64,000 bases of DNA. Origin: Stentor roeselii. Its lineage: Eukaryota > Ciliophora > Heterotrichea > Heterotrichida > Stentoridae. The notes under the pieces were generated by a model that made no database searches, had not been told where the DNA came from, and was given only the letters and a program-made list of their open reading frames with translations. A program made the position numbers and the translations under genes. Position 1 is the stretch's first letter, and each line of letters opens with the position of its first letter. The DNA lies in the NCBI GenBank assembly GCA_006503475.1, contig RSEH01000221.1, positions 17,341 through 81,340 on the forward strand, written 5' to 3'. This document shows, piece by piece, positions 1 to 64,000 of this stretch.

Positions 1-463
1 TCTGTTTTTCCAATTACGAAAATTTATCATAATGCTGACTTTCAAAAAAATCTAAATTTCTAAATATCTTGAATCAAAGAAACCCACAATAAACTTTATC
101 ATCACTAACCAACAAAATTATCTTCAAATCTTAACCCCTCAAACTACCTTAAAACACTAACTTAATCCCTCTCATAATAATCATCCTAACATAACCTTAA
201 ACTCCTCTACCCTCTAAATACTCTCAACATCTAAAAACCAAAATCCCAAAAACCCTTCAATCACCCAACTCCAAACCTCTAAAATCCAACCCTAAAAAAC
301 CCTAAAAAAAACCCAATATAACCTCAAAAAAATGCAAACCATTCTCCTCATAAATTCCTTGATTCCAAAACCTCTAACACCCTAAAAACTTCCAATCTCT
401 CAAAACCAACTCATCCACCTTCAATCAAACCCTTCTTAAAAACCACTCACTAACGTTCAATAA
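1..463 (+). promoter_or_regulatory. 5' flank of the Ste20-like kinase gene, G-depleted
   Basis: No gene seen. The stretch is almost purely A, C and T on the plus strand: there is no G at all from 80 to 333 and only a few more up to the ATG at 464. It contains CCCTAAAAA-type words near 290-310. The same C/A-rich sense-strand flank precedes other genes here, so I read this as promoter and 5' UTR sequence. The words resemble telomeric sequence superficially but are not tandem. Confidence 0.5.
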
Positions 464-1750
464 ATGGAAAGACTCTGCCAATACGAGATCCTAGAAAAAA
501 TCGGCAAGGGTAGCTTCGGAGAGGTTTTCAAAGCATTCGCAAAAGAAACAGGTGAAATCGTAGCAATCAAGCTAATCGAGTTAAGCGTAATACCCACTCA
601 GGACGAAAACGTTCCGGAAATAATAAACAAAGAAATCCAGGTATTAAAAGAGTCCCAAAACCAGCGAATCACGAAGTTTCACGAGTCCTTCATAAACAAC
701 TCACAGCTTTACATTGTCATGGAGTACGTCGCCGGAGGCTCCGTGAAAGACATTCTGAGAATGCGAGGTCCTATTCCTGAGATTTACATTCCTATTCTTT
801 TACGTGAGATTCTTCTGGCTCTTCATTTTCTTCACACAGATAAAAAGATCCATCGTGATGTGAAAGCTGCGAATATTTTGCTTTCGATGGATGGACAAGT
901 TAAACTTGCGGATTTTGGAGTCGCGGCGAAGGTTACTGAATCTGTTTCGAAGAGGAACTCTTTTGTTGGGACTCCTTATTGGATGGCTCCTGAAGTCATT
1001 TCGCAGACTAATTATGATGCCAAAGCTGATATATGGTCACTTGGAATCACTAGTATTGAAATGGCTACTGGAAATCCACCTTATTCTACTATTCCACCGA
1101 TTAATGCATTGTTTAAAATACAGACTGACCCTCCTCCTGCTCTTGATAGTAGTTTTTCGGTTAGTTTTCGAGATTTTGTTTGTCAGTGCTTGCAGAAGGA
1201 TATGAATGCTAGGCCTTCAGCGGAGAGTCTTTTGGATCACAAGTTCATCAAAACCGCTAAAAAAATTTACTACTTATCCGACCTGTTAGACTCCGCAAAC
1301 ATCAACCGGAAAGAACACAGCAGGTCTTACTCAAACCAAGCGCCAGTAGAAACAGTAATGAAAGTTCCAGAGAACGCACATCGTCATTCCCATTCTTCCG
1401 AAAGTTCCAAAAACCGTCTTGCAAGTCACCGAAAAAACTCAAGCAACTGTTCATCCGCATCCAACTCGACCTTAAAAAGTGTTGAAATGAACTTACACGA
1501 CGAGCAACTCGCAGTAGTCGACGAGGAATTCTGCGAAAACAAGTCAAAAGAGCTAAGTTTTTTGAAAGTAATCGGCGAGGCAATAGCAAATATTGACTTA
1601 AAAGCTGAAAACTCTTCAGCAATTGACTCTTTAATCATGATAGTCGCAGAACTGGAAAACAAGGACAAAGTCCTGATGCAGCGGATTTTAACTGAAATGA
1701 TGAAAATTTGTATTAACCCCTTGCCTGATAAGCAGTTATTTAATACTTGA
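464..1750 (+). CDS. Ste20/GCK-III-type Ser/Thr protein kinase (MST3/SOK1-like)
   Basis: A 428-residue intronless kinase. The catalytic domain covers about residues 7-265: Gly loop GKGSFGEV (14-21), Lys36 in VAIK, HRDVKAAN with catalytic Asp132, DFG at 150, GTPYWMAPE ending at 177. GTPYWMAPEVI and the short N-terminus are typical of germinal-centre kinases related to MST3/STK25. About 160 Ser/Asn-rich residues follow, with a conserved-looking helical C-terminus that may bind a regulator. Such kinases act in cytoskeletal and polarity signalling. The ATG follows TTCAATAA. The gene ends in TGA, evidence that TGA is a stop here. Its stop lies 6 nt from the stop of the convergent CFAP157-like gene, so the 3' UTRs must overlap. 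Family call is firm; exact subfamily is inferred. Confidence 0.93.
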   Translation: MERLCQYEILEKIGKGSFGEVFKAFAKETGEIVAIKLIELSVIPTQDENVPEIINKEIQVLKESQNQRITKFHESFINNSQLYIVMEYVAGGSVKDILRMRGPIPEIYIPILLREILLALHFLHTDKKIHRDVKAANILLSMDGQVKLADFGVAAKVTESVSKRNSFVGTPYWMAPEVISQTNYDAKADIWSLGITSIEMATGNPPYSTIPPINALFKIQTDPPPALDSSFSVSFRDFVCQCLQKDMNARPSAESLLDHKFIKTAKKIYYLSDLLDSANINRKEHSRSYSNQAPVETVMKVPENAHRHSHSSESSKNRLASHRKNSSNCSSASNSTLKSVEMNLHDEQLAVVDEEFCENKSKELSFLKVIGEAIANIDLKAENSSAIDSLIMIVAELENKDKVLMQRILTEMMKICINPLPDKQLFNT

Positions 1751-1756
1751 ATATAA

Positions 1757-3313
1757 CTATTTATACTTTCGCTGTTTTTTTATGAAGGAGGAGTCTGTTG
1801 ACTTTGGAACTTTACTGCCCCATGGACGGAGAGAAGACTTTACCATCTCCGCATCGATGTCAAGCTTGGGAAGCTCGAAGGTCCCTAATGCGAATGATGT
1901 TTGAACCCCGATACTTGTTGTAGGAAGTTTTTTGTTTAGAGAAGGAAGAGAGTCTTCTCGCACTGGAGTTGAGATTATGTTGATACTTGAAATGTTCGGG
2001 ATTGATAAGTTACTTGGAGAGATGTAGGGCTGGATCTGCTTTAGAAGAGTTGTTATTAGGCTTTGTCGGTCTTCTATTGATAACTTTTCTATTGGATTTG
2101 AGGAGCTATTTGGAGCTTACAGCTTGTGCATGTGAAGGGTTAACTCGTCTTCTTGGTTTAGACCTGGAGCTAAGTTTTTTAAGTCGTTTAGGTAATCGGC
2201 AAGGAGACATCCTAGATTGCGATATTTTTCAGACTTTTCCTTAAGTTTCTGCTGGATTTCAGTATAATCCGCTTTCAGCACATTATACTCCTAACTGTCT
2301 CTTACCATCTGCACCTGTGCAAGTCTGCTCATGCTTTCTTCTAGTTTATTTTCCAAAAACCTTACAAGTTCTTCACTCATTTTACTATCCTGTCGAATAT
2401 CCAGATCATCTCCAGGTGTAATAGTGATTTTTTTATTATTCAAAATTTCATCCTCCAATTCTTTGACCTTAGAATTGAGTTTTTTAATGATTTTCTGGCA
2501 ATAATGTGATCTTTTTGCCAATTCAGACTCGACTTGTTTATGAATTTCGATATCTCTCTTATAAGCAGCAGCCTGCTCTTCAAGTTGGGTATTTCTGTTC
2601 ATCAATTTTTCTGTCTGCTTGCTCTGATACTCAAGTTCAGTAGTAAGCCGATGATTTTCCAGTATCGTGAACCTAGTAGTCGTATGCAATTGTTCATCAT
2701 TGAGCGCCATGACATGTTCACGAGTTTCCTTAATCTTATAAAGCATGTCTTTTTTCAGTTTTTCCGTAGCTTTAATACGTTCCCTTTCAAGTTCTTCCAC
2801 GTCTTTCACATGTTGTTTCTTTTCCTTTTCATAGTCTTCTTCTAACTGCTGCATTTTTTTCTCATATTCAGCCTTATTGACCTTGAACTCGTTCAAGTCA
2901 CTATTGGCAGTCCTAAGTTTTTGTATCTCAATAGCGAGACGGTCAATTTCAGCATTATGGTCATCCATGATCTTCTTGATAGATGAGTCTGAATGACTAT
3001 TACCGTAAAATTCTCTGCTTTGCTGAAAATCCGCTTGAAGTTCTTTCAAATCTGTTTCAACTTTGCACTTCATTTTCGTCATTTCGCTGACATCTGAGTT
3101 CAGTGATTTGACCATCGAACTGTGAACATCTTGCAACTCGGTGAAAGAAGTTTTCAGAGAATTTCGCTCTTTTACCAAGTTCTCGTTTTCAAGAAGACTA
3201 CTTGGAAAGTACTAACGTTGGATGCGCTCTTGAAGCTTTTTTTCGGTCACTAAGCCGTTGAGGATTTCGCGCATTTGGCTTGTCTGTTCGTCGCTTTTTA
3301 AGGGTTACCTCAT
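1757..3313 (-). CDS. CFAP157/BBOF1-like ciliary coiled-coil protein, four 15-nt introns
   Basis: Removing four introns (3294-3308, 3198-3212, 2291-2305, 2106-2120) joins one frame of 498 codons. The ATG is at 3313 and the first intron follows two codons later. Nearly the whole protein up to about residue 330 is heptad-repeat coiled coil. The segment LENHRLTTELEYQSKQTEKL matches the pattern of the DUF4515 family (CFAP157/BBOF1), proteins of basal bodies and axonemes. This suits a heavily ciliated cell. The C-terminal 150 residues are less regular and include a PTTSIGVQT motif. Without splicing, each segment ends in an in-frame stop. Family assignment comes from the recalled motif and is moderately sure; the gene structure is well supported because every junction restores a heptad-like frame. 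Confidence 0.8.
2106..2120 (-). other. 15-nt intron 4 of the CFAP157-like gene
   Basis: Minus-strand GTAAGCTCCAAATAG, 15 nt, A at position 10, phase 2. Removal joins LHMHKL to SSNPIEKL. Confidence 0.87.
2291..2305 (-). other. 15-nt intron 3 of the CFAP157-like gene
   Basis: Minus-strand GTAAGAGACAGTTAG, 15 nt, A at position 10, phase 0, ending in an in-frame TAG if retained. Confidence 0.88.
3198..3212 (-). other. 15-nt intron 2 of the CFAP157-like gene
   Basis: Minus-strand GTACTTTCCAAGTAG, 15 nt, A at position 10. Removal joins QERIQRY to LLENENLV in one heptad-bearing frame; unspliced there is an in-frame TAG. Confidence 0.8.
3294..3308 (-). other. 15-nt intron 1 of the CFAP157-like gene
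   Basis: Minus-strand GTAACCCTTAAAAAG, 15 nt, A at position 10. It falls after ATG AG, and joining gives MSDEQTSQ. Unspliced, the frame closes at TAA. Confidence 0.8.
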
Positions 3314-3527
3314 TGAATTTAATTAGGATTTGAATCAGGTTGAATGTAATGGCAGGAGGATTTTATAGGAGTTTGATGAAAATGATAAGTTTTGGATTAT
3401 TTTGAATGAAGAGAAGTGTATTTTAAGAAGATTGATTAAGTGGGAAGGTTACTTGGGAAGATGGAATAATTTAATAATTGAAATGATTATTGATAATAGT
3501 TTGAATTATTCTGAGGATTATAAAGTT

Positions 3528-6500
3528 CTAAATTTTCGATTTTTCTTCATGTTCTTCCTCTTCAACCTGGTTATAAAGATAGTTTCTACACTTGGTTAAA
3601 ATCCCAGGAGTGAAAATTTGCGAAAAACAGACAAAAAAGTAATCAGGTATCAAGGCTATCAAAGGAACAATAATAATAACAATAAGTGCGAATTGACACT
3701 CAAGCATATCCCAAACTATTCCTCTTGCTTCATTTTGAAAAATAGTCGCGATAACCCTGGAGTTAAGTCCAAAAATCGACAAGTAATAAATAACAAGACT
3801 TGCAACGCCAGCCACTCTGTTTAAAACTTACAAACTCATCCACGTCCAGTGAAGATTTTCAAGAAACAGCTTCAACGTCACTATATTAATAATCACACTA
3901 AATGACAACGTTGAAACCCAGAACAAAGACTTCATGTCACCCGCTGGATCCACCGAAACTGAAGTCGTCAATGTACTGATCCAATACGAAACACTTCCAT
4001 GCCAGACTGCGAAAATCACCCACTTCCAAAAATTCCTAAAGTTAAAATAACTTTGTTTTTGCCCAATTCTATACAACTCAGGAAGTCTCAGACTTTCAAA
4101 AGAATCAATATCTTGTTCTAAGGCATAAGCAATTAAACAAGGCCAGCTAGTCCAGAATGAATTATAAAGAAGTGGAAGCCAGTCCATAAAAAAGATCTGC
4201 CCACTGAACCCATTATAAAGTGCAAACCAAATTTCAGTAAAAACAACAGCAATGTTTTTATAAAAATAGTAACAAATAAACCATGAAACTCTTTTATACC
4301 CCCATCGCCCATGAACAAGTAAAAACTTATTCAAAAACCTGAACTGGTCAAAAACGAAATCCGCGGATTGACTGGCTTGAGCGCCTTCTTTGCCACTAAT
4401 GCCAATTCCAATATGCGCTTCTTGAATCATGCTGACATCATTCGCGCCATCACCAATAGCTAAAGTAATCCATTTTCCATAAGTCTTCGCAAGTTTCACC
4501 ACTTCAGCCTTCTGTGCAGGACTGACTCGACAACAAATGCAAGAAAGTGCCAAAAACCCAAGTTTAAAAAAAGTCTTTTTTAACTGCAAGTCGCTTAAAG
4601 CCCATGCCAAGGTCTGCCCATTGATGACGATGCAGATTTCGAAAGGTAAAGTCGCTTTTGCCAGTTCAAGATCTCGAAATGAAAGAATCTCCAAAGAGTA
4701 TTTCTCTGACTGGAGATTCAGCTTTGAAGTGAGTTCAGAGACTGAAGAAGAAGAAAGTTGCAGTAGTTCCATATTTCTTCGAATAAGGTTGCACGATTTC
4801 CCGATTTCCACTGCGGTCTCTTCCTTGTCTCCTGTTAACACCCAGACTCGGATTCCTGCGGACATCAAAGATTCTATTGTGGAAGGGACTCCTTCTTGAA
4901 GACGGTCTTCGATCCCTGAACAGCCGATGAACTCTAAATCGTGTTCCAGGTCTGATGCCAGTTGGGATAACTGAGAGTCTTTCGAAGGGTCGTTTGAAAG
5001 ACTGGCTTTTTTCCATTTTTCATGCCAATCGTGGAATTCGTTTCCAGGAATTTGTCTTGAAGCCATCACAAGACTTCTTAGTCCTTCATTTGCGAATGCT
5101 GAAACTTCTAAACTCACTTGAGCAGCGATTTTTTCATTGAGTAAAGGCAAGATGACTGAATCAGCTCCTTTGGTCATTAGAATGAGTTTATGAGATTGAG
5201 GGTCTCGAACAACGACTGACATTCTTTTTCTGTCTGAGGTGAAAGGGACTTCGATGATTGTTTCCCAGGTTTCACTGGTTCCGAGGACTTTTAGAAAGGT
5301 CATGTTGTCGACTTTATCGATTAATTTCACTCCTAAGTTACTGGCGCCTGTTATTAGTGCCAACTCGTCGGGGGAGGACCCTTGGTATTTTATCTCGTCG
5401 TTTGAGGAGACTGGGAATACTGAGTTGCAAAGAGCCATAAAACGACAGAATGATAAAAGGTAAGGATGCTCTTTGTTACGGACTAAACGCATCACTTGGT
5501 ACTCGAGACTTGCCTCTGTGCCGAAGTCTGATGTTGATTTTCCGTATATTATTCCATTTACCATGCACTTACGGAATATCATCTCGTTTCGTGTTAAGGT
5601 CCCTGTCTTGTCTGAAAAAACAAACTCGATTTGGCCCAGTTCTTCGATGAGATCTGATGATTTACATTTAGCCATATTTCCTTCATGAAACAAGTCTTTG
5701 TCCTCGTTTATCAAAAAAGCCAAAAATAGCTTCAAAACTTCTAGTGCTACATAAAGAGATATTGGAATAAGATGAGAATACGCAACCCAAAATGTGAGAA
5801 ACTGTGTTATATATCCTGTAGCTTCATTAGTACTACCAAAATCAATATAACTATGTTTTTCCATTTTATCTTTATTTTGCGCACTAAGCGCAGAAAAAGT
5901 AATACAAATCGCAATCTGAAAAGCAAAAACCGTATACAAAATCTTATTCATAGTCCTCAAAACATTGCTAACCTTATTAGGAGGTTTCTTGCTATTCTGT
6001 ATAATTTTAGTATCATGTCCAGTATAAACCACAAATCCATAAACCATCTCAGTATTCTTCAAAAAGCATCCTTTAAGCATCAAATGTCTTAAACTAAGCG
6101 GGACTTTTTCCTTATCAAACAGTTGAAAATTGCAATTCCATTCAAAAGAAGCAGAAGGCTGGTCACATTCCACATAAAGTCGAAGTCCATTCAACTCACT
6201 CTTGCGATTAATCAAGTCCTTAGTATCCTGAACACTATTCTTCTCTTTCAAATTGCTTTCTCCATCCAAATTCACAGTATTCACATAAGCTTTACCCTTG
6301 GGGTCAGTAGAACTAATCAAAACCAAGTCAGCAGGGAAAAATTCTTCATTTTTTACTAAGACCAAATCTCCAACTTTCAATTCTTCAGTCTTCACCTGAT
6401 CAAAAACAAGAGTTTCTCTATTAAATCTCTGAGTCATTACTGAATTAACTGCCCTGTCTTGTTTATGTCGATAATAATCTTCGTACCCTTCTTTCAACAT

Positions 6501-6830
6501 CGTAAAAAATAAAACCGCTGCAAAAGTTCCGGCCATAGAAAATGGACTTTTAGGTGAAAACGGCATTCCCGATAGAACTGACATGATCAAGAAGTAGATA
6601 TTAGAGATCCTTTGAAACTGCCACAAAAGTGACTTAGGAGCCCAGGTCAATAACGAGTATTTCGAAGTTTTCACCTGGTTAGAACAAAACTTATCCAAAG
6701 GCGAAGCAGGAAAAGAAACCAATCGTCCTCCAACAAATTCCCCCTGAGGTTGATTAAGATAAGTCAAATCTTCTTTCGCAGCCTTGCTGAAAATGCTGAC
6801 AGTATTTTTCTTATTGTATCTATTTTTCAT
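3528..6830 (-). CDS. P4-type ATPase, phospholipid flippase
   Basis: One 15-nt intron (3817-3831) links the main exon to the last exon, giving 1095 residues, a usual P4-ATPase length. The N-terminal actuator region carries DGESNLK, where most family members have DGETNLK. The phosphorylated Asp407 lies in SDKTGTLTRNE. The hinge has GDGANDVSMIQ, followed by the last six membrane helices and WTSWPCLIAYALEQD. The final exon adds the last helices (VIIIVPLIALIPDYFF) and an acidic tail. P4-ATPases move aminophospholipids to the cytosolic leaflet, usually with a CDC50 partner, which is not seen in this window. The gene is on the same strand as the CFAP157-like gene, with about 215 nt between the flippase stop and the CFAP157-like ATG. 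Confidence 0.95.
3817..3831 (-). other. 15-nt intron of the P4-ATPase gene
   Basis: Minus-strand GTAAGTTTTAAACAG, 15 nt, A at position 10. Removal joins WTWMSL to VAGVASLV and restores the C-terminal transmembrane helices. Retained, it closes the frame at TAA. Confidence 0.92.
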
Positions 6831-6891
6831 TTATAACCAAAAAGCCAGAAAACTCTTAAATAACTAAATACCATTCAATTCCTAAAACTTA

Positions 6892-7644
6892 CTAAAGATC
6901 TTCAACAGCTGTTCCATCTTTCGGAGGGTCTTGCATTTCAGAGGTCCACAAAGTGAGATTATCTCTAATAAGCTGCATGATTGTCGTGGAGTCCTTATAC
7001 TGGTCCTCATCCAAGTTGTCAAGTTCAGCAATTGCCTGTTCAAAAGCAGTTCTTGCCATAGTGCAAGCTTCAGTGGGTTGTTCCCTTACCTCATAATAAA
7101 ACACTGAAAAGTTCAGCGCTAGTCCAAGTCGGATAGGATGGGTCGAAGGCATTTCACTACTCGCAAGTTCCAAAGCCTGCTGATAAGCTTTCTGGGCATT
7201 GTCAGTAGAAGTGGTGCCATACTTGGCTTTATTAGCCCCGGCGGTCTGGTACTCTGCCATATATCTATAATAGTCTCCCTGCATTTTCAAGAAGAACACC
7301 CTAGATTCAGTCGTGTTTCTTTTGTTAGTCAAGATGAAAGTGATCAGATCTAGAACTTCCTGACACTTGTTATTTAACTCTTCTTCTATTTTCAGTCGGA
7401 AACTTCGGGCAAGTTCAGCACGCTTCAGGTTTTTTCTACTTTCTTCTTTCCCTTCTAAAGCACTGATTGTGCGCCAGGCGGTTCTTCGGCTTCCGACGAC
7501 GTTTTTATACCCGACGCTGAGAAGGTTTCTCTGGTCAACGCTGAGTTCACTTGTTTGAGAGACGACGTCTTTCATGATTTTGACCATATCTTCATATCTT
7601 TCAGCTTGCTCAGCAAGTTTCGCATGGTATACAAGCTGCTCCAT
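6892..7644 (-). CDS. 14-3-3 protein
   Basis: A complete 250-residue 14-3-3 protein: [14 protein letters not shown] near the N-terminus, [24 protein letters not shown], and [11 protein letters not shown]-like and NLTLWTS signatures in the last helices. The variable tail ends GTAVEDL. 14-3-3 dimers bind phosphoserine/threonine motifs of client proteins in the cytosol; Lys and Arg residues of the binding groove occur in KNVVGSRR and YYRYMAEY. No intron. Its ATG is only 8 nt from the ATG of the divergent four-TM protein gene, so both genes must share a promoter or place promoter elements in coding sequence. Confidence 0.97.
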
Positions 7645-7652
7645 TTATATTA
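7645..7652. promoter_or_regulatory. 8-nt spacer between divergent ATGs
   Basis: The sequence between the two start codons is TTATATTA, giving CAT-TTATATTA-ATG. A similar A/T spacer separates the divergent pair at 12783. I infer a compact bidirectional start region. Confidence 0.5.
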
Positions 7653-8177
7653 ATGAACTCTGCAAATAGTTCTAGCAGTGTGGAAACCACTTCGCTTTTA
7701 AAGCAAGATCTGAGGAAGACTATCATGACTGAAAGTATCTTGTTCTTGGTTTTAGGAGTCACGAGTTACTTGTCGTTGATTTTTATGCCGCATAATATTT
7801 TAGTGTTCTTTGTTGGAGCTATTTTGTATGGAGCTGTGTTGTTGGTTTGTGGAAGTGTTGGACTTTATGGAAGTTATAAAGTCAGGGTCAAGGTTGTTTT
7901 GGTTTATTTGATTTTACTGGTTTTGAGTGCTGTTGCTAATTCTATGGCTATTGTTGCTTGTGTTGTTCTGCTGATTCAGCATCTTGTTCGTGGAGTTCCT
8001 CAGTGTAGTCAAACTTGTGACTTGGCTAGGTTCGTTTTTGTTACTTTTGTTATTTATTATGTATTGCAGGCTGTTTTTGCATTGGTGTTGTTTGCTTATT
8101 CTTGTATCAGTTTTAAACATTCACTTTTGTTTTATAGGAAAGAGAAGAAGTTTTTGGTTGGGTTTGTATCGAGTTAA
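7653..8177 (+). CDS. Small four-TM membrane protein, family unknown
   Basis: A 174-residue protein with a short polar N-terminus (MNSANSSSSVETTSLLKQ) and four hydrophobic helices at about residues 29-48, 52-72, 82-110 and 125-150. A loop with two cysteines (PQCSQTCD) lies between helices three and four. The tail is basic (YRKEKKFLVG). The layout recalls tetraspanin-like or MARVEL-type proteins, but I see no diagnostic motif such as CCG. It diverges from 14-3-3 with 8 nt between ATGs. Function not assigned. Confidence 0.75.
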   Translation: MNSANSSSSVETTSLLKQDLRKTIMTESILFLVLGVTSYLSLIFMPHNILVFFVGAILYGAVLLVCGSVGLYGSYKVRVKVVLVYLILLVLSAVANSMAIVACVVLLIQHLVRGVPQCSQTCDLARFVFVTFVIYYVLQAVFALVLFAYSCISFKHSLLFYRKEKKFLVGFVSS

Positions 8178-8676
8178 GAGATGGGTAATTTAAAGGTTAG
8201 AGATCATGACTAGGATTAGTAATTAAGGATTCTTAATGAGGGAATTAGTGTCTTGACAACTTGAAAATAATTGAAAAGTTAAGTTGGGGTTTATGGAGCT
8301 GGCTTCGTGCAGGTTTTGTTTATCTTGATGATGGTATACTCGTTTTTTTATCCTCGAATTATAAAATACCGATTACAACCTTGATTTTTTGTATTTTATA
8401 GGACTTTATTTGATGTTTTTGTTGATAATCTTGGTTTTATCAAACCCACCAAAAAATATGCTAAACTTTTATTTGTTGAAATAGTTTATTTTTCTTGCCT
8501 ATCGTAATTTATTTCTTTTAAATTACTTCAAACCAGCCAGCTACACATTTAAGATCTACAGTTATTTTCGTTTGCCTTCTCTAATTAATCTCTCAAGATA
8601 TATCACTCTTCCCCCAATCTAATATTAAACTAACTTCAATATCAACCTAAAAATTCCAAACAAATCTAAACCCTAA
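8178..8676. other. Intergenic, convergent 3' flanks
   Basis: No gene seen. The left part is T/G-rich and the right part (about 8530-8670) C/A-rich, matching the mirrored 3' flank composition of two convergent genes. No tRNA or repeat recognised. Confidence 0.5.
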
Positions 8677-9099
8677 TTAGTTAATAGGATCTTTGTTGAA
8701 CTCAAGTTTGAAGTCCTCAGTCTGCTTGATATAGTTAATAAAGTGCTTCACGTTCGAGAAACAAAGAAGTGCTTCAGCCGGAATAGTATACCCAAGTTCA
8801 TCCTCAAGCCGAATGACGATCTCAGCAGCGTCCATGCGGTCCAGTCCATGATCTTCAAGTTCAGAAGTCGCAGTGAGTTCACCTTTATTGCAGGTCCTGA
8901 AGTAGTTCTTAATAACATTCAGCACATACTTCTCGATTTCTTCTTCTTTCTTCAACACTAAAGCCGTCCTAGTCACAAGCTGACCTGAACTATCATAAGA
9001 TCTCAGCGAGAGATTCGATGGTTTCTCGTTGTGAGGACGTGCTGAGGCTTGGGTAAGCGAACTGATCATTCTCAGCAAGAACTTGGATGATTGCAACAT
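8677..9099 (-). CDS. Mitochondrial acyl-carrier-like protein lacking the attachment Ser
   Basis: A 140-residue protein with a Ser/Arg-rich, acid-poor N-terminus of about 50 residues that resembles a mitochondrial presequence, followed by an acyl carrier domain (residues 52-130). The helix 2 motif that is normally DSL reads DHGLDRMDAAEI: Arg88 occupies the place of the Ser that carries 4'-phosphopantetheine. The rest of the fold (RLEDELGYTIPAEA, KHFINYI) is well kept. Active members serve mitochondrial fatty acid synthesis and complex I (NDUFAB1) and help LYR proteins in Fe-S assembly. This copy could only act structurally. Family is clear; the missing Ser is seen directly in the DNA (codon CGC). 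Confidence 0.88.
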   Translation of the reverse strand: MLQSSKFLLRMISSLTQASARPHNEKPSNLSLRSYDSSGQLVTRTALVLKKEEEIEKYVLNVIKNYFRTCNKGELTATSELEDHGLDRMDAAEIVIRLEDELGYTIPAEALLCFSNVKHFINYIKQTEDFKLEFNKDPIN

Positions 9100-9276
9100 T
9101 TATAGCTATTCAAATTAAGAGAGTCTGAATTGGTAAGAACAAGATTAATGGTTAGACAATATCTGCAGGTTCAGAAATCGAGAAAAATGATGATTTTTCA
9201 TGAGTTTTCAATTGAATGAGTTTTAAATGATTTCTATTGAAAACTGAAGAAGTTAGCCAATAAAAACTTAACTAAT

Positions 9277-10494
9277 CTAATGCTCATGAGATAAATCTTT
9301 AGGAATCTCCCAAGTGAAATCAGCCTCTTCTTCCCTTCCAAAGTGACAGTACGAAGCGGTCCTTTGGTAAATAGGTCTTCTGAGGTTGAGTTCATTGATA
9401 ATGCATCCAGGTCTTAAATCAAAGTTCCTAAGAACGACTCCCAGTAAATCCCTGTCAGTTTTTCCAGCTTTGACAGTTCCATAACTATCGACATAAACAG
9501 ACAAAGGCTGTGCAACTCCAATAGCATAAGAAATCTGAACAATAACCCTTTCACAGAATCCTCCCTTTACCAGACTTTTCGCGATCCACCTTGCAGCATA
9601 AGCTGCTGACCTATCAACTTTCGTAGGATCTTTTCCACTAAAAGCTCCTCCTCCATGAGCCCCCCACCCTCCATAAGTATCAATAATAATTTTTCTTCCA
9701 GTAAGTCCAGCGTCTCCATGAGGTCCTCCAATTACAAACCTTTTACTTGGATTAAGATGATAAATAGTGCGATCGTCGATATACTGAGCAGGAATAACAT
9801 GTTTAATGACATGTTCTTTCAACTGTGACTGAATTTCTTCATTGGTGATGTCAGGGTCGTGTTGAGTGGAAATAAGAATTGTATGGACCCTTAAAGGCTT
9901 GATTTTTCCATTTTCCTCGAAGTACTCGACAGTCACCTGGGTCTTGCCGTCAGGTCTCACCCACGGGCAGACCCCTTGTTTCCTGACTTCAGTCAAACGG
10001 TACCCGAGGCGAGTGGCGAGCGAGTGAGAAAGCGGCATGCATTCAGATGTCTCGTTCGTCGCGTAACCAAACATGTGACCTTGGTCACCTGCTCCAATAT
10101 TTTCGTCGGCTTTGCCCTCGTGGACTGCTTGGGCTATGTCAGGACTCTGCTTCTCTAAAGCCACTGCCACTTCACACGTGTTGTAGTCAAGACCTTTCTC
10201 TACGTTGTCGTAACCGATGCTCTTTATTGCATCTCGAACTACTTGCTCGAAGTTCACTTGAGCGGTTGTGCTTATTTCTCCGAAGATCATTACAAAGTTC
10301 GTCTTGGCGCATGTCTCGCATGCAACCTTTGCGTTTGAGTCTTGTCTTAAACAGGCGTCTAAAACTGCGTCGGATATCTGGTCGCATAACTTGTCTGGGT
10401 GACCTTCGTTTACACTTTCGGATGTGAAGAGGAAGTGACCCAGAGGCAAGTCTGCGATATGCGTCAAGTTTCCAGAACTCATATTTATCGCCAT
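9277..10494 (-). CDS. S-adenosylmethionine synthetase (methionine adenosyltransferase)
   Basis: A complete 405-residue enzyme making S-adenosylmethionine from ATP and Met. Visible signatures: [19 protein letters not shown] near the N-terminus, [16 protein letters not shown] (signature 1), [20 protein letters not shown] and [16 protein letters not shown] (signature 2, phosphate loop). Length fits eukaryotic homologs. No introns. The upstream minus-strand flank (10495-10670) has the C/A-rich sense composition. GC content is visibly higher than in neighbouring hypothetical genes, as expected for a highly expressed gene. Confidence 0.98.
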
Positions 10495-11885
10495 TGATGC
10501 ATTTCTGACGTAAGAAAATGTCTGGAAATAGAGAAGAATTTTTTTGGTTGTTTTGGGTAGGGGTTTTTAGGAATTTAGGAAGGGGTATATGGGTTTTAGT
10601 AGGTTAGGGTTTGTAGTTTTATTTAAGATTGTGATGAGGGTTATATGAAATAGGTTTATTTAATTTATTCGATTTTGGTAAATATTTTAAATTTAGAATA
10701 ATAGGTATTGATAAATTGTTTACAAATTTTAGATTAGTAACCAAATATATGTTGATTGCTATTAATTAAAAGATATAATTATAATTATAAAAATAATAAT
10801 CAAATTATTTAAATTAACGAATATTATTTTATATATAATTTATCTTTAATGAATTAATTTGTCTTTATGAATATAATTTAATTATTATCTTAATTTAAAC
10901 ATATAAATTTTTAATTAATTAATATAATTATAAATTTCTCTTTAACGTAGTTCGGATATTTAATTAAACCAGTTAATTTACTTAATTAATTTTAAATATT
11001 GAAAAATTAAATTTATTATTGCAATAAAATTCATGAATAATTCAAATTTTCATATACTGAACACTAAATTACAAAAATATTTATTATAAAATATTTATTA
11101 TGAAACTTTTAATATGTATAGAAATAGATTCCATTTAAATTTTTAATAATTTGTGCTAATATTATTTGAAATCAATAAATTGAATCAATAATAAATTTGA
11201 GATATATAAAATTTAAGCTATTGTAATCTGCTTTATATTTAATGCAATAATTAATCTCTTTTGTTACGATAATAAATTATATTAAATTTTCATCATGATT
11301 AGATGGATTCTTTTTAAAGATTTAATGATATTGAGTTAGTTTTAAGAATAAAAAACATCCTTCCATATATAAAATATTACTCAACCTTTTCAAAAAAATA
11401 CTTAAATTTTGTCAGTCTAATTTCTATTATTATTATTATAATTATTTATAATTCAAAGTTGATTAAAAATCAATTTAAATTTAATTAATTTAAAAAAAAT
11501 TCCAACAAAGAGTGTCCCGTCATTTAATCATTCAAAAAATTCTCAAATAGCAATTAGTAAATATATGGATTTAAGATAGACATAACCTATGCTATAATGT
11601 AAAAAATCAAAGACTCTGCAATCTTAAACTAAATATTTAAATATCAGACCGTAAGTAAAGCTCAGAAAACCGTTTCTCTCTAATTTGTAATTCAATATTC
11701 AATAAAAGCTAGTAAAAATTAAGACTTAAAAATAGCTTTATCTCTATGAAATTCTAAAAGCTCATCTATTAATTTTCCAAAACCTCTAACTACCTAAAAA
11801 CATAATAAAACTCACCAATACCCAAATAAAACTATAATTTCTTGAAAAATGATCAATCAATATTCTAATCAAAACTGATTACTTA
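10495..11885. other. 1.4-kb AT-rich intergenic region
   Basis: No gene, tRNA or clear repeat. The MAT-proximal part is C-free on the plus strand from 10523 to 10669, the mirror of the promoter composition. From about 10670 to 11500 the sequence is nearly all A and T with many TTAATT/AATTAA words. The last 350 nt turn C/A-rich, the 3' flank of the SH3 gene. It is the largest gap in the window and the most AT-rich. Confidence 0.6.
10523..10669 (-). promoter_or_regulatory. C/A-rich (sense) promoter flank of the MAT gene
   Basis: There is no C on the plus strand for 147 nt, so the sense strand has no G. On the minus strand it contains CCTAAAAACCCCTA, a word like those upstream of the kinase gene (281-310) and the C2 gene (16365-16380). 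Confidence 0.45.
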
Positions 11886-12782
11886 TTAATCAAGCATGAC
11901 ACAGTTTTTCGGAAACCTTCCGACTTTCTCCAAGATTTTTCCAACCCACCAAGTTGACTCATGATCATTAGCAAACAAAACAACACGATCACCAACATCC
12001 AAACTGATTTCTTCTTCATGACTAGCTACAAACGGATAAAGCACAATAGCTTCTTTAAATCCGGCATTATTACTATTCTTTGGAGAAAAAACCTCTGAGG
12101 CAAAGTTGCTAAAACTAGCAGTTCCCTTAAGACTTCCCCTAACACCCTGTCCTTCATCAGCACTTACCAGATCAGCGATTTTTTTACTGACGTCTTCACT
12201 CAGCTTATCCCAGTTCCCGTCGAATCCCTGCACAAGTCCAACGACATCATTGACGACTCCCGCGATTCCAAGTTTAAAATCTTCGAATTCTCTTCTTACT
12301 CTGAGATTTTCTTCTAAAAGTTCATTTTCCAAAGAAATTTTTTCCTTTTTCGCTTTTTTATTCTCACTGAGTAATTTTTCCATTTCTTCTTTTAAATTGT
12401 TTTCTTCAAGACAAAGGTTTTCCTGCATATTTTTTAGTTCTTCTTCCATTTCTTCATTCATTTTTTTGTGTTTTTCAAGTTTTTCACTGAGCGCCTTTAT
12501 GTAAGAAGTGTAGTAATTTTCAAGGTTTTCTTGATTACTTGGGACTGACCTTCTTTTTACTTCGAAATCATCGAGTTTGGGTTTCGGAGTCTCTGAAGTT
12601 CTTTTGTTCAAAATGTTTTTTCCTTTGTTTAAACGAGTCTGACTCGAAGGGAGAGACTTTTTGATTGAGTCAGAGATACCGATTTTTATTAATTTCGAGG
12701 TGGACTCGGAATGACCTTCTTTTGAAATCCCAGACTTCGCCTTGACTAAGCGATTTTTAGGAAGAGACTTGCGTTTGTCCAT
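11886..12782 (-). CDS. Coiled-coil protein with C-terminal SH3 domain
   Basis: A 298-residue protein: a basic Ser/Lys-rich N-terminus (1-85), a coiled coil (about 90-170), a linker, then an SH3 domain at about 240-298. The SH3 signatures are ALYDY-like IVLYPFVAS, the acidic EEEISLDVGDRV, the Trp pair STWWVGK and the closing GRFPKNCV. The ligand-groove residues (Tyr, Trp, Pro, Asn) are mostly present. SH3 proteins with coiled coils are typical of actin and endocytic scaffolds. SH3 domains are uncommon in ciliates as far as I know. Its ATG is 6 nt from the divergent coiled-coil gene. Confidence 0.85.
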   Translation of the reverse strand: MDKRKSLPKNRLVKAKSGISKEGHSESTSKLIKIGISDSIKKSLPSSQTRLNKGKNILNKRTSETPKPKLDDFEVKRRSVPSNQENLENYYTSYIKALSEKLEKHKKMNEEMEEELKNMQENLCLEENNLKEEMEKLLSENKKAKKEKISLENELLEENLRVRREFEDFKLGIAGVVNDVVGLVQGFDGNWDKLSEDVSKKIADLVSADEGQGVRGSLKGTASFSNFASEVFSPKNSNNAGFKEAIVLYPFVASHEEEISLDVGDRVVLFANDHESTWWVGKILEKVGRFPKNCVMLD

Positions 12783-12788
12783 TTAATA
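12783..12788. promoter_or_regulatory. 6-nt spacer between divergent ATGs
   Basis: The spacer is TTAATA, giving CAT-TTAATA-ATG. It is very similar to the 7645 spacer. Any promoter must lie in coding sequence or in this A/T tract. Confidence 0.5.
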
Positions 12789-14111
12789 ATGATAAAGTTT
12801 AATTTATTGAAAGTTGAAGGACTTGGTGACCTGTCACAGGCGGAGTGCCTCGTATTTGTTGATGAAGAACTAGTCAGCCAATCCTGCGACCTGCTTGCTT
12901 TCGGCGTTACTTTGAATCCTTTTCGCAATTCAGTTAGGTTCGTTGTGCTTGACCGGCCTAGTGGCTTGCTTATTTCAAGTTTGCAGTTTTTTTCTGATAT
13001 TTTTGAGCAGCCAGGACTCACCTGGTTGCCGCTTTTCTTGAGTGACGAGAACTTGATCCGGGAAATACCGGAAAATGTGCAGGGGCCTAGGGTTTTACTT
13101 GATGTTCAAATGGAACTCATGCAAGAACATCTGGTTTTCACTGAAAGTTCTGAATCTATTGAAGATTTTTCTCTTTCCAAACAAAAAGAAGAAAATTCAG
13201 TCCACCCTGAAGTGATTGGACTTCGAATAAAACTCACAGAATTGGAAAATTCGTTAAATCTTGTCAAAAGAAATTCAGAAGTCGAACTAGAAGAAGTTGT
13301 TAGAAAAAGCAAGGAAAAAATCATGAAACTTAAACAGAGATTGGTGAAAAGCTCTGCATTTTTGATGGAAAAAGAAGAGAAGTTTGAAAGTGCTGTTAAA
13401 GAAATTCATCGTTTGAAGGAAAGTCTGGAAAAAATGAGAAAGGAAAAAAAAGATCTTGAAGAAAAAGTAGAAAAATTTGAAAGACTTTCTGAAACTTTTT
13501 ACAATTCTTTGCAAGTTGATAAAAGCCGAATGTTTCTTGAAAACAATAAAAAAAACCTGCAAATATTTAGAGAATCTGAAGTTTTTATCATTCCTTCTTA
13601 CCCGATTCAAGAAAAGTCTCAAGAAATTTACAACTTATCTTCAAAACTCGTCGAAATCGAAAAAAAACTAAAAAAATACTCGAATTTCGAGCGAATTGAA
13701 AAAAAACTACAAAACATTCTCCATTCCTTAAACGTCGAAGGTCTTTTAAAGCTATCAGACGAGGCAGTTTATATAATCGGCAACAAAAAAATCAACCTAG
13801 TTCTAAAAAAAGACTCTTTACAAGTACGATGTGGAGGATATTTAAAGACTTTCGAAGCATACATCGCAAACTGTTGCAGTCAAGACATTCAAAACTTTCT
13901 CAAATCGAGAAACAGCAAAGAAAGCTCTCCAGTAAAAAGCAATTCAAGGTCCAACAACGGTTTCGACTGTGAAAAAATACAGAATTCTGTTATTAACAAA
14001 TCATTTGAATTAGACTTCAAAGTCCCTCTTCACAAAACCAGATCAAAAATAATAAACAAGCTGAAGTTATTCGAGCCTCTAGCCCAAAGTTTAAGTTCTC
14101 GTCACATGTAG
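12789..14111 (+). CDS. Coiled-coil protein with possible N-terminal C2-like domain
   Basis: A 440-residue protein. The first 110 residues are non-helical and hydrophobic (MIKFNLLKVEGLGDL, RFVVLDRPSGLLI, PGLTWLPLFL) and end PRVLLDVQM, which looks like a small beta-sandwich of C2 type; this is inference. Residues 130-250 and 280-310 are strong coiled coil rich in Lys/Glu. The tail is Ser/Lys-rich and ends LSSRHM. I do not recognise the family. It shares a 6-nt divergent start region with the SH3 coiled-coil gene, suggesting joint expression. The last third uses more C-containing codons than the middle. Confidence 0.75.
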   Translation: MIKFNLLKVEGLGDLSQAECLVFVDEELVSQSCDLLAFGVTLNPFRNSVRFVVLDRPSGLLISSLQFFSDIFEQPGLTWLPLFLSDENLIREIPENVQGPRVLLDVQMELMQEHLVFTESSESIEDFSLSKQKEENSVHPEVIGLRIKLTELENSLNLVKRNSEVELEEVVRKSKEKIMKLKQRLVKSSAFLMEKEEKFESAVKEIHRLKESLEKMRKEKKDLEEKVEKFERLSETFYNSLQVDKSRMFLENNKKNLQIFRESEVFIIPSYPIQEKSQEIYNLSSKLVEIEKKLKKYSNFERIEKKLQNILHSLNVEGLLKLSDEAVYIIGNKKINLVLKKDSLQVRCGGYLKTFEAYIANCCSQDIQNFLKSRNSKESSPVKSNSRSNNGFDCEKIQNSVINKSFELDFKVPLHKTRSKIINKLKLFEPLAQSLSSRHM

Positions 14112-14219
14112 TTAAATAACTACCTGAATCATCAGATTCTCTAAGAAGTCTTAATCAATGCAATAAAAAGGAAAAGTAACTTAATGTAAGTTCTTAATTT
14201 ATATCTGAAAATTAAATAA

Positions 14220-16241
14220 ATGAATGGAATAACCCCAGTCCTCGAAATTAATGAGCCTCAATCCGAAGTTCTTCGCCGTAGGTCCTCAGAAATAAGCGAT
14301 TTTCAAGACTTCGGCCCTGCAGACTTATGCATAGTCACAAGAGAATACAAACCAAGAGGTTTAAAAAAGCTTCTAAACAAGCCTTACCAAAGCACAAGTT
14401 TCCACTTCATTTACGGAGTTAACACCTCATCAGTCACCAGCATCGCAGCTTACTTTAAACGTCTTTCTGACACTTTTTCTAACATCCGAAAAGAAGTGAT
14501 CATCTCTGGATGTTTCTGCACTTTTGATATTTTTAACAAATGTGACGTGCGAGTTGAAATCGAGATGCCAGGACATACATCGATGTTCGTCATTGACAGT
14601 CTTGGGCGAAAACAAGAGCCAACTGATGAGAACTGGAAAGGGTGTTATTTGAGTTCTGTTCTAAGGTTTTTATACCCCAGGTACTCAGTCGCTTCTTTTA
14701 AAGACATGTTTGAGACACCTTCGGATATTCATCGATTTTTTGAGATCGCTGAAGAGTATTGGCCGAAACTCGGATTTGTTTTAGGAGACTTGGAAGATGT
14801 CGGGCAATATGGAGTGAATCTCCTTTTTCCTGGAGTGAATCGGTTTTTGCTTACTAGACAACTGCACCTACTGCATCAGTCTGTTTATAAGAAAATGATT
14901 GAAAAGGACCCGCTTTTTCTGGCGTTTTTTTCTGAGTCTAGTGTGAAAATCGCGAAATTCGATGAAATTTTGACACTACTTTCAAATCAGTTAAAAATCA
15001 CACCACATGCATTTCCACTTTACTTCTCGATTAGCAGGGCTTATTATAAAAAAGGAGATTTTGAACAGGCTGCTAAGATCTGCCAGTTCTTAGTTGAACT
15101 TAATTTGGAGGTTTTTGAGTATTGGGAACTTCTTATTAAAACATTCATCAAAATGCAGAATTTCGCTTGTGCTTTGATTTGCTTGAATAACCTGCCTTTA
15201 TATTCAGTAAATTGCAGAAACTTTGAAGTTTCTGCTAAAAATTTGCAGAGACCTGAAACGCTTTCTTGTTCAGCTGATAAAAACTTCTGGACAACGCCTA
15301 AAGACCCTGATTTTATCGCTTTTGAACATGTTTCGTCTTCGAAAAGTGTGAAGGAAAGGTCTTTGTTGAAGAAGCTGCAGGGTTTGCCTTCAGCAAAATA
15401 CACAGGCGGCTACCGACGTGGTTACAAGTTATTAGTTAAAATCGAAAAAGCTTTGGAATGGGACAACCTGTTGAAAATCAGATCTGACAACTTAAGAAGA
15501 TCAAATCTTCAAATCGATGACCCTGAATCTGAAAGTATTTCAACTGACCTAAACAGGTCAGGTTTCATTAGAACCGTATATGAAAGTATTGAATATTCCG
15601 TAAACATCGACACCAGAATCGACTTTTCAATTCAACCCGCTCAATGTTTGACAGTCCGAAACTACTTCTTAAGCGAAAATCCAGTAAATAAACTTGCCAA
15701 GCTTTTTGACTTTTCTCATCGTCAGCAGAGTGAGGGTACAAGTGACTTTTTCGCAAGTCTTCACATGGACTTGAAGTCAGTTTATGAGTGGCAAAAAGAA
15801 GTGAGCAACATTCAGGTCTTGTACGACTCTTCTCAAAGTAAATCTTATTCAGAAATTCCTTATTCAGGAGAAGTCTGGCTTTTAAGAGCCATGCTTTCTG
15901 AAAGGCTTATGAGGTTCAAGTCGGCTTTAAGGGCTTATGAGTACGTCACCCAAAAAGGCTTTTCTTTGTTTGCTTGGTCGAGAATTATTCATCTTACTGC
16001 TAGAGCTGGATGTCCTGCAAATACTATTAAAGCCGTTGTGGAAGTCATGAAATTTGTTGAAATGCAAAAAGTCTTTTTTGATAAAATTCCTCCTTGGATT
16101 GAATGTGTCTTGGCTCGACTTTGTAAGGAATGTGGAGTTAGACAGGTCATTAGTTTGATCAAAGAACACCCTGCCAAGTTTAAGGTTTTAGAGGAAGCTG
16201 TTGGAAAATTAAAGTATTGGGAAGTAGAAGGGTCGCGATGA
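14220..16241 (+). CDS. ChAPs-like (Bud7/Bch1-type, exomer) protein with TPR-type helices
   Basis: A 673-residue intronless protein. The N-terminus has GPADLCIVTR, followed by FHFIYGVNTSSVTS and DIFNKCDVRVEIEMPG. That order matches the ChAPs family as I recall it (GPPDLC..., Y-x-x-GVD-S-S..., FN-x-D-V-R), which with Chs5 forms the exomer coat for Arf1-dependent sorting at the trans-Golgi. TPR-like helical pairs follow (PLYFSISRAYYKKGDFEQAAKI, EVFEYWELLIKTFIKMQNFACA, WLLRAMLSERLMRFKSALRAYEYV). It contains YTGGYRRGYKLLVKIEKALEW. It ends in TGA, another sign of the standard code. The exomer call is a motif-based inference; a generic TPR protein is the alternative. Confidence 0.6.
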   Translation: MNGITPVLEINEPQSEVLRRRSSEISDFQDFGPADLCIVTREYKPRGLKKLLNKPYQSTSFHFIYGVNTSSVTSIAAYFKRLSDTFSNIRKEVIISGCFCTFDIFNKCDVRVEIEMPGHTSMFVIDSLGRKQEPTDENWKGCYLSSVLRFLYPRYSVASFKDMFETPSDIHRFFEIAEEYWPKLGFVLGDLEDVGQYGVNLLFPGVNRFLLTRQLHLLHQSVYKKMIEKDPLFLAFFSESSVKIAKFDEILTLLSNQLKITPHAFPLYFSISRAYYKKGDFEQAAKICQFLVELNLEVFEYWELLIKTFIKMQNFACALICLNNLPLYSVNCRNFEVSAKNLQRPETLSCSADKNFWTTPKDPDFIAFEHVSSSKSVKERSLLKKLQGLPSAKYTGGYRRGYKLLVKIEKALEWDNLLKIRSDNLRRSNLQIDDPESESISTDLNRSGFIRTVYESIEYSVNIDTRIDFSIQPAQCLTVRNYFLSENPVNKLAKLFDFSHRQQSEGTSDFFASLHMDLKSVYEWQKEVSNIQVLYDSSQSKSYSEIPYSGEVWLLRAMLSERLMRFKSALRAYEYVTQKGFSLFAWSRIIHLTARAGCPANTIKAVVEVMKFVEMQKVFFDKIPPWIECVLARLCKECGVRQVISLIKEHPAKFKVLEEAVGKLKYWEVEGSR

Positions 16242-16515
16242 AAATAGAAATTAAATAGGTTGCCTTGTTGTGGTTTATAAGAATTAATAGATTTTTCATC
16301 TGGTTTCTTGTAGAGATTTAATTTATCACTGGATCTTGTTAATCAACAGTTTAAATTGCTTAACTCAAAAAAACCCCTAAAAATTCTCCTAATTCACTTA
16401 AAACTCTTTTTCAATCAACAGTTCAAATCGATAACTCTTAAAAAGTCATTAAATATCTTCCAATAATTAAATTCTCAATCTTTCCTCAAGCCATAAACCA
16501 CTGACCAGTATAAAA

Positions 16516-17457
16516 ATGAATAATCGTCCAGGAACTTTAATAGTCAGGCCGATTTGCGGCAAACTATTGCGAGACACCGACTTCCTCACGAAGATGGACC
16601 CGTATTGCGTGATAGCCTGCGGAAGTCAAAGACAAAAGACAAGAATCGCATCAGGAGCAGGAAAAACGCCGAACTGGTCTGACCAGCTGGTATTTAAAAA
16701 GAACTTCGAAGACATGATCTCGATTTCTGTATGGGACTACGACGGCAACTCAAAGGATGACTTGATTGGAGAAGGGTCAGTTTCGATTTCTAGGATCACG
16801 GCAACTCCGAATTGGGAGGACTGGGTGGATATTGTTTATAAAGGAAGGAAGTCGGGAGAAGTTAGGCTTAATGTGACTTTTACACCTGATGCTAATGCTC
16901 AAGGGGCGTATCCACAGGGTGGGACTGGAATGCATGGAGCACCTCCTACGACAATTGTTTATATGAATTATCCTCCTCAGCCTCCACCTTACCCTGCTTA
17001 TCCTCCAAGTGGATACGGCACAGTCCCTCAACAAGCGCCTCCAAGTTACCCTGCTTACCCTCCGAGTTACCCAGCCTATCCTCCAGCTCCTCCGACGCAT
17101 CATCAGCCAGCTTATCCGCCCGCTCCTCAAGGTCCTCCAGGATACCCAGCAGTTCCTCAAGGAGCCCCTGGATATTCAACAATTCCTCAAGGTCCTCCAG
17201 GATACCCAGCAGCTCCTCAAGGTGCTCCTGGATATTCAACAGTCCCTCAAGGTGCTCCTGGATATTCGACAGTCCCTCAAGGTCCTCCAGGTTATTCGAC
17301 AGTTCCTCAAGGTGCTCCAGGTTATCCACCTCCTCATCAAGCGCCTCCTCCAGGGTACCCTCCTTCAGGTTACGCCCCAAGCCAAGGAAGTTACCCAGGC
17401 GGTTCTTATCCAGGTCATTACCCTCCTCAATACCCAGGCTACCCACAATCCTACTAG
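16516..17457 (+). CDS. C2-domain protein with Pro/Gly/Tyr-rich repeat tail
   Basis: A 313-residue protein. Residues 5-115 form a C2 domain: GTLIVRPICGKLLRDTDF, KMDPYCVIACG with Ca-binding-loop Asps, TPNWSDQLVF and WDYDGNSKDDLIGEG. The rest is low complexity, first PPYPAYPPSYPAYPP units and then about eight copies of a GYSTVPQGAP-like decamer. Such tails (as in annexins VII/XI and ALG-2 partners) favour phase separation and membrane-fusion roles. At the DNA level the repeat is a tandem array at 17128-17330. A Ca-dependent membrane adaptor is the likely role. The next gene starts 22 nt after the stop. Confidence 0.88.
   Translation: MNNRPGTLIVRPICGKLLRDTDFLTKMDPYCVIACGSQRQKTRIASGAGKTPNWSDQLVFKKNFEDMISISVWDYDGNSKDDLIGEGSVSISRITATPNWEDWVDIVYKGRKSGEVRLNVTFTPDANAQGAYPQGGTGMHGAPPTTIVYMNYPPQPPPYPAYPPSGYGTVPQQAPPSYPAYPPSYPAYPPAPPTHHQPAYPPAPQGPPGYPAVPQGAPGYSTIPQGPPGYPAAPQGAPGYSTVPQGAPGYSTVPQGPPGYSTVPQGAPGYPPPHQAPPPGYPPSGYAPSQGSYPGGSYPGHYPPQYPGYPQSY
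17128..17330 (+). repeat. Tandem 30-nt coding repeat (PGY decamer)
   Basis: A 30-nt unit encoding GY-[PS]-[AT]-x-PQG-[PA]-P repeats with few changes through the C2 protein tail. Copies differ mostly at wobble positions and at ccagca/tcaaca switches. Confidence 0.8.
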
Positions 17458-17479
17458 TTAACTTTCTCCATAAACTCAA

Positions 17480-18178
17480 ATGAAATGGGAATATTTAGCC
17501 TACGCAGCAGTAGCAGCAACAACAGTAGCAGCAATAACAGGAGCATACTTCTATCATCATTCAAACACATGCGCTTCTGGAATCATTCTGAAACAAGTGA
17601 TAAAAAAGTCAACTTATATCCAAATAATCCAAGAAATGCGAGAATTCACGAATTCCGGCTACCAAAAAAAACTCAAAGAATTTCGAGAAAAGCGTCGAAA
17701 GCTAGACCCAGAGTCTTTAGAATATGAAAAATTAGTGATTTCATTTAACCATGAAAGTAAATCACTCGTTGAACAAGCTCAAGAATTAGTCTTGAAAAAG
17801 TATCGACTAACTCAAAGTCACTTTGAAGATTCAGTCAATTTTTACGATTCAGACCCAGAACTTCAGAATCTGGTGATCAACGTTTTTGACACTTTTATCA
17901 GTGTGAAAGAAGAACAGTTACTGGGACTAGAAGAGACTAAAAGAATTTTAGACTATTACCAAAGTCGACTGAAAGAATACGAGTCTGACTGTCCAGACCT
18001 GGAGGAGTACATGATAATCAACAACAAAATAGAAGATGAGGTTTTCAAGTTATTTTCAATTGAAATCGAGGTGATGAACGCCTCTTGGGAAATTTACAAG
18101 AAAGAGATTGAAGACATGTATGAAGCTATTCGCAACCAAACTTACTGTGTTTTAGCTTCAACTGATAACTCTTTTTAG
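17480..18178 (+). CDS. Single-pass membrane protein with helical cytosolic/lumenal domain, unknown
   Basis: A 232-residue protein. Residues 5-24 are one hydrophobic helix (AYAAVAATTVAAITGAYFYH), so it is a signal anchor near the N-terminus. Residues 35-225 are charged and helical with little coiled-coil regularity (KKLKEFREKRRKLDPESLEYEKL, YYQSRLKEYESDCPDLEEYM). No family recognised. It lies 22 nt after the C2 gene and 6 nt before the dehydrogenase gene, part of a tight three-gene plus-strand run. A second ATG occurs within ATGAAATGG but out of frame. Confidence 0.75.
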   Translation: MKWEYLAYAAVAATTVAAITGAYFYHHSNTCASGIILKQVIKKSTYIQIIQEMREFTNSGYQKKLKEFREKRRKLDPESLEYEKLVISFNHESKSLVEQAQELVLKKYRLTQSHFEDSVNFYDSDPELQNLVINVFDTFISVKEEQLLGLEETKRILDYYQSRLKEYESDCPDLEEYMIINNKIEDEVFKLFSIEIEVMNASWEIYKKEIEDMYEAIRNQTYCVLASTDNSF

Positions 18179-18184
18179 GTAATA

Positions 18185-18883
18185 ATGGAAAAATTCGCAG
18201 TTGTCACTGGAGGGTCTTCTGGACTCGGTCTCAGTATCGCGGATTGTCTCAAGTCATCCGGTTTCCAAGTAATAGTCTGGGACAGGACACCTTCTACCAA
18301 TCATTCCTTCATCCAATGCGACGTGTCTGACCCATCTTCAGTACAGCGAGCATTAGTCGAGTCCTTAAAACTAACAAAAAAATTCGATGTTTTAGTAAAT
18401 TCCGCAGGAATAAGCATCGCGATTCCAACAGTTTCTCGTCGTTCAACACATGAACTCTCAGCATTCGAGGCAGTTTTAAAGGTGAACATCATTGGACTGT
18501 TCGATGTGACTCGGACTTTAACACCCTACATGAAAAACGGAGTAATTATCAACATTGCAAGTATGGCGGCTTCTGAAGGGCAAAGAGGACAAGCGGCCTA
18601 CGCAGCAAGCAAAGCTGCAGTCGCAGGACTCACAATGCCCTTGTCAAGGGACCTGGCAAGTCGAGCAGTGAGAGTCGTTTGTCTGTGTCCTGGGGTTTTT
18701 GAGACTCCCATGGCAAAGTCTATCAATCCTGGGGTAAAGGAAAAGATTTTAGCAGGAGTCGCTCTGGGAAGATTCGGAAAACCTGAAGAACTTGCTCATG
18801 TTGTCAAGATGTGCGTTGAGAATCAGTATTTAAATGGATGCTGCATCAATTTGAATGGAGGAGGAATATTTCCGAATATTTAA
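18185..18883 (+). CDS. Short-chain dehydrogenase, HSD10-like (3-hydroxyacyl-CoA dehydrogenase type 2)
   Basis: A 232-residue classical SDR. The NAD-binding TGGSSGLG (8-15) starts almost at the N-terminus. CDVSDP, NSAGIS and the catalytic Ser of NIASMAA follow, then Tyr139 and Lys143 in YAASKAA, and LCPGVFETPM. VTGGSSGLG, the EGQRGQAAYAASK segment and LGRFGKPEELAHVV resemble HSD17B10, which acts in mitochondrial isoleucine and fatty acid breakdown and in RNase P in animals. There is no targeting peptide. A decayed paralog lies at 61465-62145. The stop is 13 nt from the convergent copine stop. Confidence 0.93.
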   Translation: MEKFAVVTGGSSGLGLSIADCLKSSGFQVIVWDRTPSTNHSFIQCDVSDPSSVQRALVESLKLTKKFDVLVNSAGISIAIPTVSRRSTHELSAFEAVLKVNIIGLFDVTRTLTPYMKNGVIINIASMAASEGQRGQAAYAASKAAVAGLTMPLSRDLASRAVRVVCLCPGVFETPMAKSINPGVKEKILAGVALGRFGKPEELAHVVKMCVENQYLNGCCINLNGGGIFPNI

Positions 18884-18896
18884 GAAATTTAGAATG

Positions 18897-20360
18897 CTAG
18901 TGATAGTGGTTTAGGTAGTCCTCTAGTTGATGAGGAAGACGGTCGAGAACGAATGAACTGGCTTTTGATGGGGACTGAAAGTCTTTTAAACGTATAAATA
19001 AAATGTTTTCACGGCTTTGGGATGAGAATGAACTTGGTCGAAATGTTGACTCAGAGTTTATCATGTGGTTTGAAACCTCAATGAAGACTATGGACAAAGG
19101 ACTTGAAGATGTCTTTGCTAGCTGTTCTTGTAAAGCAATTACTGAAGATACTTCGCAGCATAACATTATAAACAATATAAAATAACCTCCATTTGACTGA
19201 TTTTTTAATGAATTCTGGAAGTCTTCAATCAATGGGCACAGGTTGCTATCTTCTGAAAAGACTATCAAAGGGATTGAATCTCGATAACAGCTTAAAAACT
19301 CGTTCATTGAGGAAAAATCGAAGTCTCTTGACTCTTGTTTCAAGCTGAAAAAACCACTAACTGGTTTCAATCTAGCTGAAGAAGCTCCAAATCCATAAAC
19401 TTTAATCGAATTTTGATTGTAATCTTGTAAAAACTCATTGAATGATAAAATCAATTCCTCGTATCTCGTTTTTTTACTTGTTTCAATGTAATGCAAGGAA
19501 TTCCGAAGGCTGCTATGACCGTTTCTTACTGTAAAGTCAACTGCAAAGCCAAAGCCGATCCACCCTCCTTCAAGTAAAAAGTCCACAAAAGAAAAATGAG
19601 TCTCAACAATTGCATTGATGACCTTCAAAACTCCTGAATTTTCATAATTTTTATTTTTCATCTTCTTTTTTTGCTCAATTAGAGGAATTTCAAAGCCAGA
19701 TGTCAAAATTTCTGATAAAGAAATAACCGCTGCTCCTATAAAATCGTCTTTTTTATTCCTGTCCCAGTCCCAAACTTCTATTCTTAGAGCTGTGTTGTTT
19801 GAAAGACCGCCTAGGACATCAGCTGATAAACTAAACTGCCTCCAAGTGGGGTTTAAAGTGTTTTTGATGATTTCACTGCGGAAGACTTCTGACCACCCCT
19901 GCTGGGTGCTTTTAAATATAAAAAAATAAGGATCTGACTTCCCGAAGATGTCTTTTTTGTCGACTTGTTTAGCTTCTAGTTGAATCTTGACTACTTCTGG
20001 AGTTTTTCGCTCTTCAGTGATGGAAAAAGCGAGTTTTTTCTCAGAATTTTCTAAAAGAAGTACTTTAGGTTTAGATACAAGAAGGGAGGATAAATTGCAA
20101 GACGTTGAAAAAGTTTCCTCTTCGAAGATATTAAGTAAAGAAAACTGTAACTTTTGAATAGACAACGGGAAAAAATTGACTTGAATCTTGTTGGTCCATT
20201 TCGAGGCATTGGCGCTGATCGATGATTCAGTTTTTCCCAATTCTACAAAAGAAGATGAGTCATAGTTGAACTCATATATAATACATTGAGAATCTTCCAT
20301 ATGATTCATTCCTAATGATTTCAAAGAAAAAGCAAGTTGATAGTGGTTGAATCTTTCCAT
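18897..20360 (-). CDS. Copine (C2-C2-vWA)
   Basis: I start at the ATG at 20360 (MERFNHYQLAF, 487 residues) because upstream in-frame sequence is A/T-rich and poorly protein-like. The first C2 domain is divergent (about 5-110). The second is clear (about 120-245): VDKKDIFGKSDPYFFIF, NPTWRQF, VWDWDRNKKDDFIG. A copine-type A domain covers 265-480: GWIGFGFAVDFTVRNGH, SLRNSLHYI, VYGFGAS. The metal site usually seen as DFTxSN here reads DFTVRN, so one Ser ligand is Arg. Copines are Ca-dependent phospholipid-binding proteins of the plasma membrane. The start lies 53 nt after the stop of the upstream DnaJ gene. Confidence 0.9.
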   Translation of the reverse strand: MERFNHYQLAFSLKSLGMNHMEDSQCIIYEFNYDSSSFVELGKTESSISANASKWTNKIQVNFFPLSIQKLQFSLLNIFEEETFSTSCNLSSLLVSKPKVLLLENSEKKLAFSITEERKTPEVVKIQLEAKQVDKKDIFGKSDPYFFIFKSTQQGWSEVFRSEIIKNTLNPTWRQFSLSADVLGGLSNNTALRIEVWDWDRNKKDDFIGAAVISLSEILTSGFEIPLIEQKKKMKNKNYENSGVLKVINAIVETHFSFVDFLLEGGWIGFGFAVDFTVRNGHSSLRNSLHYIETSKKTRYEELILSFNEFLQDYNQNSIKVYGFGASSARLKPVSGFFSLKQESRDFDFSSMNEFLSCYRDSIPLIVFSEDSNLCPLIEDFQNSLKNQSNGGYFILFIMLCCEVSSVIALQEQLAKTSSSPLSIVFIEVSNHMINSESTFRPSSFSSQSRENILFIRLKDFQSPSKASSFVLDRLPHQLEDYLNHYH

Positions 20361-20413
20361 AATAATAATAATGGATACTAAATAGAAATGTGAACAATGT
20401 CTTATCAACTATC

Positions 20414-21808
20414 CTATAATTCACTTTTCTTATCAGAAAAATCAGGCTCAGGCCTCGTTCTTACATAGTTCCTGCTACCTGCAAGTGCATCATCTACAGC
20501 TTCTTGCATACATCGATATGAGTTGTCAGGACATTCGACTACACTGTGTCGCATCTTCTTGCCTCTTGAAATAACGAGACCTGATGTAAATGATTCTTTT
20601 ATTAAAGGATACTTTTCACTGTTCACCCAAAAAATACTCACAGGGTCACTTTTGAAGTGACCTGCAAGCTGGTCTAATACTTTTCGGACTTCAGGTGTTG
20701 GGTCGAAGTAAATAAGACAGAACTTGAAATCGTTTATGTTGCAGTTTCCTGTGTTGTAAAGACCGCGAGTCAGTTCTCGGGCTAGGATTAAAACTTCGTG
20801 GGCTTCAACTTTCTCGTCGATCCATCGCACTAGGTCTCTTCTCGAGAAACTACCTGGGTATAGCTCGAATTTTGAAGGGGTTATCAGCATGAGACTGGGA
20901 AAACGAGGGATGTTGAACTTTTTTATCAGTTCTGTGTCGGTTGATCGGGTTTCCCCAAAAACTACTTTTCCTTTAAACTCCCTCGAAAGCACTTTAACCA
21001 AAGGACTGGACTCTTTCCCCTCAATAAACGAGATAACTTTAACCTGTTCCAAATCACTAGCCAAGAACTCTTCCAAGTTATTCACATTAACAAACCTCAA
21101 AAATCCAGAAATCTTCTTCAAAACAAACTCATACATCGCATTAAAATTTCTTTCCCCAGTATACTGTTCATGATCAACAATAGTACTTTCAGGAAAGAAA
21201 ACAATACCAGGGTACTTTTTAACATTATACTCTTTACACAAGTCTTCATTTTCATCACAATTAACAGCAGCGACTTTTGCAATTCCTTCAAGCCTCGCCG
21301 CTAAGGCATTCCACTCACCTGCGAAATGATGAGACAAGTCACATCGAGGTCCATAAAACTGAAGCATCCAAATTTCATTTCTGCGATAAAGACTTTTAAG
21401 ATTATTGTCCTTTACCTCAACAACAGGTGAGTCCTCATATAAAAAGTGAGTCCTGTAGTACATATTAGGATTTTTATACCCTGCATAGCAGTCATAAATC
21501 TCATCAACCGGGTACTTCATGCCTCCAACCGTGATTCCTTCTTCTCCAAATCGATCATAAACCTCACGTTTTGCAGGGTTCATCAAAACTTCATAAGCCT
21601 GAGAAATTTTCATGAAAATTTGAGGGTCTTCCTCTTTATTCGGGTTCGTATCTGGATGTTTTTCACGGCTTAGCTTTTTAAAGGCCTTTTGAATTGTTTT
21701 CTCGTCAGCTGACCTGTCAACGCCGAGAAGTCTGTAGTAGTCAGCTGAGTGGACTGTGAGAAGAGAGCAAAGGACTAGTAGAAGCATGAAAGGAGATAAT
21801 ATTGCCAT
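20414..21808 (-). CDS. ER DnaJ protein with non-catalytic thioredoxin domains
   Basis: A 464-residue protein. A signal peptide (LSPFMLLLVLCSLLTVHSA) precedes a J domain (24-90: DYYRLLGVDRSADEK, HPD intact in REKHPDTNPNKEEDP). A thioredoxin-like domain follows at about 135-240 (EIWMLQFYGPRCDLSHHFAGEW, KYPGIVFFPE). Its active site has a lone Cys in PRCDLS rather than CxxC, and a second thioredoxin-like fold at 245-345 (RFPSLMLITP) has none. The protein ends KSEL, a KDEL-type retrieval signal. The arrangement is close to DNAJC10/ERdj5 or DNAJC16, so it probably delivers substrates to BiP without redox activity. Confidence 0.9.
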   Translation of the reverse strand: MAILSPFMLLLVLCSLLTVHSADYYRLLGVDRSADEKTIQKAFKKLSREKHPDTNPNKEEDPQIFMKISQAYEVLMNPAKREVYDRFGEEGITVGGMKYPVDEIYDCYAGYKNPNMYYRTHFLYEDSPVVEVKDNNLKSLYRRNEIWMLQFYGPRCDLSHHFAGEWNALAARLEGIAKVAAVNCDENEDLCKEYNVKKYPGIVFFPESTIVDHEQYTGERNFNAMYEFVLKKISGFLRFVNVNNLEEFLASDLEQVKVISFIEGKESSPLVKVLSREFKGKVVFGETRSTDTELIKKFNIPRFPSLMLITPSKFELYPGSFSRRDLVRWIDEKVEAHEVLILARELTRGLYNTGNCNINDFKFCLIYFDPTPEVRKVLDQLAGHFKSDPVSIFWVNSEKYPLIKESFTSGLVISRGKKMRHSVVECPDNSYRCMQEAVDDALAGSRNYVRTRPEPDFSDKKSEL

Positions 21809-21862
21809 TGGACTTGTATACGTGTTAAATTCTGGTTAGCTAATGGAGGATTATTTAATAAT

Positions 21863-22879
21863 ATGGGATGCTGTGCTCCGAGAAGTCTTCCTCAAAAGGA
21901 AAATACTTTTATTAGGTTAATTCAAGTCGCGATTATGGGAGAGTCTTTGGAAATACTGAAATCTCGAGTCGCTCTTTTTGAGAATGGTTCGAATTTGAGC
22001 TTACTTAACCTTCCCATGTTTGATGTGAAAAGTTATAAATTTTCGGCATTGTCGTTGGCTTTTTATGTTGGAAATTTAGAGGCTTTTCGATTTTTTTATG
22101 AAAATAAAGGATTATCTGTGCAGGAGATGGAAAAAAATTTACAAATGAATCAGTTATCGGCTTTGGTTTTAGCTTGTGAGAAAGACTATTCGGATTTGTT
22201 GGAGTTTTACATACCTGTCTATATGAAGAACTTTTCCATTGTTGAGAGGTCGAGTTACTCCTTCGAGTTAAGTAAGACCACCTCTCAGAAGACTCCTGTT
22301 CACATCGCTTGTGAATTAGGACATGTCTCGATATTGATGACTATTTTCAATGCCTTCCAAAACAGAGAAAAGCCGCCTTTTTTCCTTAACCTTCACTATG
22401 TCGATGAAATTTCAGGTGAAAACTGTGTTTTTATTGCTTGTCGGAAGAAAAATAATTTGGTGCTTAGATGTTTGTTTCATGTTGTTAAAGCTGATTTTTC
22501 TTTGAGAAATTTAGAAGGAAAAGGATGTGTCTTTGTTTTGGCCGAAGCGGCTTTGAAAGATGGAGCTTCTGGGACTTTGGAATGTTTGGAAATTTTAGTT
22601 GATTGTGTTGGTCTTGCTATTCAGGATGAGGAAATGGAATTACTTAGGAAAATTGATGACTTTCAAGTACAGGCTTTTGTTGAAAGGAAGGAAAGATTAG
22701 TTGAAATTGGAAAGGTTAAAGGGGCAAAGGAAAGTTTTAATGATGGAAATACTTTTGATGAAATTTTAAATCAGACTCAGAAGGAATTCATTGGGTTTAA
22801 ATTTATTGAAACTGAACTCACTGGGATTAGCTCGATTAGTAAAGTTGAAGTCACAAATGACTCTATATCGTTTAAGTAA
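21863..22879 (+). CDS. Ankyrin-repeat-like protein with MGCC acylation motif
   Basis: A 338-residue protein starting MGCCAPR, a candidate for N-myristoylation plus palmitoylation. Degenerate ankyrin-like helix pairs can be picked out: SALSLAFYVGNLEAFRFFYE, SALVLACEKDYSDLLEFY, TPVHIACELGHVSILMTIFN (best match) and NCVFIACRKKNNLVLRCLF. These suggest a membrane-tethered ankyrin scaffold. The last 90 residues are not recognised. Its ATG is 54 nt from the divergent DnaJ gene. Confidence 0.75.
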   Translation: MGCCAPRSLPQKENTFIRLIQVAIMGESLEILKSRVALFENGSNLSLLNLPMFDVKSYKFSALSLAFYVGNLEAFRFFYENKGLSVQEMEKNLQMNQLSALVLACEKDYSDLLEFYIPVYMKNFSIVERSSYSFELSKTTSQKTPVHIACELGHVSILMTIFNAFQNREKPPFFLNLHYVDEISGENCVFIACRKKNNLVLRCLFHVVKADFSLRNLEGKGCVFVLAEAALKDGASGTLECLEILVDCVGLAIQDEEMELLRKIDDFQVQAFVERKERLVEIGKVKGAKESFNDGNTFDEILNQTQKEFIGFKFIETELTGISSISKVEVTNDSISFK

Positions 22880-23340
22880 TATTTTTGGAAGAATTGGTTT
22901 TGAATAAAATATATTTATTGAAGATGTGTAAAGTAGGAAGTTTATTGAAACATTATTATTTATTTAGACTTTGAGAATTAATAATAGATGAGTAATTGAA
23001 TTATATTTATTAAACTTCATCATTTAGACTTGGATTATCAATAAATAAATGAATATTTCAATTAATTTTATTAAACATCATCATTTAGACTTGGATTATC
23101 TATAAATAGATGAGTAATTCAATTTATTCAATTTAATTATTGAATCAATCTTAATTTAGTAGATGACTCTTTGTGAAAACCGCATAAAATAAATAAACAA
23201 ACTTTCCTGCTATATAAACTTCAAATAATCCTTGAATTTCACTTAATTATAGCAGATGACTCTCTGTGAAAACTTAATGGAACAAATAATAAAAAAAACT
23301 TATCCTGCCATATAAACCTCAAATAATCATTGAATTTTAC
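22880..23340. other. Repeat-bearing intergenic stretch
   Basis: No gene. It holds two families of direct repeats, annotated separately, in a strongly AT-rich background between two convergent genes. Confidence 0.7.
22963..23135. repeat. 60-61-nt tandem repeat, about 2.8 copies
   Basis: Copies start at 22963, 23023 and 23084, each with TTTAGACTT, then ATAAATA(G/A)ATGA and, in the first two, ATTTTATTAAAC-type tails with CATCATCA. Copies two and three are nearly identical in their first 24 nt. The third is cut short. Confidence 0.8.
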
Positions 23341-23343
23341 TTA
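23157..23343. repeat. 93-nt direct repeat, two copies, covering the stop of the next gene
   Basis: Copies start at 23157 and 23250. Shared blocks include AGATGACTCT-TGTGAAAAC, CCTGC-ATATAAAC and TCAAATAATC-TTGAATTT. The second copy runs into the stop codon (23341-23343) of the minus-strand coiled-coil gene, so this looks like a tandem duplication of that gene's 3' end. Confidence 0.78.
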
Positions 23344-23919
23344 AACATATTTGGATTCCTGGGCAACCTGCAAATCCCTAATCATCTGATTGCTTTCCTT
23401 CAATTGTTTCTTCAGCATTTCAATATCCGCTCTCATATTTTCAACAACATCATCCCTACTTTTCGAATATTCCGATTCCTCAGACGAATTTTCCCCAATA
23501 ATCCTTAAATTTTTCTTCTCAACAAGTTTTTTCTCAATATTTTCAAAAACCATTTGTTGTCTAAGAAATTTTTCCCTTTCTTTTTTTTCTCTTTCAACGA
23601 TAATTTTAATTTCATTTTCAGCATTTTTCAATTTGAATTCCTGATCCTCCCGATTTTTTTTTGAATTAACATCAAAAGACCTTCCTGGAAGTCTTTTAAG
23701 AGTTGATATTCCAGTAGTAGACTGACAAGAACTGATAACGATTTGTCGATTGCTAGGTAAAAGAGGGTTATCCAGTAAGTAATAAGTGCTAAGATTGACT
23801 CCAGGATCATGTTTTCTAAGTTCAGCACTCCATCCATTGTAAGGAACAGGATAAGTTTCACGAGCAGGAGTGACTTGTTTGGAATACCTCAATAACGAAT
23901 TAAGTATAGTATCTTCCAT
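23341..23919 (-). CDS. Coiled-coil protein, unknown
   Basis: A 192-residue protein: a Pro/Tyr-containing N-terminus (ARETYPVPYNGWSAELRKHDPG), a basic segment (KRLPGRSFDV), then a Lys/Glu-rich coiled coil at about 92-185. No family recognised; its short size and N-terminal tract resemble small axonemal or cortical proteins, but that is a guess. The ATG overlaps the stop of the upstream gene as TAATG, a 1-nt overlap, so it must either be translated by reinitiation from a shared mRNA or use a promoter inside the upstream gene. The 3' end lies in a duplicated 93-nt unit. Confidence 0.7.
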   Translation of the reverse strand: MEDTILNSLLRYSKQVTPARETYPVPYNGWSAELRKHDPGVNLSTYYLLDNPLLPSNRQIVISSCQSTTGISTLKRLPGRSFDVNSKKNREDQEFKLKNAENEIKIIVEREKKEREKFLRQQMVFENIEKKLVEKKNLRIIGENSSEESEYSKSRDDVVENMRADIEMLKKQLKESNQMIRDLQVAQESKYV

Positions 23920-24263
23920 TAAGTATTACTAACTTCGAACTCAGCGTTTTTCGTATAAGCGAAGTTCTCCGGGTCATCAGAGCCGAACTCTTCTTTTAAA
24001 AGACTCAGATTTTCTTCACTGGTCACTCGGTTCACATGAGACAAGTGCTCGGCTTGCAAGATCAGGTCTGGATCGTTACTTTCAATCATTTCCTCTAATA
24101 AAACCATCAAATTCCCATCAGCTGAACTTCTTAAGTCATCAATCAACGTCTGTGCCTGACGTTCCATGAATTTTTGCTCGATTTGAACTTTTGATAGTTC
24201 ATTAAATAAGTCCTTGTAAAGTTTACTGTACTCTTCTTCAAGACTTGTCAGAGTTTTCTCCAT
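23919..24263 (-). CDS. Small helical protein, unknown
   Basis: A 114-residue acidic, mostly helical protein (MEKTLTSLEEEYSKLYKDLF, KFMERQAQTLIDDLRS, MVLLEEMIESNDPDLI). No domain recognised. It sits 16 nt downstream of the alpha-mannosidase stop and overlaps the next gene by one base (TAATG). I looked for a 15- or 16-nt intron that could fuse it to the next frame and found none, so it is most likely a separate gene. Confidence 0.62.
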   Translation of the reverse strand: MEKTLTSLEEEYSKLYKDLFNELSKVQIEQKFMERQAQTLIDDLRSSADGNLMVLLEEMIESNDPDLILQAEHLSHVNRVTSEENLSLLKEEFGSDDPENFAYTKNAEFEVSNT

Positions 24264-24279
24264 CCTTATTAATACTTCA

Positions 24280-27153
24280 CTAATCTACTTTTTTCCTGAA
24301 TTTCACTGAGTTCAATGTAAGGATCAGGAAAACTGGAAGAGCCGTCAACAGCATCACGAGTAACAAGAAATAAAAAAGGTCTTGCCAGGAAGTTGATAGA
24401 TTTTTATGACTGAAATCAAGAAATTCATTTAAAATAGCAGGAAAAGACTTTTTTTTCTCAGGGAATTCGTAAGAAATTTCAAATGTTTTTAGCTCGAATG
24501 GATTTATTTTTGAGGTTGAATTTGATTTTAAAGGTTTTTGGATGTTTTCTGGGAAGTTTTTGTTGATTTCGAATTTTATGATGTTGCCCAGGGTGTTATG
24601 AGTTGTTGGAAGGATTTGTTGCCCGTTCATCAAGGTTTCGTTGAGGAGGGTGAGATGATCGAAAGTGAGAGGGACAGGATCTTCACAGATGTTGAGAACT
24701 GAGACAAACATCTTCTCTTCAACATAAAAAACACGAGATAAGTAAAGACACTCATTTTCAGATAATATCTTAAAGTCCATCTTCCATTTCCAGTCTTTTT
24801 CATCTTTTCCACTGTCAAGGTCGAGACTAGCTTCTAAAACTTCTGATTGATCTTTAAAAGTATCATCCTTTTCACCCTTCACATTTTTAGTACTAGAAAC
24901 AGCTAAACAAACAACAGGATTTTTAAAGTTCAAATAATTTTTCCATATTTTCGAATGATTCAACCTATCAAAAGTGACTAAAAATCTGTGAAAAGCAGCA
25001 GAAGGGTCTAATAAAGGAAGACCAAGACCTAAAACGTCATCATTTTCTGGGTTTCTGTGAATGTGAAGGTCCAGGAAAGAGTTGCCGAAGGCTACTCCGA
25101 TAGGAAACCTGGGAAAAACCTGCAAAAGTCCTTCAGAGTAGTTCTGCATAAAGGCTCCAACTACTGGGACACTGTTTTCTCCGTAGCAGTTGTAACGTGG
25201 TTCGTATTCTGACCTTTTTATCAAGTCTGCAGTGTTAAAAGTGAAGAAGTCCAGGTTGGGTCTTTGAAAACGTAAGAAAAGTTCATCTCCTGAAGGGCAG
25301 GTCAAGTTGAAAGTAAGTAAAAAGTGTTCTTGATCTAAGGAAATCAAAATGTTTTGAGTGAAATTGGAGTCTAAGTAAACGAACTCGCTTTGAATCAGGC
25401 AGAATTTTTGGCCTCTTAGGTAAAAATAGTCAAGATTTTCACCGATTTCTTCAAATGCTGCCTTTTTAGATTATACCATTGGTCTATACTCGTATGCGCC
25501 TCCTTCTAATGCATCTGTTCTTATCAGAGAAGAGGATAGTTTGAAGATGGAGTCTTTGAAATGGACTTCTTGAATTAGACCTCTTTGAAATAAGATGTTG
25601 AAATTTCCGAATGTTACTCTTTCGCTTGTTCCTTTTCTTCCGGACTTGCTGCAACCTTCGCATCTTTGGGTGAAGTGACGTAGGAAAATAGTTTTTACTT
25701 CGAATCCTTGGAAGTCGAGTAATAAAAATAGGAAATTTTTTGTTTTTGTGTCGAAGATGTCTCCAATTAGGAACTTACCTGAAGTGTCTGTGACCTGCAC
25801 AAACTCAGAATTCACAGGAATCTGAACAACATCTCTCTTGCGCCAAGCAAGTGAATTAAACAAGAAAAAAACCTTAAAAGGAACCTGAATTTCATTTTTT
25901 TCATTTTTCTCTATCTTAATCAAATTCAAATTCCTATTAAAGCTCTCAACAACCTTTTCCTGTTCAACCCGAAGTCTCATCATATAATCCTCAAAAGGTG
26001 CAGGTTGACAAGTGCCAGTGACCGCATCATGATGTAAACTCAAGCAACTATCAAAAGAATCAAAATCTCTATTCCCTAAAAACCCATTCAAAACCTCTGC
26101 AACCCTGACCAACGAATGAGTTTCTGAAATTTTCTGCTTTAAACTAGGTCTCGAGGCGTAAAATCCAGTCCAAGAAATCGGTCGAAATCGAATAGTTTCC
26201 GAGACATAAGGCAACAAATCCCCTTCAAACACATCAAAAGTTTCTCCAGACTGTAAAACCTGAGAAAAGTACTCCGAAGGTGTTGCAAATTTTATTTCAA
26301 CCTGATCAGAGAACTTTGCCAAGTCAAGAATAAACTGAAACTGCCTCTTAGTAGTTTCCAAGTCTTTAAAAAAAATATCATCTCCATACAAAATCATCAA
26401 GTTTTCAGTGCGATAAGCGAACTTTACCTGGTCCACATACCTCAAAAGTGCCTCATAACACCCAGGGAGATAATCCGAATAATTCCCTTCTGCCGGGTAA
26501 CACGATTCAAAGCTTCTAGTATCCATAAAACTCGGTAAATTATAATGACTATGCAGTAAATGTGTGAAAATTTCTTCACTTTGCGCGAAAGTTTCAGTCT
26601 TCCACCAGAATTCCAAATTCCCTTCTTTAAGCTGTTGCTAAATACTTCTTACCTTGTACCTTTCTTCGACTCTTCCCATTACCAAGTACTTGAATCCAAA
26701 CCTCTTCAACAAAGCAGGTGTGAGACTCGAGTGTCCGAAAGGATCCAATTGCCAAGCGACTTCAACATTTCTCACATCAAGTTCAACCTTCAAAAACGAG
26801 TGACCTGTCTCGATTTGTCTCGCGACTGACTCGAAATCAGTGAGGGCCTCGTCATGCATGACCCAGCCGCCCCCAGCGATTTCGATTTGTCCTGTTTTTA
26901 TCAGTTTTTTTAACCTTTCTTTATCCTCAGGGTGTTTTGAAAGCCAGTGACTGAGCCAGATGCTTTCACTCCAACAGAACTTGAACTGTTGATTGGACTC
27001 GAGAACTGAAAGGACTGAATGAAAAATAGGCTCGAAATGCTCGATTTGGTAAACTTCTAACTTGTCGATCCACCCTGCATCGATGTGACTGTGAGGCACG
27101 ATGAAGAACTTGATACCTGCTGAAAGAGGAAGAAAGATTAATGTTAATAACAT
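24280..27153 (-). CDS. GH38 alpha-mannosidase, membrane-anchored, KKxx tail
   Basis: Two 15-nt introns (26638-26652, 25462-25476) join three exons into 947 residues. A signal peptide (LLTLIFLPLSAG) is followed directly by the glycosidase domain: zinc ligands His23 and Asp25 in PHSHIDAGW, the nucleophile Asp137 in WQLDPFGHS, then LHHDAVTGT, a further metal-site motif. The middle and C-terminal beta domains continue to a transmembrane helix (LLLVMLLTALPVFLILTL) and a short tail ending KKVD, a dilysine KKxx-type ER retrieval signal. So the enzyme probably trims N-glycan mannose in the ER or early Golgi rather than the lysosome. The ATG follows the upstream stop with no spacing (TAAATG). Confidence 0.93.
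25462..25476 (-). other. 15-nt intron 2 of the alpha-mannosidase gene
   Basis: Minus-strand GTATAATCTAAAAAG, phase 0, A at position 10. Joins YRPM to AAFEEIGENL; retained, it gives TAA. Confidence 0.92.
26638..26652 (-). other. 15-nt intron 1 of the alpha-mannosidase gene
   Basis: Minus-strand GTAAGAAGTATTTAG, phase 0, A at position 10. Joins VEERYK to QQLKEGNLEFWW; retained, it ends the frame at TAG. Confidence 0.93.
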
Positions 27154-27780
27154 TTATTGGATCTGTACTTTTAAAGGCTTTGATAATGAAGAATGGGATC
27201 GACCACGGGAAAGACGGGATTTTGATGAAGAAAGAATAACTGGAACCTTTACTAGGTTTGTTGATGACTTTGAACGCTCCGTGATTGACTTGGACTTATG
27301 CTTCACGTCGATTTCAGTCTCAAGAAGAAGTTTTCGTGAACTTGTCATTTTTTTCTTCTGCTCGATCTTTTCTTTTACCTTTTCTAGAAATTTTTCTTGA
27401 TTTGATAGTTTTTCCTTTAGTTTTTTCACTTCTTGCTTTGAGGTTTGAAGTTCTTTTGCTAAGTCCTCGATGGTGTTTTTATAAGTTTCGATATCAAGTC
27501 GAAGTTGGAAGTGTTTCGCGATATGAGCTCGGTTATCAACTTCTAGTTTCATGATAATCGTTTCAAATTGCTGAAGTCGTTCAGCAAGTTCTTTTACTTC
27601 AGAATTTCTGACCTTTTCTTTGAAGTCCAGCAAGTTGTTGATAAAATTCTTGAGAGCAGAGTGCAAGTGACTGTTATCTAATTTTTTTATCTTTTCCCAG
27701 TCTTCCGAATTGACTTCTTCATCATTGATTTTACAGTCTTTAACAAATACTTCCCAGAAGAGTTTTTGAAGTTTAGTCAT
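27154..27780 (-). CDS. Coiled-coil protein with basic Ser-rich tail, unknown
   Basis: A 208-residue protein: a helical N-terminal third (LFWEVFVKDCKINDEEV), a coiled coil at about 55-145 (KELQTSKQEVKKLKEKLSN) and a Lys/Ser/Arg-rich tail (SSKSRLSRGRSHSSLSKP). The tail would suit microtubule or nucleic acid binding; nothing specific is recognised. The stop TAA is followed at once by the ATG of the mannosidase gene, and the start is 6 nt after the kelch stop. Confidence 0.7.
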   Translation of the reverse strand: MTKLQKLFWEVFVKDCKINDEEVNSEDWEKIKKLDNSHLHSALKNFINNLLDFKEKVRNSEVKELAERLQQFETIIMKLEVDNRAHIAKHFQLRLDIETYKNTIEDLAKELQTSKQEVKKLKEKLSNQEKFLEKVKEKIEQKKKMTSSRKLLLETEIDVKHKSKSITERSKSSTNLVKVPVILSSSKSRLSRGRSHSSLSKPLKVQIQ

Positions 27781-27786
27781 TTATAT

Positions 27787-28680
27787 CTACTTATGATGAC
27801 TCGCATGTTGAAAGGTCCACTCATCGTTTTCGACTTTGTAAATAAACAAAATATCATCTTCACTGAAAAGGAAAATTTCAGATCTTAAATTAAAACCGTT
27901 ATGTGAAAATCGCAGAGTTCCTTGTAAAGGCAGGTCTGCACAATTTTCGAAGTTTTTTCCATCAAAAAGATGAACTTTTGTATTTTCTATTAAAGTCAAG
28001 CCCATCGGGTCATATCCTCCAATGATGAGAATAGTCGAGTTGGCTAAAGTAATGCAACTAGGAAGTGCGACTTGAAGAGGAGTTTTAATCATGCTTTCAA
28101 CCCAGCAGTCAGCAGGAATGTCATAAATAAGAAAGCTGTCGAAGAACCTGGGTGTTGAAGGGTAGTCCAAGAATCCTCCGATAAGGTAAAGAAAGGTGTG
28201 CACAATATAAGACCCGCTAAGAGCTACTTCGACTGGAAGTTTGGGAAGTTCTCCCCATTTCTTTAATTTAAGGTCGAAGTAATAGGGCGGCGCTGGCCGC
28301 CCTTCAGTGATCAAAGCGCCTGTTATGTAAATTCTGTCTTTAAACTTGTTCAACTGACCGAAACTCAAACTGTGAGGCGCTGGCGGCAGTGAAGTCATTT
28401 TCTTTTCATTCAAGTGAATGATCCAGGCCTCTGAAGTGTCTTGTCCCCCGATTAGGATGTAGAGACCTGGACCTAGCTTTGTAAACATGCAGCCTTTACG
28501 GAATGATGAACGAGAATCGAGTATTTCTTCTCGGAATCGCTTTTTCTCTGGGTCGAAACAGAGAAGACTGCTTGAGTTTAAACGCGGTTTGTAGTAGCAG
28601 TTGTCGTTTTGGGTTTTTATTTTTATTAGGCTGTCGTTTCGTGTTTTGTCACGGCTTGTTCCTCGGCAGGTGTTGCCCAT
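27787..28680 (-). CDS. Kelch-repeat protein with MGNTC N-terminus
   Basis: A 297-residue protein beginning MGNTCRG, a myristoylation/palmitoylation-type start. Kelch blades carry the GG-x-Trp pattern: LYILIGGQDTSEAWIIHL, RIYITGALI, YLIGGFLDYPSTPRFFDSFLIYD and ILIIGGYDPMG. Five or so blades are visible, enough for a small propeller or a partner-dependent one. No BTB or other domain is present. A membrane-tethered kelch adaptor is the likely form. The coding DNA contains a perfect GC-rich hairpin (28284-28303). Confidence 0.78.
   Translation of the reverse strand: MGNTCRGTSRDKTRNDSLIKIKTQNDNCYYKPRLNSSSLLCFDPEKKRFREEILDSRSSFRKGCMFTKLGPGLYILIGGQDTSEAWIIHLNEKKMTSLPPAPHSLSFGQLNKFKDRIYITGALITEGRPAPPYYFDLKLKKWGELPKLPVEVALSGSYIVHTFLYLIGGFLDYPSTPRFFDSFLIYDIPADCWVESMIKTPLQVALPSCITLANSTILIIGGYDPMGLTLIENTKVHLFDGKNFENCADLPLQGTLRFSHNGFNLRSEIFLFSEDDILFIYKVENDEWTFQHASHHK
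28284..28303. repeat. GC-rich perfect hairpin 8-4-8
   Basis: AGGGCGGC-GCTG-GCCGCCCT, arms perfectly complementary. It encodes part of EGRPAPP in the kelch gene on the minus strand. It is an unusually GC-rich island for this DNA. Confidence 0.75.
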
Positions 28681-28774
28681 TTGGTTTTATTAATGCTTGG
28701 ATTAGATTTTTTAGGGGTTTCAGGATTGGGTGCGTGGACTGGCGGGGTTAGGATTGAAGTGGTTATTATTATTC

Positions 28775-29308
28775 ATGATTTATGTATTTGCACTTTTAGT
28801 AGTTTTCTCTAATGCAAGTAAAAAACTGACTGACGGTCAAGATGTTCGAGCATATATCGAAGTCGGTGAATCCCAAGTGTTCGAACTTGACATGCTTTCT
28901 TTAAAGCCTGACACGAAATACGAAGTCCGAATATCTTACCTTGGCACGATAGCCGGTCACTTCTCAATGGACTGGGACTGCTGGACAGGGGGTCGAAAAC
29001 TTCTAGACACAGAAAAAATAGTTTTTTTTACTGACAAAGACAGAAGAATCCCAGGCGGTTGTCATCGAATAAGTGTAAAAGCAACAAGAAATTCAAGAGG
29101 CTCATCAAAAAGTGCTTCTGAGCGAGGAATTTGGTTCAACATTAAACTTGAAAGTTACTCTGCTCTTTCTGTTCCTAATTCAGTTGTTCCTCTAGTTTTA
29201 GTGCTTTTGTCGCTTTTTGTTCTGGCCCCGGTACTTTTTTTGTTTTTGAAATCAAGACTTTCTTTGTTTTCAAGTGACTTGAAACTAGATTCTAATAAAA
29301 TTAATTAG
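28775..29308 (+). CDS. Small type I membrane protein, unknown
   Basis: I place the start at the first in-frame ATG (28775), giving 177 residues; the longer frame upstream has no ATG. A signal peptide (MIYVFALLVVFSNAS) leads to a 110-residue extracytoplasmic domain with strands and a Cys pair (DWDCWTGG, GGCHRIS). A transmembrane helix (VVPLVLVLLSLFVLAPVLFLFL) and a short tail follow. The order resembles small ER/secretory type I proteins, but no family is recognised. It diverges from the kelch gene. Confidence 0.7.
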   Translation: MIYVFALLVVFSNASKKLTDGQDVRAYIEVGESQVFELDMLSLKPDTKYEVRISYLGTIAGHFSMDWDCWTGGRKLLDTEKIVFFTDKDRRIPGGCHRISVKATRNSRGSSKSASERGIWFNIKLESYSALSVPNSVVPLVLVLLSLFVLAPVLFLFLKSRLSLFSSDLKLDSNKIN

Positions 29309-29470
29309 TCTCTGGGTTGATTGAAGTGGTTTTGAATAAATTGAGTAATGGAGAGTTTTTTTATTATTGGTTATTTTAGGGATGGCTTAAAGGTTAACGT
29401 TTAATGAAGGATGATGAATGAAGGATAATGAAATGGTTTGCAAGGAGGGTTTATGCTAAGGTTAATACAA

Positions 29471-30118
29471 TCATGTGTCCAGTGATTCTGTTTTTCTTCT
29501 ACGTTGTTTTTTTAGGGTCACAATGTTTTGTTCTCTTCTGCTTTTAAGTTTTACAATATCGTCCAGTATCTCTTCATTTGAAGTTTTATTAAAATAATAA
29601 ATTGTTTCGATGTACTTTTGGTTAACATCTGCAAGTTTCAGAAGATTGTTGGTTACCTGGTCCATCTTTTGTTTCCATTCTTTCAAAAGTTTCTTTTCTT
29701 TTTCGATATTTTTATGGAAATCTTTCGATTTTCCCATACTCGAGCAGGCAGTCATCAAGTTATTAATCGCTTTACATCGACAATCCCTAACTTTCAAGAC
29801 CTGATCAGAAGAAATTTTTCTTTGTTTAGCAGGACTTACCTTTTTGATGAGATCTTTTCTTAAAAGCATAGAAAATTGAGTTTCAGGTCGTTGGTCAGAG
29901 GACAAGATGCGCATATGCCTTGTTCGATATTTGCTTCTCTCAGGACTTCGAATATTAGAAAGGTTGGAAGGACTTGGCAGATTCTTTTGAAGGTGTAGAA
30001 GACTGATGGTGCTTGACTCGTTGTAGTAAATAGAGTCTATAGGACTAAGACATGCACTATACTGGTTTTGATAGCTGTAAGCTGTACCTGGGCGATAAGG
30101 CTGGGTAAGTAATGACAT
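29471..30118 (-). CDS. Basic protein with helical C-terminus, unknown
   Basis: A 215-residue protein. Residues 1-60 are rich in Tyr, Ser and Pro (YRPGTAYSYQNQYSACLSP). The middle is basic, and residues 120-205 are helical/coiled coil (KEKKLLKEWKQKMDQVTNNL). It ends with a run of basic residues (KKQRRRKTE) and TGA. No family recognised. It could be a cytoskeletal protein; this is only composition-based. Confidence 0.68.
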   Translation of the reverse strand: MSLLTQPYRPGTAYSYQNQYSACLSPIDSIYYNESSTISLLHLQKNLPSPSNLSNIRSPERSKYRTRHMRILSSDQRPETQFSMLLRKDLIKKVSPAKQRKISSDQVLKVRDCRCKAINNLMTACSSMGKSKDFHKNIEKEKKLLKEWKQKMDQVTNNLLKLADVNQKYIETIYYFNKTSNEEILDDIVKLKSRREQNIVTLKKQRRRKTESLDT

Positions 30119-30339
30119 TAACTACCGGTATTTTAATCATTTAAAAGCTGTATTGATTATTTTCAAAATAGATTCAAGTAAATATCAGAAACGTTTATAA
30201 TTACTCAAGATATATAACCAAATTTGAAATAATTTGTAAAGTCTTAATAAAATTCTAATATATTTAATATGAAAAATTCCTAAGATATGCAAGATACCCA
30301 GCCTTCCACAGCTGAAAGATACCAAAAAGTATCTTATAA

Positions 30340-31539
30340 ATGCACAAAAGCCCCACGAAATCCTTCAACTCTCCAAAGAAACTTCAAAACCTAAGTCAAG
30401 ATCACCTAAAATCAGGAAGATTCATTCAAAGCCGTAGCCCATCATCAATCTCTTCCTTTTACCCAGACCTAAAAGACCCCCAATCTTATTTCCTGTCACC
30501 ATTCCAGTCATATCCAATTCAGCCAATTCACTCAAGCCAAGACACGATGACTTTTACGACATCAAAGCCATTTTCCTCCTTTAAAGTCCTCGACGCTCCA
30601 GACCTATCAAATTCCTCAAGTCACTCAGTTCTAGACTGGGGAAGTCCAGATCATCTGTGTATATCTCTTCCATCAGACCTTTACATCTACTCTCCAACAA
30701 AATCAAAGATCTTAAATCAGCTGAATTCAAGACATTCAACCTGTTGCTCATTTGATCATAGCGATATAAGCGGCGGCCGACTGGCCGCCGGGAACATGAG
30801 GGGTGAGGTGCGAGTATTTGATATAGAAAAGCAAGAAGCCCTCCTCTTGCATTCGGAGCACAAAGGAAGCGTCCATAGCTGCATCTGGACCGCCTCAGTG
30901 GTGACATCAGCAGGAAGCGACGGGCAACTGATTCATACTGACCTCAGATCTCCAGCATTGGTAAATAAATTCAAAGCACATTTCGATGAAATTACGAAAC
31001 TTGTCTCATGTTCTGAAACTTTCGCAACTTCGAGCAAGGACAAGTCAATTAAGATCTGGAAAGGTTTTGATAAATACGCAGTTAGTTCCTTTTGTTCTTT
31101 GAAGGCACCTGTTCATGCCATGACTTGGACTGGGGAAAGAGGACTTGAAGGATTTTCTGGATTTTCTGGACTTTCAGGAAAACCAGCGCTGATCTTTGGA
31201 GATAACGACAAAAAGCTAAACGTTCTTAATTTCAATGAAAGCCAGGGCAAGTTCGAAGAACTTGCCACTTTCCCTGAAAAAATTACCTCTCTCAAGTTTA
31301 TCTCAGATGGAAGTCAACTGCTCACAGGGTTCGAAGATGGAAGCCTTTCTCTTTGGAGCTACCCGAGCATGACTTGTCTCGGCAAAAGTTCAGGTCATGA
31401 AGGAAGTCTCAGATTTTTATGCCTGTCACCAGATGAAACCTGTGCAGTGTCAGGAGGAGACGACGAGACTTTAAGATTCTGGCAGTTTTCAAGTGTTAAG
31501 AAAAGAGAAGAAACGGTTTTTCTAGTAGACTTCCGATAG
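30340..31539 (+). CDS. CDC20/CDH1 (Fizzy)-family WD40 protein
   Basis: A 399-residue protein. The N-terminal 75 residues are Ser/Pro-rich and include GRFIQSR (26-32), which looks like a degenerate C-box (DRYIPxR) for APC/C binding. FKVLDAPDL then leads into the WD40 propeller, as in CDC20 and CDH1 (KVLDAPxL, VDWSSxNHLxI). Blades include VLDWGSPDHLCISL, SAGSDGQLIHTDLRSP, ATSSKDKSIKIW and SGGDDETLRFWQF. The extreme C-terminus is VDFR, not the usual Ile-Arg tail. It likely recruits substrates to the anaphase-promoting complex. Two tightly linked genes follow on the same strand. Confidence 0.85.
   Translation: MHKSPTKSFNSPKKLQNLSQDHLKSGRFIQSRSPSSISSFYPDLKDPQSYFLSPFQSYPIQPIHSSQDTMTFTTSKPFSSFKVLDAPDLSNSSSHSVLDWGSPDHLCISLPSDLYIYSPTKSKILNQLNSRHSTCCSFDHSDISGGRLAAGNMRGEVRVFDIEKQEALLLHSEHKGSVHSCIWTASVVTSAGSDGQLIHTDLRSPALVNKFKAHFDEITKLVSCSETFATSSKDKSIKIWKGFDKYAVSSFCSLKAPVHAMTWTGERGLEGFSGFSGLSGKPALIFGDNDKKLNVLNFNESQGKFEELATFPEKITSLKFISDGSQLLTGFEDGSLSLWSYPSMTCLGKSSGHEGSLRFLCLSPDETCAVSGGDDETLRFWQFSSVKKREETVFLVDFR
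30771..30790. repeat. GC-rich perfect hairpin 8-4-8
   Basis: CGGCGGCC-GACT-GGCCGCCG inside the CDC20-like gene (SGGRLAAGN). It has the same geometry as the hairpin at 28284 with a different sequence. Confidence 0.75.
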
Positions 31540-31558
31540 TAAATAATAGTTGTTCATA

Positions 31559-32338
31559 ATGTCATTATTTCAAGAGTTTAAAAGAAACCTTTCAAGTAAA
31601 GAAAACTCGAAATGCGTTGATTGTGGCTCTGCAGGCCCCGGGTGGGCTTGCGTTGTTTTTGGAGTTTATGTCTGTGAAAAGTGTTCAGCTGTGCACAAAG
31701 AAATGGATTTAGATACGAGTTATATCAAGTCACTCACAATGGACTCTTGGTCAGTTTACCAGATTAACCTGCTGGTGACTGGCGGGAATAAACGATTTCG
31801 AGACTTTTTGAACCAGTTTGACCTTCCTGAAAATCAGAGTATTTTAGAGAAATACTCATCAGAAGCTGCGATTCATTACAAAACGCTTTTAAAACATGAG
31901 TCAGAGTATAAAACATTAACACCTGCTTCTCTTGTGACTCTTGAAGACCAGACTGAAGAGAGCTCATCATGGGTTACAAGTACAAAATCTTATTTCTCAG
32001 AAACTATGTCAAAAGTTTCTAATTTCAAGTCAAGTGCTTTGAACACCTTAAAATCTTTAAATTCTTTCAGTGCTTTCAGTTTGAAAATAAGTGAAAGTGA
32101 AAATCCTTTACTTGAAAACTTGAAAACTCAAACAAAAAACTTAATCGAATCTTCAAAAAACCTCGGAGAAGTTTCTAGTTCTTCTATTCAGTCATTTACC
32201 ATGAAAGGACTTGAAATGATGAAGGAAGTCAAAAGCTTAGCAGTTGAAAAAGCGAAAACAATTTACAGTCAAGAAAAAGAAGAAGAAAGTACTGAAATGG
32301 TTGAAATGAAGTCTTTTGGCTGTATTAGATTTAATTAA
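31559..32338 (+). CDS. ArfGAP-domain protein with Lys in place of the Arg finger
   Basis: The first ATG in frame is at 31559 (259 residues). Residues 5-120 form an ArfGAP zinc-finger domain: Cys19, Cys22, Cys39 and Cys42 in CxxC-x16-CxxC. The following CSAVHKEM carries Lys47 where active ArfGAPs have the catalytic Arg (CSGxHRxLG). The rest keeps the fold (SLTMDSW, GGNKRFRDFL). The C-terminal half is Ser-rich with amphipathic segments (YFSETMSKVSNFKSSALNTL) that recall ArfGAP1 lipid-packing motifs. It may bind Arf and curved membranes without GAP activity. It lies 19 nt after the CDC20-like stop and 3 nt before the EF-hand gene. Confidence 0.85.
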   Translation: MSLFQEFKRNLSSKENSKCVDCGSAGPGWACVVFGVYVCEKCSAVHKEMDLDTSYIKSLTMDSWSVYQINLLVTGGNKRFRDFLNQFDLPENQSILEKYSSEAAIHYKTLLKHESEYKTLTPASLVTLEDQTEESSSWVTSTKSYFSETMSKVSNFKSSALNTLKSLNSFSAFSLKISESENPLLENLKTQTKNLIESSKNLGEVSSSSIQSFTMKGLEMMKEVKSLAVEKAKTIYSQEKEEESTEMVEMKSFGCIRFN

Positions 32339-32341
32339 TAA

Positions 32342-32914
32342 ATGGAAGTCAAAAAGTTCGCTTTGTCCGACTATCAAAAAGAAGAGCTGAAGTTCGTTTA
32401 TGACCTTTTTTCCCCTGCTAACGGGAAGATCTCTTTAGAATCAGCGAAAAATCTCCTGTTTCGACTGGAGGAAGCCAGTGAAAAACAACAATTTTTCATG
32501 AGTCCTTCAATTAAACTTTCAAAGTCAGAACCAAATTCGCCTGAATTTTCCACGTCGCCTGGACTTACGCCCTTTATAAATATTTCAAGTATTGTAACTT
32601 TCCCGAATGGGCAGAATGAGTGCACTTTCGAAGAATTCACGACAATGTACGAAAATATCATGAGTCAGAACTCGTATGAAGACTTGATTCAACATGCTTT
32701 CGCGCTTTTTGATATCAAAAAAACTGGAACTTTTGATTTTAGGGATTTGCAAGTCGTTGCTGATATTTTGGGAGAAAGTATTGCTAATGATGATGAAGCG
32801 AAAAGATTGATTAATTCTATTAATCCTGGGTCGAATGAAGGAGTCACTTTTAAGGAGTTTAAAGAGTTTTTTATGAATGATATTAAACATGATGAGAATT
32901 CGAACCAGGATTAG
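32342..32914 (+). CDS. EF-hand protein, calmodulin/centrin-like
   Basis: A 190-residue protein. The clearest EF-hand is at 120-150 (HAFALFDIKKTGTFDFRDL), with loop DIKKTGTFDFRD. A second, weaker one (INPGSNEGVTFKEFKEFF) follows. The N-terminal pair (YDLFSPANGKISLESAKNLL, CTFEEFTTMY) lacks most Ca ligands and is split by an inserted Ser/Pro-rich loop (about 55-85). A regulator with one or no functional Ca site is likely. The start is 3 nt after the ArfGAP-like stop (TAATAAATG). Confidence 0.82.
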   Translation: MEVKKFALSDYQKEELKFVYDLFSPANGKISLESAKNLLFRLEEASEKQQFFMSPSIKLSKSEPNSPEFSTSPGLTPFINISSIVTFPNGQNECTFEEFTTMYENIMSQNSYEDLIQHAFALFDIKKTGTFDFRDLQVVADILGESIANDDEAKRLINSINPGSNEGVTFKEFKEFFMNDIKHDENSNQD

Positions 32915-33173
32915 AAGAGTAAGATTGGGTTAAATAGCTTGATGGTTGTTTTAAGATTTTATTACTCAGGCTATAATATAGTCTTTATATTGAAATTCTA
33001 AAATTCTATTTTAAACCTACTAAACTATTTAAAATATTATAATCAATACAGAAAATAATCTAGAAAACTGAAACAACATAAAAAAAAATCTCAAAAAACA
33101 CTCCAAAAAAAACCCCAAAAACCTCATTAAAAATCATAACTCCCTAAAGAGAATTCTAAACTACTATCAACAA

Positions 33174-33938
33174 CTATCCATTCATCAAAGCTTTTTTCCT
33201 GATCATATAAGGATCCTTGAAATGTCTAGCAGTTTCAACATATGTCATCCTCGAAACAGTCTTAAACTGTCCCGGATGATAAACAACCGGAACATAATCC
33301 TCCACATCTTTATGAGCATATTTCGGAAAATGTCCTTTATCAATTTTCTTATAATCCCTTTGCGAAGAAGTCTGCATCGGAACAACAAATTTCTCCGATT
33401 TCGAGATACTAGACTTAGCCCTATTCAAATTTTCCTCTCCTTTAACAGGTCGAAATTCACTTTCATAAGAGCTTTTCCCTTGAAACTTAAGTTTAGTATC
33501 ATGAACAGGGTGCACAGGCCGTTTCGTATGGCAAAAATCAACAGGTCCCCAATCAGGAAAGTCCCTATTATACTGCGACTGCCCAGCAAGTCGAAAGCTC
33601 GGCTGAGGTGTTGAAGACTGCTCGACTGGAACGACTTCAACGACATATCCTGAAAATTTCTTCCGATATTCAGTCTCCAAGTCCATCTTTTGACGATTTC
33701 GATGGTAAAGAGGAGGAGTCTTCGGAAGAACTGGAGTCATGCTCGGCCTTGAGTAACACCTTCGGTAGTCCGACTTGTAAGACTCTCGTGTTGCGAAAGT
33801 TTTTTTATTACCACCTGGGCATAGGTGCTTTCCACAGATGCATAAAAAACAGAGACAACGGTTTACAAGGTGGTAGTTTTCGGGAATTACGTCGATTTCA
33901 TCATCGTCTAGAGGACAATTTGATAACTTTTTAGACAT
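33174..33938 (-). CDS. SAXO/FAM154-like axonemal microtubule-binding protein
   Basis: A 254-residue protein. The N-terminal CLCFLCICGKHLCPGG matches the Cys-rich CxCGxHxCP box of SAXO proteins. Repeated Mn-like units follow, each an aromatic/basic motif: ESYKSDYRRCY, TEYRKKFSGY, SQYNRDFPDWG, SSYESEFRPVKG, SSQRDYKKI. SAXO proteins stabilise axonemal and centriolar microtubules as microtubule inner proteins. No introns. The ATG overlaps the upstream stop by one base (TAATG at 33936-33940). It fits, with the CFAP157-like gene, a ciliary gene content. Confidence 0.85.
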   Translation of the reverse strand: MSKKLSNCPLDDDEIDVIPENYHLVNRCLCFLCICGKHLCPGGNKKTFATRESYKSDYRRCYSRPSMTPVLPKTPPLYHRNRQKMDLETEYRKKFSGYVVEVVPVEQSSTPQPSFRLAGQSQYNRDFPDWGPVDFCHTKRPVHPVHDTKLKFQGKSSYESEFRPVKGEENLNRAKSSISKSEKFVVPMQTSSQRDYKKIDKGHFPKYAHKDVEDYVPVVYHPGQFKTVSRMTYVETARHFKDPYMIRKKALMNG

Positions 33939-34525
33939 TAACTATTACTAGTGAACTTTGATAGTTGGGATAGGTTTGAGTCGGTTACTTCTTTGCCTAT
34001 TGAGATTAATTTTAGAACTTCTTTGTCGTAATCGGATTGAATACGGAAAATCACGTAGGATCTTGATTTGAACCACAGGATGTTGCTTTCGTATCTTAAA
34101 CGGTAAAAACCTCGACCCCAACGGTAGGGGTTGTACCATCTGGGTAAACCGTAGGGGATGATACCGTCGAAATCTTGAACTGGAATCACACGTTTTGTGT
34201 AATGTCCCCAGCCTGTCATCGGGTATGTCTCAATCTTGACAAGCTGACCACCTTCAATCAAGACAAGTTTATGTAGGAACTTTCTAAATCTCATTAAACT
34301 GAACATATAAAGAAAAGTGAAACCTGGGACTGTATATTGAGAAAAAGATCCAAGCATCGACAAAGGATCCAAATGATACAAGAAGTAGATATACCCAGGC
34401 CAGATGATCGACAAATATTTAAGATAATTCGACATCCCTGACCATTTCAGCACAAGGAACTCTCCATTGCTATCAAAAACAAGTCTTCTGGGAATCCTCG
34501 GCTTGGTAGCGAAGAACCTAAACAT
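33938..34525 (-). CDS. Two-TM protein, probably mitochondrial (TMEM186/70/223-like layout)
   Basis: I use the ATG at 34525 (195 residues); the frame above it has no ATG. The N-terminus MFRFFATKPRIPRRLVF is basic and amphipathic like a mitochondrial presequence. Two hydrophobic helices (about 35-52 YLSIIWPGYIYFLYHL, and 63-80 VPGFTFLYMFSLM) are joined by a short loop, followed by about 110 residues with a Tyr/Trp-rich core (RWYNPYRWGRGFYRLRYES). That hairpin-plus-matrix-domain layout recalls TMEM70/TMEM186/TMEM223 assembly factors, an inference only. Its stop overlaps the SAXO-like ATG. Confidence 0.68.
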   Translation of the reverse strand: MFRFFATKPRIPRRLVFDSNGEFLVLKWSGMSNYLKYLSIIWPGYIYFLYHLDPLSMLGSFSQYTVPGFTFLYMFSLMRFRKFLHKLVLIEGGQLVKIETYPMTGWGHYTKRVIPVQDFDGIIPYGLPRWYNPYRWGRGFYRLRYESNILWFKSRSYVIFRIQSDYDKEVLKLISIGKEVTDSNLSQLSKFTSNS

Positions 34526-34564
34526 TTTCCTATTAAAACAACCAAAAAACAAGCAACTTAATAA

Positions 34565-36820
34565 TTATCTAAAACTGCATTCAAGACTATCCTGAATATA
34601 CCCGGGCAAGTCTTTCAATCCAACTTCAGCAGCATGAGCAAGGAACTCTTCAATATCCGAGTCATTAAAATGCCATCGAAACTCTTCAAAAAATTCTTTC
34701 AATTCTTTAATTCCAACTTCTTCAAATCCTTTTCCCATCCTTTCCTCAAAATAGTTATCAAGCAACAAACTAACAACTTTTCTAGGAGGAAACTTTTGAC
34801 TTTTAACAAGGACTTCAACAGCCTCTCTAAGTCCATCTAATCCGATTTTAAACTCTTTATCCTGTTTATACCTTACAGGGTGACATTCTCTAGCAAATAA
34901 CCGAAGTTCATCATCTTCAATTTCAGTTCCAACCAAGGCAAAAACGTCATCCAAATGAACGATTTCCAGTTTTTCATCAGCATAAAGCTGAAAAATCTCT
35001 TCAATAAACTTTTTCTGGAATTCAGTTAATTCTTGCCCTTTATTTTTCAGGTAAAATCCACGAAAGACCATTTTAAGTTGTCTGTAAATTTTTCTGGCAA
35101 GTTGACTTTTTTCGATTTTAGAAGAAATCAAAGCAGATTCTAAATGATTTCTTTTTTTCATCATTTCGATTGATGTGCAGAAGGTGAGGAGCTTGAGGAT
35201 GATGGGAAGAAGAAGGAAAAGGTCGAGAAAGCAGATAAAAGGTGAGATGTAAAGTAAAGGATTTGAAGAAGACCCGTTGATGAAGGAGCAGAAGTAAAGA
35301 GTAAGCCAGAGAAGAAGAGAAATGAAAGAACCTTGCAAAAAGTACTTTAAAGTAACAGGACCAAATGAATCAAACCAGAAAAGCAGCGCATGTCGACTAG
35401 GAATCGCTCCAGTGAATAAGTAACTGAAGGTCACCTTGCAGGGGTGCACCGGGATACACAAAAACGTTAATGGAGACGATGCTAATGACGGTATTCTTCC
35501 AAAAAGATAAGATGGCTTTGGTAGGGTCTCTGCTTCTTCAGCTTTATAAGAAAATAAAGTCTCGGGTGTTATTTCTGGAGTCAGTTTCTTTATGATTGAG
35601 GCTAGTTTAGATAGAATCAAAAGAAGTAATAATCCGAGGGTAATGGGTAAGGACAGTAGAAGGTATGACTCGTATGGAATAGTGTAAAGCAGAAGTGCTC
35701 TGTAAGAAACGATTATTGAAAGAGTCACTGAGTAACCAAGGAGGGTCATTGATAAGTGCTCGTGAATTGTCTGGCCGAAACACTTTCCCAGGTACTCCGA
35801 AAAGTTTAACCTTTTTAATGAAAAATTACTCAGCAAGTAAGGAGATTTGATGAAAAGTTGCTTTGTGAAGAAATATTTCACTAGAGCTTCAGGAAGGTCT
35901 TCTAGGTTTTTATCTTGGTTTTTTAAATCTTCTTCTAAATCTGATAGTTTTGCCTCGAAATTCCTCCAGGTTACTAGAAAACCTTGACAGATCATTAAAA
36001 GAATGATGCAAGTCCCTGCATAGATCATTGAAAATAAACAGAGACCGTAGATTATATCATCGAGTTCCAAGTCTTCAAAAGGGTCGAGATAGAAGAGAAG
36101 GGTGCAAAAAGCACTTAACAAAAGAAGAATTCCGAGGTTTTCATATAAAGTGTATAAAGCAAGTTTTAAAGCATCGTCAGTGATTTTTTCTAAAGAGTCT
36201 TTCCAATAAATCAAGATAAAACAAACACACAAGATGACAACAGCGAAAACTCCAGTTAATGAAAGTTCGTCTTTATCCTCATCAGGTTCATCTTCATCAT
36301 CATCAGTTTCATTGTCTTTCTCATGATTTTCACCTTCCTGTTCATTAGATTTCGTCACTGATGTCCCTTCTTCATTACTTTTCTTTGTCTTCTCCTCAGT
36401 CATTAAGATTTGATTATATTCTTCTAAATTTTCTATTTCCTCTTCAAGTTCTTGAAAACCTTCTTCAGAGTAATTTTTGTAATCATCAATTTTCCTTTGC
36501 AGGTCTTCATAAAGAGCTAAAAGGTCGTCGTATTGTTTTTGTAAAGATTTATTTTCCGTTGATAGGTTTTTGTTTAGTTCTTGTTTCAGTGACAAAGAAC
36601 TCATCAGACCTCGAGAAGCATCTGACTTCGAAGCCTGGGTTTCAACCTCCACAGAAGCATCGGACTCTGACAAAGTTGAAGATTTTTCAAGGTTCTGCTT
36701 TTGTTGGAGTTTTTCATATTCAGTTAAAGATTCAGTCTCATAATAAACCATGATTGACCCTTGAGTTTCTTGTGCGAGTAACATCGAAACATTGAGAAGA
36801 AAGATCAAAATTATAATCAT
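34565..36820 (-). CDS. Multi-pass membrane protein with signal peptide, coiled coil and helical C-terminus
   Basis: I choose the ATG at 36820, which gives a clean signal peptide (IIILIFLLNVSMLLAQ) and 751 residues; an earlier in-frame ATG at 36874 would overlap the divergent gene. A lumenal/extracellular region of about 150 residues has a coiled coil and a strongly acidic run (DNETDDDEDEPDEDKDEL). Around eight transmembrane helices follow between about 185 and 560. The cytosolic C-terminus (570-751) is helical with EF-hand-like pairs (EIFQLYADEKLEIVHLDDVF, LDGLREAVEVLV, VGIKELKEFFEEF) lacking clear Ca loops. No family recognised. Confidence 0.75.
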   Translation of the reverse strand: MIIILIFLLNVSMLLAQETQGSIMVYYETESLTEYEKLQQKQNLEKSSTLSESDASVEVETQASKSDASRGLMSSLSLKQELNKNLSTENKSLQKQYDDLLALYEDLQRKIDDYKNYSEEGFQELEEEIENLEEYNQILMTEEKTKKSNEEGTSVTKSNEQEGENHEKDNETDDDEDEPDEDKDELSLTGVFAVVILCVCFILIYWKDSLEKITDDALKLALYTLYENLGILLLLSAFCTLLFYLDPFEDLELDDIIYGLCLFSMIYAGTCIILLMICQGFLVTWRNFEAKLSDLEEDLKNQDKNLEDLPEALVKYFFTKQLFIKSPYLLSNFSLKRLNFSEYLGKCFGQTIHEHLSMTLLGYSVTLSIIVSYRALLLYTIPYESYLLLSLPITLGLLLLLILSKLASIIKKLTPEITPETLFSYKAEEAETLPKPSYLFGRIPSLASSPLTFLCIPVHPCKVTFSYLFTGAIPSRHALLFWFDSFGPVTLKYFLQGSFISLLLWLTLYFCSFINGSSSNPLLYISPFICFLDLFLLLPIILKLLTFCTSIEMMKKRNHLESALISSKIEKSQLARKIYRQLKMVFRGFYLKNKGQELTEFQKKFIEEIFQLYADEKLEIVHLDDVFALVGTEIEDDELRLFARECHPVRYKQDKEFKIGLDGLREAVEVLVKSQKFPPRKVVSLLLDNYFEERMGKGFEEVGIKELKEFFEEFRWHFNDSDIEEFLAHAAEVGLKDLPGYIQDSLECSFR

Positions 36821-36866
36821 AATAATGTTTATAATGAAAAATTTATCAAAATCTCGATAACTAAAA

Positions 36867-37694
36867 ATGAACATCTTTTATTTCCTTATTCTAAATTTTT
36901 CCCTTTCCTTCACCCTAGTCCTAAATGATACTTTCAAAGACCTTTCCAACTGGGAAGCCGTGGATCAGTCAGGCCAAAGCACAGGAAACAACGAGTTGCA
37001 ATACTATCGAAAAGACTCCAGAAACATCTACCGTACAATGCATCATTACGGCCGAGCCTTAAAGTTAACATCCAGATACGAGCCTCTGGGTCACAACGGT
37101 TATTCCTACACATCAGGAAAAGTAATATCAAAAAGTAAAGTCGGTCCTTACGGCTTCATCAACATTCGAGTACTTGTTCCTAAGGACTACGGAGTTTTAG
37201 CTAGTTTAATGCTATTCCCATCATCAGGGGAAAATGAATACGGCCCTTGGGCTGCCTGTGGGCAAATCGTGATGCTTGACACGAAGTGTTTTGAACAAGA
37301 AGCTCAATCTTTTCTTTTTTTCGGAGGACCTTACCCGGACCAGGTGATATTTCCTGGGTACAGTGATAGAATCATTAACTCTATCGACTGGAGTGTTCCG
37401 CATTACTTCGGACTTGAATGGCAACCGAGTTATTTAAAATTTTGGCTTGATGCTCAGATAGTTGATGGAATTATCAATGGATTGAACTATTTAACAGTAA
37501 ATTCAAGTACCTGGTACTCAAAAACCTCTGAAGGGAACTTCTTTCAAAGTGGAGCCCCTTTCGACGTCGGTACAAACATCATCATGTCTCTCGCGACAGG
37601 TGGTGACTGGGTCTGTGGCATTCCAGGGTGTTGTGACTCTATTCCATCCAAGTCAAGTCTTTACATATTCAACGTGGAAGTCTGGAAACAGTAA
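36867..37694 (+). CDS. GH16-fold secreted protein without catalytic residues
   Basis: A 275-residue protein with a signal peptide (FYFLILNFSLSFTLVL) and a beta-jellyroll like laminarinases and beta-1,3-glucanases. Visible: NELQYYRKDSRN, GKVISKSKVGPYGFINIRVLVPKDYGVLAS-type strands, GPWAACG, FGLEWQPSYLKFWLD and the C-terminal NIIMSLATGGDW. The GH16 site, normally GEIDIME, reads GQIVMLD: Gln133 for the nucleophile Glu, Val135 for the central Asp, Asp138 for the acid/base Glu. It resembles glucan-binding proteins in which the fold recognises sugar without cutting. It starts 46 nt from the divergent membrane protein gene. Confidence 0.85.
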   Translation: MNIFYFLILNFSLSFTLVLNDTFKDLSNWEAVDQSGQSTGNNELQYYRKDSRNIYRTMHHYGRALKLTSRYEPLGHNGYSYTSGKVISKSKVGPYGFINIRVLVPKDYGVLASLMLFPSSGENEYGPWAACGQIVMLDTKCFEQEAQSFLFFGGPYPDQVIFPGYSDRIINSIDWSVPHYFGLEWQPSYLKFWLDAQIVDGIINGLNYLTVNSSTWYSKTSEGNFFQSGAPFDVGTNIIMSLATGGDWVCGIPGCCDSIPSKSSLYIFNVEVWKQ

Positions 37695-37708
37695 TATTTT
37701 AATATAAG

Positions 37709-38854
37709 ATGAAAGTCGTAGGTCTTGCCCTTGCAGGGTTCTTCGGTTTGCCTTATTACTACTCAGACATCCGGGTCTACTCATCGCCGAACAGTGAAAC
37801 TTTGAATCACGTGTTAAAAATCTCAGAACTTTCTAGTTTTCACTCAACGCCTTGGCTTAACCTCGGCCTTTTGCAGTCTTTATTCGGATCTACCCCGATT
37901 CACCTGTTTTCAGACATGGAGGCAGTAAAGCACATTGAGTATAAAAGAGAAGTTTTCAAGTTTTCAGATGGAGGAAGTTACTCTTTAGACACTTTTGGAC
38001 CTGATTCAAATAAAATCCTTTTCATTGTTCCTGGATTGACAGGTGGAAGTGAGTCTGTCTATATCAAGCATATTGTTTTAGAGGCAGCGGCTCAAGGGTT
38101 TCGTGCTGTTGTCATGAATGGACGCGGGATCAATGGGACCCCCTTGACTGTAAGGTTTAAATAGACTGTCAGGACGAACCAGTTGGGGTGCAGCAAGGAT
38201 ATCAAGGAAATCATTGAAAAAATCAAGATAGATAATGAAAACTCAAAAGTCGTCGCAGTTGGAACCTCCATGGGCGGAAACCAACTTTTGAAATACGCTG
38301 GTGAACAAGGAAAAGAATCAAAAATTGAAGGTATTGTTGCACTTTGTGCACCTTTTGATATTGTTATTTGCAGCAGGTATCTTAGGAAACGGTCACCGAT
38401 TCATTCGATTCCTGATCAGTTTCTTGTGGAGAATATGTTGAGGGTTATTAAGTCAAATGAAGATAGTTTGCTCCATAGTTATGAAGAACTTGGAATTAAC
38501 TTGGATGAAGTTTATAAAGCTGAAAGAAGCTTTGAATTTGATTCGGTTTTTACTTGTAAGTTACTTGGGTATAAAAATCCGGAACATTATTATCGGAAGT
38601 CGAGTTGTGTTAAGTATTTGCATAAGGTGCATACACCTACTTTGGCTATTAGCTCGCTTGATGATCCGGTTGTTACTAGTGATTGCATACCGTATGAAGA
38701 GTTTAAAGGTAATCCTTATCTGGTACTTGTGGAAACTTTAAGGGGAGGGCATATCGGTTGGTTTACTGGGTTATATCCAAAAAGGGTAAAACATAAATAG
38801 TGGTATCCTAAAGTCGCAGTTGACTTTTTAAGTAATGTGCTAGAAACTCGATAA
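37709..38854 (+). CDS. Alpha/beta-hydrolase, ABHD1/3 (YheT) family, two introns
   Basis: Two 15-nt introns (38150-38164, 38786-38800) join three exons into 371 residues. An N-terminal hydrophobic stretch (VVGLALAGFFGLPYYY) may anchor it. Family signatures follow: FIVPGLTGGSESVYIKH (oxyanion side), NGRGINGTPLTTVRT across intron 1, the nucleophile elbow GTSMGGNQ with Ser182, SSLDDPVV with the catalytic Asp and GGHIGWF with the catalytic His. Exon 3 supplies WYPKVAVDFLSNVL and TAA. ABHD1/3 enzymes act on phospholipid or acyl esters. It follows the GH16-like gene by 14 nt and ends 33 nt from the convergent DHHC gene. Confidence 0.93.
38150..38164 (+). other. 15-nt intron 1 of the ABHD1/3-like gene
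   Basis: GTAAGGTTTAAATAG, phase 0, A at position 10. Joins NGTPLT to TVRTNQLG; retained, it gives an in-frame TAG. Confidence 0.93.
38786..38800 (+). other. 15-nt intron 2 of the ABHD1/3-like gene
   Basis: GTAAAACATAAATAG, phase 0, A at position 10. Joins LYPKR to WYPKVAVDFL, extending the protein by 18 residues to TAA at 38852-38854. Confidence 0.88.
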
Positions 38855-38887
38855 AATAGTTAAAAATAGCAAATCAATTTATTAATC

Positions 38888-39661
38888 CTATTCTTGTACA
38901 TGAACCACAGTCACAGACACGTCAGCATCTTTCGCAATAGTCTCATTGGTATTACTAGCGACAGTGGCCTTCGCCTTCCTCTTCATCATAATGAATTCAA
39001 AAGTAGTCAATCCAAGAATCTTAAGCCTTGCATGAAAAACAATTAAATAAACCATCCAAATCAAAGTAAAAAAGCTATAAACAATAAGCAGGACAATTTC
39101 CACAACCCAACATTCATCATCATGATATTTTTCATAATTTTTCCATCGATTCCCTTCAAAAAGATTTCCCTTTAAAAAAAACTCTGTGAAAACAATGACA
39201 GAAACAACAAGCAACGTTAAAGAATTCATCAAAAATGAAAATAAACAAAAAACAAAGCTTTTATAGTTCTTTTTCCCGATGCAGTTATTGACCCATTTGC
39301 AGTGATGATCAAAAAAATAAACACATCGATCACATTGGATGCAATGTTTGCTGTTTTTGTTTACTGTTGACTTGCATGGCGGGCAGTAACCTGAAGTGCT
39401 TTTGTTTTGAATGACGATTTGAAGACGACTTGTGACATCTGTTGGGTCTGACAAGGTCGTCTTCGCACCGAAGTAAATGATTAGCAAATAGGAAAAGTGG
39501 TATATCAGTGAGTAGACTGCCTATATTTTAAATACTTTGACACTCTCTGGAAGCACTGGTAAAATACTTAGGTCGTTCATTGTGATCTGAGCTATTAGAC
39601 TTAGCCAGAGAAATATTTGAAAAGGGTGTAAAGGCCAGCTAAGCCCATTCTTTCGAGTCAT
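38888..39661 (-). CDS. DHHC protein S-acyltransferase
   Basis: One intron (39521-39535) joins a 42-residue first exon to the main exon, giving 252 residues. The ATG at 39661 gives MTRKNGLSWPLHPFQIFLWL, the typical DHHC N-terminus. The zinc-binding Cys-rich domain runs from about residue 80 (CPPCKSTVNKNSKHCIQC) to the active-site DHHC with Cys near 116 (DHHCKWVNNCIGKKNYKSF). Four transmembrane helices flank it: two before, then LFSFLMNSLTLLVVSVIVFT and IVLLIVYSFFTLIWMVYLIV. It would palmitoylate proteins in Golgi or plasma membranes; the window contains candidate substrates with MGCC and MGNTC starts. Confidence 0.94.
39521..39535 (-). other. 15-nt intron of the DHHC gene
   Basis: Minus-strand GTATTTAAAATATAG, phase 0, A at position 10. 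Joins LPESVK to AVYSLIYHF, completing the second transmembrane helix. Confidence 0.9.
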
Positions 39662-39749
39662 TATAGAATTATCTTAGTTGGATTTGAGGTAAATCATCCA
39701 CATCAATAAAAAACCTAGCTTAATCAAAGTTAACTTCATTCGAAATTAC

Positions 39750-40089
39750 TTAGATCTCCTTCTTTTTAGCTTCTTCTTCTTCAGTTTTGATTCTTTGTGG
39801 TTTCAAACTGTTTTGAATGTCAAGATTGGCTTCGAACCCTGACCTTATATACACTTCATTGAGAATCCTCCTCAAGTAATTATAATCTGGCCTGTCTTCA
39901 AACCTGAGAGTGCGAGTGTAGTTCAGAAAAGTGACAAACTCAGCAGGTAGCCCTGAACAAAGCACTTCAGGAAACGTGTTCATTTTCTTTTCCATGATAT
40001 TTCGGTACTTCTCATTCTTCGTGTTTCCTGGAAGTCCCTGCCACGGCAAACTTCCTTTAAGTAGGTAAATGAAAACATTTAAAAGACAT

Positions 40090-40121
<32 letters not shown>

Positions 40122-40679
40122 GAGACTCGTGTTTAAAGATGCGTATCTTGCTGTTCCGGTTAAGCTTTTACCGTCTCGATAAGGAATATGTGCATTAGTC
40201 CGACTATCCTTATACCTCTTCGACAATCCAAAGTCAATAACAAAGACAGTATTAGCCTTATTCGCCAATCCAAGCAAGAAGTTATCAGGTTTAATATCTC
40301 TATGAAGATATCCCCGATGATGCATATACTCAATCCTACGAATCATCTGGTCAGCAAGTAAAAGCACAGTCCTTAAATGAAGTTTCCCTTTATTCGACTG
40401 AAGAAGTTCTTCAAGAGACTGTCCAAGCAACTCCATGACCATCACATTATGTGTGCCTTCAACTCCAAACCAAAATATCTGCGGAATTCCTGAATCTCCT
40501 TGAAAAACTCTATAAAGACGAGCCTCATAAAGCAACTGAGGATGATTCGAGCTCACTTTTTCCATCTTCACAGCAACCTGCTCGTTATTCTGGGTGTTAG
40601 TCGCGATGTAAATCTCTCCAAAAGAGCCTGAGCCTATTTTACGCCCAACTCGATATTTCCCTGCGATTCTGAATTCCAT
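39750..40679 (-). CDS. Casein kinase I
   Basis: A complete 309-residue CK1. Gly loop KIGSGSFGEIY (18-28), VAVKMEK, HRDIKPDNFLLG, DFGLSKRYKD, the CK1-specific [24 protein letters not shown] and LPWQGLPG are all present. The short tail after residue 295 is charged (KTEEEEAKKKEI). CK1 kinases are constitutively active and prefer acidic or pre-phosphorylated substrates. The gene has no introns, and its ATG is 74 nt from the divergent coiled-coil gene. Confidence 0.97.
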
Positions 40680-40753
40680 TTCAAATTATTTGGCTAAAAG
40701 GACTTTGAAGTTTCAACTTTTCTATTGTTTGAGAATTTTGTGAATTTATAATA

Positions 40754-41323
40754 ATGACGACTTTACACTCCAAGGCTAAAACCACCCAGTTGAATAAAAT
40801 TCTTTCTGACCAGACCTTGTCAAAGTCGACTTCGAGGAAGAAAAAATTGGCCACAAGTCGAAGTGAAAAGTTGGAAGGCCGCGATTCGAATAAAATTGTT
40901 TTCAATTCTCAGGATTCGAAAGTTTTGCATAATATTAACTTGCAGATACCTTCAGCGAATAGTCCGAATGTTTCTAATTCTATTGGGAAGAAAGTGGTTA
41001 AAAAAGAAGCATGCATTAAAGGATATACTAGCAAAATCGCTATTAAGTCACCGAAGAACTTGATTAAAACTAAGAAAAGTCTTAATTTAAAGGAATCTGG
41101 AAAGATTAAAGATTTTTTCTCGGATAGCTCGGAAAAGAATGATAGGAATAGCATGGAAAAGGGAATCAAAAGAGTCAAAGTGCTTGAAAATGAATTAAAA
41201 AAGGCGCTAGATGAAAATAAGAAACTTAAAAAAGTGATACAAAATGAGATACAGAATGAGGAAACTATTGAGGATCTGATGAAAGGCTTTAAGTCGAGAC
41301 TTATGAAATTTTTATATGAATAA
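40754..41323 (+). CDS. Basic protein with C-terminal coiled coil, unknown
   Basis: A 189-residue protein. The first 130 residues are disordered, rich in Lys, Ser and Asn (SKSTSRKKKLATSRSEKLEG). Residues 135-185 form a coiled coil (IKRVKVLENELKKALDENKK). No family recognised. The stop lies 16 nt from the convergent DENN gene. The ATG follows TTATAATA. Confidence 0.7.
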   Translation: MTTLHSKAKTTQLNKILSDQTLSKSTSRKKKLATSRSEKLEGRDSNKIVFNSQDSKVLHNINLQIPSANSPNVSNSIGKKVVKKEACIKGYTSKIAIKSPKNLIKTKKSLNLKESGKIKDFFSDSSEKNDRNSMEKGIKRVKVLENELKKALDENKKLKKVIQNEIQNEETIEDLMKGFKSRLMKFLYE

Positions 41324-41339
41324 GTAGAGTATTTTAAAA

Positions 41340-43406
41340 TCACCAAGCAATCCACTTCTCAATCCTCGAATAAAAAATCTGTGTCTGAGTAATCGCATGA
41401 TAAAAGTTCTGATCATTAACCGCAAAGTTATCCGAGACGGCCTTCTGTATCTCATCAGGATGATAAAACATTTTCTTCATAAACCTCTCAAAAATCTCAG
41501 AAACCATTTTCTTAAGCACAGCAGCGACTTTGACTTCCATAGCCTCAGCAGCATAACAAGCGAGAAACTCTTGTCGAAGATGCGAAGCAGGCAATTCATG
41601 AACATCTTGCAAAGTTTCAGGATTCGCTATTTTTCTAGTCGGAAGGCATTCATCCAGCAAGACCCAAACAATATGATTTAAATTTTTTCTATTATCCGGG
41701 GCACTTCCAGGAATTCCAGCTAAGATAGGAATAGGAGCTTCAAGCAAGTCTCTTAAATTATCAGGAATCAAAGGCATGAAAAAATAAGGCCATTTGCAAG
41801 GTCTCAGCAAAGCAAGCATTCCAAGTACACAAGAAGTGAGCAGGTCCAAGTTATAACTCACGAAGACTATCGACTTTTCCTGTAAAAGAGCGGAAAAAAG
41901 ACTTAAAAAGGTCTGCCCGTCAATGGCTGACCGGAGGGAATGAACAAGCCAAGGCATGTCGATCAGTGAAAGGTCTTCAACGAACTGGAACTCGATGCAC
42001 GGCGCGAGTGAGTCTTCAATGCAGACTTTGCAACCTGGAGTGATTTCGTCGAATCGAAAGTACTTTAAAAGCATTTCTTCCCATTTCGGAGGATAGTCTT
42101 CACTTTGGTTGGATCTTAACGAGGCTCGGATGTTGTCGAACTCGGCAATTGTTTCCATTCTCCAGAGTTTTTTTAGTTGAAGGAGAGAATTTAGGAATTT
42201 GAAGTGAAGCTCGAAACATGGAACGAAGGAAACTAAACATAAACACTTCGTGTTTATCCATTCTGAACGGGTTTGGTTCTCAATTGCTATGTCTTCGAAT
42301 TGAACGCATATGCAGTAGATGTATTGCTTGTCGGAATTTGGAAGGTCAGATGTTGGAGTTGATTCGGTTTGGGAGGAAATTAGGGTGAAGATGTAACAGT
42401 TGCAACTACGGAATTCGCTATCTTGTCCAAATAAAATATTGTTAATATCTTCCTCACTCGTACTTTCCCTCAACTGTCTCCTTTTCGGGTCACTAGGAAA
42501 GCAAAAATCCGCTAAAATATTCTTATTGAAACTTTCACAACTCCCTTCAAACTTATACAAAATTTCCGCCGGACTATGAGATTTTCCCAATTTCGAATCA
42601 GGAACTCCTAAAACAAAAAAAGCTTCAAAAAATCTTGCTTCACAACTTTCATCTTCAAGTCCCTGATCAGGATTAGCCTGAGGTGTTTTCGAGGTACTCA
42701 AAGAAAATTCCAAATTGAAAGACAAATCAAATTGCGAAGTATTTCTTTCAAAAATCGCAGGTTTTGTCGAGTCATTCGTAGCAAGATTCCCTCTTCCAGG
42801 TGTCATGAAAGGAGATCGAATAGAGCTTGTCTGGCTTTCAGTAGCGACGACGGTGCTGAGATCAGACAAGTTGCGATCACGAAGCCCGTTGTTAGGCATG
42901 AAAAGACTGAGATTACCCAGCATTTTCGGCATTTTTGAACAGACTGACCGGGAAAATTCGTTTAAACTTTCTGAGTTGCTGCTTCTTCGAATTTCTTGTT
43001 TTTCTAGTTTATCGATTTTTTCTCGGAGTTCTTCGTTTTTTTGTGTCATGATGAAGATTTCGTTGTTTAGAAGAATGACTCGAGCTTCCATTTCAGAATT
43101 TTTTTGGATTTGTTTCGCGTGAAGATGCTCAAGTTCTTCGAGTTTTTTCTTTGAGAAGTAGTTTTCAGAGGATAAACGGTTTATTTCTTCGATCCGCTCC
43201 ACGTCGCTGTCCATGGCTTTCGTTCGCTCTGCTTTGACGTTCTCGAATTTCTGCTTGAGAAGCATGTTTTCTTTGGTTAACATGTCGTTTATTCGGAATT
43301 GCTCTGAGTATTCTTCTTTTAGGTCGATGTAAGCATTTTTTAATTGAAGGTATTGGTCGTTTAAACCTTTGAATCTTTGTTCCCAGTAGTTTTCATCGTT
43401 GTTCAT
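41340..43406 (-). CDS. DENN-domain protein with N-terminal coiled coil (Rab GEF-like)
   Basis: A 688-residue protein. Residues 5-150 are coiled coil; a Ser/Thr-rich linker follows. The tripartite DENN module runs from about 255 to 640. The upstream part has FEAFFVLGVP and YIYCICVQFED. The core has CLCLVSFVPCFELHFKFL and SLFSALLQEKSIVFVSYN, with LLRPCKWPYFFMPLIP and ILAGIPGSAP. DENN proteins exchange nucleotide on Rab GTPases in membrane traffic. Subfamily is not settled. The upstream flank has repeated AAAAATCCTC words on the sense strand. Confidence 0.9.
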   Translation of the reverse strand: MNNDENYWEQRFKGLNDQYLQLKNAYIDLKEEYSEQFRINDMLTKENMLLKQKFENVKAERTKAMDSDVERIEEINRLSSENYFSKKKLEELEHLHAKQIQKNSEMEARVILLNNEIFIMTQKNEELREKIDKLEKQEIRRSSNSESLNEFSRSVCSKMPKMLGNLSLFMPNNGLRDRNLSDLSTVVATESQTSSIRSPFMTPGRGNLATNDSTKPAIFERNTSQFDLSFNLEFSLSTSKTPQANPDQGLEDESCEARFFEAFFVLGVPDSKLGKSHSPAEILYKFEGSCESFNKNILADFCFPSDPKRRQLRESTSEEDINNILFGQDSEFRSCNCYIFTLISSQTESTPTSDLPNSDKQYIYCICVQFEDIAIENQTRSEWINTKCLCLVSFVPCFELHFKFLNSLLQLKKLWRMETIAEFDNIRASLRSNQSEDYPPKWEEMLLKYFRFDEITPGCKVCIEDSLAPCIEFQFVEDLSLIDMPWLVHSLRSAIDGQTFLSLFSALLQEKSIVFVSYNLDLLTSCVLGMLALLRPCKWPYFFMPLIPDNLRDLLEAPIPILAGIPGSAPDNRKNLNHIVWVLLDECLPTRKIANPETLQDVHELPASHLRQEFLACYAAEAMEVKVAAVLKKMVSEIFERFMKKMFYHPDEIQKAVSDNFAVNDQNFYHAITQTQIFYSRIEKWIAW

Positions 43407-44354
43407 TGAAGAGAGGATTTTTATTAAAAATGTTTGAAGGTGGGAATTTTTTGGATTTGGGAATTGGAGGATTTTTTAGAGGTTTTTAGGGATTTTTTCG
43501 AGGATTTTTTTGAGGATTTTAGGAATTTTGGATTTTTTGATTAGATCTTGTTTGGGGTTTGAAGGGATTAGGTAGTGATTTGAAGGGTGTTTATTTGGAT
43601 GCGTTGCTTTTTAAGATTTATTATCTATCGACTAAAAGTATAAATTATTTTTGGATTATTTTAACTTTTACCTGAAGTTCTAGAGAATTCATTGATCTTA
43701 TTGAACTCGCAGATAATATGCATCAGAATAGAAGTCTTAATTTGACTCATAAAATTACGGAAAAAGTTGGAAAATTTTTCAAATTCAAAGAAAAATAGCT
43801 TAGATCAAGATTTGATTTACCTAAACCCAAAACCCAATTATTTGATTTAAAATATGAAGGCCCCATAATAGACTTCCATCCTTTTATACTTATTTAATCA
43901 TCCTCTAATAATTTCAATCTAATTTCAAACTTCTTTAAATAACTTTAATAAACCCCATTTGATTTTTCTCTAAATTTCATCAAGGAATGATTTAAAAACA
44001 ATTTACAAAAAATTTTGGCTCCCAACATCAAATTTCTTGAAACCTGAAAATTAGTAACCAAATTCCATTATCACCTCTTCTAAAATCATCTAAAATTTCA
44101 AAAAATCTTCATTTCCATAATTAACAGTATCAGTTAGTAGCATTTCTGTGCCCTTCTACAATAAAGAAAACCCTGCAGAAATTTCCTAAACAAAACAATA
44201 TATCCATCAAGACTCCTAACACCCTGACAAGAAATTCCTCATCAAACCTTAAATCAATATATAAAAACTCTTCTTAACTAAAAGACTCTACCTCAAGAAC
44301 TTTAGAATAATAAACTTCCGAATAATCATCGTTGTTATTCCCATATAATATTTA
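43407..44354. other. Divergent intergenic region with skewed flanks
   Basis: No gene seen. The left end is C-free on the plus strand from 43405 to 43498, with at least four GAGGATTTT words (43413, 43468, 43500, 43512), the sense-strand C/A flank of the DENN gene. The right end (about 43830-44330) is C/A-rich on the plus strand, the flank of the helicase gene. The composition flips near the middle. Confidence 0.6.
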
Positions 44355-47300
44355 ATGGATTACGAATCTCTGAAAAATTGGCTGTTGGCAGGATTGAGTG
44401 AAATTGAAAGTAAGGTTTCTGAAAACTGTAGACACACTTTCAAAGAATCGGCTGGTTACTACTGTACAATGGTTGAGAACCTGATTTTTGATGATGAAGA
44501 ACCGTCCAAACATCTGGACATCAGAATGATTAAAGATAAACAAGGATATTTCAATAAGTGTTTGTCGATTGAAAAAATTGTTTCGAATATTGTCCTGCCT
44601 ATCTACAAGAATAAGAATAGAATAGTCAATGCTATTACTTATCATAATTTTTTTATTCTGATTTCACCGACCGGTACAGGAAAAAGTAGCCAAGTCCCTC
44701 TATTCTTCCTCTGCTCTCCAATCTTCCAAGACACAAGCATTTTAATCATCGAATCCAACAAACTATCAGCAAAATCTCTATCAACCAAAGTAAAAGAAGA
44801 CCTTCTTCACATATCAGAAGTAAAAAGTTGCACAAACCCCAATAAATTCTCAAACACATCATCAAGTTCCTTAATTTACTTCGACGAGTTAACTTTTTTA
44901 TCAATATTACTAGAAGAAAGTCTTTCCGAAAATCCATTTCCATCAACCAAAGTGATAATCTTAGATGACATCCACGAATACAACTCAGCAATGGAAGTGA
45001 TTCTCTGCCTTCTTCTAAGAATCATCAAAACTAAAAGACCCGATTTAAGATTAACTTTTTTTTCAGCGAGTTTAAACGATGCAGAACTCGAGTCATATTT
45101 ATCAACTTTCTTCGAAGACGGTTTCAATCTGAGACCTGGAGTCTTTTGCGAGGACAAGTTACTTCTAAGGTCCGCGAAAATAAAAGTGACTCAAAAACTT
45201 TTCGACATTAAAGAAATCTTCGCAAATGAAGGAAATTATAACTTAAAAGAAACTTCCAGGGTGGTAGAAAGGGTGTTACTTGATGAAGACTCGAAAAAAA
45301 TAATGGTTTTCGTTGCGAGTGATGAAGAGACTTATGAACTGAAATCTCTTTTAAATAACCGAAATGATAACCTGACTATTTTCATCGCGAATAAAAGAAC
45401 TGAAAACATTTCATCGAAGTTATTTTTCCGAAAACTTCAGCCTTTTGAAAGGATGATAATTATCGCGACCAACTTCTTCGAAGGGGCGATAACGATTCCT
45501 GACGTCACTCATGTGATCGACACAGGTAAAGAAAAAACCCTTCAAATCAAGGGAATCGACGTATACGAGTCATCAAAAACATCGATTTCAATGTCTTCAG
45601 CCATTCAAAGAAGAGGCAGGACAGGGCGAGAATCAGTAGGAAGTTGCATTTTGCTTTACACAGAAGCAGAACAAAAAAACTTTCAACCTTTCAGGTCTCC
45701 CAAAATCGATTCAGAGGCCCTTGACTCGATTTTTCTCATCCTAACAAAGCACAGAGTAGACCCCTGGTCACTAGAGCTTCTTCATCCTCTTTCCCAGATG
45801 CAGTTCGAACTCACTTATCGAAAACTTTGGATGATGGAAGCTTTAGACGTGGTGAAACTTGAAGAGCCTCATCAAAGTCTTATGACTGAAATCGGAGAAC
45901 TTGCAATGCAACTGAAAATTGAAGTTTTTCAAGCAAGTATGATAATTCGAGGAAGGTTTTACTTTGAAAGTATTTTGATGGCTTGTGTGATTGAATCTAG
46001 TGAAAGTTTTATTGATTACCAGAGACAAAGTGATGAAAGTTACCTTTTTTTCAATCAAAACATCGACGATTTCACAATTCAACTGGTCCTTGCAAGACAC
46101 TTTTGCAGCATCAGATGTGAAAACTGTGCGAAACTCTTTCAAAACTTTTCCCCTAGAAGTCTTAATGACTACCTCCAGTTCATCAGCACCAGTTGTAAAA
46201 ATTGTGCAGGACTTCGAAACGCTTGGGGAAGCAGATTAAAAATTCGTGGACGACTCATCAAGTTAGCTTTAAAGGTCTGTAGACGTTTACTGAAAAAAAT
46301 TGACAGTCAAGGCAAAACAATTAAAACTCTTTTGAATGATGATCATTATGCAAAGGAGCAGAAGTTCATGAATAACACCCTGGACCTGGTCTTAGGGCGA
46401 GAACTTCTTCAGACTTATCTAAAACTTGCAGATTTATTGAAGATTTTAGTGTTAAAAGTCTTTTCTCATAACATCTGTGAAAATATTTCTAATAGTCAAG
46501 TCACTGCTTTTCGACATATGAGAAATGAGTTCATTGCTGTTCCTGGTGAGAACTCGTTTTACAAGGCAATTAAGGAAAAGGACTTTATTGTTTGCAAGTT
46601 TTTTGAAAAAAATAAAAACAGGTATCGAGTTAAGCTCGCTGTAGGGTTTTCTTACGAAGAAATAAAAAATAACGGCAGGGCAATTTTAAAAAATTTTCAA
46701 GTAAAAAAACATGACTTTCAATTATTTTCCTTTCCTAATGTCGGTGAAAAGTTCAGCAGGATGCTTAAAGTCCATGACGGGCGATTTTTAGATAAAGTTG
46801 AAGAAGAACTCTCGAAAAAACTTGAAAGTTTTTTAATGATCTACTCGAAAAGTGAGTCTTGTTTCAAGGTGCTGACTAAAAAACAGTCAGCTGAAGACTG
46901 TTCAAGAGTCATGAACTTTTGCATCAGAAAGCTTTTCAATCTGATTGAAATAAATGAAAAAGTTCATCATTCTGTTGGAGATAATTACTTGGCGATCTTA
47001 TCATTAGGCTACGAAATTAAAGAACTTGTAAGTCCTAAAAACGAAATTCGCTATAAAATCACAGGACTCGACACATCAGTACCCGCCGCGATGTACATCA
47101 AAGACATAAAAAAGACCTTCGCAGTAAAATACATCAGTATCGAAAAAGTGGGAAATCTTTACGAGGCCTTTCTTTACTTTTCTAATCACAAAGAAGCTGA
47201 AGAAGCCCAAAGACTTCTGAGGATCCTTCCCTTAAAAGGCTCAAAGGCCGTAAAGGAAAAAATCTTCGAAATGGAGCCGCTGACTGACGGAGCTTTTAAA

Positions 47301-48788
47301 GGAAAAAGTGCGAAAGTCGTGATTCCTTGTTACGTTGACTTTGAAGTAGCACGTAAAGTGTTAGGCTTCTTCGACCCTGCTGAGATCTCTTTAAAAAAAT
47401 GTACAAGTTACGAGTCAGTCATTTACGTTCACTTCAAATCACGAGAAGCTGCAGAGTACTTCATTCATAACTACCGCCCTACCTTTCAAAGTCACTTATC
47501 AGTTTCTTCTGCTTCAGTTAAAATTGTTGCTGATGGAATCTCTATTCCTAAAGAACTCTGCAAGGTCTCTGGACTTGAAAAGTACGTCAACCTCATCAGG
47601 AATACTTACAGGGCACAGGTTTATTGCAACCTTCGCAAAAAGAAGATTTTTTCACAGTTTGATGAACTTTCACTTGCTGCACAACAGAAAATATTTCAGT
47701 TGGTTAATAATGATACACTTGAAGTACCTCAGGTTGTTTGGAATATGATTGTCAATAGTTTTCATTTTATTGATGGGGAAGAGTTTAATTTTGAAGAGTT
47801 TCAGTTGCAGAAAGATGTGTCGTGTATTTATGTACAGAATATTAAAATGATTCAGATTTTTGGACTTCCTGAGGAAAGGGCGGAATTTTTAGAGTATTTG
47901 AAACATTTTATTTCGGATATTATGAATGATCTTGTTACTGTGGATTTTGAAATTGATAAAAAGAAGAAAAAGTTTGTAATCTTGAATGAGTTGTTCTCCA
48001 GATTCCCTAATATTGATTTTATGCTAGACGATCAAAACTCTCGAAAGTTCACCGCCTCCGGGATATCCAAAGACATCCAAAACTTATCTACCCTCTTCTA
48101 CGACGGAAAGTCTCCTTTAACTCAAATAGAAGAATGCGAAGTTTGCGGAAAAAACAAATCAAAAAATTCTCACAAACTCGGAATTTGCGGTCATTCAATT
48201 CACAAGTCCTGTTTCGTAGACCATTTAAAAAGCAACATGACAGCTTCATTGATTCCCATAACTTGTTTTTTATGTCAAAAATTAGTATGTTTTGAAGACC
48301 TGGTAATGATTTGCCCATATGAAATCATGAAGCTTATTGAAAAAATCGCCTTGTCGAAGTTCATCAAATGTTCAGGAAAGGACAGGTTCGAAGTCTGTGA
48401 AATTCCGAACTGTGGGTATATATATGAGAAAAATTCAATAGATATTGAAAAAATGACCAGGTATTGCCCTAAGTGCAACTTTAGTGTTTGTATCAAGTGC
48501 AAGTCTCCTGCGACTTTGAAGTATCACAGCATTGAATGCGAAAAAAGGTGGATTTTTAATAATGATAGACTTCTCACGTCTTGGCTTATGAATAATGCTT
48601 CTACTTGTCCTAAGTGTGGAATTTCTATTGAGAAGTCTGGAGGGTGTAATCATATGACTTGTGATATGTGTGGAGTGCATTATTGTTTCATTTGTTTGAA
48701 AGAGATAACTGAGAAACCAATTATTGAGCATTATAGTGTTCAGAATACCTTGTGTTATAGGAGGTACATTAACCCTGGCTCACAGTAA
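44355..48788 (+). CDS. DEAH-box helicase fused to an RBR (RING-IBR-RING) E3 ligase module
   Basis: One intronless frame of 1477 residues. The N-terminal half is a DEAH/RHA-type helicase: Walker A TGTGKSSQ (Lys110), motif II LDDIH (204-207) where DEAH is usual, motif III FFSASL, and motif VI QRRGRTGR. A HA2-like helical region follows. The middle (about 780-1240) has RRM- or KH-like folds. The C-terminus is an RBR: RING1 from Cys1261 (CEVCGKNKSKN...CGHSIHKSC), IBR (CGYIYEKN, CPKCNFSVCIKC) and RING2 (CPKCGISIEKSGGCNHMTC) with the predicted catalytic Cys1431. Plants have the same helicase-RBR order in DEAH11/DEAH12. It probably ubiquitinates RNA-bound proteins; the substrate is unknown. Confidence 0.93.
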   Translation: MDYESLKNWLLAGLSEIESKVSENCRHTFKESAGYYCTMVENLIFDDEEPSKHLDIRMIKDKQGYFNKCLSIEKIVSNIVLPIYKNKNRIVNAITYHNFFILISPTGTGKSSQVPLFFLCSPIFQDTSILIIESNKLSAKSLSTKVKEDLLHISEVKSCTNPNKFSNTSSSSLIYFDELTFLSILLEESLSENPFPSTKVIILDDIHEYNSAMEVILCLLLRIIKTKRPDLRLTFFSASLNDAELESYLSTFFEDGFNLRPGVFCEDKLLLRSAKIKVTQKLFDIKEIFANEGNYNLKETSRVVERVLLDEDSKKIMVFVASDEETYELKSLLNNRNDNLTIFIANKRTENISSKLFFRKLQPFERMIIIATNFFEGAITIPDVTHVIDTGKEKTLQIKGIDVYESSKTSISMSSAIQRRGRTGRESVGSCILLYTEAEQKNFQPFRSPKIDSEALDSIFLILTKHRVDPWSLELLHPLSQMQFELTYRKLWMMEALDVVKLEEPHQSLMTEIGELAMQLKIEVFQASMIIRGRFYFESILMACVIESSESFIDYQRQSDESYLFFNQNIDDFTIQLVLARHFCSIRCENCAKLFQNFSPRSLNDYLQFISTSCKNCAGLRNAWGSRLKIRGRLIKLALKVCRRLLKKIDSQGKTIKTLLNDDHYAKEQKFMNNTLDLVLGRELLQTYLKLADLLKILVLKVFSHNICENISNSQVTAFRHMRNEFIAVPGENSFYKAIKEKDFIVCKFFEKNKNRYRVKLAVGFSYEEIKNNGRAILKNFQVKKHDFQLFSFPNVGEKFSRMLKVHDGRFLDKVEEELSKKLESFLMIYSKSESCFKVLTKKQSAEDCSRVMNFCIRKLFNLIEINEKVHHSVGDNYLAILSLGYEIKELVSPKNEIRYKITGLDTSVPAAMYIKDIKKTFAVKYISIEKVGNLYEAFLYFSNHKEAEEAQRLLRILPLKGSKAVKEKIFEMEPLTDGAFKGKSAKVVIPCYVDFEVARKVLGFFDPAEISLKKCTSYESVIYVHFKSREAAEYFIHNYRPTFQSHLSVSSASVKIVADGISIPKELCKVSGLEKYVNLIRNTYRAQVYCNLRKKKIFSQFDELSLAAQQKIFQLVNNDTLEVPQVVWNMIVNSFHFIDGEEFNFEEFQLQKDVSCIYVQNIKMIQIFGLPEERAEFLEYLKHFISDIMNDLVTVDFEIDKKKKKFVILNELFSRFPNIDFMLDDQNSRKFTASGISKDIQNLSTLFYDGKSPLTQIEECEVCGKNKSKNSHKLGICGHSIHKSCFVDHLKSNMTASLIPITCFLCQKLVCFEDLVMICPYEIMKLIEKIALSKFIKCSGKDRFEVCEIPNCGYIYEKNSIDIEKMTRYCPKCNFSVCIKCKSPATLKYHSIECEKRWIFNNDRLLTSWLMNNASTCPKCGISIEKSGGCNHMTCDMCGVHYCFICLKEITEKPIIEHYSVQNTLCYRRYINPGSQ

Positions 48789-49892
48789 ATCAAGATATTG
48801 ATGGATTTATCAATGACACAGTTTAAGTTAGTTTAATTCATTTATAGTGAATAATTAGATAAATTCTTTGGTTATTTTTTGGTATATTATAAGTTGGATG
48901 ATTTAATTCATGCTCATGAACTTATCAAGAAAGTTTATTTATTGATTTTAGTTATTAGATATTAATTTTATATTCTAGTCATAATAAGCTTGATGAAGAT
49001 TTTTTATAATTAATTCTTGTAAATTTTTGAAATTTCTTATCTTATCTTAGAGTGTTGGAATAAAAACAGATCAGATGAGAAAGTAAAAATTAGACTTATT
49101 GATGGCAAAGTATTGAGAAACTTAAAACTGTGGCCTGTGGTTCATGGTCACGTTTTTCAGTTTAAATAAAAATCCTGTCTGTTTATTTGTTACCTTTAGT
49201 GAAGTACTTGATTTGTAAAATAACAAACGAATCCAGCTCACTCTTGATAGTTTAAAGCACTGCCCAATAACCAAAAATACGTCACCCTGATACAAATCGC
49301 TTCTTTAAATAGTAATCATCAACTCAAAGCTCTTTATTTTGGCAGAAGTGAATTAAAGAAAAAGATTCAACAACATCTGCACTTTACTTGGTATTCGATA
49401 CATGTATTTCAGTTCTTAAAAGGTATAGTGGCTTTCTCTAATGTTTTCGATGGACTCAGAAGGAGATGAATTTGCTTAATTTGAGGTAAATTTAGGCGGA
49501 CTGAAAAATAAATGCTTGTCTTCATCTCAATTCTCAAGTCTTGCCTCAGTGATTCTAATATTGACGTTTAACCCAAGACCGACGAAGGGTTCATGACTCG
49601 TGCTGGGCAAATCAAGGTGTTCATTTACCAAGGTCATCAGACAACGGCAAATCGAATGAACTCTAGGATAGGATATCTAGACCACTTAATAAAACCATCT
49701 CATCTTCATGTCTTCTAAGATTCAGTTTTCACCATTTTGGCTAGAATCAGGTTTTCGTGCAATTTTAATTTTCGTAAAATTGTTATAAATTTATCAGAAA
49801 TCAAATTCATTAACTATTGATACCTTTTAAGATAATTTTAGAAGCTCTATCTATAAAGAGCATTAAAATATAGACAGAATAGAGTTAATATA
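48789..49892. other. 1.1-kb intergenic region
   Basis: No gene I can support. The first 300 nt are AT-rich. About 49100-49740 has more balanced base composition than other gaps and a 41-codon open frame (49593-49718), but no recognisable protein, tRNA or repeat. The last 150 nt are AT-rich leading to the ATG at 49893. Confidence 0.45.
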
Positions 49893-52800
49893 ATGGGAAA
49901 TAAACCTAGTACAGATGAACATGTTTCAGTGAAAAGTGAACCAAGTGAGGTTGAAAACTCTTCTAAATCTGAAGAAAGTAAAATACTTCAAAGCGAAAAT
50001 TCCAAAAACAGTAGAGAAATCAATAAATCTTCTAAAACCTTAACAATCGAAAATGATTTTCAAGAAATCTCTAAAAACTCAAACGAGTCCATCGAAAAAG
50101 GAATCCAATCCTATAATCAAATATATAAATTTGTAATAGACACTGCCCAAAACTATAAGATCGAAAAGTTTCTAATAGATGAACCTGAAGTTCAGAATCT
50201 CGAATCATCATTGCCTGAAAAGATGAAGTTTTTAGGTCTTTACGGCGATTCCACCCTGATAAAAACTTTCATAGAAGACTGTTTCGAAGAGCTACTGACT
50301 TCTTTCCCGTCATTAGAAGGAGTTTATTTATTCCTTAATGAAAATAACGAGAGTCAAGGAATACTTGCATATATCACAGAGGACAACTCACTTTACACAA
50401 GTAAGCCGATGAAATTAGGAAACAGAAGCATTTCAATTATAAGAATTTTATCAGACATATGCTTGAGAATAGTCGCCTGCATCCCTGATGAAATCTTGGA
50501 AAACTGGCAATATTCAGAAGACGGCAAACATAACCCATTCATTCCTAAAATACTCAGAGGAGCAATTGCTAAAATGGAAACTCGAGTAATTACAGAAAGT
50601 AGCTTAAAACGAATGAAAAATAAAAATTATGCTAAAAATAAATCAATTTTTCACCTTCCAATGGATAATTCAAAATTTTTGTTTTCTTTTGAGTTCAGCA
50701 ACTCGAGAGAAGAAATTTCTGGAAAACTTGAAGTTGAATGTGAAAATTTGCTTCAAGGTTTGAAGACTCTTGAGGAAAACTCGAAAGATGCAATACTGGG
50801 ATTTATTGACCAGTTTTTTATTGACTTAGGATTTATTGCTGTTGATAAGTCTAGAGCCAGAAAAGATTTAAATAGTGTTTTGGTTGGATATGTTCAGAAT
50901 GTTGACAAAAAAATTACACAAGTTTTGAAAGAAATTTTTGATGATTTTAAAGAGGAAAAGTTTGTTTTTAAAGAGTCTTTTAAGATATTTAAGTCTCGGT
51001 ATAGAGTTTTACTGTGTAAGGATAGTGATTTTGATTTTTTTGAGGACTTGAATAAAATTTCGAATGATTTTTCTAGTCAAGGTTTGATTCAATCGATCAT
51101 TGAAGATAAATTTAACAGATTTTTCAAACCAAAAGATCCGAAAAGTATTAAAACTTTTGTTAAAAATACTTTGGATATTTTAGTTGAAAAGTGCAATAGT
51201 TTTAAAATGCCAGATCATAATCAAATCACTGAAGAGTTAATAAAGATTGCTGGAAAACAGAAAAATAAATCTGAAATATTGTCAAATTTTGCTAAATATC
51301 TACCAAAATCTCTAAATTTAAAATTCCCAGAAATTCTCTTAAAAAAAGTTGAAAATTCGTTAAAATCATTTGAAAATTTTATCAAAACCGCAGACAAATC
51401 AGTAACCGAAAAAATTATCACAAGGATTGAAGAAGATCTTCCAGTAAATCAAGTTTTATTCAGTTTAATGAGATCTAGAATTGAATTTGAAATCCATGGG
51501 ACTAAAATCGAATCTTCAACAAAAAGTCTAAAGAAACTCTTCCAATGTATCATATCAGTGCGAGCCCCTATCGTGAAACAAGTAGTTTTTTTTTCCAATC
51601 AATTTTGCTACGCCTTCATCAAAAATATTCAAGAATCAAAAACTCACGTAATAAGATTCAACCCATTTCTAAAATCAAAAGAAAACTATGAAATACTTGA
51701 AGAAATCGAAGACAGTAACGTTTTTGTAGCCTGGGGTTCGAATGTGAATAAATTTGTTATTTTTTTGAATACGAAGAAGACTGCATATCATGGCTCTTTA
51801 TTTCAAAATAAATTTATTCAATTGGATATTGAGCTGAAAATTTATGGAAAAAAAATTAATGTTGTTTTGAGTTCTCATTATATTCATAAAACTCGAAAAC
51901 TTTACATTTTGAATGAAAATGGGATTTTGTATAAAAAGGAACTTTCTAATGATTTTATTGGTATTGAACAAGTTACTACTTTTAATGCTCAAACTGGAGA
52001 AAAATTCACTTTTTCTTCAAGATGTGGAGAACAGTTCAGAGATTTTGATATCACACCAGATGAGCAAGTTTTCGTTATGCAGACTGAAAATTTCATTGAA
52101 TGCTTCAACAAAGATCTTAACTTTCTATATGATGTTAAGTTAAAAAGTTCATTTGAGTCATTTAAAACTCTTCATATTGATAACCAATACATCTTACTGA
52201 TAAAATCCAGAAAATTTAAATTGTTTCAATTGAACACTCCTCAAAGAATTTCTGTGATTAGCACAAACAAGATAATAAAAGAAATAATTGAAGGAAATCC
52301 AATCTTAGACCTTCATCAACTTGGAATAATAAAATTCGGTCCAATCTTACAAGAAACTCTTATCACAAAAGGAAGAAGGTCTCTAGGATACTACCTGGAA
52401 GCCGAAGATGATTTAAGAGTCTCTTCATATCTTTCCCACCTTTCAAAAGTTTCCGATTCTTTCGACATTTTAAACTACGTAAACCCTTCAAAAGCCTTCA
52501 AACACTTAAAAAAAACCAAAAAATCCTCATTTTCACTCACAGTCCTCACAAGGCTTCCTCTTCACCTGGCAGTGATCGAGCTAGGAAATCTGAAACCTCT
52601 TCAAAATGGTGAAAATAATTTCGACAAATTAATAAAAAACATAAAAAAACAATCTTTTCTAGAAAGTCTCACAAAATACATAAAATTCACATGTTTTGAA
52701 AAAGTTTTAGAAAAAATTGATGATTTACTCGTTTTTTCCATCATTGGTCGACAGTCTTCTGGAAAAAGTTATCTTCTTAATCGAATTGTTGGAACTCGAT

Positions 52801-53975
52801 TTGATGTGGCTGCTGAAAGATGCACTGAAGGAATTTGGATGGGAATCGGAAAAATCAATGAAAAGTTTGTAGTTGTTTTTGATTGTGAAGGAATGTTTAC
52901 TGTTGAAAGATCGACTCAGGAAGAAATTAAACTTTGTCTGTTTCTTTCGAGCTTGTCTGATTTGGTTATATTGAACTCTGACTTGAGCTCTGGAAAACAA
53001 ATTATTACCTTGTTTAATCAATTTGCTTCTGGAGTTGATAGGATTAGAGGTGATAAACTTTTTGGAGGGATACTTGATATTACTTTTAGGGATATTCCAG
53101 ATGGACAAGGAGAAGGGGCTTCAACTGAATTCGAAAAATTTCTAAATACCCTGGTTTCAGCCCAGCAACAAGAAACACTAATGAAACTATTTAACCAAAA
53201 TTTTTACAATTCTCAATATCACAACTTCGAAAACGAAATATTTGAGCAAGAAATAAGTAAATCAAGAGAAAAATATTCTAAAATATCCCAAAAATGGGGA
53301 AATGGCCAAACTCTTTGCCAATACATTAAAATTGTACTTGCTCAGATATATTCAGATCTAAAAACAAGCTCTAATGAAGAGCTTTTAAAACTAAAAATAG
53401 ACAAAGTAAAAAAAATACTTGAAAAATCACTGAGTGACATAGTAAAAGCTGAAAAAATATTAGGAAAAAAGTGTGTTAATGTAAATTTTGAATTTGGCAG
53501 GAAGACCTGTTCCTTTGACATTCCGATCTCGAGTTATAAAAAGAACCCTGAGGACCCACTCTCTCATTTCAAAACATTTTTTCAAACAGAAGAAACTAAA
53601 AGATTTGAAATGTTTTTACACAATGAATGGTTTTTTCAAATGCAAGAAAACGTCAAAAAATTCACAGAAAACCGGAAATCTCTTTATTTAGAAAACTTGA
53701 AAAAAGATTTAATTGAAATAGGTGTTGAATCAAGGACCATGGAACAAGAATGTTTAATATTCGAGCACTTACTAGAAATTCCTTCATTTTGTTTAAAGAA
53801 ATGTAAAATTTGCTATTTTATGTGTACCCTTCCATCAGATCATCTAACAGAATGCTCATGCTGCACGAACCATTGTTGCAAGGACAGCTGCGATTTCTGT
53901 GAATCTTTTTCATACTGTTCAAAAGAAGCAGGACACATTGGAAAGCATCTCTGTGAAACAGTGAATCACACTTAG
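49893..53975 (+). CDS. Very large GBP/VLIG-like GTPase, short paralog
   Basis: An intronless 1360-residue protein. It begins MGNKPST, a myristoylation-type start, followed by about 75 disordered Ser/Glu/Lys residues. Residues 80-225 are a conserved domain (FLGLYGDSTLIK, GNRSISIIRILSD). A helical region follows, then a strand-rich region at about 560-820 (VAWGSNVNKFVIFLN, YHGSLFQNKFI) that could be a propeller. The GB1/RHD3-type G domain starts near 945: P-loop GRQSSGKSYLLNRIVG (952-967), DCEGMF (997) and RD in FRDIPDGQGEG (1066), as in guanylate-binding proteins. A helical stalk leads to a short Cys-rich end (CKICYFMC, CSCCTNHCC), where it stops. Its convergent paralog continues for several hundred residues. 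GBP-class proteins are GTP-driven self-assembling proteins, often in host defence. Confidence 0.9.
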   Translation: MGNKPSTDEHVSVKSEPSEVENSSKSEESKILQSENSKNSREINKSSKTLTIENDFQEISKNSNESIEKGIQSYNQIYKFVIDTAQNYKIEKFLIDEPEVQNLESSLPEKMKFLGLYGDSTLIKTFIEDCFEELLTSFPSLEGVYLFLNENNESQGILAYITEDNSLYTSKPMKLGNRSISIIRILSDICLRIVACIPDEILENWQYSEDGKHNPFIPKILRGAIAKMETRVITESSLKRMKNKNYAKNKSIFHLPMDNSKFLFSFEFSNSREEISGKLEVECENLLQGLKTLEENSKDAILGFIDQFFIDLGFIAVDKSRARKDLNSVLVGYVQNVDKKITQVLKEIFDDFKEEKFVFKESFKIFKSRYRVLLCKDSDFDFFEDLNKISNDFSSQGLIQSIIEDKFNRFFKPKDPKSIKTFVKNTLDILVEKCNSFKMPDHNQITEELIKIAGKQKNKSEILSNFAKYLPKSLNLKFPEILLKKVENSLKSFENFIKTADKSVTEKIITRIEEDLPVNQVLFSLMRSRIEFEIHGTKIESSTKSLKKLFQCIISVRAPIVKQVVFFSNQFCYAFIKNIQESKTHVIRFNPFLKSKENYEILEEIEDSNVFVAWGSNVNKFVIFLNTKKTAYHGSLFQNKFIQLDIELKIYGKKINVVLSSHYIHKTRKLYILNENGILYKKELSNDFIGIEQVTTFNAQTGEKFTFSSRCGEQFRDFDITPDEQVFVMQTENFIECFNKDLNFLYDVKLKSSFESFKTLHIDNQYILLIKSRKFKLFQLNTPQRISVISTNKIIKEIIEGNPILDLHQLGIIKFGPILQETLITKGRRSLGYYLEAEDDLRVSSYLSHLSKVSDSFDILNYVNPSKAFKHLKKTKKSSFSLTVLTRLPLHLAVIELGNLKPLQNGENNFDKLIKNIKKQSFLESLTKYIKFTCFEKVLEKIDDLLVFSIIGRQSSGKSYLLNRIVGTRFDVAAERCTEGIWMGIGKINEKFVVVFDCEGMFTVERSTQEEIKLCLFLSSLSDLVILNSDLSSGKQIITLFNQFASGVDRIRGDKLFGGILDITFRDIPDGQGEGASTEFEKFLNTLVSAQQQETLMKLFNQNFYNSQYHNFENEIFEQEISKSREKYSKISQKWGNGQTLCQYIKIVLAQIYSDLKTSSNEELLKLKIDKVKKILEKSLSDIVKAEKILGKKCVNVNFEFGRKTCSFDIPISSYKKNPEDPLSHFKTFFQTEETKRFEMFLHNEWFFQMQENVKKFTENRKSLYLENLKKDLIEIGVESRTMEQECLIFEHLLEIPSFCLKKCKICYFMCTLPSDHLTECSCCTNHCCKDSCDFCESFSYCSKEAGHIGKHLCETVNHT

Positions 53976-54048
53976 CAAGTCTTAATCCTTAACTAAAATT
54001 CTCAAAATATTTTTTAAAGATTTTATCAAATCATTAAATTTATCTAAT

Positions 54049-57000
54049 CTATTTCTTTGATTTCGGTGCATAAACGAAATTTGTTTCAATCGTCGCGATC
54101 ACAGTATTCGTGACACTCATCTCGAAGCTATCAATATTATCAAGATTCATGACGATAATTTCATTATTATACTCTCTCTGAAACAAATCAACAGTAGCAT
54201 TAAGAAGATTCCCAAGTTTTACAAAGATAAACTGGGTTTGATTTGCTTTCATGTCGCTTAAAAGCCGAGGCCATTTAAACCCACAAGGGCATCCATTGGG
54301 ATGAGTAGTTCCATTTCCGAATTCAATGCCATGAGGGCAGTCATCAGCCACTAAAATATAAAGCCTTCCACTTCCCATTCTATATCTAAGCTGATTCGCA
54401 TTTGCAATTCCATCAATCAAGGCCTCTCCCCACATCCCCCCGCCTCCACTGACAGTCATACTTGCGATAAACTGAGAGGCATTCATGGGATCTCCATCAT
54501 AAAGGTTCAAACTCTTCGGAAATATAGAAACTGGATTGTTACTCGGAAAATTTCCATGGTCAGGGTAATGATCAGTATACCCAACAATAGCAAACTTGTT
54601 ACATTCACTTCCCCATTTATTCAAAAGATTCAAAATAACCTTCTGGACTTTTGGAAAGCAAGAACCCATGCTACCAGTGCAGTCAATTACGAAAACAATG
54701 TCATAATTTCCTGAACCTTTATGAACACAAGGAAACTTATGATCTGCATAAGATTCAGAATTCGAATGAAAAAGATTCCCTTCACAAAAAACAACTTCTC
54801 CAGCAGTTTGATGAGAAGGATGACCACACATAAAACTACATTTTGCGAAAATAGCTTGAGCTGCAGGGTTTTTACTTTCAACTGGAGGGATCCAGCCATG
54901 TTTTTTCCAGAAAGTCTCACAACTGACCAGGTCATAATCGACTTTTAATTTACTTCCTGAGTCGAAATTTACTGAAGAATGAACTGCGAAGCCCTTGTCA
55001 GACTTTTCACAACATTTCAGTCCTCCTTGGCAGGGGATGGGGTGCTTGTGTCCTCGGCCTTTCTTTAAACAGTACTGGTCGCATATCTCTGGAATCGCTG
55101 AATCACCGGCAACGTATTGAACGGCTGTCTTGGTTTTATGAGAGTCGAAGACTTCTCCTTGGAAGACTGAGTCGGTTGATATGTATATCGCGTTGTCTTT
55201 GTTACGGTGTGAGTTTGAAAGATGGAAACCTCCGTGGTCTGACTCGAGTTCGCAGAAACATGCACAGTCAGGACATCTGTAAGCGCATATGTGCTTTGGA
55301 ACTGCGCAGATGTGCATGGATTCTTCGTGGGACAGGGTGAATGGCTCGATTTTTATATTGCAGGGCTTTTTTTCTGTTATTAGGTTGACGTATGGGTAAG
55401 TGAACTCGTTGTAACGATTTTTGTAGACTTTTGTGACGAATTCGGTACGCAATGAACATACTCCTGTACTTTCACAGATACCTGGACAGAGATGATCATT
55501 TCCACAAATATGCATTTTAATCATTTTATCCCACAAGCTAACCCCGTCCAAAGAATCATCATGAAAATGTTCTAAACTAGAGCAATTTTTCCCATCATTG
55601 AATACACACTTAAAAGGACACTTTTTAGTAGAGCAACAATGAACCGAATGTTCAACAACCCGATCTTTTTCACACAACTGTCCACACAACGAGAACATTT
55701 TGCAATTTTTTCCACAAGGATGAGAACCTGAGCATTTGCAATCCCCTTTATGAAAAGGTTCAAAAGTGCATTGATTTTTACAATTAGAAACTTGACATAA
55801 TTTCGTGCATTTATGTTCTTCTATTCCACAGATATGTCTTCCAGAATGCCCACCTTGAAGACTACATCTTTGAGTATTTTCACAAATCGAACATGAAAAC
55901 TTGCAGATATGGTCAGTGTTACAAGAACATTTAGAAGAATGTCCTGAAATAATAATACAAACTAATTCACATTTATTGCATTTTCTCATACAAAGTGAGT
56001 CGTGAGTCAGTTTCTGTTCAAGATAAAGAATCTCTCTTTCTATTTCTGGTAAAAATTCTTCCTTGGTAGGAAGGTTTGACTTTATGAAGTTTATTATGAG
56101 GGTATTTCGAGAATTGAAGAATTTTAACACCTGGGTGTTAAACTGCTCGAACCAAATGTTGTGATGAAAATTTTGAATGTTTTCTGATTTTTTTGATTTG
56201 AATGACTCGAAAAAGAAGTTTAAAGGATTTGAAGTGTCGCGATAGTATTCTCTTATTTTTACTTTGAATTTGAAATTTTGGTCTTCAACTTTAAACTTTC
56301 CAGTAAAACTATCATCTCCTAAATGTTTTTTCGCCTTTTCAGTGCTTTTTAAGATACTTTCTACTTTTTTCTTGATATTTTGAAGTTTAGTTTTAAACAT
56401 TCCTTCATCGACATTAGTGCTGATATCAGTGAATATCTGTGCAAGTACAGTTTTCATCATCATGATCAAAACTTTGCCATTTTCCCATTTTCTTTCTATT
56501 TCTTGAAAGTAACGTTTTCTTGAGTAGTCAATTTCATGGTTAAAAAGACTATTTTCGAAGTTGTGATATTGAGAGTTGTAAAACCCGCCTTTGAATAGTT
56601 TTGAAAGACTTTCCTTTCTTCCAGATTCAATTAAATTAGTCAGAAATCTTTCAAACTCATAAGCGGCTCCTTCTCCTTGACCATCAGGAATGTCTCTATA
56701 AGTGATATCAAGAGTAGCCTGAAACAATTTCTCACCTCGAAGCCTGTCGACTCCTGAAGCGAACTGGTCAAATAAAGTGATGATTTGCTTACCAGAGCTT
56801 AAGTCTGAGTTTAAAATGACCAGATCTGATAGACTTGATAAAAAAAGACATAATTTTATTTCTTCTTGTGCTGACCTTTCCACTGTAAACATCCCTTCGC
56901 AGTCAAAAACAACGATGAAGGTGTTTTTTATTTGGCCTATACCCATCCAGATACCTTCTGTGCATCTTTCTGCTGCTACGTCGAAACGAGTGCCGACTAT

Positions 57001-60000
57001 TCTATTCAAAAGGTAACTCTTACCTGAAGATTGACGACCGATTATTGAAACAACCATCAAATCGTTGATTTTTTCTAAGATTTGCTCGTAACTGGAAAAT
57101 TTTATGTATTTCGTTAAGTTGTCCAAAAATGACTCTTTTTTTATCTTTTTTGTAAAACTGTCGAAGTTGTTTTCACCATTTTGAAGAGGTATCAAATTTC
57201 CACTTTGGATTGATGCGACGTGTAAAGGGATTCTGGTGCTCATTGCAAAGAGAAGTTCTGATTTTGAGGTTCTGCTTATGCTTTTAAAAGCTTTAGAAGG
57301 ACGGACATATCCAATTTTTTTGAAAGACTCTTTGATAGTACCAAGATATTTAAAATAAGCAGAAACTCTTTCATCATCTTCATCAATTATATAGTATCCT
57401 AAAGCCCTTTCTCCCTGAATACTTTGAGTCTCTTCATTCAAAGGTCCGAACTTAACAATTCCAAGTTGGTGAATATCTAGAATAGGGTTTCCTTCAATGA
57501 TTTTCTGAGTTTCTAAGCCCCTTTCAACACAAGTGACTTTTTTAGGAACATAAATTTTAAAGCAAACAGGTTTTTTCGTGCTGTTAATGATCATAAAATA
57601 ATTATTCTCAACCATAATAGTCTTCAAAGAGCAAAAACCAGATGGAAGTTCAATTTCATGAGTGATACTCAAATTCTTATCATAACACTCAATAGAATTC
57701 TCAGTCCTTAAAATCAAAATAGTCTCATCCGCAGTTATTTCCATATCACAGAATTTTTTTCCAGATTTCGAAGAAAATTCTCGAGTGACAGCAGTTTTAG
57801 GGTCAGTTTGTTTAGCTAGAGTTAATTTATTATCATCATATTGAAGTTCTTTAAAAAATAACTGTCCAGAATCACTAATCAAAAAAAGTTTCTTACTTTT
57901 TTGCAGGTAAGAACTTGTAACGACTTTTTTGACTTTTCCATAAATTTCAAGTTCCATTTCGAGTTTAATGAATTTATTTTGGTAGAGTGATCCATGATAG
58001 CTTTTTTTTTTGTTATTCAAGAAAATGATGTATTTGTTTGAATTTGAACCCCATGCGACTTGAACATCAGCATCGTCAATATCATTGATTTTTTCATAGT
58101 CTTCTTTCGTAAAGACTTTCGGCTTTAAACGAATCACGTGAGTTAAATGATTATCAGGGTTTGACACGAAAACAAAAATAATGTCTCTTGAAAAAGAAAT
58201 CACTTGCTTTACTTGAAGCTGTTTAAACTCGAAGTAAAAGGAAAGAAGGTCTTTTTTATCTGAAATGTTTAGTTTTGCGACTCTTTCTTGAAACCTTTCT
58301 TGAACTGTGATACTTGAGATGGAGATTGTTAGGACTTCTCCTTGTGAACTTTGAACCATTTCTTTCATAATGTCTTTAAAATGATAACCAAGAGTTGATT
58401 TTTGAATTTCAAGGTTTTCTTTAAAATTCATTATTTTCGGTGCGATTAAGTTTTCTATTTCTTCTGAACTTTTATTTGAAGTGAATTCGTAAAGGCTTTC
58501 TGTGACGATTTTTAAATAATTTTCTAATTCCAAGTTTTTTTCAAGAAAATTTTCCAATTTAGAGAGTCTTTTACTTAATGACTCTGAAGTAATAAACCCT
58601 GAGATTGAGGTCTTGACATTAAATTTCGACTTAAGCACTTCCACAAGTGATTTCATAAAGTTAGGTAATGATTTCGACTTATGAGCAGTTTTATACTCTT
58701 CGTACATTTGTTGTACAACCTCCTCAAATTGTTTCTTTGATGAAAAATGACTGAGACATTTCTGTAGTACATCAAAAGTTTCTTGATCTCCTTTGCATTT
58801 AAGTAGATTTAAAGCATCAGATTTAAAATTTTTTTCAGAGTCTTTTGATCTGAAGTCAGCAATTTTTTTTAAAGTAATTAAAATGTCTTTATAAAAATCA
58901 TCATATAAATTTTTTTTTGTGTTCATATATTGCTTCATCACATTTTTCAATATCTCTGAAAATTTTGACTTGTTAATTCCAGGAAAGCCAAATTGTTTGA
59001 AAAATTTATCTAAATAAGTAGTAAGAGCAAATATTGAATCTGTATTAAAATCTTTCAGGTGATTATACAGCTTTTCCATTTGTTTTTCAAGTTTCATTTC
59101 TTCAGATCTTGACATTTTTTCGAACTTGAATGAAAAAATGAGTTCTGAAGAGTCAGGAGGTAAGTAAGAGTCTTGTGTAAGAACTTTTTTATTTAAAATA
59201 TCGATTATTTCTTTTTTGCTTTCTTGGATGACAAGGGTTTTAAGTGAGGCTGAAATAGGTTGATGGATTTTTGGAATGAAAGGGTTGATTTTCCCTGATT
59301 CTTCAAAGAACCAGTTATTTAGGTTGTCTTGAGATATGCAAGTGATTACTTTAAAGCAGAGGTCAGTCAAGATTCTTACTATTGTGATGCTTCGGTTACC
59401 TGTTTTCATTGGTTTTTGTTGGAAGAGGAGATGGTCTTGAGAGATGTATGCGAGAATTCCTTGCTTTTTTGATAGGCTGTAGAAGAGATATACTCCCTCA
59501 TCGGTTGGCAGATCATAGATTTCATCATCAAATGCTTTTGAGATGAAATGTAGAATAACTTCACTGTCACCGTAGAGACCTAAAAGCTTTAGTTTTGATG
59601 GAATCAGCGTTTTAAGGGTTGTTATTGCAGATTTTTCCATTAGGAATTTCTGGATTTTGAAACTTTGAGCTACATCAGTGATCCACTTATAAACATGAAC
59701 TAAGACCAGGTCTTCAGTAATTTTTTTATAGTCTGTTTCTTTTAGCGGTTCTGGTTCTGGGTCTGAAGCTTCTTTTTCTTGCTTGAGAATGTCAGCTTCT
59801 TTAAATAACTCTTCAAATAGCTCTTCCTTGTCATCATCTAAGTAGTGATAAGATTCTTTTTCTAGTGGATTATTATTTTTATTTTCCTTTTGTCTTGATT
59901 TTTCAACTGGCTTTACTTTAATCTCAACAGAGGGAAAATTCTGACCCTTATCCTCATCCCCATCATCTATATCTTGGCTTTTTGCTTGCACAGCTCCCAT
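54049..60000 (-). CDS. Very large GBP/VLIG-like GTPase with Cys-rich array and vWA domain
   Basis: An intronless 1983-residue paralog of the gene ending at 53975. It begins MGAVQAKSQD. The shared N-terminal domain (FLGLYGDSEV-like, GNRSITIVRILTD) and strand-rich region (VAWGSNSNKYIIFLN, YHGSLYQNKFI) precede the G domain: P-loop GRQSSGKS from 988, DCEGMF, YRDIPDGQGEG. From about 1338 to 1750 comes a long Cys/His array (CNKCELVC, HICKFSCSIC, GGHSGRHIC, HKGDCKCSGSHPCGKNC), NFX1/RING-like in spacing. A von Willebrand A domain closes the protein (about 1766-1960) with an intact MIDAS start DCTGS (Asp near 1772) and SGGGGMWGEALIDGI. The vWA and Cys array suggest ligand or pathogen-surface recognition coupled to GTPase assembly; this is inference. 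Confidence 0.92.
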   Translation of the reverse strand: MGAVQAKSQDIDDGDEDKGQNFPSVEIKVKPVEKSRQKENKNNNPLEKESYHYLDDDKEELFEELFKEADILKQEKEASDPEPEPLKETDYKKITEDLVLVHVYKWITDVAQSFKIQKFLMEKSAITTLKTLIPSKLKLLGLYGDSEVILHFISKAFDDEIYDLPTDEGVYLFYSLSKKQGILAYISQDHLLFQQKPMKTGNRSITIVRILTDLCFKVITCISQDNLNNWFFEESGKINPFIPKIHQPISASLKTLVIQESKKEIIDILNKKVLTQDSYLPPDSSELIFSFKFEKMSRSEEMKLEKQMEKLYNHLKDFNTDSIFALTTYLDKFFKQFGFPGINKSKFSEILKNVMKQYMNTKKNLYDDFYKDILITLKKIADFRSKDSEKNFKSDALNLLKCKGDQETFDVLQKCLSHFSSKKQFEEVVQQMYEEYKTAHKSKSLPNFMKSLVEVLKSKFNVKTSISGFITSESLSKRLSKLENFLEKNLELENYLKIVTESLYEFTSNKSSEEIENLIAPKIMNFKENLEIQKSTLGYHFKDIMKEMVQSSQGEVLTISISSITVQERFQERVAKLNISDKKDLLSFYFEFKQLQVKQVISFSRDIIFVFVSNPDNHLTHVIRLKPKVFTKEDYEKINDIDDADVQVAWGSNSNKYIIFLNNKKKSYHGSLYQNKFIKLEMELEIYGKVKKVVTSSYLQKSKKLFLISDSGQLFFKELQYDDNKLTLAKQTDPKTAVTREFSSKSGKKFCDMEITADETILILRTENSIECYDKNLSITHEIELPSGFCSLKTIMVENNYFMIINSTKKPVCFKIYVPKKVTCVERGLETQKIIEGNPILDIHQLGIVKFGPLNEETQSIQGERALGYYIIDEDDERVSAYFKYLGTIKESFKKIGYVRPSKAFKSISRTSKSELLFAMSTRIPLHVASIQSGNLIPLQNGENNFDSFTKKIKKESFLDNLTKYIKFSSYEQILEKINDLMVVSIIGRQSSGKSYLLNRIVGTRFDVAAERCTEGIWMGIGQIKNTFIVVFDCEGMFTVERSAQEEIKLCLFLSSLSDLVILNSDLSSGKQIITLFDQFASGVDRLRGEKLFQATLDITYRDIPDGQGEGAAYEFERFLTNLIESGRKESLSKLFKGGFYNSQYHNFENSLFNHEIDYSRKRYFQEIERKWENGKVLIMMMKTVLAQIFTDISTNVDEGMFKTKLQNIKKKVESILKSTEKAKKHLGDDSFTGKFKVEDQNFKFKVKIREYYRDTSNPLNFFFESFKSKKSENIQNFHHNIWFEQFNTQVLKFFNSRNTLIINFIKSNLPTKEEFLPEIEREILYLEQKLTHDSLCMRKCNKCELVCIIISGHSSKCSCNTDHICKFSCSICENTQRCSLQGGHSGRHICGIEEHKCTKLCQVSNCKNQCTFEPFHKGDCKCSGSHPCGKNCKMFSLCGQLCEKDRVVEHSVHCCSTKKCPFKCVFNDGKNCSSLEHFHDDSLDGVSLWDKMIKMHICGNDHLCPGICESTGVCSLRTEFVTKVYKNRYNEFTYPYVNLITEKKPCNIKIEPFTLSHEESMHICAVPKHICAYRCPDCACFCELESDHGGFHLSNSHRNKDNAIYISTDSVFQGEVFDSHKTKTAVQYVAGDSAIPEICDQYCLKKGRGHKHPIPCQGGLKCCEKSDKGFAVHSSVNFDSGSKLKVDYDLVSCETFWKKHGWIPPVESKNPAAQAIFAKCSFMCGHPSHQTAGEVVFCEGNLFHSNSESYADHKFPCVHKGSGNYDIVFVIDCTGSMGSCFPKVQKVILNLLNKWGSECNKFAIVGYTDHYPDHGNFPSNNPVSIFPKSLNLYDGDPMNASQFIASMTVSGGGGMWGEALIDGIANANQLRYRMGSGRLYILVADDCPHGIEFGNGTTHPNGCPCGFKWPRLLSDMKANQTQFIFVKLGNLLNATVDLFQREYNNEIIVMNLDNIDSFEMSVTNTVIATIETNFVYAPKSKK

Positions 60001-60312
60001 TTATATAATTGGACTTTAAATGCTGGATAAATAGATTTAGAAATTATTTTCGTCGATTTGATGAAATGAATGAAAAAAGTTTATATGTTTAAAGTCGACA
60101 ATAATTAAAGAACAATTTTTAATTACCACTTAGAGTTTAAGGGCAAAATAGACTTTTATGAAAATTTATATTAGCGTTGCCTATTACTATTTAGTTATAG
60201 ATATGAAGCATGAAACATAAATTTGGTTCAAACTGATCTGATAAGTTTATTAGAAAGAAACACATTATTTATAGAGATATCTTCGATATCATAATACAAA
60301 TAATTTATAGTA
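60001..60312. promoter_or_regulatory. Divergent flank between the large GTPase and PP2A-like genes
   Basis: No gene seen. AT-rich, with TTATATAATT next to the GTPase ATG and AATAATTTATAGTA before the PP2A ATG. The C/A skew is weak here. Confidence 0.45.
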
Positions 60313-61236
60313 ATGTCTCAAAACACTGATATTGATATTCTCGATTCACAAATCTCAAAGCTCATGGAGTGTAATCTCTTACCAGAATCAGAGATTAAGA
60401 ACCTTTGTGAAAAGGTAAAAGAAATTCTTGTCGAAGAGTCAAATATCCAGCCTATCAAAGCTCCTGTGACCATCTGCGGTGACATCCACGGCCAATTTTA
60501 CGACCTAATCGAAATTTTCAAAATAGGAGGCAAACCTCCAGAAACCAACTATTTATTCCTAGGAGACTACGTAAATCGCGGTTATAACTCAATAGAAACT
60601 TTAACCCTCTTACTTTCTTTAAAATTGCGTTATCGAGACCGAATAACCCTAACAAGAGGAAACCACGAGTCCCGTGAAATCACTCAAACTTACGGTTTTT
60701 ACGATGAATGTTTAAAAAAGTACGGCAGTGCAGTGGTCTGGAGTTACTTCATTGATTTATTCAACTATCTTCCTCTAACAGCTCTTGTGGAAAGCGAAGT
60801 GTTTTGCCTTCATGGAGGACTTTCTCCTTCAATAGACACTCTTGACCAGATAAGAAATGAAAACAGATTTCAGGAAATTCCTGAAGAAGGACCTTTACAT
60901 GACTTTCTTTGGAATGACCCTGATTGTCGACAAGGCTGGGGGTCTTTAAGGAGGACTAGAAAAACTTTTGGCCAAGATATCAGCGAAAAATTTAATTATT
61001 GTAATGGACTTGATGTTATTGCAAGGGCTCATCAACTTTTTATGAATGGGTATAATTGTGCGCATGATCGAAATGTTTTAACTGTTTTTTCTGCGGCTAA
61101 TTATTGTTATCGATGTGGAAATCTGGCAGCGATTCTGGAGATTGATGAAAATGTTAGGTATAGATTTTTGCAATTTGGTCCTGCTCCTTTACAGCATGAG
61201 TTGGATGAGATGAATACTCCTGATTACTTCTTATAG
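60313..61236 (+). CDS. PP2A catalytic-subunit paralog with Asp88 to Asn
   Basis: A 307-residue protein close to PP2A-C in length and numbering. Metal ligands Asp57 and His59 (CGDIHGQF), Asp85 (GDY), Asn117 (RGNHESR) and the later histidines are present. Position 88 is Asn (GDYVNRG, codon AAT) instead of the Asp that pairs with catalytic His118. The 205-225 loop is also changed ([19 protein letters not shown] rather than the GGWG..RGAG loop) and FSAPNYC reads FSAANYC. The tail TPDYFL, the site of carboxymethylation and holoenzyme assembly, is intact. It may assemble with A and B subunits but have low activity. Confidence 0.93.
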
Positions 61237-61464
61237 ATTTTTAATGTTAAGTGAGGAGTTTAGTTTTAGAATTTGGATGAGTTAGGATGTAAGAATTCTA
61301 AAATAAGCTAATATCAGAGAATCAGATAAAATCTACTAACTAATTTTTTCAGATTTTGCTATTCAAATACTACAATCATTCTATACTTTCGAAACCCCAT
61401 AAATATCATCAAAAATTTTGGACTCTCTTATTTCTAATCCATTAAAAGATCACTCTAAAAAGCT
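61237..61464. other. 3' flank of the PP2A-like gene
   Basis: No feature seen; T/G-rich just after the stop, then AT-rich. Confidence 0.4.
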
Positions 61465-62145
61465 AAAGTATCAAATGTAGCAAGCTCTGCTCCTGGATTA
61501 GGTCTAAAGACACAACTCTCCTATTTTCAAAGAATTTTCTAGTATTCGCTTGGTACATGAAACTGATGACCCTGATATCCCAGATATTAAGAGACACAAA
61601 GTTCATCTTAAGCTCTTTCGAAAGTCATTCAATGTACATCAAATATCGATGTGCTCGTCAATGTGACAGGAATATCAATTCTAATCCTAACTATTACTCG
61701 TTGTGCTGTCCGTTTTCTCGCTGATTTTTGAAAAGTTTTAATATTAACCTTATTGACTTTTGATATAATCAAGTAAGTTTGGATGCACATGACTGAAGGA
61801 TTTATTGTTTTGGTTGTGAGGCTCAATGTTATCAAGCATTTAAATATCTGATGTGATATTGAGCTAGCAAAGATGCTGCTTCTATGACGATGCCTATGTC
61901 AAGGGACTTGGCTTATAAAGGAATTTAAAGTTTTAGGTATTTGTCCTGGAGCATTTGAAGCTCTTTTGGCATAGTTTATACAACCTTAAATAAAAACTGA
62001 ATCTCTCAAAGCATACGAAGTAGAAGATTCGGAAAACTTGATGATTTGCCTATTAGTTTTGATATTTAGTTGAAAATGAATACTTGAATAGGTCTAACTT
62101 AGATTTCAGTAGAGGACAACTCAATCTTAATATCTGGAAAATAAA
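61465..62145 (+). pseudogene. Decayed HSD10-like short-chain dehydrogenase
   Basis: Colinear remnants of the gene at 18185-18883 run through this stretch in shifting frames: VASSAPGLGL (cf. TGGSSGLGL), IDVLVNVTGISI near 61645 (cf. FDVLVNSAGISI), TMPMSRDLA near 61886 (cf. TMPLSRDLA), VLGICPGAFEALLA (cf. VVCLCPGVFETPMA), RRFGKLDDLP (cf. GRFGKPEEL) and VENEYLN (cf. VENQYLN). In-frame stops replace a Lys and a Gly codon after LLA, and frameshifts are needed at several points, for instance after SRDLAYKG. The YxxxK active site is lost. The gene is dead. Confidence 0.88.
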
Positions 62146-63770
62146 CTTATGTACTTTTTGATCGTATATAAGATATCAACTGACTGTCGGGTTTGTGGGA
62201 AAAGTTTAATGAAAGATACAAAAATTCACGAAGAATTACCAGATCCCATTATAATTATCACCCAGAATTCGAAGTAATTTTATTGATTAGAAACATGCTT
62301 TGTAATCAGATTGAAAGTATATTGAGACTTCATTTTATGGCAAATATTTGATATAATTTCAAGACTAAGTAATGAAAATTATTTCCCAGTTTTCTGCAGC
62401 ACAAAAAAAATAACTCAAGGAGCTCATCCTAAAATCCAATCTGATTCTATCATCTAAACTCTGAATAGGAACACAAAAGATAGTTTCTCCAATTTAAGTA
62501 AAAAAATCCAGCTAAAAACATTCCATATTTAAAAGCGTTCACTTATATCTAGCTGTAAATATCAAAGTACTTGAAGCAGAGATAAGTTGTCCCCCGTCTT
62601 GATCAAATTAGAAATATGCCATTATTGTTAGACTAATAGCAAAAAAGTTGTACGTTGAAGGAATCAATTTCGAGTAATATATTTGACACTTAAAAACAAT
62701 AGTCAGATTGAATATTTTTCAGGATATAGTTGAATCAAATAAAAAGAGTGAAAGTGTTCATTTTTTAGACTAATGGGCATTCACAAATAGAAATCGCTGC
62801 ATGTAAACGAAAAGGTAAAGCTTATAATTTAGAAGTATTTAATACTCTAATCCCTTCCTTAAATTCTTTGCTAATAAAGGAGGTTGCAAAGCCTGATACT
62901 CTGAATATTGAGCACTAACAAGTTTGTATATAAAATACAAATGATATTCCAACTGAAATAATTTAGATTAGTGATAAATAGACCCTATTAAGAAGAATTA
63001 CATCAGGAAAGATAAAAATTCTTTAGAAGTTGTTTTTTTAGAAGTTCAATTAGAATATTTAAACTCATAGATAAGTATTTAAATATAATCCTTTAGACTA
63101 CCGAAAAATAATAAATATATAAATTTCCCAGAATCGATTTCTAATTTTCTCGATTTTTTTACTGATAGCATTGAAGAGATATAAAACAATAGTTTTAAGG
63201 AACTTTTGAAAAGATTTTTAATGATTCACAAAATTTATTAGATTACAAAGAATTTCAAGCTTTAAATCACAGAATTCACAATAAAGAAGTTCTACATTTT
63301 TCAAGTTTTCTAATTTTGGCAAGCATACAACCAGGCGCCTGGAGTATGAATGTTAAGTCAAAGTAAATTAACATGATTTTCCTTGACTTATCATCACTAT
63401 ATTTGCAATTTTTAGCAACTTTATGATTGGAAAAGATCAGATTTTCCAAGTACCTTGAAATTGACAAATTATTCAAGGTTTTTTTGCTTGTTTTGGAATA
63501 AATCAGTAGACTTTAACTGTTTTGAGATTCTCTATATTTACTTCCTAGCTTTCAGACTAAAATTACTCTATAATAGCTCGCTTTGATTCATCCTTGGAAT
63601 TTCAGGTATTAATTATTTAGTTGATAAATCCTAGTAAAGAACTAAGTATTAACTTTAAATAAATTATTTGTAGATTGTTTTAGAATATGATAAAAAACCA
63701 AATCTCTTAGATAGCTGATGCAGTTTCCATTTGCATTTTATTATTATTTAATATTCCATTTATAATAAAT
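62146..63770. other. Degenerate or non-coding tail region
   Basis: No intact gene. Two open stretches look protein-like but lack starts and context: about 62178-62352 (plus; SGLWEKFNERYKNSRR...) and about 62773-62922 (plus; TNGHSQIEIAACKRKGKAYN...). They may be remnants of further dead genes next to the dehydrogenase pseudogene. No tRNA or repeat recognised. Confidence 0.4.
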
Positions 63771-64000
63771 ATGATGACGTCGGAAAAAAGGGAATATAAA
63801 TGTGTTTGTCAAGCTCAAACAATAAAAGCTTCGGAATTAAAATCTCATCTACATCTGTCTTTAAATCATATTGTTACTCAACTGAAAAATAAAAAACCTT
63901 TGATTCATATTACTCAAATTCAGCAAAGAATCAAATTTATAAAGTCATCAAGAACTCAAATAACTCAAATAAATCAAAACATTACTCAAAATATTCAAAA
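63771..64000 (+). CDS. Start of an unknown gene, cut by the window end
   Basis: An ATG after TTATAATAAAT opens a frame of 76 codons that is still open at the window end. The N-terminus has YKCVCQAQ and SHLHLSLNHI, a C-x-C...H-x-H pattern that could bind zinc. This is followed by Thr/Gln/Ile-rich sequence with repeated TQI units. The base composition is like other coding DNA here. It could also be a chance open frame in AT-rich DNA. Confidence 0.45.
   Translation, partial: MMTSEKREYKCVCQAQTIKASELKSHLHLSLNHIVTQLKNKKPLIHITQIQQRIKFIKSSRTQITQINQNITQNIQ

Follow-up and report, generated by a model that had tools for sequence, protein, structure and literature searches.

Predicted giant GB1/RHD3-class GTPases encoded by a convergent gene pair in Stentor roeselii, one with a Cys/His array and a vWA domain

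We identified two genes for giant, GBP-class GTPases that lie tail to tail in the window (the whole 64,000-nucleotide stretch that was analysed). Gene A (49893..53975, plus strand) encodes 1360 aa and stops inside a Cys/His array. Gene B (54049..60000, minus strand) encodes 1983 aa, with the array followed by a vWA domain. The two stop codons are separated by a spacer of 73 nt (53976..54048). The convergent layout given in the initial annotation of this DNA is exact, both open reading frames are intact, and both proteins have the Met-Gly start that had been claimed for them. We read A and B as giant GB1/RHD3 GTPases that would use GTP to assemble themselves into scaffolds or coats, with a tail that binds in a metal-dependent way, and we put the probability of this reading at about 0.5. 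Defence and work on the cell's own membranes are both possible as sub-cases of the scaffold reading, and we weigh them about equally.

The G domain region lies at 52632..53174 (plus strand) in A and at 56611..57153 (minus strand, residues 950-1130) in B. The previously reported motifs GRQSSGKS, DCEGMF and RD lie at residues 952, 997 and 1066 of A and at 988, 1033 and 1102 of B, and G1 (GxxxxGKS), G3 (DxxG) and RD (G4) are intact in A, B and two relatives from the same genome, C14 and C237. Profile searches upheld the GB1/RHD3 class. The G domain cut out of B scored 37.8 bits against the GBP family (Pfam PF02263, cut-off 21.1); its best Pfam match was URGCP_GTPase, at 51 bits (E 1.2e-13), which is below the cut-off of 55 and spans profile positions 181-286 of 396. 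When searched at full length, A and B matched URGCP_GTPase (E 2.3e-11 and 7.5e-12) and RHD3_GTPase (E 2.4e-9 and 2.3e-8), in each case below the Pfam cut-off, and whole-protein scores against URGCP_GTPase were 36-45 bits. URGCP_GTPase was the best Pfam match for whole A, B and C237, and GBP was the best for C14; the GBP family scored 39 bits with whole C14 and 34.5 bits with whole C237, both over the cut-off, and was not listed for whole A and B. The URGCP, GBP and RHD3 profiles each matched all four members given to the search (the fifth, C280, was left out). Against the PDB, a four-member profile of the G domain retrieved SEY1 (E 3.9e-9), GBP5 (E 1.8e-8) and then GBP2 and GBP1, with Der-type bacterial GTPases matching more weakly; NCBIfam returned weak Era/Der-type and other sub-threshold matches and nothing else. 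On these profile matches we assign the G domain to the wider GB1/RHD3 class; its score does not reach the curated threshold for VLIG/URGCP proper.

We searched the organism's own genome (44.4 Mb in 522 contigs) for relatives and scored 24 of 42 candidates, so that all counts are lower bounds. The search gave at least 15 matches. The count of paralogs proposed as a check in the initial annotation came to at least three further large relatives: C237 (2128 aa), which is a complete family member; C280 (1809 aa, minus strand, 2892-8318), in which the P-loop is deleted and the RD motif lost while the array and the MIDAS are retained; and C14, whose open reading frame begins after the N-terminal domain and which apparently lacks it, as no continuation of that domain was seen by eye in three frames of the 2 kb upstream. 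Since P-loop and RD are gone, we regard C280 as a pseudo-GTPase; Pfam gave it no GTPase family match. A stop-ridden relic on C350 (16334-17485) matches B 597-1001 with 27% identity and 24 stops. A separate protein on C120 carries GKQSLGKS and DMEG near its start, a P-loop that looks GBP-like by eye, and has no Pfam match at E 0.01; C159 gave a weak match. Outside this genome, no relative was confirmed in 51 (four-member full-length query) and 139 (array query) pattern-matched stretches of viral contigs, or in 25 (five-member full-length query) and 27 (array query) such stretches of prokaryote genomes.

Conventional GBPs exist as separate proteins in the same genome, at least five by the Pfam GBP model (on C49, C223, C374, C488 and C280 at 17 kb; that of C374 has 186 aa only). 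Guanylate-binding proteins (PF02263/PF02841) share the G1, G3 and RD motifs with A and B, and the G domain exceeds their cut-off. However, A and B have neither GBP_C nor CaaX and carry a 900-residue N-terminal extension, to which B adds the Cys/His-vWA tail; the GBP_C helical domain (PF02841) was not found by Pfam in A, B, C14, C237 or C280.

The tail of B begins with the Cys/His array (residues 1330-1760, 54721..56013, minus strand), which contains 47 Cys and 30 His. The large array that had been described in B is well supported: in the four tail-bearing members (B, C14, C237 and C280), 64 of 77 Cys/His columns are invariant (40 Cys and 24 His) versus 43 of 339 other columns (Fisher p 3e-33, gapped columns excluded). 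From these conserved ligand-type residues, the array is predicted to be of metal-binding type. No Pfam model matched it in any of the four members, and PDB sequences gave nothing better than E 0.3. An NFX1-like knuckle regular expression occurs 3, 3, 3, 2 and 1 times in B, C14, C237, C280 and A (shuffle means 0.015-0.022), numbers that were reached by 0, 0, 0, 2 and 34 of 2000 shuffles. We withhold the NFX1 label because the expression was composed after viewing the sequence and Pfam shows nothing.

The array is followed by the vWA region (residues 1755-1983, 54052..54738, minus strand), whose MIDAS had been called intact. We agree: PF00092 matches B at 24.6 bits (cut-off 23.8), and the MIDAS motif DCTGSM, at residue 1773 of B, is present in all four tail-bearing members. 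With the same model C280 scores above the cut-off (33.8) and C237 below it (20.1); C14 matches VWA_2 and VWA_4 only, both below their cut-offs. A vWA profile found the collagen VI and integrin vWAs in the PDB. The own-genome search returned one other vWA protein (E 4e-8), encoded at 766-2766 of C13, a vWA alpha-kinase whose alpha-kinase domain scores 154 bits in Pfam. Its vWA aligns with that of B at 25% identity, with the TGSM, GGG, HG and P.G.P.G positions in common. The vWA of B is thus related to one of a VwkA-type kinase, but none of the five family members (A, B, C14, C237 and C280) gave a Pfam match to an alpha-kinase domain. The vWA query also confirmed one of 28 pattern-matched stretches, on a viral-collection contig that encodes (5947-6759) a free-standing 270-aa vWA of similar pattern (ATGSM / SGGG / PPHG / GCPCG). 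Because of the C13 relative and this free-standing domain, the vWA is not a peculiar receptor, nor is its subtype limited to the giant GTPase family.

The initial annotation placed the array on the long protein, which is correct as far as B goes; A also holds its first part, with 13 Cys in the last 65 residues, and for that reason looks like a C-terminally shortened copy. Read in this way, A is the mirror case of C280, with the G domain retained and the tail gone. Alternatively, A could be a decaying, non-functional fragment whose tail was removed by an inverted duplication, leaving B as the one working gene. A stop inside the array would be expected of such a fragment, as would the longer branch of A (0.81 versus 0.33) in a five-sequence tree of B 591-1396. 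Yet its reading frame is open across 1360 codons, and in the G core (B 983-1072) A and B have 92% of residues in common despite differences at 24 of 32 four-fold sites, which speaks for long constraint; we consider decay of A quite improbable. The same comparison dates the pair. As 24 of 32 four-fold sites differ, the A-B pair must be old and its G core free of recent conversion, and the 92% identity of that core indicates that A remained under selection long after the split. The G core is under purifying selection.

An inverted duplication had been proposed from the tail-to-tail layout. We find it plausible if ancient, though not proven by the sequences. A recent inverted duplication or gene conversion is ruled out for the G core by the four-fold differences, and the grouping of A with B is weak (UFBoot 73 for A+B versus the rest in the one five-sequence tree, where C14+C237 received 97). 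Elsewhere the share of differing four-fold sites is lowest in B 836-950 (9 of 26) and highest in B 95-260 (17 of 22). The former segment immediately precedes the G domain and also shows 26 of 65 synonymous codons that differ; a recent exchange there is ruled out by a residue identity of only 56.5%, despite the fewer synonymous differences.

Ahead of the G domain, A and B share the N-terminal region of about 900 residues that had been noted as unrecognised, and it stayed so: the two align over 889 columns with 40% identity, and all Pfam matches are sub-threshold (the best, DUF445, scores 13.9 bits where the cut-off is 33.8). Three parts are visible, namely a conserved domain (B 100-261, 59218..59703, minus strand; A 73-235, 50109..50597, plus strand; 47% identity over 164 columns), a helical segment, and a beta-rich segment (B 591-838, 57487..58230, minus strand; A 51558..52301, plus strand). 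The beta-rich region was delimited by alignment and a low-confidence model. Both AlphaFold models are of low confidence (mean pLDDT 32.5 and 39.7). A beta-propeller was considered for B 591-838, by eye and from strands in a low-confidence model; it had no PDB match up to E 10, and we do not claim it.

By eye, B 100-261 resembles a G domain without a P-loop, and the N-terminal domain of C280 reads GRRSDVKS where the active G domain reads GRQSSGKS, possibly a ghost P-loop. We ran 20 comparisons of N-terminal domains with G domains, at 500 shuffles each, together with 12 control comparisons. The N-terminal domain of C280 gave p 0.026, 0.002, 0.034 and 0.018 against the active G domains of A, B, C14 and C237, and p 0.16 against its own G domain. 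None of the other 16 comparisons fell below 0.05, including all 15 with the N-terminal domains of A, B and C237, and neither did the 12 controls (lowest 0.064). Three hhalign runs of the N-terminal domain against the G domain gave no similarity, a four-member profile of the domain had no PDB match up to E 10, and the C280 domain alone retrieved no GTPase from the PDB, its best match being a glucosyltransferase (E 0.014). The N-terminal domain is possibly a degenerate G domain, a lead that we keep on weak evidence. Its interest lies in the comparison with human GVIN1, for which two large GTPase domains are described (PMC11974893).

For the scaffold reading, we propose that GTP-bound G domains dimerise and in this way drive assembly, as expected from their class alone; that an N-terminal myristoyl group in A, and probably in B, sets the assembly on the cytosolic face of a membrane; and that the Cys/His array and the MIDAS vWA hold a conserved partner in a metal-dependent manner. 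A (without a tail) and C280 (with a tail and a dead G domain) would then serve as co-assembling regulatory partners; mixed assemblies are suggested by the existence of the motor-only A and the sensor-only C280. Dimerisation, assembly, myristoylation, metal binding and partner binding of A and B are all points that we infer. A precedent for such a coat is human GVIN1, a giant GTPase that coats bacteria in the cytosol (PMC11974893). Counting against the scaffold are the missing GBP_C and CaaX, Met-Gly starts that do not extend to C237 and C280, and the weak Era/Der matches.

It is the Met-Gly starts, and these alone, that suggest membrane anchoring of A and B. The PROSITE-like N-myristoylation pattern fits A and B only among the family; C237 and C280 do not start with Met-Gly, and the start of C14 is uncertain. 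A CaaX box is absent from all five members. No clear transmembrane segment was seen by a crude test, the mean Kyte-Doolittle value over 19 residues exceeding 1.6 in 0-2 windows per protein; the hydrophobic windows shown all fall within the N-terminal domain, in a stretch rich in charged residues.

Housekeeping membrane remodelling (for example, at the contractile vacuole, the phagosome or the secretory pathway), in which the vWA would serve as it does in VwkA, is possible, if on balance somewhat unlikely. SEY1, which tops the PDB matches of the G-domain profile, is an ER fusion GTPase, and the G core and the tail are strongly conserved. The sole other vWA protein from the own-genome search is, as noted, a vWA alpha-kinase; Dictyostelium VwkA localises to the contractile vacuole and Golgi, going by the title of the primary paper (cited in PMC1420674 and PMC7072818). 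Although SEY1, RHD3 and atlastin belong to the same GTPase class, A and B have no clear transmembrane hairpin of the SEY1/atlastin kind, the RHD3 profile stays below its cut-off, and URGCP outscores RHD3 in Pfam. Shortened and pseudo-GTPase members would also be unexpected for a core fusion enzyme.

Recognition or defence was the use suggested by the initial annotation, which saw in B a GBP/VLIG-like GTPase with a recognition end. The G domain, the metal-binding-type array and the MIDAS vWA stood up; the pattern of conservation counts against a diversifying recognition end. The helical region (B 261-590) is the least conserved part in four of five pairs (18% identity for B-C14, 15% for B-C237), the exception being B-C280, where the beta-rich region is lower still. 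Array and vWA are 51-61% identical among B, C14 and C237, and 37% and 46% identical, respectively, for B-C280. The G core is the most conserved region in four of five pairs; in B-C280 the vWA takes that place, because the G domain of C280 is dead. Conservation of the tail with divergence of the helical region speaks against the C-terminal end as a fast-evolving recognition surface.

The positions of the genes may point the other way. Fast-changing families often sit near chromosome ends, and four large-family loci lie 2597, 1519, 19 and 4000 nt from a contig end (single p 0.036, 0.015, 0.001 and 0.11; combined p 6e-5 if positions are random, in a test picked after the positions were seen and leaving out the C350 relic, 7 kb from an end). 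The C13 alpha-kinase, the C120 protein and the weak C159 match are likewise near contig ends, and the five conventional GBPs are at least 17 kb from them. One end of C237, 1.5 kb from a large-family locus, carries the telomere repeat (TGTTAGGG)n, and eight other contig ends inspected showed no such repeat; since only this end bears telomere repeats, a subtelomeric location is suggested and no more.

Under cell-autonomous defence, B would act in the cytosol like the GBPs and GVIN1, sensing or coating bacteria, viruses or damaged phagosomes. This reading has evidence on both sides. The class likeness of the G domain to GBP and URGCP/VLIG, the presence of conventional GBPs in the genome and the end-proximal loci favour it, as does human GVIN1, described as a giant GTPase that forms a coatomer on cytosolic bacteria (PMC11974893). 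Against it are the conserved tail, the common kind of vWA, and the fact that contig ends need not equal chromosome ends. A search of a defence library gave mad8 as its sole match, across the G domain (E 2.9e-4 for A, 0.026 for B). GBP-class proteins such as SEY1 and atlastin are also employed in housekeeping work. Taken together, we regard defence as somewhat unlikely.

The closest known counterparts of the scaffold reading are the URGCP/VLIG/GVIN proteins (Pfam PF25683; human GVIN1), with which A and B share giant size and their top Pfam match, although the G domain stays under the 55-bit cut-off with partial profile coverage. GVIN1 is described as having two large GTPase domains with a helical linker between them, besides an N-terminal and a C-terminal domain, and in the passages considered no Cys/His array or vWA is mentioned (PMC11974893). 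According to the same preprint, of 2025, GVIN proteins had until then lacked any reported function. More speculatively, and improbably in our view, giant GTPase coats could form an old family of eukaryotes that is shared in outline with animal GVIN and has a degenerate N-terminal and an active G domain in tandem; the zinc array and vWA sensor would be an addition of this lineage, and motor-only (A), sensor-only (C280) and full (B, C237) members would join in one mixed defence coat. We found no paper that combines a giant GBP-class GTPase, a Cys/His array and a vWA in the open-licence literature, as far as its text was available; similar proteins may well be present, unnamed, in protein databases. 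With its shared G-domain class, added array and vWA, and naturally occurring motor-only and sensor-only members, this ciliate family could be used to study the assembly of giant GTPases and to ask whether such structures are older than interferon immunity. In Stentor coeruleus, RNAi has been reported to be effective (PMC4019465).

Of 44 open reading frames of at least 120 aa listed in the window, four that overlap larger frames on the opposite strand were left out. The remaining 40 end in TAG (20), TAA (16) and TGA (4); as all three stops are used, the standard code is suggested, though some ends may be introns. For Stentor coeruleus, the standard code is described together with 15-16 nt introns (PMC9505925); Blepharisma is described with CCCTAACA telomeres and 15-16 bp introns, but reads UGA as tryptophan (PMC9942806). 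A hidden 15-nt intron in A was rejected; the single GTA-N9-TAG string falls in the conserved VAWGS stretch. At 25471-27153 (minus strand), in a gene that we take to be alpha-mannosidase-like, a 15-nt GTAAGAAGTATTTAG insert with the appearance of a tiny intron interrupts the frame. Together with the stop usage and the C237 telomere repeat, this insert suggests a Stentor-like heterotrich. Adjoining the GTPase pair, 44355-48788 (plus strand) encodes a 1477-aa protein in which a helicase (Helicase_C, E 2.8e-10, above cut-off; DEAD, E 3.1e-5, just below) is joined to an IBR-type end (IBR_1, E 3.3e-10; RING only weak). Proteins encoded at 21863-22879 (plus strand) and 27787-28680 (minus strand) start with MGCC and MGNTC, starts that are typical of myristoylated and palmitoylated proteins.
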